IMG/VR virus record: IMGVR_UViG_3300044618_002100
Span: 1-26,013 of that record
DNA from: a virus
Length of the DNA: 26,013 nt
Reading direction: 5' to 3' (one strand)
Shown: in pieces, positions 1-26,013 of the stretch
Position numbering within the stretch: the stretch's first letter is position 1
Layout of the letters: each line of letters opens with the position of its first letter
Notes under the pieces: model-generated
Told to the model about the DNA's origin: nothing
Seen by the model: the letters and a program-made list of their open reading frames with translations, nothing else
The model's database searches: none
Program-made: the position numbers and the translations under genes

Positions 1-30
1 AAAAATGCTAAAGCATCAAGAGTTCTGTAA
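1..30 (+). CDS. Possible C-terminal end of an upstream gene (partial)
   Basis: The first frame reads nine codons (KNAKASRVL) and then TAA at 28-30, which would suit the end of a gene that begins left of the window. The second frame is also open until a TAA at 38-40, so the assignment is ambiguous. No function can be read from so few residues. The piece lies about 40 bases before the first complete gene, the usual spacing in this window. Confidence 0.3.
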   Translation, partial: KNAKASRVL

Positions 31-69
31 TTTCAGATAATCAGTATATTTATATAAAAAAACAAAGTT

Positions 70-294
70 ATGAGCTTACAATTAATTTTAGACAATTATC
101 TTGGTAAAAGAACAAGATATTCAGAAAAAGATGCTGGAAACGGGTTCAAAGAGGTATGTGATTTAGACAGTGGAGATTGTTACACTGTTAGAATGAAAGA
201 TGGACTTATTGAAAGAGTAGATAACACAATGAGTGTTAATAAGAAAGTTAATGTTGAAACTCCAAACGGAATTAAAAGATTATTAAACGGATAA
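70..294 (+). CDS. Small hypothetical protein, 74 aa
   Basis: I do not recognise a family. The protein is short and mixed in charge, with two cysteines four residues apart in a CDLDSGDC stretch around residues 30-37. There is no signal peptide or membrane segment. The ATG follows an A-rich leader (acaaagtt) like those of other genes here. It ends four bases before the next gene's ATG, so the two are probably co-transcribed and translationally coupled. Its place beside a replication module suggests an accessory or structural role, but nothing in the sequence decides this. Confidence 0.7.
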   Translation: MSLQLILDNYLGKRTRYSEKDAGNGFKEVCDLDSGDCYTVRMKDGLIERVDNTMSVNKKVNVETPNGIKRLLNG

Positions 295-298
295 TAAA

Positions 299-976
299 AT
301 GGCAATTGATAAAAAAATCATTTCTGAAATTAAGAGATACAGAAGTATTAATCAATACTTAAATGAACAAGATGCTCTTCCACCTATAGAAGAGCCAATT
401 CCTGGTGTAGGTGAAACACCACCAATTGGAGATACTGCAACACCACCTGCGGACCCAACTTTAGCCGGACCACCCGCACCTGCGGAACCTCAAGTTATTG
501 ATGTTGAGACAGATTCTGAAGTGGAAAAAATTGATGACTCAGGTAAATCAGAAGAGGAAATGGATTCTGAAGAAACAGGTTCTGAGGAATTAGAGATAAC
601 TGATTTGGTAAATGCTCAGAAAGAAACTCAAACAAAACAGGATGATTATTTTGGACAATTATTTGGACAACTTGAAGAATTAACATCTAAGTTGGCTGAT
701 ATGGACCAAATCGTAGATAAAATAAATCAACTTGAAATGAAAGTTGATAAAATGAGACCAAAAACTCCTGAAGAAAAATTAGAATTGAGAAGTTTAGATT
801 CCTACCCATTTAATCAAAAATTAAGTGATTTTTTTGAAGATAAAGAAGAGGATTTAGAAAAAACTGGTAAAAACGAATACATTTTAACTTCTGATGAGGT
901 TGAGGATTACTCTCCATCAGAAATTAAAAAAACATTCATGCCACCGACTGACCAACAAGATTTGTACAAGATGTAA
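299..976 (+). CDS. Hypothetical protein with Pro-rich and acidic linker plus predicted coiled coil
   Basis: 225 residues, family not recognised. A basic N-terminus (1-20) is followed by a proline-rich stretch (about 28-64, with PP and PAP steps), then a strongly acidic Glu/Asp/Ser region (about 66-101). A heptad-like hydrophobic pattern at about 118-156 (LFGQLEELTSKL, then IVDKINQLEMKV) looks like a coiled coil. The C-terminal third is acidic and ends QQDLYKM. This architecture of disordered linker plus oligomerising helix fits a scaffold, adaptor or capsid-core protein, but that is inference. It starts four bases after the preceding gene. The next gene has its own promoter, so this gene probably closes an upstream transcription unit. 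Confidence 0.8.
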   Translation: MAIDKKIISEIKRYRSINQYLNEQDALPPIEEPIPGVGETPPIGDTATPPADPTLAGPPAPAEPQVIDVETDSEVEKIDDSGKSEEEMDSEETGSEELEITDLVNAQKETQTKQDDYFGQLFGQLEELTSKLADMDQIVDKINQLEMKVDKMRPKTPEEKLELRSLDSYPFNQKLSDFFEDKEEDLEKTGKNEYILTSDEVEDYSPSEIKKTFMPPTDQQDLYKM

Positions 977-1007
977 TTTGACTTTTGACTATTTTGGATT
1001 ATATTTG
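977..1007 (+). promoter_or_regulatory. Bacteroidota-type promoter upstream of the ssDNA-binding-protein gene
   Basis: TTTG at 977-980 and TATATTTG at 1000-1007 are separated by 19 bases. This matches the known primary-sigma promoter consensus of Bacteroidota (TTTG or TTG near -33, TAnnTTTG near -7) and lacks the E. coli -10 form. The predicted start of transcription, about 1012-1016, leaves a leader of roughly 25-30 bases before the ATG at 1041. The site starts at the stop codon of the preceding gene (974-976), in a 64-base intergenic gap. It would let the host RNA polymerase transcribe the replication module early in infection. Confidence 0.65.
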
Positions 1008-1040
1008 TTTTAATAATTAACTTTTTAAAACTTATAATTT

Positions 1041-1886
1041 ATGTCATCAGTCTTAGATTCAGTTCTGGCACAGTACGAAAAATCAAAACAATCAGGCGGA
1101 GCGTCAAACAAAATGACGCAGGAAGAGCGAATGAAAAAGTATTTCGCAGCAATTCTTCCACAAAATCAATCATCGGCTCAAAAACGAGTTCGTATCCTTC
1201 CTACTAAGGACGGTAGTTCACCATTTGTTGAAGCGTGGTTTCACGAAGTTCAAATCGGAGGACAATGGAACAAGTTGTATGACCCAGGTAAAAACGACAA
1301 TGAGGCAACACCTTTAACAGATGTTCATGATGCTCTTATTAGTACAGGTAAAGATTCTGACAAAGAACTTGCTAAACAGTACAAAGCTCGTAAATTCTAC
1401 ATTGTTAAAGTTATTGACCGTGATAACGAAGCGGACGGACCAAAATTCTGGCGTTTCAAACACAACTATAAGAACGAAGGTGTTCTTGACAAAATCATTC
1501 CAATTTGGAAAGCAAAAGGAGATATTACAGACCCTGAAAAAGGACGTGACCTTATCATTGAATTAGCTAAAGCTAAAACTCCAAAAGGTAAGGAATATAC
1601 AATCATCCAAACAGTTATGTATGATGATGCTACTCCAATCCACACTGACGAGGCAACAGGTAAATCTTGGGTTAACGATGAGTTGACTTGGAGAGATGTT
1701 TACTCTAAAAAACCAACCGAATATCTTGAAGCAATTGCTCGTGGAGAAACTCCAAGATGGGATTCTGACAAAGGTGGTTATGTATATGGTAACAGTGAAT
1801 CAGACGAAATGGTAATTGGTGGTGGTTCTACATCATACACTGACCCACAAGCTGAGTCAGAACCTGATGGTGACTTACCATTCTAA
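1041..1886 (+). CDS. 32: gp32-like single-stranded DNA-binding protein
   Basis: 281 residues against about 301 for T4 gp32. It should coat ssDNA during replication and recombination and coordinate the helicase, recombinase and polymerase. The N-terminal basic/Gln-rich segment (about 1-35) fits the self-association region. The central part (about 36-215) holds aromatic and basic strands typical of the gp32 OB-fold core (RVRILPTKDGSSPFVEAWFHEV; KFWRFKHNYKNEG). A Gly/Ser/acidic tail (about 245-281) ends DGDLPF. The protein has no cysteine at all, so the zinc-binding insert of T4 gp32 is absent. The DLPF end resembles the tip of bacterial SSB (DDDIPF) more than the T4 gp32 tail. It has its own promoter and a terminator directly downstream, and sits next to uvsX, rnh and the helicase gene. 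This suits an abundant protein transcribed as a separate unit. Confidence 0.88.
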   Translation: MSSVLDSVLAQYEKSKQSGGASNKMTQEERMKKYFAAILPQNQSSAQKRVRILPTKDGSSPFVEAWFHEVQIGGQWNKLYDPGKNDNEATPLTDVHDALISTGKDSDKELAKQYKARKFYIVKVIDRDNEADGPKFWRFKHNYKNEGVLDKIIPIWKAKGDITDPEKGRDLIIELAKAKTPKGKEYTIIQTVMYDDATPIHTDEATGKSWVNDELTWRDVYSKKPTEYLEAIARGETPRWDSDKGGYVYGNSESDEMVIGGGSTSYTDPQAESEPDGDLPF

Positions 1887-1893
1887 TTTATAC

Positions 1894-1925
1894 GGATGGG
1901 CACTTGCATGGTGTCCATCCTTTTT
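1894..1925 (+). terminator. Rho-independent terminator after the ssb gene
   Basis: A 10-bp stem pairs GGATGGGCAC (1894-1903) with GTGTCCATCC (1911-1920), with one G-U wobble and a 7-base loop, and is followed at once by TTTTT and then more T-rich sequence. It lies 8 bases after the stop codon of the gp32-like gene and 37 bases before uvsX. It probably sets the level of ssDNA-binding protein independently of the downstream replication genes. Confidence 0.85.
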
Positions 1926-1961
1926 CATTTTCATACTAACAATTTAAACACATAGACATTT

Positions 1962-2954
1962 ATGGCTATAAAGAAAAAAGAATTCTCATTAGATGCGATT
2001 AAGGACAAATACTCCACAAAAACCAAATATAAAGAAACAGACTTTTATGAAGTCGGTGAAGCTTTCCATAGTAGTTGCGGTTTACCTGGTCCTGCTTTGG
2101 GCAACATCAATATGTTCTTGGGGCACTCAAATTCTTCCAAAACGACGGCTCTTGTCAAAGCCGCTGTGTCTGCTCAGAAGAAGGGGCATTTGCCTGTTTT
2201 CATTATCACCGAGAAAAAATGGAGCTGGGACCACGCAGTTGAACTCGGTTTGGTGGCGGAGATGACCGACGGTGAATGGGACGGACAGTTCATATTCAAC
2301 GACAACTTTGACTATATTGAACAAGTAACTGACTACATTAATGAATTATTGGATGAACAAGAAAAGGGTAATATTCCTTATTCACTTTGTTTCCTTTGGG
2401 ATTCAGTAGGTTCTATTCCTTGTAAGATGACCTTTGATGGTAAAGGCGGTAAACAACATAATGCGTCGGTATTGGCAGATAAGATTGGTATGGGTATCCA
2501 AGCTCGTATTACTAAATCACGTAAGGAAGATTATCCGTATACAAATACAATGGTTGTAGTCAATCAACCTTGGGTTGAATTACCTGATAATCCATTTGGA
2601 CAACCAACTATTAAAGCGAAGGGTGGTGAGGCACTTTGGTTAGCATCAGCTCTTGTATTCCTATTTGGTAATCAGAAAAATGCAGGTATTAATCACATTA
2701 CGGCAACTAAAAATGGTAGAACAGTATCTTACGCTATTAGAACTAAAATCTCTGTTCTAAAGAACCATATTAATGGATTAGGATATAAAGACGGTAAGAT
2801 TATTGCAACACCGCAAGGATATATTGCTGACGATAAAGACGCTCTTGAAAAATACAAAAAAGAGTATTCACAATATTGGAACGCAATCCTTTCAGGTACA
2901 GGGGAAATTACCCTTGACGAGAATGAAGAAACTTTTGAAAACGAACAATTTTAA
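1962..2954 (+). CDS. uvsX: UvsX/RecA-like recombinase
   Basis: 330 residues; T4 UvsX is about 390 and RecA about 350. It is expected to form filaments on ssDNA and drive strand exchange for recombination-dependent replication and repair. A Walker A loop GHSNSSKT is at 54-61, a catalytic glutamate follows FIIT at 84, a Walker B strand LCFLWDS ends at D147, and an Asn-Gln pair after a VVV strand (201-202) matches the RecA/UvsX sensor motif. An acidic C-terminal tail (TLDENEETFENEQF) fits the regulatory tails of RecA proteins. It starts with ATG 37 bases after the ssb terminator and is followed after 10 bases by the nuclease gene. Bases 2101-2280 (Walker A region and the following helix) are 50% G+C by direct count, against about 32% in 2341-2400. 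This suggests a mosaic segment. Confidence 0.9.
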   Translation: MAIKKKEFSLDAIKDKYSTKTKYKETDFYEVGEAFHSSCGLPGPALGNINMFLGHSNSSKTTALVKAAVSAQKKGHLPVFIITEKKWSWDHAVELGLVAEMTDGEWDGQFIFNDNFDYIEQVTDYINELLDEQEKGNIPYSLCFLWDSVGSIPCKMTFDGKGGKQHNASVLADKIGMGIQARITKSRKEDYPYTNTMVVVNQPWVELPDNPFGQPTIKAKGGEALWLASALVFLFGNQKNAGINHITATKNGRTVSYAIRTKISVLKNHINGLGYKDGKIIATPQGYIADDKDALEKYKKEYSQYWNAILSGTGEITLDENEETFENEQF

Positions 2955-2964
2955 TTAGTTTTCA

Positions 2965-3969
2965 GTGAAAAAAACATTACTTGTTGACGGAAATAATCTG
3001 ATGAAGATTGGGTTCCACGGAGTGAAAGATTACTTTCATAATGGTGAACATATTGGAGCATTGTATCATTTTATGAATACTCTTCGTAAGTTCATTGACG
3101 AACAAAATTTTGACAAGGTAGTGGTATTTTGGGACGGTGAAGACTCCACGAGTTTGCGTGGGGTTCTTTATCCCCAATATAAACAAAATCGTAAATTAAC
3201 GATGGAGGACGCAGTCTTTATGTCCTACCTAAAACAAAAAAATCGTATCAAACAATATCTTGAGGAAGTTTATATCAGACAACTTGAGATTAGTGGAAGA
3301 GAAGCTGATGACTTGATTGCCTATTATTGTCAAGTTTCTGAAAATGAGAACAAGTTAATTTTTTCTTCAGACAGGGACTTAACCCAACTTATTTCTGAAA
3401 AGGTGTCAGTATACTCACCATCACTTAAATCCACGTTTAAACACGGGGATAAGATTAAATTTGATAGTTTTGAATTCCCACACTATAATGTTAAAACTTT
3501 AAAAATATTAACAGGTGATAAATCTGATAACATAGAGGGTATATATTTGCTCGGAGAAAAAACATTAGTTAAATTTTTTCCTGAGATACTTGAAAAAGAA
3601 ATTTCTTATAACGATATTTTAACAAAGGCTGAAGGTTTATTAAAGGAACAAAAAGATAATCAAACTTTAAAAAATCTTCTAACAGGTAAAACAAAATCAG
3701 GTATCTTTGAAAACGAATTTTTTATAGTAAATGAACAAATTGTTGATTTATCTAACCCTCTACTCACGGATGAGGACAAACAGGAAATTATTGAAATCGT
3801 TAACGAAACATTAGAGCAAGAAGGTAGAAGTTACAGAAACATTATTAAATATATGGTTGAAGATGGACTCTTCAAGTATCTACCTAAAGGTGATGACGCT
3901 TGGACATATTTCCTTAAACCATTTATGAAACTAACAAGAAAAGAAAAAAACAAACCAAAAAAAAGATAA
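2965..3969 (+). CDS. rnh: T4 Rnh-like 5'-3' exonuclease / RNase H (FEN family)
   Basis: 334 residues against 305 for T4 Rnh. This family removes RNA primers and flaps from lagging-strand fragments. The acidic two-metal site is complete: D8 in LLVDGNN, D57 in VVFWDGE, E113/D115/D116 in GREADDLIAY, D136/D138 in FSSDRDLTQL, and D185/D188 in the helix-turn GDKSDNIEG. The C-terminal tail is very basic (KEKNKPKKR) and may bind DNA or gp32. The start is GTG at 2965; no ATG near the N-terminal metal motif would keep it intact. The gene lies 10 bases after uvsX and 3 bases before the next ATG, so the three are likely one transcript. Confidence 0.9.
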   Translation: MKKTLLVDGNNLMKIGFHGVKDYFHNGEHIGALYHFMNTLRKFIDEQNFDKVVVFWDGEDSTSLRGVLYPQYKQNRKLTMEDAVFMSYLKQKNRIKQYLEEVYIRQLEISGREADDLIAYYCQVSENENKLIFSSDRDLTQLISEKVSVYSPSLKSTFKHGDKIKFDSFEFPHYNVKTLKILTGDKSDNIEGIYLLGEKTLVKFFPEILEKEISYNDILTKAEGLLKEQKDNQTLKNLLTGKTKSGIFENEFFIVNEQIVDLSNPLLTDEDKQEIIEIVNETLEQEGRSYRNIIKYMVEDGLFKYLPKGDDAWTYFLKPFMKLTRKEKNKPKKR

Positions 3970-3972
3970 AAA

Positions 3973-4425
3973 ATGAATCAAAATGAAATGACAAAAATGG
4001 AGTTTTTGTTAACTCTAAATGACAACATCGTTGTTCAACGTTTTTACAATGTCAGAGGGTATAACCCAAAGGCAAAAAACTCAATGGATGTTTATGACCA
4101 AGTTTATGACTTTACAGAAAGACTTCAAAAGTATTTGAAGATGAGGTCTGTGGATTATTTGCTTGAAAATGAATATCAAATATCTGAAGACCCACAAGTA
4201 TTGGAAACTTCTTTTACTGATGGTCCCGAAAATTTTAATATCTTTGTAAAAATTGACGGAGACATGATTCATCACAGACAATTTGATGCTAAGATTTACC
4301 CACCAAAAGTTAGATACACTGTTGATGTTAGATTCCTATTGAAGGATTTACTCAGAGAATTGACAGAAATTTTTTCATCAAAAAATTTAACTTTAGATTA
4401 CATGGGTGTTCGCTTGGCTCGTTAA
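3973..4425 (+). CDS. Unrecognised 150-aa protein between nuclease and helicase genes
   Basis: I do not recognise the family. The protein is soluble with no membrane segment and alternates strands and helices. Its basic N-terminal half contains RFYNVRGYNPKAKNS (about 23-37) and a helical DFTERLQKYLKMRSVDYLL (about 47-65), followed by a beta-rich middle (FNIFVKIDGDMI) and a C-terminal helix. It starts 3 bases after rnh and lies 27 bases before the replicative helicase gene, so a role in helicase loading, priming or primer processing is plausible by position only. It does not resemble the T4 gp59 loader or gp61 primase in any motif I can see. No primase zinc finger is present. Confidence 0.75.
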   Translation: MNQNEMTKMEFLLTLNDNIVVQRFYNVRGYNPKAKNSMDVYDQVYDFTERLQKYLKMRSVDYLLENEYQISEDPQVLETSFTDGPENFNIFVKIDGDMIHHRQFDAKIYPPKVRYTVDVRFLLKDLLRELTEIFSSKNLTLDYMGVRLAR

Positions 4426-4452
4426 TATTTATCAAAAAACCAACAGACACTT

Positions 4453-5826
4453 ATGAGTTCAGACAAGAATTTTGATTATTTAGGACAAACATTTCAGTTA
4501 CAGTTACTGAATCAAATTATAACAGACAAGGACTTCTCACATTCAATTGTGGGGGTTCTTGAAGCTGGATATTTTGAAAACAAATATTATAAAATCATCA
4601 TACAGATGATTAAGGAGTACTATTCTAAGTACGAAGCTAGCCCTAATTTTGAAACTCTGTCTCAAATCGCAAAAAGTGAAATTTCGCAAGAATTAGCAAG
4701 AAAAATTGTGTTAGATACGATAGGTGAGATTAAAATCGCACCTGACGAAGGTAAGTCATTCGTTCAAGAAAAGGCATTAAAATTCTGTAAACAACAAGAA
4801 TTACAGAAGGTAATGGGTAAGGCTCAAAAAATCATTGATTCAGGTGAGTTTGAGTCTTACGACCAACTTGAATCAATGGTAAGAGATGCGTTACAGGTAG
4901 GGAATGTAGACAGAGGAACAGAAAACGTATTTGATAACCTTGATGACGTGTTATCTGACGATTACAGACATCCAATACCTATGGGTATACCAGGAATTGA
5001 TAATCTATTAAAAGGTGGATTAGCAAAGGGGGAAATCGGAGTAATTTTAGCACCAACAGGTGTTGGTAAAACTACCGTAACTTCAAAAATTGCTAATCAC
5101 GCTTTTAACATGGGGTTCAATGTTCTTCAAATATTTTTTGAGGACAATCCAAAGATTATCCAAAGAAAACATTTCACTATGTGGACAGGTATTGCTCCTG
5201 ACAAATTAGGTGAACACAAAGAAGAAGTTTTGGAGAAAGTAAGAGTTATTAAGGAAACAATGCCAAATAAACTTTTACTAACTAAGTTACCTTCGGACAC
5301 ACTTACAATGTCCCAAATAAAAAGTCAGATTAGAAAATTAATTGCTGATGGAACAAATATTGATGTAGTTATTTTGGATTACATTGATTGTGTAACCCCT
5401 GAAAAGGCATTAGAGGATGAATGGAAGAGTGAGGGTTCAGTAATGAGAGCATTTGAAGCAATGTGTCACGAACTGCACATCGCAGGTTGGACGGCAACTC
5501 AAGGTAATAGGAGTTCAATCTCGTCTGAGGTTGTTACTACTGACCAAATGGGAGGTTCAATTAAGAAAGCTCAAGTTGGTCACGTTATTATCACAATTGC
5601 AAAATCTTTACAACAAAAAGAATTAAATTTGGCAACAATTGCAATTACAAAGTCACGTATTGGTAAAGACGGGATTGTATTTGAAAATTGTAAATTTAAT
5701 AATGAGTTGATGGAAATTGACACTGAAAGTTCTGTTACTTTCTTAGGATTAGAAGAAAACAGAGAGCAACAGAAAAAAGACAGAATTAAAGAAGTTATGG
5801 AGAAAAGAAAACAACAACAAGCATAA
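4453..5826 (+). CDS. 41: DnaB-like replicative helicase (T4 gp41 type)
   Basis: 457 residues, close to T4 gp41 (475). It should form a hexamer that unwinds the replication fork 5'-3' with ATP or GTP. The N-terminal helical domain (about 1-150) is followed by a linker and a RecA-type motor. Walker A is APTGVGKTT at 200-208, the catalytic glutamate is E230 in IFFED, Walker B is VVILDYID with D309, and an ATQGNRSS motif later in the motor domain matches the DnaB sensor/arginine-finger region. The C-terminus is basic and Gln-rich (MEKRKQQQA). The ATG follows a short leader holding TATTTATCAAAAAA at 4426-4439. A gene for ribonucleotide reductase follows after 24 bases. Confidence 0.92.
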   Translation: MSSDKNFDYLGQTFQLQLLNQIITDKDFSHSIVGVLEAGYFENKYYKIIIQMIKEYYSKYEASPNFETLSQIAKSEISQELARKIVLDTIGEIKIAPDEGKSFVQEKALKFCKQQELQKVMGKAQKIIDSGEFESYDQLESMVRDALQVGNVDRGTENVFDNLDDVLSDDYRHPIPMGIPGIDNLLKGGLAKGEIGVILAPTGVGKTTVTSKIANHAFNMGFNVLQIFFEDNPKIIQRKHFTMWTGIAPDKLGEHKEEVLEKVRVIKETMPNKLLLTKLPSDTLTMSQIKSQIRKLIADGTNIDVVILDYIDCVTPEKALEDEWKSEGSVMRAFEAMCHELHIAGWTATQGNRSSISSEVVTTDQMGGSIKKAQVGHVIITIAKSLQQKELNLATIAITKSRIGKDGIVFENCKFNNELMEIDTESSVTFLGLEENREQQKKDRIKEVMEKRKQQQA

Positions 5827-5850
5827 TTATTAAAACACAAAGTTATACAC

Positions 5851-6798
5851 ATGGAAAAAATATTAGTAGAAAACCCGAATAGATTTGTAATCTTCCCAAT
5901 TCAATATAATGATATTTGGGAATTTTATAAAATGCACCAAGCGGCATTTTGGACCGCTGAAGAAATTGATTTAAGTGGTGATATTAGAGATTGGGAAAAT
6001 TTATCAGAAAACGAACAATACTTCATTAAGAACATTTTGTCGTTTTTTGCGGCTTCAGATGGAATTGTTAATGAAAATTTAGCTGAGAATTTCTATCGTG
6101 AGGTTCAGTACCCTGAAGCAAAATTCTTTTACGGAATCCAACTTGCAATGGAAAATATCCATTCATTAATGTATTCTCTTCTTATTGATACTTACGTTTC
6201 AAATGAAGAGGAAAAAAATAAATGTTTTACAGCATTGGATAATCTTCCAGCAGTTCAAAAGAAAGCTAAATGGGCTTTGGATTGGATTGAAAACGCATCG
6301 TTCCAAGAAAGATTGGTAGCATTTGCTGCAGTAGAAGGAATCTTCTTCTCAGGTTCATTCTGTTCAATCTTTTGGTTAAAGTCTCGTGGTATTATGCAAG
6401 GTTTATGTAACGCTAACTCTTTAATCTTTAAAGATGAAAATTTACATTGTGATTTTGCAATTCATTTGTTGAATAATCATATTGAAAACAAACCAAGTGA
6501 GAAAAGAATTAAAGAAATTCTATTATCCGCTTTGGAAATTGAAAAAGAATTTATCACAGAATCATTACCAGTATCTCTTATTGGAATGAACCAAAATTTA
6601 ATGAAACAATATTTGGAGTTTGTGGTAGATGGTCTACTTGTTAAATTTGGATGTAAGAAACAATTTAATGTTGAACAACCATTTAAATTTATGGAACAAA
6701 TTGCCGTTGAAACAAAAGGTAATTTCTTTGAGTCTAGAACTGTTGAATATCAAAAAGCAAAGTTAAATGAGACTCTCTCCTTTACTGATGACTTTTAA
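5851..6798 (+). CDS. nrdB: Class I ribonucleotide reductase, small (radical) subunit
   Basis: 315 residues. NrdB holds the di-iron centre and tyrosyl radical that starts reduction of ribonucleotides by NrdA, supplying dNTPs for phage replication. All ligands are present: D40 (in EEIDLSGD), E101 and H104 (MENIH), E162 (AAVEGIFF), E196 and H199 (DENLHCDF), with the radical tyrosine Y108 four residues after H104. The C-terminal LSFTDDF fits the short peptide by which small subunits dock to NrdA. Motif wording ([26 protein letters not shown]) is of the eukaryote-like R2 subgroup, also common in Bacteroidota, rather than the E. coli NrdB type. It lies 19 bases before nrdA, in small-then-large order. 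Confidence 0.95.
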
Positions 6799-6817
6799 TT
6801 TACTATCTTTTTAAACT

Positions 6818-9250
6818 ATGATGTCACTAAGAATTAAAAAACGTAGTGGAGACGATGCGTCGTTCAATCCACAAAAAATTTATCAAAGAATTAAACGAGC
6901 TTCAAAAGGATTGAACGTTAATTCTGATGAAATCTTTATTAAAGTGATAACCTCAGTTCCGACTGAGGGTCTTATCACTACAAAGGATTTGGATAAGTTA
7001 ATTTATGAAATTGCTGCGGCTTTTACAGGAAGTCATCATGACTATTCTCGTTTGGCTTCATCAGTTGCTATTTCATCTTACCATAAAGAAACTGACCCAA
7101 GTTTCTCAAATACGATGAGTATATTACACGTTGACGGTATTGTGAGTAATGAGTTAATGGAAATTGTTGAGTCTTACGGACCAAGTAAGATTGATGAGAT
7201 TATCAATCACGATAACGATTATAACTTTGACTATTTTGCTTGGAGGTCTTTATCTGAAATGTATTTGTTGAAATTACCAAGTGGTAAGGTTGTTGAAAGA
7301 CCACAACATATGTATATGAGAGTTGCTCTTTGGGTGACCAATACATTTGAAGAGGCCGTTGAGTATTACCAAGCGTTATCAAGTCAAAGAATATCACCAG
7401 CGACTCCAATTATGATTAATGCGGGTACAAAGGTTCCACAACTTGCATCTTGTGTTCTTCATTACAACGATTCAGATTCTCGTGAAGGATTGTTGAATAC
7501 TATGAGAGACATCTCAACATATTCATCTGATGCTGCGGGTATTGGATTATCAATGTCAAATATTCGTAGTAAAGAAAGTCGTATTACATCTTCAGGTGGA
7601 TATGCTGGTGGACTTTTGAAATACTTAAAGATTGTTAATGAGTCACTTCGTTTCTTTAACCAACAAGGACGTAGACCTGGTTCAGCTGCCATCTATTTGG
7701 AACCTTGGCATAAAGATATCATGGATTTATTGGAGATTAAAAAGAACACAGGTGCTGAAGAATTGAGAGCTCGTGATTTATTTACCGCACTTTGGATTCC
7801 TGATAACTTCATGAAAGCAGTTAAGGATAATGACGATTGGTATTTGTTCTGTCCTAACGATATTGTTAAGGCGGGAATCAAACCATTACAAGAATCTTAT
7901 GGTACTGAATATGAAGAAAATTATCAGTTAGCGGTTAATATGGGTCTTGGTAAAAAGGTTAAAGCTCAAGAAATTTGGAATAAGATTATTGAATCTCAGA
8001 TTGAAACAGGTGTTCCATATTTGTGTTCTAAAGACAATGCTAACAAGAAAACAAATCACCAAAACATTGGTGTCATCAAACAATCAAATCTTTGTAATGA
8101 GATTTACCAATACACTGATGAAAAGACAACCGCAATCTGTACTCTATCATCTATGGTATTAAAGAACTACGTTAAGGACGGGGAGTTTGATTTTAATGGA
8201 TTGTATGGAGAAACACGTAAAGTCGTTAGAGCATTAAACAAAGTTGTTAATATCAATAACTACTCAACTGAGAAAGGACGTAAAGGTGGATTAGAACAAA
8301 GAGCAATTGCTATCGGTACCCAAGGATTGGCAGATGTATTCTATTTGATGGATTATATTTTCACATCAGAAGAGGCTCGTAAGTTAAATAAAGAAATTTT
8401 TGAAACTATCTATTTCGCAGCAATTACTGAAAGTAATAGATTGTGTATGGATGGTAAATATGAACCATACGCTCACTTTAACGGGTCACCTATGTCACAA
8501 GGAGTATTCCAATTTGATATGTGGGGATTGAAAGAAGATGAGTTATCAGGAAGATGGCCTTGGCAAATCTTGAAAGAGAATGTTAGTAAATATGGTGTTT
8601 GTAACTCTTTATTTACGGCTCAAATGCCTGTCGCGTCATCAGCAAAGATTACAGGTTCATATGAAATGACAGAACCCGCTCACTCAGCAATCTTTAACCG
8701 ACGTGTTGTTGGTGGTGAGATTATGATTGTTAACAAGTATTTGATTAATGATTTTGAGAAGATTGGAATTTGGTCTGAAGATTTGAAGAATGAAATTATC
8801 ATGAACGAAGGTTCAATTCAGAATATTAATTTCCTTAATTACTTGGATACTGAAGATAAGAGATATAACTTTAAAGTTAAAAGAATTGAACATTTAATTC
8901 AGAAGTATAAAACAATTTGGGAAATTTCACAAAAGGCATTGATTGAAATGGCTGCGGATAGAGCACCATTCATTGACCAATCACAATCAATGAACATTTA
9001 TATGGGTAACCCAACGTTGTCTAAGATTTCTTCATCACATTTTTATGGATGGGAAAAAGGATTGAAAACACTTTGTTACTATGTTAGAACAAAGGCAATC
9101 TCAACTGGAGCAAAACACTTGGCGGTTGACATTTCAAAGGTTAACAAACCAAATCCAACTCCTGAACCTCCAAAGGTTGATTACAGTTCAATGAACTTAC
9201 CTCCAAAACCTGACAATAGTCAATTTGATTGTTTTGGATGTTCTTCTTAA
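6818..9250 (+). CDS. nrdA: Class I ribonucleotide reductase, large (catalytic) subunit
   Basis: 810 residues, a normal length. An N-terminal ATP-cone (about 3-92) suggests allosteric control of overall activity by ATP/dATP. The active-site pair is C212 (LASCVLHYN) and C441 (AICTLSS); the radical cysteine is C426 within NLCNEI, with N424 and E428 as catalytic partners. A Tyr-Tyr pair in LKTLCYYVRTKA is the radical-transfer step from NrdB. The C-terminal CFGC (C805/C808) is the redox shuttle reduced by thioredoxin or glutaredoxin; its CxxC spacing is closer to the eukaryotic/T4 type than to the E. coli tail. The start begins MMSL; the second Met is an equally possible start. No intron, intein or homing endonuclease interrupts it, unlike many phage nrd genes. 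It ends 15 bases before a strong terminator. Confidence 0.96.
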   Translation: MMSLRIKKRSGDDASFNPQKIYQRIKRASKGLNVNSDEIFIKVITSVPTEGLITTKDLDKLIYEIAAAFTGSHHDYSRLASSVAISSYHKETDPSFSNTMSILHVDGIVSNELMEIVESYGPSKIDEIINHDNDYNFDYFAWRSLSEMYLLKLPSGKVVERPQHMYMRVALWVTNTFEEAVEYYQALSSQRISPATPIMINAGTKVPQLASCVLHYNDSDSREGLLNTMRDISTYSSDAAGIGLSMSNIRSKESRITSSGGYAGGLLKYLKIVNESLRFFNQQGRRPGSAAIYLEPWHKDIMDLLEIKKNTGAEELRARDLFTALWIPDNFMKAVKDNDDWYLFCPNDIVKAGIKPLQESYGTEYEENYQLAVNMGLGKKVKAQEIWNKIIESQIETGVPYLCSKDNANKKTNHQNIGVIKQSNLCNEIYQYTDEKTTAICTLSSMVLKNYVKDGEFDFNGLYGETRKVVRALNKVVNINNYSTEKGRKGGLEQRAIAIGTQGLADVFYLMDYIFTSEEARKLNKEIFETIYFAAITESNRLCMDGKYEPYAHFNGSPMSQGVFQFDMWGLKEDELSGRWPWQILKENVSKYGVCNSLFTAQMPVASSAKITGSYEMTEPAHSAIFNRRVVGGEIMIVNKYLINDFEKIGIWSEDLKNEIIMNEGSIQNINFLNYLDTEDKRYNFKVKRIEHLIQKYKTIWEISQKALIEMAADRAPFIDQSQSMNIYMGNPTLSKISSSHFYGWEKGLKTLCYYVRTKAISTGAKHLAVDISKVNKPNPTPEPPKVDYSSMNLPPKPDNSQFDCFGCSS

Positions 9251-9265
9251 CAAATCCGATGTGTT

Positions 9266-9290
9266 ATCCCGAGCTAGGTCGGGATTTTTT
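9266..9290 (+). terminator. Rho-independent terminator after nrdA
   Basis: A perfect 7-bp stem pairs ATCCCGA (9266-9272) with TCGGGAT (9279-9285), with a 6-base loop, followed by TTTTT and TATTTT. It separates the replication/nucleotide module from the baseplate module and marks the likely end of the early or middle transcript. Confidence 0.88.
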
Positions 9291-9298
9291 ATTTTAAC

Positions 9299-9311
9299 TA
9301 TTTATCAAATA
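9299..9311. promoter_or_regulatory. Palindromic TATTTAT(C/G)AAATA site before the gp25 gene
   Basis: TATTT and AAATA arms flank ATC. The 17 bases from 9296 (aactatttatcaaataa) recur at 11698-11714 with one change (C to G). The site lies in the 46 bases between the nrdA terminator and the first baseplate gene. By position it is a candidate late promoter element or operator, though its function is unproven. Confidence 0.4.
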
Positions 9312-9336
9312 ACAGAGGACTTTATATTTATTTGAT

Positions 9337-9795
9337 ATGGCAAATGGAAAAACATATGGTATAGATTTTCCTTTCAGAACATCTCAATTTGGTAAATATT
9401 TAAGTTTATCTCAAACTGCGGATGATGAAATCAGGAATAACTTAGTGCATTTATTGTTGACTAGACGAGGTAGTAGATATTACCTACCTGATTTTGGAAG
9501 TAGATTGTATGATTATATTTTTGAGCCAATGGACAGTCTAACTTTTGATAGTATTGAGGCGGAGATTAGACAATCTTGTGAGAGATATATACCAAACCTT
9601 AAAATTTCAAAAATTTCAATTACTGATGCGTCAAATGATGATGTTGATTCTGCAACATCTGTTGAGGATTCTGGTGGGAGAACATATAATATGACAGGAA
9701 TGGGTAATAGAGAATACACCGCAAAAGTTAGAATTGATTACGTTATCACCGATAATGTATTTAACTCTAAAGATTTTGTAATTATTAATATATAA
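9337..9795 (+). CDS. 25: gp25-like baseplate wedge protein
   Basis: 152 residues against 132 for T4 gp25. gp25 is a conserved lysozyme-like-named but non-catalytic wedge component that joins the baseplate to the sheath's first ring in contractile tails and related injection systems. The family core is clear: helix LVHLLLTRRGSRYYLPDFGS (about 37-55) followed by RLYDYIFEPMD, with the conserved Glu-Pro at 63-64 (EPR-type motif). Then comes a helix and a C-terminal beta hairpin ending in the TAKVRIDYVI strand. An insertion of about 25 residues (SNDDVDSATSVEDSGG and after) accounts for the extra length. It is the first gene after the nrdA terminator and is followed after 4 bases by the gp6-like gene, as expected for a wedge operon. 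Confidence 0.88.
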   Translation: MANGKTYGIDFPFRTSQFGKYLSLSQTADDEIRNNLVHLLLTRRGSRYYLPDFGSRLYDYIFEPMDSLTFDSIEAEIRQSCERYIPNLKISKISITDASNDDVDSATSVEDSGGRTYNMTGMGNREYTAKVRIDYVITDNVFNSKDFVIINI

Positions 9796-9799
9796 TATT

Positions 9800-11638
9800 A
9801 TGGCTGAAAAAAGAATATCCTATACAGTTAGGGACTTCCAAGGATTAAGAACTGAACTTGTTAATTATGTTAAAACTTATTATCCTGAATTAATTGATAA
9901 TTTTAACGATGCTTCCGTGTTCTCTGTGTTTATGGATTTAAACGCTGCGGTTGCAGATAACTTACATTATCATATTGATAGAAGTGTTCAAGAAACTGTC
10001 CTACAGTTTGCTCAACAACGCTCGTCGGTTTATAATTTGGCTAGAACTTATGGTTTAAAAATTCCCGGACAAAGACCGTCAGTATCATTAGTTGAATTCT
10101 CCATTACAGTTCCTGCGGCTGGTGATAAAGATGATGAAAGATATGAAGGTATATTAAGGAGAGGTTCTCAGGTTGTTGGCGCGGGACAAGTATTTGAAAC
10201 CATTTATGATATTGATTTTACATCACCATATAATGCTCAAGGGTTTCCGAATAGGTTAAAAATTCCAAATTTTGATTCAAGAGGGAATCTTATTAACTAT
10301 ACAATTACTAAAAGAGAATTAGTTGTAAATGGTGTTACAAAAGTATTTAAACAAGTAATAACCCCAAATGATGTTAGACCATTCTATGAAATTTTCTTAC
10401 CTGGTAAAAATGTTTTAGGTATTACAAGTATCATCCAAAAAGATGGAACAAGTTATGCTAATGTCCCAAGTCCTCAAGAGTTCTTAGGTACTAATGGTAG
10501 ATGGTATGAGGTTGATGCGTTGGCACAAGATAGGGTTTTTATTGAAGACTCAACTAAACCATCAGACAAGCCTGGTGTTAAAATTGGTAAGTGGATACAA
10601 ACCAATAACCGATTTATCAGTGAGTTTACTCCTGAAGGATTTATGAAGTTAACATTTGGTGGTGGAACGGGTTCAGCTGAAGACCAACTTAGAGAATTTA
10701 CAAATTCAGGTAACTTACCTACAATTCAAAATTTTTTAAATAACTTTTCATTAGGGTCAACCTTAAAGGCGAATACCACTTTGTTTATACAATATCGTTC
10801 AGGTGGTGGAGTTGGAAGTAATTTAGGTGTGAATACGATTAATCAAATTGGAACTGTAATATTTGTTGTAAACGGACCTTCCGAAACTACAAATACTGCG
10901 GTTGTTAATTCATTGAGATGTAATAACGTAACTGCGGCTATTGGTGGGGCAGGACAACCAACGTTAGAAGAAGTTAGAAACTATGTGGCATTTAACTTTG
11001 CAAGCCAAAACAGAGCGGTAACTGTGAATGACTACGAAGCTTTAATTAGAAAGATGCCAAGTCAGTTTGGTGCACCTGCTAAAGTTGCGGTAATGGAAGA
11101 AGAGAATAAAATTAAAGTTAAGATTCTTTCATACGATACTAATGGGGCGTTAACTAATACGGTATCAAATGCGTTATTAGATAACTTAGCAACTTATTTA
11201 TCAAACTATAGAATGATTAATGATTATATCGCAATTGAAACTGCGGATGTTGTTGACCTAAGTATTGACCTATATGTTGTATTAGAGTCAACTCAAAATC
11301 AGGGTAATATTATTACATCAATAATTGACAAGGTGTCAAGTTATTTCAATCCATCAAATAGAGAACTTGGTCAGAACGTTAACATATCTGAGATTAATAG
11401 AATTTTACAATCCGAAAATGGTGTAATTTCAGTAACTCAAATTGATATTTTTAACGAGGTTGGAGGTGAGTATTCGTCATCTCAAACATCAATGGCTTAC
11501 TCAAATACAATAACTAGACAGATTGAACCTCAGGAAGGGACAATATTCGCATTGCCTAATCAAATATATCAAATTAGGTTCCCGACAAAGGACATTAGAG
11601 TGAGAGTTAAAAACTTCCAATCAGTTACACTTTCTTAA
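9800..11638 (+). CDS. 6: gp6-like baseplate wedge protein (baseplate J family)
   Basis: 612 residues against 660 for T4 gp6. It should form the dimers that knit the wedges into the baseplate ring and trigger sheath contraction. The N-terminal region has the family pattern: TVRDFQGLRTELVNYVKTYY (about 9-28), then FNDASVFSVFMDLNAAVADN, then a helix before LARTYGLKIPGQRPS. The C-terminal half holds a baseplate-J-type domain (about 370-480: TLEEVRNYVAFNFASQNRAV, then TVNDYEALIRKMPSQFG) and the final beta strands. It sits 4 bases after gp25. The order 25 then 6 is usual in T4-like wedge clusters. An 82-base gap with a regulatory-looking repeat follows. Confidence 0.88.
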   Translation: MAEKRISYTVRDFQGLRTELVNYVKTYYPELIDNFNDASVFSVFMDLNAAVADNLHYHIDRSVQETVLQFAQQRSSVYNLARTYGLKIPGQRPSVSLVEFSITVPAAGDKDDERYEGILRRGSQVVGAGQVFETIYDIDFTSPYNAQGFPNRLKIPNFDSRGNLINYTITKRELVVNGVTKVFKQVITPNDVRPFYEIFLPGKNVLGITSIIQKDGTSYANVPSPQEFLGTNGRWYEVDALAQDRVFIEDSTKPSDKPGVKIGKWIQTNNRFISEFTPEGFMKLTFGGGTGSAEDQLREFTNSGNLPTIQNFLNNFSLGSTLKANTTLFIQYRSGGGVGSNLGVNTINQIGTVIFVVNGPSETTNTAVVNSLRCNNVTAAIGGAGQPTLEEVRNYVAFNFASQNRAVTVNDYEALIRKMPSQFGAPAKVAVMEEENKIKVKILSYDTNGALTNTVSNALLDNLATYLSNYRMINDYIAIETADVVDLSIDLYVVLESTQNQGNIITSIIDKVSSYFNPSNRELGQNVNISEINRILQSENGVISVTQIDIFNEVGGEYSSSQTSMAYSNTITRQIEPQEGTIFALPNQIYQIRFPTKDIRVRVKNFQSVTLS

Positions 11639-11700
11639 TTTATTTTATTTATTTAGGACTTATAATTTAATTGATTGTGTTTATAAAATGCAGTCATAAC

Positions 11701-11713
11701 TATTTATGAAATA
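11701..11713. promoter_or_regulatory. Second copy of the TATTTAT(C/G)AAATA palindrome
   Basis: TATTT-ATG-AAATA lies within a 17-base match to the copy upstream of the gp25 gene and ends 7 bases before the ATG of the 1751-residue gene. The same intergenic gap carries AGGACTTATAATTTAATTGAT (from 11655), similar to AGGACTTTATATTTATTTGAT at 9316-9336. These parallels suggest that both gaps carry the same control elements. No terminator hairpin is seen here, so this may be an added promoter within the structural operon. Confidence 0.4.
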
Positions 11714-11720
11714 AAGTCCG

Positions 11721-14700
11721 ATGAGTAAAATTTATAGGATAAAAACAACTCCTGGAATTGACCAAAATTTAACAGTAAACATAAACCAAGATTTTGAAGA
11801 GATTGAATTACTATCTCTTAAAATAAGACAAGAAGATGTTTACCCAATCGGATGTGCCAATTATGGAGTCATTGCGGGAAGAGTATTTGTGAACGGGGGA
11901 TATGGACTACCAAAGGCTAAAGTATCTGTATTTATACCTCTTAGACCTGAAGATGAAGATAATCCTGTCTTAACTTCATACTATCCTTATAGAACTCTTG
12001 AGGATGTTAATGAAGATGGGTATAAATATAATTTGCTACCATACGTAGCTTCTTATAGTGGACACTCACCGACAGGGACATTCCCAACAAGAGAAGATGT
12101 ATTAAAAGACCCAGTTGCTTCGGAACTTTTTGAAAAGTATTACAAATATACTGTAACGACAAATGAAAGTGGAGACTATATGATTTATGGAGTCCCACTT
12201 GGGACTCACACGATAGTTTTAAATGTTGACTTATCTGATATTGGGGAGTTCTCAATGACTCCTCAAGATTTAATTAGAATTGGAAGAGGAACTGAGAATC
12301 AATTTAATGGTAGTTTCTTTAGGTCTTCAAATAACTTTAATGAACTTCCGCAGATTGTTTACGAAACTAAGATAGTACAGGTTAATGCATTTTGGGGTCA
12401 AGATGATACCTGTCAAGTAGGAATTACTCGGGCAGATTTTGATTTGAGTAGTGGGCAAAATAATATTACCATACAACCAACTGCGGTATTTATGGGTTCT
12501 ATATTTTCTTCTGAAACCACTAAAAAAGTTAAAAGAAGATGTAAAGTTAAATCTAAATTAGGTCAATTATGTCAATTAACTACAGGACCTGGACAGATTA
12601 TTGCTATTAGACAAACTATAGATATTGATGATGATGGGTATCCTGTCTTAGAAAAATATGATTTACCACAAAACGGTAAATTGATAGATGCTGACGGGAC
12701 TTGGGTAATTGAAGTCCCTATGAACTTGGACTATGTTTACACTAATGAAAATGGTGAAAGAGTATTAAGTGATGACCCTAAATTAGGAATTCCTACAAAT
12801 GGTAAATATAGATTTAAAATTAAATGGCAACAACCTGCGGGACTTACTGAAGAAAACAGAAGAGGGTATTTCTTAGTTCCAAACATTAAAGAACACGGAT
12901 GGACAAACAGTGGGGAAGACCCTCTATTACAGGATACTGAAACTTTTACTATTCAAACTAATGACCCAGTTATTAATATAGTCGGACAATCAGGTTATGT
13001 GTATCGTGTTAAGTCAAAAACAAATGTAACTGATTTTGTTGTTGAATTAGACGGTAACCCATACGTGGGTAACAAAAATGACATTTTATTAAATTCAAAT
13101 GATATTATTTCTATAACTCCCACATATGAGGATGATGAAGCAACATCTACTTGGGTGTTTGAAAAAATACCTTTGGTAAAATATAGATTAGAAAGGTCAT
13201 ATGCATTTAGTTTAAGTTGGTATGATTACAATGACCCTCAGGAGGCTATTGATTGTATAGACACGTTTTATTTTATGAAATATAATAAAGTATATACTGT
13301 GTCACAATTATTAGATAGATATACGTCAAGAAGATTTACTTGGAATACTTTACAGATAAAAAATATAAACACAGATGATTGTGATGAATCAACTAATAAA
13401 TTACCTGTTAATGATGTTCAGTATAGATTTGTTCCAATATTCATATTACTAAGTTTCTTTTTAACTCTTATGAAATTTTTGCTTAGGGCAATTATCATTC
13501 CTATGCATTTATTAGCGTTCTTATGGCCTGTAATCTTCTTGATTATGCAACTTGTGTGGGTTATACAAATGTTAATACACGGAATATGTAAGGCGTTAAA
13601 TAAAATTAGAGGATGGTTAGGTAAAGCAAAAAAAGAATGTGGTGAAAAACCAAAAAGAACAAAATATGCGGATAACTGGTTTAGAAATGTAAAACTACCT
13701 CTTTTATTATACACTGAAGATGGGTGTGAAAGATGTGATTGTAAAGATTCTGAAATTGACCTTAGCGGTAATGAAACTGCCGATGGGTTACAACAAAACG
13801 CAACAGACGCTAGAACAGGAACAATAAATAGTAGCCCACTTGCGGATTTTAATAGTGCAGATGCGTATACTGTAGGAGATTTCCAACAGGATTTTCCGTA
13901 TCTATGGGAAGGACCAAATACGACTACGATTTATGAAGACACTCCTAATGATGCTAATGGACCTGAATATCTTGATGTTTTGTTCACAAATTCATTAACA
14001 ATTGCTGAAAGATTAAATACTTTTAATTTAAAGGATAAATATTTTGATACTACAACTATTAACGGTGGTGTTGGTAGAAATCAAGTTAAGAGAACTGTAA
14101 CAGGTAATGGTAATATCTACCATTATGATAATACAATGGTCTTGGTTGTTGATGGTTCGGAATTAAGTAATTTTATTTCAGGACAACTAATTTCATTCAG
14201 CGACCCAACTTTATCTACCGACCCAAATCTTACAGGTGCGACTGTTAATACTGGAGGAACTAACTCAATAACAGGAACCCCGATTTCAAACGGGGCGCAA
14301 TGGACGGTTAATTATGCTTCACCATCAAACCCAACTGTGAGTAATTCAGTTACTTATACGATTAACTATAGTGGAGAATCAAAGGATTACTTAACTTTCC
14401 CTACTGATATGGAATATTTTCAGGTATTGACTGGATTAACGTTAGGTACATTTTCCGCTTTAACTGAGAATCATACAAATATCAACAGTAATTTCTTAAA
14501 TAGGTCTAATAAAACTGACTTCTTAAACAGGTATTTGAATAATCAAATGAGAGTTTATGATATTGTTGGGGATTATTTAGGTTCTAATGTTCAAAACCCA
14601 TGTAAAGATGCTTTATGGAGAAGTATTGGTTTGGCTCCAAACCCTGGATTTGACGCTTCCTCATCTTCAAACATTCAGACTCCTTTATTCTACTATGACG

Positions 14701-16976
14701 GAGCCCAAAGTTTAGGTATTATTATACTACAAAGAGGTGTTGACCCGCACTCACCAAAAGTACAACAAGAAATTGACTTATCAAGAATATTTGGATGGGC
14801 AAACTATGGGCAGGCAGGTTTGACAATAACAGGGGAGTTTAATTTAAATATACCAATACAGTCATCGTCAAGTTCATTAAAATTGCCAAGACATAATCAG
14901 TTTACTACAAATAATGCGACTGACTTTGGTAGTAGTATCTTCTTTCAAGGAACATTTGATGTTCAGGGAACATTCTCTTCTTACACAAGTAATTTATTAC
15001 GGTATTACTCAAGATTAGGGGAGAACGGAAATTCAACAACCGCATCTGTTCCATCCTCAAACTATTTAACAAAGGTCCAAACGGATAGCAATGCGGTTGC
15101 TAGTACGACTTCTTGCGGATGTGATACTTTTTACAATTTAAAACTTGGTTGGTGGTTTACTCAAGGAAATAATTCTCAATATGGTTATAGTGTTGGGGAG
15201 TATGTTGAAGGGGGAAGTTACGCTGATTTGGGAATGTCAAACTCTATATCTACTTTTTGTGGAGAATCGGTACCAAATGAAGTTTCGGCGTACGCATCAT
15301 ATATTTCAAATATATACCCTTCAAGTACCACAGTTCAAATGGTTAATCCAAGTAAACTAGTAATGAGGACTGACAGATTACCATCTTCCACGCAAATTCC
15401 TTCAGGTGATACTACAGGAAACGGAATTTTATTAATGCATCAGAATCCTTCATTTACAATTTATTTATTAGATGAATCTGGTTCAGCTCAAGCTTTAGGA
15501 AGTGCTCCTGAAGTGTATACCTTCACTGAAATAGAAACTGAGGATATACCATCACAATATATGAATGTGATTGAGTCACTTTCGGATTGTTCTAAAGCGG
15601 TTCCATTGGAATGTTATGTTGTTAATCCCGATAATACAGTATCTATTAAACCTTGTGATGAAAGTAACGGAACTTGTTGTGGTAAAAATTATAATACAGG
15701 TGGATTTAGGTCTTGGTTTAATTATGGGTTTGGATGTTATAATTTAGTGTCATTCCCAATTATTTCCATTGTAAAAGATTTCAATTTAATAATTGAATTT
15801 ATACAAAGATTAAAATTAAATATGGCGTTATGTTTTGATGTGTTTTCACACACATTTGGAAATGCTTGGATAAACGGGACATTATATGCTTTCCCATTCC
15901 AAATGAATACATTTTTTGACACTCAAAACAAACCTAACTACAATTATTGTAAAGAATTAATGTATTTTCATGACCCGACTAATAATTTTTATTATAGAAG
16001 TTCACCATATAATGATAATAATAATAAATTTATTGGTAGAGATGCAAATGAAAGAGCAAATGATAACGGAAATGAAAAACAATTAGGATTTCCAACAACT
16101 ATGATGGACTTGGGACCAAAAGTTCCTTACTTACAGGAAATAGTTTTCAGTGATGATTATGATGGATATATTGTTGATAAATTAGATTCAACATCATTCA
16201 AAAATGTTTCTGACATATTGAATGTTATGATTTTAAGTAGATTTGTTAATGAGAATTTTCTCAGTCTATTTTTACCTGGTCTTGGTAGTGGTTCTGACCC
16301 ATCAGTTGCGGGATTCTTTAGAAATAAAAGATGGAACCCAAGTGGAAATATATTATTCCCTGGAACTATTGATGGGGATTACTCACAAATGGCGTCAGTT
16401 AATTCTGAATTTGGAATTGCTGAATTCTCACCTGAGGGATATGATATTAATACGTCATTTAAAGTTATGAGAGATAACTCTAATTATGCTTATTTTGAAA
16501 TATTCTTTTCAGGTAATAATCAAGATAGAGATTACATCACACCAAGAAGAAAAATATGGAATGAGAATGCGTCCACGGCTCCTCTACCATCTGATTTTGG
16601 ATACATAAGTACATTTTCACAAGAAGTTCCATTCTATGAATGGGAATTTAAAACTACTAACTCAGGAACTATTTTCGGTAATCAGAATAACAATTGGGAT
16701 ACAAATGAAAGTGGATTTTTTAAATACAAATATCAATCAATTGATAGAATTTCACCGGCGTCCCATTCGGTAATTGTTGGGTCAAGTAATTCAAAATATT
16801 GGAAAGGGTTTATTTATAATGTAGATAGTAATGGAAATGCGACTGACTCAATACCAAGCGGGTTCCAAGATAAAAGACAGGTTAATAATCCATTTTTCTT
16901 TTATTTTGGATTAAAGAAAGGGGCTAGTGCGTATGACAAATTTAAAACTAAATATATAAATGAAACTGATTTATAA
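11721..16976 (+). CDS. Giant baseplate-region structural protein with internal hydrophobic segment, 1751 aa
   Basis: I do not recognise the whole protein. By position after gp25-gp6 it may replace T4 gp7, but at 1751 residues it is far longer than gp7 (about 1030) and shows no motif shared with it. Residues about 48-170 look like a carboxypeptidase-regulatory-type beta sandwich (GVIAGRVFVNGGYGLPKAKV, then NESGDYMIYGVPLGTHTIVL), split by an insert. Residues about 571-622 are strongly hydrophobic, enough for two membrane helices, and are followed by a basic stretch (KAKKECGEKPKRTKY) and a CERCDC cluster (C669, C672, C674). Other Cys groups (TSCGCD, TCCGK) occur further on. A second hydrophobic/amphipathic stretch around nt 15740-15850 (SFPIISIVKDFNLIIEFIQ) follows. 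The remainder is Asn/Ser/Gly/Thr-rich and probably beta-structured. The gene ends on the A of the next ATG (TAATG). Confidence 0.85.
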   Translation: MSKIYRIKTTPGIDQNLTVNINQDFEEIELLSLKIRQEDVYPIGCANYGVIAGRVFVNGGYGLPKAKVSVFIPLRPEDEDNPVLTSYYPYRTLEDVNEDGYKYNLLPYVASYSGHSPTGTFPTREDVLKDPVASELFEKYYKYTVTTNESGDYMIYGVPLGTHTIVLNVDLSDIGEFSMTPQDLIRIGRGTENQFNGSFFRSSNNFNELPQIVYETKIVQVNAFWGQDDTCQVGITRADFDLSSGQNNITIQPTAVFMGSIFSSETTKKVKRRCKVKSKLGQLCQLTTGPGQIIAIRQTIDIDDDGYPVLEKYDLPQNGKLIDADGTWVIEVPMNLDYVYTNENGERVLSDDPKLGIPTNGKYRFKIKWQQPAGLTEENRRGYFLVPNIKEHGWTNSGEDPLLQDTETFTIQTNDPVINIVGQSGYVYRVKSKTNVTDFVVELDGNPYVGNKNDILLNSNDIISITPTYEDDEATSTWVFEKIPLVKYRLERSYAFSLSWYDYNDPQEAIDCIDTFYFMKYNKVYTVSQLLDRYTSRRFTWNTLQIKNINTDDCDESTNKLPVNDVQYRFVPIFILLSFFLTLMKFLLRAIIIPMHLLAFLWPVIFLIMQLVWVIQMLIHGICKALNKIRGWLGKAKKECGEKPKRTKYADNWFRNVKLPLLLYTEDGCERCDCKDSEIDLSGNETADGLQQNATDARTGTINSSPLADFNSADAYTVGDFQQDFPYLWEGPNTTTIYEDTPNDANGPEYLDVLFTNSLTIAERLNTFNLKDKYFDTTTINGGVGRNQVKRTVTGNGNIYHYDNTMVLVVDGSELSNFISGQLISFSDPTLSTDPNLTGATVNTGGTNSITGTPISNGAQWTVNYASPSNPTVSNSVTYTINYSGESKDYLTFPTDMEYFQVLTGLTLGTFSALTENHTNINSNFLNRSNKTDFLNRYLNNQMRVYDIVGDYLGSNVQNPCKDALWRSIGLAPNPGFDASSSSNIQTPLFYYDGAQSLGIIILQRGVDPHSPKVQQEIDLSRIFGWANYGQAGLTITGEFNLNIPIQSSSSSLKLPRHNQFTTNNATDFGSSIFFQGTFDVQGTFSSYTSNLLRYYSRLGENGNSTTASVPSSNYLTKVQTDSNAVASTTSCGCDTFYNLKLGWWFTQGNNSQYGYSVGEYVEGGSYADLGMSNSISTFCGESVPNEVSAYASYISNIYPSSTTVQMVNPSKLVMRTDRLPSSTQIPSGDTTGNGILLMHQNPSFTIYLLDESGSAQALGSAPEVYTFTEIETEDIPSQYMNVIESLSDCSKAVPLECYVVNPDNTVSIKPCDESNGTCCGKNYNTGGFRSWFNYGFGCYNLVSFPIISIVKDFNLIIEFIQRLKLNMALCFDVFSHTFGNAWINGTLYAFPFQMNTFFDTQNKPNYNYCKELMYFHDPTNNFYYRSSPYNDNNNKFIGRDANERANDNGNEKQLGFPTTMMDLGPKVPYLQEIVFSDDYDGYIVDKLDSTSFKNVSDILNVMILSRFVNENFLSLFLPGLGSGSDPSVAGFFRNKRWNPSGNILFPGTIDGDYSQMASVNSEFGIAEFSPEGYDINTSFKVMRDNSNYAYFEIFFSGNNQDRDYITPRRKIWNENASTAPLPSDFGYISTFSQEVPFYEWEFKTTNSGTIFGNQNNNWDTNESGFFKYKYQSIDRISPASHSVIVGSSNSKYWKGFIYNVDSNGNATDSIPSGFQDKRQVNNPFFFYFGLKKGASAYDKFKTKYINETDL

Positions 16977-18730
16977 TGGGTGGTTATGAAAATATAGAGA
17001 TACTTTTAGGTTCTGCAAAATTTGCAACGAGTCCTAATCGTAATATGAGAATAACTCCATTTTTGGATGGTAAAATTCAGGAACTTGAAGAATATGATAG
17101 GTCGGCAATTATAAATTTACCCGAACTTTATAATTCCGAAAGGCAGGAGTGTTCAATATTTAGACCATCGTTTTCAACCAAAGTAATTTTTTACAACGCT
17201 TATACTGGGACAACTAATATCAATGGAACAAGTTATGGTCCGTTTTTAAATGAATTATTGTATACTGATGCTGAGAATTCAATAGTTGGAGGAACTCATC
17301 CAGGGACTTGGTATGGATATCCACCATATAAAGAATTTAATTTTTATAGAAACGATACTGATAGTGTTCATGTTGATTTTGCAACAAAATCTGCATTGAC
17401 TTACAATTGGGGATATTATCTAAGTTATGCTTTTGAAAATAACTCAGGAAAAACATTCCAACATTATTTCTCTCCAACCAATTCAATTACTTGGACTTGT
17501 TCCGAAGGGATTCCATTTATTATTTCAAGGCAAGAAATGAACGGAAGGGTTTTCATAGTGTTTAGATGTCCGATGAAACATAATTTGCTAAAAGGTGATT
17601 ATGTTGAAATTGAGTTCCAAGGTGGGTGGGACGGTATTAATGGGAATAAGTATTTCCAAGTTGATATGTTAGGAACTGAAAGTTATGGTAGTGATGAGAT
17701 AATTTTTAACATTCAGGATATCGGTTACGATAGTCCATTTTTCGCAAACTCCTCAATTGGATTATTTAAGAAGGTTGTTGATATTACCAACCCTGAGGAT
17801 ACTAAATCAATCTACTACGTTAGAAGACATAAAATACTGACTAACACACAGGATTCAATACCATTAAAAGCTGCGTTTTCACAGAACGGGTTCTTTAGTA
17901 AGAAAAAATTTTTGACGAGCGCTTTAACGCCTAATTATGTTTCTAGAGTTGTAGAACAAGACGGGTCTCAAAACTTCAACATTACTTTTTCTAAAGACAT
18001 TATAATATCAGGATATACTGATAATTTAAACCGACCATTAAGTGAACTTTATTTAACAATAATTAATAAGGGATATTTTGGATGGTTTAACCGACCAAGA
18101 CCCAACACTACAACTAATTCTGCCTTAAAACAAGGTCATAAATTTAACATATCGTTTACCTCTGGAAATTGGTGGGACGACAACAATTTGTTGAACGATA
18201 CTAATATTGGAACAAATTCATATACTAAAACATTTAATGGTGAAAATTATGAATTTTATTATAATCAAGATTTAGTAAGTGGTGATACTATAGATGGAGA
18301 TTTTTGTGAATATAATAGTTATTTGCAAGAAGAAAGTGTAATATCTGAATTTTATCATAAGTTTGAATTTAACAATTTGTTGTTTGATATAACATTTAGT
18401 GCGTCAACCAATAGAAACGGTTATTATTACAAACCACATAATGGTGTTACGATTAATGTATTTTCTGATTACATTGAGGAGAGTAATGTTTTAGGGATTT
18501 TAAATGTTCCACCATACGCCTTTTATTCTGAAACCTTGGGGACCCTAAGATGGAGAGACATTTACCCTTATGGTTATGTTGACTCAAACGGGAGAGGGGT
18601 TAATTTCCCATATATGAATAATGCTCATTATCCGTTACAGAATATAGATTTTAAAATATATCCTGAAAATAACATAAACGAATTTGTATTTGGTGCGATA
18701 CAATTACCTACAGTTGATGATTGTGAATAA
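16976..18730 (+). CDS. Unrecognised structural protein, 584 aa
   Basis: No family recognised. The protein is rich in Asn, Tyr, Phe and Gly with frequent short beta-strand patterns and no membrane segment, typical of baseplate or tail-periphery proteins. The N-terminus (GGYENIEILLGSAKFATSPN) and a region with FRCPMKHNLLKGDYVEIEFQ suggest a compact beta domain about residues 190-235. By order (after gp25, gp6 and a giant protein) it could stand in for T4 gp8, the next wedge protein, but no shared motif is visible. It starts at the TAATG overlap with the previous gene and overlaps the following one by 14 bases, so translation is probably coupled. Confidence 0.8.
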   Translation: MGGYENIEILLGSAKFATSPNRNMRITPFLDGKIQELEEYDRSAIINLPELYNSERQECSIFRPSFSTKVIFYNAYTGTTNINGTSYGPFLNELLYTDAENSIVGGTHPGTWYGYPPYKEFNFYRNDTDSVHVDFATKSALTYNWGYYLSYAFENNSGKTFQHYFSPTNSITWTCSEGIPFIISRQEMNGRVFIVFRCPMKHNLLKGDYVEIEFQGGWDGINGNKYFQVDMLGTESYGSDEIIFNIQDIGYDSPFFANSSIGLFKKVVDITNPEDTKSIYYVRRHKILTNTQDSIPLKAAFSQNGFFSKKKFLTSALTPNYVSRVVEQDGSQNFNITFSKDIIISGYTDNLNRPLSELYLTIINKGYFGWFNRPRPNTTTNSALKQGHKFNISFTSGNWWDDNNLLNDTNIGTNSYTKTFNGENYEFYYNQDLVSGDTIDGDFCEYNSYLQEESVISEFYHKFEFNNLLFDITFSASTNRNGYYYKPHNGVTINVFSDYIEESNVLGILNVPPYAFYSETLGTLRWRDIYPYGYVDSNGRGVNFPYMNNAHYPLQNIDFKIYPENNINEFVFGAIQLPTVDDCE

Positions 18731-19502
18731 ATTTAAAATATTAGTAAATGACAACGATAGGGAGATAGTAATTCCTGTTGAAACAAATGAAGATTATTTA
18801 GACCAACTAAATAATATTGAGAACTATGATGACCAAGTAGTTAAGAGGGTTATTAACCCCAACGAAGATTACGAAGTTGCTAGATTTACTCACGCTCAAC
18901 ATGATGAATCATTAAGGACTGACGTTAATTATCAATTTTTTTTCACACCTACAGGGTCAACCCCATCAAATATAAATTATGTTAATTCATATGTTAGTGA
19001 AGGGTTTACACCCCAACAAATTTATTATTTTTCAAATCCATTTAGAAACTCATTTTTTAAATTGGATTTTTACGATACCACTCAAGATACTAATCAAATT
19101 AATTACATTACAATAATATTACCTACAACTCAAGGAGAAACAGAACCTGCAGTTGTTGGAGTTAATAATGTGAATGTTAAAATACCAAAGTATAAATTAG
19201 ATTTTTTAGGTGATAAAGAAGGGTTTTTCCTATATTGGTTACGAAGTACCCAATACCTAAACATATCTACTTTTTATATGAGTGCAAAGTTTTTTGATGC
19301 AAAATTAGGGATTTTTGTAAAGTTTATGAATGCTCCACAAAATTCAATTGGAAGTGGGAATTCAAATTTTAATCCTTCAAATTATTTTTATTATAAGGTT
19401 GTTTTAGATTATGAAACTCTAACCTATAAAATTTTTACATTAGATGATGTGAGAGTTGGAGAAACAACCCCAATAACCTGGTATGAATATGTTAACCCAT
19501 AA
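18717..19502 (+). CDS. Unrecognised structural protein, about 261 aa
   Basis: No family recognised. I take the ATG at 18717 (MIVNKFKILVNDNDREIVIP), which overlaps the preceding gene by 14 bases. The frame is open back to a TTG at 18684, but that start would add 11 residues lying wholly inside the upstream gene, with no leader of the type seen here. A GTG at 18723 is a third option. The product is beta-rich with abundant Asn/Tyr/Phe. It begins with an acidic region (VETNEDYLDQLNNIENYDDQ), and its C-terminal half contains hydrophobic strands (FFLYWLRSTQYLNISTFYMS). The set of three neighbours with similar composition suggests one baseplate subassembly. It ends in a TAATG overlap with the next gene. 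Confidence 0.75.
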   Translation: MIVNKFKILVNDNDREIVIPVETNEDYLDQLNNIENYDDQVVKRVINPNEDYEVARFTHAQHDESLRTDVNYQFFFTPTGSTPSNINYVNSYVSEGFTPQQIYYFSNPFRNSFFKLDFYDTTQDTNQINYITIILPTTQGETEPAVVGVNNVNVKIPKYKLDFLGDKEGFFLYWLRSTQYLNISTFYMSAKFFDAKLGIFVKFMNAPQNSIGSGNSNFNPSNYFYYKVVLDYETLTYKIFTLDDVRVGETTPITWYEYVNP

Positions 19503-20656
19503 TGGATAATCAAAATAAATATTATTTTAAAATATCTCCTGAAGTTATATTGAATAAAATTTTCACTATTCAATATCCATCGGGAACAACAAGTAATCAG
19601 TTAGATGAAGACCCTTGTTGTGAAGTTACTGCAACAACTACTACGGTTGTTGATTATGGGTATGCTACAGTATATTCTTCTATGACTCAGTTGTTAAGTG
19701 GGGGAACTAATGGAGAATCAACTCTTACAGATTTATCGGTTCCAATTCTCTTGTTAGAAAGTGCTGTAGACTACGGACATTATTCAGTGTTTGATGGTGC
19801 GATTTCACAAAAAGAAGTGGTGTGTAATTTTATATTTTCCGCAAGTTCGGCCAATCCGTACACAGTAATTGTTTATAATACTTCCAATAATCTTTCAAAT
19901 TTTATACAACAAACAACTTTTCAAATTGACTGGGGGGATGGGTATGTTGAGGATATTAATACGTTTACACCTGAAAACTTAACACACACTTATAATAATT
20001 TTGGGGGACCTGTAACGTATATGATAAATTTAATACAGACGACTCCTTGGGGAATTAATTCTGTGGTTAAATATTTAGAAATACCTTATACGGGTGTGAC
20101 AGTGGATAATCCGAACGGTACTGCATATTTCACACCTATGAATGGTAATTGGGCTGATACATCAGTATCTTATGACTACATTTTTTCAGGAGATGCTGTA
20201 AATTTAGTAAGTGACCAAGTTAGTGGTAATTATATTGATACTCCTTTCTTAATCACTGCTCAAACATCATCAAGATTATCAGAGTTAAGAAGTTACGGAC
20301 CTCAAAAATACCGACAAACTCTAATAATCCAAAATGGTGAACCTTTTGGACAGATAACTGAAATAAATGAAAACTATACTGCTTATACAATCCAAAATAG
20401 TAGTTACGTTGATTTTACTGACGGAGCAACGATACAGGTGTTTGAATCATTTGGTTTAATTGATACTTGGTTAGTTCAAGAACCAATTGTGAAAGAAGAA
20501 GAATTAATTAATGTTGCATTTGAGCCCGAAATACAAACGAATGTATTTATTGATAGAGGAAAAAATTCAGGACTTGAGAAAACAGAGAGATTAAATGAGG
20601 TGGATAGTATTGGGGACTTGGAAAAATATGGATATAAATTTTTTAAATTTAGTTAA
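19502..20656 (+). CDS. Structural protein with PKD-like beta-sandwich domain, 384 aa
   Basis: Residues about 105-195 fit a PKD-type Ig-like domain: a strand ending FQIDWGDGYVEDI (about 140-152), then LTHTYNNFGGPVTYMINLIQ (160-179) and TPWG. The W-G-D-G and HTY signatures are the hallmarks of this fold. PKD domains usually mediate binding to proteins or carbohydrates, and in phage tails they decorate exposed surfaces. The N-terminal part (1-100) has a Thr-rich linker (TATTTTVVDYG) and a CC pair. The C-terminal 100 residues are acidic and end in a helix (RLNEVDSIGDLEKYGYKFF), perhaps for docking to the baseplate. TAATG overlap upstream; 2 bases separate it from the next ATG. The exact role is unknown. 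Confidence 0.8.
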   Translation: MDNQNKYYFKISPEVILNKIFTIQYPSGTTSNQLDEDPCCEVTATTTTVVDYGYATVYSSMTQLLSGGTNGESTLTDLSVPILLLESAVDYGHYSVFDGAISQKEVVCNFIFSASSANPYTVIVYNTSNNLSNFIQQTTFQIDWGDGYVEDINTFTPENLTHTYNNFGGPVTYMINLIQTTPWGINSVVKYLEIPYTGVTVDNPNGTAYFTPMNGNWADTSVSYDYIFSGDAVNLVSDQVSGNYIDTPFLITAQTSSRLSELRSYGPQKYRQTLIIQNGEPFGQITEINENYTAYTIQNSSYVDFTDGATIQVFESFGLIDTWLVQEPIVKEEELINVAFEPEIQTNVFIDRGKNSGLEKTERLNEVDSIGDLEKYGYKFFKFS

Positions 20657-20658
20657 AA

Positions 20659-21567
20659 ATGGCAGTAGGTTCATATGGAACAATTAGACCAGCGGATGTC
20701 TCACCGGCAGATATTGAGGTAATATTAAATTACACCCCATCAAGGGATGTGACTAGTAATTTTATTCTGAAAAAATTAGATGCGAGAACAATTATTAGAC
20801 CTTACTTTAATAATGGTGACACTGGAGGGAATCCTAATATTGAGATATTAGGGGGGTTATATAATCTAACATTACCATCGTCTGAATTTAATAAGTTAGG
20901 TATCTATACTTTATATATAAGACCTGCACAAATCAGAACTACAATAACGGATTGTGGAGTTTTGACCTCGTTACCAAACATTAAGGGGATTGTTATTGAC
21001 ATAAGTAATGTTCCTAATGAATTCCAAAATAAATTCATTCCTCAAGAGTTGGTTGGACATCGTGTTGAATACCTAAGAGATTCAGGAGCTAAAATACCTA
21101 ACTTTTTTAGATTAATCACATCAAATTTTTATTGTGAGGCGGTTACTGAAAATTTAGTTAACTCAGTACAAAAAGCTGTTAGATATAGATATACGGATTC
21201 TAAAACTAATTTGATGTTTTGTACTTTATCTCCATCTTCAGCACCTACTTCAAAACCAAATGCAACTCCATTTATCGGACAACCCGGACAAAATATAATA
21301 ATTAGTAATACATTTTTTAACCCAACTTCTGTTGAAGTTGAGATGGTTGAACACGATGCTTCCACATTGGCAATTGCCTTGTTTGGTAATCAAACAAAAT
21401 CTATTGATGATGGTATCTACACAATGTATGATAGTGGTAATAACATTTATAAACAATACAATTTGTTTGAAGTAAGAGACCAATATAATAAATTGTTATT
21501 TGAAGTTAGACAAGATAGAAATAATAACATTGACTTTAGTAAAAACTTTAACAATATAGTTCAGTAA
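20659..21567 (+). CDS. Unrecognised structural protein, 302 aa
   Basis: No family recognised. The sequence is largely beta with a few helices. An N-terminal strand-rich part (GSYGTIRPADVSPADIEVIL, then NFILKKLDARTIIRPYF) is followed by ELVGHRVEYLRDSGAKIPNF (about 130-150) and a central helix (AVTENLVNSVQKAVRYRY). The C-terminal 50 residues (FGNQTKSIDDGIYTMYDSG, then NLFEVRDQYNKLLFEVRQDR) look like an oligomerising or docking tail. There is no signal peptide or membrane segment. It starts 2 bases after the PKD-type gene and ends in a TAATG overlap with the large tail gene, so it belongs to the same coupled operon. A baseplate or fibre-attachment role is likely from position only. Confidence 0.8.
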   Translation: MAVGSYGTIRPADVSPADIEVILNYTPSRDVTSNFILKKLDARTIIRPYFNNGDTGGNPNIEILGGLYNLTLPSSEFNKLGIYTLYIRPAQIRTTITDCGVLTSLPNIKGIVIDISNVPNEFQNKFIPQELVGHRVEYLRDSGAKIPNFFRLITSNFYCEAVTENLVNSVQKAVRYRYTDSKTNLMFCTLSPSSAPTSKPNATPFIGQPGQNIIISNTFFNPTSVEVEMVEHDASTLAIALFGNQTKSIDDGIYTMYDSGNNIYKQYNLFEVRDQYNKLLFEVRQDRNNNIDFSKNFNNIVQ

Positions 21568-24512
21568 TGGCGAGAAAGTTATATAGATATCCACCGAGAC
21601 CATCTAGCGGAGCTGGCACGTTTTCGGATAATATTGTTGGATTCCAAGTGGTTGATGGGGGAGGTCTAACTCAAGGTAATTTTGAGTTTACGTCAAGTTT
21701 AACTGAAAAGGTTAACCGAACTTTCTCAATTGGAGCATTTTCATCACCAATAACATTAGATAATTTACAGATAGAGTCTGTTGAGGAAACTAAACGAATT
21801 GTTGCTAAAGAATTTGGAGTTTATCCAAATTTTGACTTATCTAATGTAACTAAGTTCTCAACATATGGACCATTAACCAAAAGATTTGCATCTTCAATTA
21901 CACATATTATTAATTATTTTCCTGCAGCAATTGAGTTATATGCTTTAGGGGGTGATTTTATATCGGGTTATACTGCGGTTAACATTGAGTTTGATATTGA
22001 AGAAGATACGTCAACTTTTAGTATTCCGATTGGTAAGATAAGTAATCCATTTGAAATTGATTTTACGTCTAATTCTACTAGAAATATTGAAACTAAAGAA
22101 TTTGAGGTTTCATATCTGAGAAATATGACATTAGAGTATAGTAAGTATGCGGTATATGTCAGAGATATCCAATACGAGATATTAAACATGACCCCAACTA
22201 CTAGTTTAACTAGTGGTTATCTTAATTTAACTGTTGCAGGTAATCCATTTTCAGGTGAAGTTAATTCTTACGAAACTCTAATAATTAAACCTAACGATTA
22301 TTACACCGAAGTTGCATTTACTGAACCGTTTGATGAAATTGAGAAATATCTGTTAAATAGATTAGTAACTCCCAAATACAGTGCTATTTTCCAAGTTCCA
22401 AAACAAAATGACAACGGCTCAACATTTGTTGGTACTGAAACTGCCACTTGGCCATTGTACGGAAAATGGAATTTGGATATTATTACAAATAATTTCACAT
22501 CGTATATTAACCAAATTAATACTATCGCTACAAATTTTGATAACTCAAAGACAAATTTAATTTCAAGATTTTTAGTAACGGACGCCTTTAAAGAATTTGA
22601 TACTTACGACCAAAGAGTTGATAAAGTATTACATATATATGGTAGAAGTTTTGATGAAGTTAAAAAATTCATTGACGCACTTGCGTATATGAATTCTGTA
22701 AATTATAATACTAAGAATGATATACCATCGGAACTACTTAAAAATTTGTCACAAACATTAGGATGGAATATAAACGTATCTCCTGTGACTGAAGAAGATT
22801 TTTTGAAGTCGGTATTTGGGAATGATACTAAGTCCCCATATCCTGGAATGTCAAGAAGTTTAACACCAAGTGAAATTAACTATCAATTTTATAAAAATTT
22901 AATTCTTAATTCGGCGTACCTATTTAAATCAAAAGGTACGAGAAGAGCGTTAGAATTCTTATTAAGATTGGTTGGAGCTCCTGAAGCGTTAATTGAGTTT
23001 AATGAGACAGTTTATCTTGCTGACCAAAAAATTAATATGAGAGATTTTAGAACTGAGTGGGCTAAAATATCTGGAGGAACTAAACTTGAAGAGACAATTA
23101 GTTTTAATCCTAATGACACATATTCAATTTTTGGACAAACTTTTTCAGGATATACTGCGACCACAAATGTTGTAACGGTAGATACTTTAGAAGGGGATTA
23201 CCCTATAGATGAAGAGGGATACCCAAAAACACCTGCAAACACTAGTTCATTCTTCTTTCAGTTAGGTGCTGGTTGGTATGAGTTAACACCCCCTCACCAA
23301 AGTAATCAGGATGTTAATAATACCGAATCTGTATTCACGGGGCAAAACACTAATGTTCAAACTGATTTTAAAAAATTCACTTATGGACAACAATATCTTG
23401 ATAGATTTAGAAATTTCCCATATATGGATTTAGGTTTTAAATTAACCAAAATTAGTGATAATAAAAAGAGTTGGTCGTTTAGAGATAAAACTAGAATATC
23501 TAATGATGGAGGGTTTAATGCATTCTACTATGCAAATGACGAGAGATTAGTATTGAACGTCAAAAACATTGATTTATTCATGAATCCTGCTGCGGGTCTT
23601 GTATTTGATGTGTGGACCATGTCATCAAAATATGGATATCCGATTTCAAATAATACAACACAACAAGTTTATGGTAATGGGATGAGGGTGACATCAAGTG
23701 TCCCACCTAATAAACAATCATTTTTTGAATTTGCTAACACATTTTGGCAAAATAAAGTAAATGTTGCAAACCGACAAATATCAAGTGGTTATGATGACGT
23801 GTCATTAATTTATTGGAGGTATTTGGAATCTGCAAATCAAGTTGGTATTCCTAATGATAATTTCACATATCAAAAATTAATTGATTATGTTAAAAATTTA
23901 GGTACGTATTGGCCAAAATTAGCGGAACAACTAATCCCATCGTCAACTATTTGGAATACGGGTATTAAATATAGTAACGCCCCATTCCAAAGACAAAAAC
24001 ACACATATAAGATTCCAAGAAGTTGTAGTGCGTTTATTCCTCCGACACTTTGTAAACCCTGTATTATTGATGGGGATTTATTTTTACATGGAGCATGTCA
24101 GGGAGTAACATCATTTCCAATTTTTCCTTGGTTAAATGGAACGACTAGTTACACAAGTTTCCAATCATTGTTAAATGAAATAATTTTTAATTACGTTTCT
24201 CAGAAAATATCGCAAGGGTATACATGTAATCAAAATTCTGTCTCAACAACATGGAAGATGATAGTGTCAATAGATGGTATTGATGTAATTTCAAGTATTA
24301 TATATAATGGCAATGGACCTACGGATACTCCAAGTAATTCGGATTGGACCAATGCTTTAAATCAATATTTACCGAATTTGGTTAGTTATGGTTATACTTT
24401 TGAGATTATTGATAGTAATGTTTTAATAAAGTATTTAGGATTTAGTCCTATTGCGAATAGTAGTAGTATTGAAATAAAATTAAACGTAGATTTTAGTATA
24501 AGTTGTAGTTAA
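21567..24512 (+). CDS. Large tail/baseplate protein with P2 gpI-like segment, 981 aa
   Basis: The N-terminal third (1-320) is beta-rich and unrecognised. Around residues 330-480 the pattern changes to helices: TYDQRVDKVLHIYGRSFDEV, then IPSELLKNLSQTLGWNI, then NLILNSAYLFKSKGTRRALEFLLRLVG split over about 442-468. The KGT-x-x-A-hydrophobic-E-hydrophobic-hydrophobic signature with a preceding short helix is characteristic of the P2 gpI tail family, which connects the baseplate to tail fibres. The assignment rests on this motif read by eye. The C-terminal region is Cys-rich (CSAFIPPTLCKPCI, near 820-835) and may bind metal. The last about 100 residues look like a separate globular domain. It is joined by TAATG at both ends, upstream to a structural gene and downstream to the repeat-bearing adhesin-like gene, as expected for a fibre-anchoring protein. 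Confidence 0.8.
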   Translation: MARKLYRYPPRPSSGAGTFSDNIVGFQVVDGGGLTQGNFEFTSSLTEKVNRTFSIGAFSSPITLDNLQIESVEETKRIVAKEFGVYPNFDLSNVTKFSTYGPLTKRFASSITHIINYFPAAIELYALGGDFISGYTAVNIEFDIEEDTSTFSIPIGKISNPFEIDFTSNSTRNIETKEFEVSYLRNMTLEYSKYAVYVRDIQYEILNMTPTTSLTSGYLNLTVAGNPFSGEVNSYETLIIKPNDYYTEVAFTEPFDEIEKYLLNRLVTPKYSAIFQVPKQNDNGSTFVGTETATWPLYGKWNLDIITNNFTSYINQINTIATNFDNSKTNLISRFLVTDAFKEFDTYDQRVDKVLHIYGRSFDEVKKFIDALAYMNSVNYNTKNDIPSELLKNLSQTLGWNINVSPVTEEDFLKSVFGNDTKSPYPGMSRSLTPSEINYQFYKNLILNSAYLFKSKGTRRALEFLLRLVGAPEALIEFNETVYLADQKINMRDFRTEWAKISGGTKLEETISFNPNDTYSIFGQTFSGYTATTNVVTVDTLEGDYPIDEEGYPKTPANTSSFFFQLGAGWYELTPPHQSNQDVNNTESVFTGQNTNVQTDFKKFTYGQQYLDRFRNFPYMDLGFKLTKISDNKKSWSFRDKTRISNDGGFNAFYYANDERLVLNVKNIDLFMNPAAGLVFDVWTMSSKYGYPISNNTTQQVYGNGMRVTSSVPPNKQSFFEFANTFWQNKVNVANRQISSGYDDVSLIYWRYLESANQVGIPNDNFTYQKLIDYVKNLGTYWPKLAEQLIPSSTIWNTGIKYSNAPFQRQKHTYKIPRSCSAFIPPTLCKPCIIDGDLFLHGACQGVTSFPIFPWLNGTTSYTSFQSLLNEIIFNYVSQKISQGYTCNQNSVSTTWKMIVSIDGIDVISSIIYNGNGPTDTPSNSDWTNALNQYLPNLVSYGYTFEIIDSNVLIKYLGFSPIANSSSIEIKLNVDFSISCS

Positions 24513-26013
24513 TGGCACAGAATGTAATTGGTTTAGAAATCCTTGGATTAACCGGATGTTGTGATGGTAATATTTTATGTAGTAGTGGTGCTGCGACACT
24601 TAACATATTAACTGGTAGTGGCCCATTTGTTGCACAAATTATTTCACCATATGTTGGAACTTCAGTTTTATTAGTTAGAGAGGCCTATACTTTCACAGGG
24701 TTATCTGCAGGTACATATACAATATTTGTTAGTGATTATGACACTCCAGTAAATAATACGGCAACAATTGATTTTTATATTTCATCAGGAATATCGGCAA
24801 ATACAATTGCTGTTGATAGCACTTGTGGTTTAAATAATGGGGAAATTGAAATCACATTATCACCAAATTTAGGTAATTCAAATACCTTTAGTTTGTACGA
24901 TGTAGATGATACTTTATTATCTGTAACACAATCAACAGACAATCCATACACAATATCAGGATTATCACCGAATGCTTATTATGTTATTATAGAAGATGGT
25001 GGAGGATGTAGTGCCAACACAGGAACTATGGTTATTGATAGTTCTTATGGTAGTTTATCAATTAACGCTGAAGTTACTAATACATCACCATGTGCTTTAA
25101 CCCCAAATGGTGAAATTTTATTAACACTATATAATGAAATACCTCCTGTTACAGTTACTTGGTCAACTAATGTTGGTGTACAGTCAAGTGATTATAATTT
25201 AACAGGATTAACAAATACAAATTATGTTGTAACAGTTAGTGATGGTTCAGGTTGTGAAGTTACTCAAACTGTTATAGTTGGGTTAGACGATAGATTAGGA
25301 ATTGCGGAATTTTCATTCACAAATCCATCTTGTTTTTTAAGTGATGGCGTTGTTAATATAACATTATCAGGAGGTTCTTTACCTATCACATATTACACGT
25401 CAAATGGCTCAACATTTACAAGTGGTAGAACGGTATCATTTACAGGTTTATCTTCAGGGGCGTTTAGTTTTACGGGAGTAAGTAGTACTTGTAATGTAAG
25501 TCAAACCTTTAATTTACAAACTGCAAATTCATTCGGAGTAATTTCGTCAAATAATGGATTTAGAGATTGTTCAAATAATAGTGGGTTTATATCAACCACT
25601 ATTAATGGGGGAGGTGCTCCGTTATCCGCATCCTGTGTTAGTAACAACGGATTTGTTTCTACCCAATCCAATTTACCTGCAAATTCTACAATTACTTTTG
25701 GTAGTTTAACTGCTGGGACGTATACAATTAGTATCACTGATGCGACATCCGCCTGTACTTACACTGATACTATAACTTTAACTCAAGATTTAGGATTTGA
25801 TTTTGAACTTATACCTACTAACACCACTTGTGGAATTAATAATGGGACCTGTTTTATTGATATTACAACAACAATAACTGGACAAACATTCACTTTGGGG
25901 TTATCTAACGGAGCGACTATAAGAAATTTAACAACTGATTACACCTTACAAAATATCCCACAAGGAAGTTACGGGGTAACGTTAACAAATAATTCAGGTT
26001 GTTCTATAACTAA
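24512..26013 (+). CDS. Tail fibre/adhesin-like protein with SprB-like repeats (partial, 3' end outside window)
   Basis: The frame is open for 500 codons from the ATG at 24512 and runs off the right edge; the TAA at 26011-26013 is out of frame. After an N-terminal part that itself looks like a divergent unit (1-96, ending FTGLSAGTYTIFVSD), there are five units of about 70-90 residues. Each has an opening Cys near an NNG or SDG turn, a GL/NIP-x-G-x-Y-x-V-x-hydrophobic core and a closing Cys after a D or N-x-SGC turn. The pattern resembles SprB-type repeats of flavobacterial gliding adhesins. Composition is Ser/Thr/Asn/Gly-rich with few charges, as in extracellular fibres. There is no signal peptide, consistent with assembly on the virion. 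A role in host attachment is inferred from content and from its place at the end of the tail cluster. Confidence 0.8.
   Translation, partial: MAQNVIGLEILGLTGCCDGNILCSSGAATLNILTGSGPFVAQIISPYVGTSVLLVREAYTFTGLSAGTYTIFVSDYDTPVNNTATIDFYISSGISANTIAVDSTCGLNNGEIEITLSPNLGNSNTFSLYDVDDTLLSVTQSTDNPYTISGLSPNAYYVIIEDGGGCSANTGTMVIDSSYGSLSINAEVTNTSPCALTPNGEILLTLYNEIPPVTVTWSTNVGVQSSDYNLTGLTNTNYVVTVSDGSGCEVTQTVIVGLDDRLGIAEFSFTNPSCFLSDGVVNITLSGGSLPITYYTSNGSTFTSGRTVSFTGLSSGAFSFTGVSSTCNVSQTFNLQTANSFGVISSNNGFRDCSNNSGFISTTINGGGAPLSASCVSNNGFVSTQSNLPANSTITFGSLTAGTYTISITDATSACTYTDTITLTQDLGFDFELIPTNTTCGINNGTCFIDITTTITGQTFTLGLSNGATIRNLTTDYTLQNIPQGSYGVTLTNNSGCSIT
24800..26013 (+). repeat. Tandem SprB-like protein repeats, five units
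   Basis: Approximate unit boundaries by residue are 97-180, 182-262, 264-342, 343-429 and 430-500 (cut by the window edge). Paired cysteines mark them: C105/C166, C194/C248, C274/C327, C353/C415 and C440/C497, spaced 53-62 residues apart. Shared features are an NNG/PNG/SDG turn two to seven residues after the first Cys and a GL(S/T)xxxYxVxVxDxxGC-like end, in the last unit NIPQGSYGVTLTNNSGC. The units are diverged in DNA sequence, so they are old repeats and not recent duplications. Confidence 0.75.

Follow-up and report, generated by a model that had tools for sequence, protein, structure and literature searches.

The window (the whole 26,013-nucleotide stretch of viral DNA analyzed here) closes with the 5' part of a gene for a tandem array of domains that, judged by their sequence profiles, are SprB-type Ig-like domains. 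The explanation toward which we lean, with some reservation, is that the product is a tail arm of fixed length, made up of a seven-domain stalk and a domain shared with a neighboring tail protein. The seven SprB-type domains would act as a Cys-stabilized, semirigid spacer that keeps recognition modules off the baseplate, the shared domain would link the arm with either the tail protein or the following fiber subunit, and host recognition would proceed mainly via C-terminal tips or separate downstream genes.

SprB-type domains at the end of a tail cluster

The window represents a contractile-tail phage that is distantly collinear with Flavobacterium phage immuto, and the hosts of this large virus are probably Bacteroidota bacteria (Table 1). 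Among the genes between the baseplate genes and that of the 981-aa protein, the products of 1751, 584, 272, and 384 aa had no Pfam match, and the 302-aa product, compared with PHROGs, had a weak match there. In immuto, which is collinear with part of the window, tail fiber and spike genes lie downstream of the baseplate genes; by position, the arm gene, encoded together with the baseplate genes, occupies the place of a fiber gene. The original prediction had made it the last gene of a baseplate/tail cluster. It does stand at the end of that cluster, but further genes follow it in complete relatives.

Table 1. Tail-cluster genes of the window and units of the arm protein (residues are those of the arm protein)
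Feature	Position	Strand	Remarks
Baseplate wedge gp25 homologue	9337..9795	+	PF04965, E 1.1e-11; immuto baseplate assembly gene
Baseplate J-like protein	9800..11638	+	PF04865, E 1.7e-7; immuto baseplate wedge gene
Tail-cluster genes (1751, 584, 272, 384, 302 aa)	11721..21567	+	Between baseplate genes and 981-aa gene
981-aa tail-cluster protein	21567..24512	+	Directly upstream of arm gene
SprB-type arm gene, 5' part	24512..26013	+	500 of 1066 aa; runs off contig
Unit 0	24521..24784	+	Residues 4-91; N-terminal, most diverged, regular Cys pair absent
Unit 1	24773..25048	+	Residues 88-179; C105/C166
Unit 2	25043..25294	+	Residues 178-261; C194/C248
Unit 3	25286..25531	+	Residues 259-340; C274/C327; best Pfam SprB stretch, residues 268-301
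Unit 4	25514..25795	+	Residues 335-428; C353/C415
Unit 5	25781..26011	+	Residues 424-500; C440/C497; cut by contig end

The arm reading frame (24512 to 26011) stays open up to the contig end. The full gene, which had been sought from other contigs, was obtained from four near-identical ones (L002, L003, L004, and L006), in which it is intact, encodes 1066 aa, and is identical throughout. A search with a unit profile built from 329 units, without the window's own cluster, found six units in the window copy (E values of 2e-11 to 4e-17 at Z=1) and seven in the whole protein; beyond the window, for example in L004, follow unit 6, the shared domain, and a tip. For the 500-aa part, the profile total was 212.7 bits, against -14.5 bits for the best of 2000 shuffles. 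At least five tandem Cys-bracketed units had been predicted; with numbering from 0, the Cys pair is held by units 1 to 5, that is, by five of the window's six. Among 104 arms, units 2 to 5 have exactly 2 Cys in 96 to 103 cases, and unit 0 has 1 Cys in 76.

The units also proved alike among themselves, as had been expected of them: in profile-profile comparisons, all 21 pairs of the seven were homologous (E ≤ 7e-5) and none matched the nonunit domain behind them (E of 0.12 or worse), with a profile that contained one probably unrelated row, from locus L025. Tandem Repeats Finder detected no DNA-level repeat in the arm gene, the units having diverged at the protein level. The predicted structure consists of beta sandwiches (pLDDT mostly about 70 to 83). 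VIA-align gave Z scores of about 10 to FN3/Ig multidomain receptors, with GhpA (see below) absent from the best 50 rows; for the predicted model, this likeness is one of the common Ig-type fold only.

The resemblance to SprB was borne out by profile search. At about the curated cutoff of Pfam PF13573 (28 bits, approximated as E ≤ 1.5e-6), the SprB repeat was matched by 46 of the 48 representatives of the arm family, with a best E value of 6.5e-31. The window's own copy, which scored just under the cutoff (26.7 bits with the 500-aa part and 24.4 bits with the complete protein), is one of the two that were missed; the first 715 aa of the window-type arm likewise gave no match at E ≤ 1.5e-6, and a six-frame scan of two records near-identical to the window gave 31.1 bits. 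The Cys pattern is shared by bacterial SprB units, 1418 of 1490 of which have two Cys or more. Bacteroidota proteins were the nearest bacterial relatives detected. The domains probably derive from surface proteins of Bacteroidota hosts; an 82-column tree does not discriminate between one phage origin of the units and several. Hoc-like phage Ig families were matched too: three Hoc-like PHROGs were hit by 3, 19, and 20 of the 48 representatives, more weakly than SprB (best E, 3.9e-18), and by the window copy not at all at E ≤ 0.001. Among the same 48, 11 also match BiPBP_C and 10 also match Y_Y_Y.

A probable stalk of constant unit number, a shared domain, and a variable C terminus

The number of units hardly varies. 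Of the 80 best loci, selected solely on the 981-aa tail gene with SprB disregarded, 70 had a complete neighbor, and all 70 neighbors carry exactly seven units. The same number was found at 103 of 106 other loci, several of them from the same contigs; of the remaining three, two lie on cut contigs. In bacterial SprB loci, the count ranges from 4 to 66. Gain and loss of units as a host-range switch was accordingly rejected, the count being always seven in complete arrays (at least three units) after the tail gene. As to sampling, a first set of 80 loci had been picked by an SprB-like motif, and both sets are best matches with some contigs recurring; open reading frames were called from ATG, the GTG-started L237, and L100, being added afterwards, and frames with fewer than three units were left out of the first set of 67 arrays.

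The order of the units is constant as well. With the whole sequence cluster held out, the position of a unit was predicted correctly in 726 of 756 cases, although without the largest cluster (98 of 108) the training set comprised only 10 sequences. In a tree of the units, the position labels need 12 changes, versus a mean of 61 after shuffling.

The domain behind the seven units is homologous to the C terminus of the 981-aa protein (about residues 845 to 981). Comparison by hhalign, with the same profile containing the L025 row, gave an E value of 1.9e-11, alongside two negative controls. One-sided profiles recovered the other side, with hits to 8 of 16 tail proteins (E of 4e-11 to 1e-4) and to 4 of 15 arms (6e-9 to 6e-8), and a joint profile, the training set of which included L025, matched 103 of 104 full-length arms, among them 92 of the 93 outside its training. 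L025 itself, which lies outside the tail-gene sample, keeps a homologue of the 981-aa protein followed by a gene with zero units; the idea that it retains the shared domain on a different arm was dropped, as a profile built without L025 finds nothing there.

The 981-aa protein would belong to the baseplate by gene position. It had no convincing Pfam match and no PDB match at E ≤ 0.001, and the structure model (mean pLDDT, 46) is of low confidence except for two stretches. Neither its gene nor the shared domain was found among 80 bacterial SprB loci, and no prophage or host contig with the tail gene was present among the genome contigs searched. Phage contigs yielded at least 589 matches to the tail gene and 303 to the arm.

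Behind the shared domain lies either nothing or a variable tip, often Thr/Pro linked. An extension of over 30 aa is present in 32 of 103 arms; the other 71 stop no more than 30 aa past that domain, so that any tip there must come from a different gene. A Thr/Pro-rich protein (by an ad hoc criterion, with 33 of the 103 loci dropped) is encoded within 5 kb downstream at 40 of the 47 extensionless loci with enough sequence, but also at 12 of 23 loci where the arm is itself extended. In all arm pairs that possess one, the C terminus is the least conserved part, below the units. L018 and L020, for example, have tail proteins that are 100% identical (rounded), units that are 99% identical, and identical shared domains (100%), but their C termini are only 65% identical, and the DNA identity of 96.7% breaks about 30 nucleotides past the shared domain. 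Such tip exchange was seen in one of the two phage pairs compared; the other, L101 and L103, showed no break in DNA identity along the 13.1 kb compared. The arm may hold out an exchangeable tip for host-cell recognition. Speaking against a spacer role, the units and the shared domain have diverged more than the 981-aa protein (between L004 and L014, for example, identity is 35% in the units and 32% in the shared domain, against 55% in the 981-aa protein), and an inert scaffold would not have to behave in this way. A diversity-generating retroelement was considered and rejected, there being no reverse transcriptase family match in nine phage records, possibly incomplete, of 57 to 326 kb.

Adhesion, scaffolding, and gliding

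The main competitor of the fixed-length arm, possible though clearly less probable, is that the SprB-type units are themselves adhesive, either through weak multivalent binding of glycans (those of the host itself or those on particles that hosts inhabit) or through mimicry of host adhesins. Glycan binding of this kind has been proposed for phage Ig domains of the Hoc and BACON/PKD types, and according to PMC13370021, epithelial adherence is conferred by Ig-like proteins of gut phages. In favor are also the Hoc-like PHROG matches (19 to 20 of 48 representatives) and, among PDB sequences, matches of the arm profile to GhpA, to RemZ, and to whisker or decoration proteins of phages. Adhesive units would also suit the 71 arms that lack a tip of their own and the faster evolution of the units relative to the tail protein. 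Their constant number and order look structural, however, and the C terminus is more variable than the units wherever there is one.

A purely structural, nonadhesive tail component (a baseplate or fiber connector), with a likeness to SprB that reflects nothing beyond a shared Ig fold, we regard as unlikely. Such a part could well have the strict seven-unit architecture and the domain in common with the tail protein, but the SprB match exceeds what a shared fold would give, bacterial units show the same Cys pattern, and in immuto it is fiber and spike genes that come after the baseplate genes.

The original prediction had tied the units, as a part for attachment or mimicry, to gliding. In a version that goes further than that prediction, host-adhesin modules fixed as a seven-unit tail arm would engage SprB/RemA-type filaments or shared glycans, and the gliding conveyor would carry the bound phage to an injection site; if true, a widespread class of environmental Bacteroidota phages would ride the moving adhesins of their hosts. 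We consider this very doubtful. Number and order of the units are fixed, and it is the tip that is least conserved. Of 119 genomes from the class to which a Flavobacterium genome belongs, 102 have SprB repeats and 62 have 50 or more matches, and four SprB-rich genomes lack a GldB match. The repeats are therefore general surface modules rather than a gliding marker, and a gliding link of the arm is not supported. As predicted, no signal peptide is evident; by a crude test, K or R occurs within the first 12 residues in only 3 of 104 arms. In seven proteins, scanned over their full length or as far as the contig reaches, sorting-domain matches fell inside the unit array and never at the C terminus. 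A T9SS-secreted cargo protein was rejected, as no secretion signals were seen in the arms.

Finally, a protein that decorates the head in the manner of Hoc or forms neck whiskers, with its gene inside the tail cluster, to which the Hoc-like PHROG matches and the best PDB sequence match (neck whisker protein gp24; E, 2.2e-5) would point, is the most improbable of these readings, as the arm gene always adjoins the 981-aa tail-cluster gene and the two products have a domain in common.

Comparison with known systems

In large uncultured Bacteroidota phages, the tail proteins that serve recognition have, to our knowledge, received little characterization. A constant seven-domain arm beside a conserved tail gene provides a marker for locating variable tips, and tips so located are candidate host-range determinants across hundreds of phage contigs. 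It also makes testable the question of whether phages that depend on host gliding genes for infection make contact with the adhesin layer by means of host-type adhesin domains.

The type represented by PF13573 is named after F. johnsoniae SprB. Bacteroidota SprB-repeat proteins resemble the arm in the sequence, length, and Cys pair of their units, but their unit number varies, whereas the phage arm has seven units, a following domain, and no sign of a secretion signal. One phage protein already carries the SprB name in the databases: A0A6J5LD72, a 714-aa "SprB repeat" protein of an uncultured Caudovirales phage (BFVD/UniProt), is very probably of the same family as the arm (Foldseek E, 5.6e-50; 29% identity across an alignment of 726 columns), and the literature searched contained no paper describing it. 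Nor was a description of SprB-type domains in a phage tail found in that literature, which included PMC13288928, PMC7345892, PMC7073777, PMC10994853, and PMC13370021 but few subscription papers or preprints. A second phage case, the 642-kb uncultured megaphage LR756502.1, has 14 SprB matches in one 1675-aa frame, or 13 units by the arm unit profile versus the arm's seven, and no homologue of the 981-aa gene within the 13.6 kb examined.

The best Foldseek matches among solved structures are to GhpA, the grappling hook protein of Aureispira, also of the Bacteroidota (E, 4e-15; 17% identity), which the arm matches by sequence profile as well (450 residues; E, 1.1e-4). GhpA differs in being cellular and far larger (5898 aa in the PDB record), and whole-chain TM-scores are low (0.12 to 0.21). 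Phage-displayed Ig-like arrays are known from gut phages, many with predicted Bacteroidota hosts, as described in PMC13370021, in the main text of which the word SprB does not occur. The Hoc-like and BACON/PKD Ig adhesins of phages are, like the arm, Ig-like arrays, but they are built from other Ig families.

Gene content of the window and its phage relatives

Besides both ribonucleotide reductase subunits, this 26,013-base virus fragment from IMG/VR encodes a gp32-like single-stranded-DNA-binding protein, a RecA-like recombinase (weak Pfam match), a 5'-3' exonuclease and a DnaB helicase; its tail genes are gp25, baseplate-J, six more members of the tail cluster (five of which gave no convincing match in a Pfam scan) and finally the repeat-bearing gene, here called the arm gene. 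In blastp comparisons with three stretches of Flavobacterium phage vB_FspM_immuto, 8 of the 17 window genes found a counterpart at 25-41% identity, the match of the gp32-like protein being weak (E 1.3e-4). Six of them (ssDNA-binding protein, recombinase, exonuclease, helicase, reductase beta and reductase alpha) follow the same order in one immuto block, and gp25 and baseplate-J adjoin in a second block; over the replication, nucleotide and baseplate genes the two phages show distant collinearity. A ninth, local match, between the 981-aa protein encoded directly upstream of the arm gene and immuto35A_161 (184 residues, 27%, E 1.1e-6), was not reproduced by the 981-aa family profile or by phmmer. 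Since an SprB search of the whole immuto genome came back empty, the arm is not common to all relatives. Among the records listed, those closest to the large reductase subunit were Cellulophaga and Tenacibaculum phages (40-41%) and megaphage LR756502, while the matches listed for the helicase and baseplate-J also included a metagenomic phage and a Microcystis phage near immuto. The host is likely, but not proven, to belong to the Bacteroidota.

Features of the window, the arm protein and related loci (L numbers denote loci or contigs used for comparison)
Feature	Sequence	Position	Remark
Collinear with immuto	window	1041-11638	replication, nucleotide and baseplate genes
A-rich short tandem repeat	window	3928-3973	2.1 copies of ~22 bases, where the exonuclease gene meets the following gene
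981-aa protein gene	window	21567-24512 (+)	
Arm gene, first 500 aa	window	24512-26013 (+)	
Seven units	arm protein, 1066 aa	residues 5-584	
Domain following the units	arm protein	residues 583-719	
Thr/Pro-rich linkers with two small Cys-containing segments	arm protein	after residue 719	by eye
Different Cys-rich gene after the 981-aa homologue	L025	12949-15735	zero SprB-type units
Megaphage frame, 1675 aa	LR756502.1 (L117)	515422-518520	14 SprB matches; 642-kb metagenomic genome
Smaller genes with one or two SprB-like units	L017	20882-21862, 21876-22871	further ones in the same phages
Smaller gene with one or two SprB-like units	L034	532-2988	
Conserved ~325-aa gene near fibre genes	L012, L013, L017, L018, L022	21082, 20753, 19808, 21217, 16847	start like ...VTAQPDVPYFHWQ
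Gly-Thr-Ser-rich collagen-like repeat frame, downstream	L015	16500-19217	long open frames in other phases too
Gly-Thr-Ser-rich collagen-like repeat frame, downstream	L237	12450-12998	long open frames in other phases too

Seven SprB-type units

The original prediction, of at least five tandem units with a Cys pair and of SprB type, was borne out. A unit profile built without the window's own cluster recovered six units in the last frame (212.7 bits, against a best score of -14.5 among 2000 shuffles), five of them with the Cys pair, and the complete gene of 1066 aa, sought as proposed, was obtained from four contigs identical to one another over it. Profile comparison of the seven units of the full protein showed homology in all 21 pairs, and the domain that follows them matched none. 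The proposed search against Pfam SprB left the window copy itself borderline (26.7 bits, or 24.4 at full length, with a cut-off of 28; 31.1 in a six-frame scan of two near-identical records) and its relatives clear: 46 of 48 representatives of the arm family matched at E <= 1.5e-6 (best, 6.5e-31). In the structure prediction, also suggested, the AlphaFold model, from an alignment of 12 rows including the arm-less L025, consists of beta sandwiches (pLDDT mostly ~70-83) with a weaker first unit and disordered linkers (mean pLDDT 58, pTM 0.27). The repeat finding is real, the original assignment to the SprB family was right, and the arm family carries seven SprB-type domains.

When six phage arms were searched against bacterial genomes, 107 relatives were found; 78 of the best 80 bear names that we take to be those of Bacteroidota, the other two being an unnamed bacterium and a Sphingomonadales MAG (L189, whose SprB-like units lie on a possibly misassigned contig). 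The Cys pattern is the same in the bacterial units, at least two Cys being present in 1418 of 1490.

The number of units was examined in the best 80 of at least 589 relatives of the tail gene, chosen by the upstream 981-aa gene alone. The neighbouring gene was complete with seven units in 69, GTG started and also with seven in one, truncated with seven already present in one and truncated with one to five units in eight; in the last locus, the contig ended ahead of the arm gene. In another set, in which several loci come from the same contigs, 103 of 106 had a seven-unit frame, the exceptions being the cut contigs L029 and L030 and L025, a real exception without any unit. Each position also has its own identity: when entire sequence clusters were withheld, 726 of 756 units were assigned correctly (28 of the 30 errors fell at units 4 and 5), and in a tree built from 63 phage units and 80 bacterial ones, in which many forks are unresolved, units clustered by position (12 label changes versus a shuffled mean of 61). 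Because number and position identity are kept, whereas bacterial SprB loci range from 4 to 66 units, we read the array as old and constrained rather than as a freely changing adhesin. The main alternative, that the units themselves are adhesive, sits less well with such constancy, and we regard it as rather unlikely.

The shared domain and the proposed shaft and tips

The domain that follows the seven units has a homologue in the C terminus of the 981-aa protein: hhalign aligned the two over 109 columns at E 1.9e-11, and two other regions of the same protein were run as negative controls. A profile from arms only found 8 of 16 tail proteins (E 4e-11 to 1e-4), one from tail proteins only found 4 of 15 arms (E 6e-9 to 6e-8), and a joint profile, run on the window, 15 phage loci and the megaphage stretch, located this shared domain only in the arm and 981-aa genes. 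Of 104 distinct full-length arms, 103 contain it (the short L033 does not), as do 92 of 93 outside the training set, and it was not found in the 80 bacterial SprB loci searched. We infer a docking or connector domain. With L025 left out of training, the domain was absent from the gene beside its tail gene, and this locus suggests that the arm gene may be replaceable.

Of 103 arms, 71 stop no more than 30 aa beyond the shared domain, and 32 carry an extension (median, 306 aa; 23 with Thr/Pro runs). Where the arm has no tip, 40 of 47 testable loci encode a Thr/Pro-rich protein downstream, as do 12 of 23 loci whose arm carries an extension; the criterion used was ad hoc. The ~325-aa gene found near the fibre genes had no Pfam match in the L017 copy scanned. 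Between L018 and L020, tail proteins and shared domains are identical to the percent and units are 99% identical, whereas the C termini (490 and 309 aa) share 65% over aligned columns. Their DNA is 96.7% identical over 15.2 kb up to a break ~30 nt past the shared domain; an indel follows, then another 423 nt of 95% identity, beyond which nothing in the L018 arm gene matches L020 DNA at E 1e-10. As judged by eye, the arm of L018 ends in a stretch similar to the end of the L028 arm, and the arm of L020 in one similar to the end of the L017 arm. The next gene has diverged too (75-80%) before identity returns at 92-97%. A second pair, L101 and L103, showed no break across 13.1 kb. The C terminus is also the least conserved part in other pairs: 58-80% versus 78-85% for units in the window's group, 30-54% versus 75-81% among L017, L018, L020 and L028, and 28% versus 44% between L017 and L022. 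The units are less conserved than the tail protein, and in most pairs the shared domain fares no better than they do. A seven-domain SprB-type tail arm displaying variable tips is the best-supported reading, and we consider it somewhat more probable than not.

Gliding and comparison with known systems

Of flavobacterial phages, two reports state that mutations in gliding genes give phage resistance, with SprB and RemA as possible receptors (PMC13288928), and that receptors likely belong to the gliding machinery (PMC7345892). The SprB name does not carry the proposed link with gliding over to the arm protein. Among 119 genomes belonging to the same class as a Flavobacterium genome, SprB repeats exceeded the cut-off in 102 (62 with at least 50 matches by our own count, 57 scored at most) and GldB did so in 91, with some match in 113; a GldB match was lacking in four SprB-rich genomes, and 12 of 17 SprB-less ones had GldB over the cut-off, although genomes may be incomplete. 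Predicted type 9 secreted proteins whose genes lie beside those of polymorphic toxins contain SprB repeats as well (PMC7073777). Both observations argue that SprB-type units are an indicator of surface proteins of Bacteroidota at large.

Several proteins of these phages use the module, since one or two units also occur in smaller genes. The megaphage frame, with no 981-aa gene in the 13.6 kb examined, is a separate architecture built from the same module. A database already names what is very probably the same family "SprB repeat"; no description of this phage protein family was found in the literature searched. By Foldseek, the best solved structures were fragments of GhpA, the grappling-hook protein of Aureispira, at low whole-chain TM-scores, and among PHROG families, Hoc-like ones match 3, 19 and 20 of the 48 arm members and a "virion structural protein" family matches 20.
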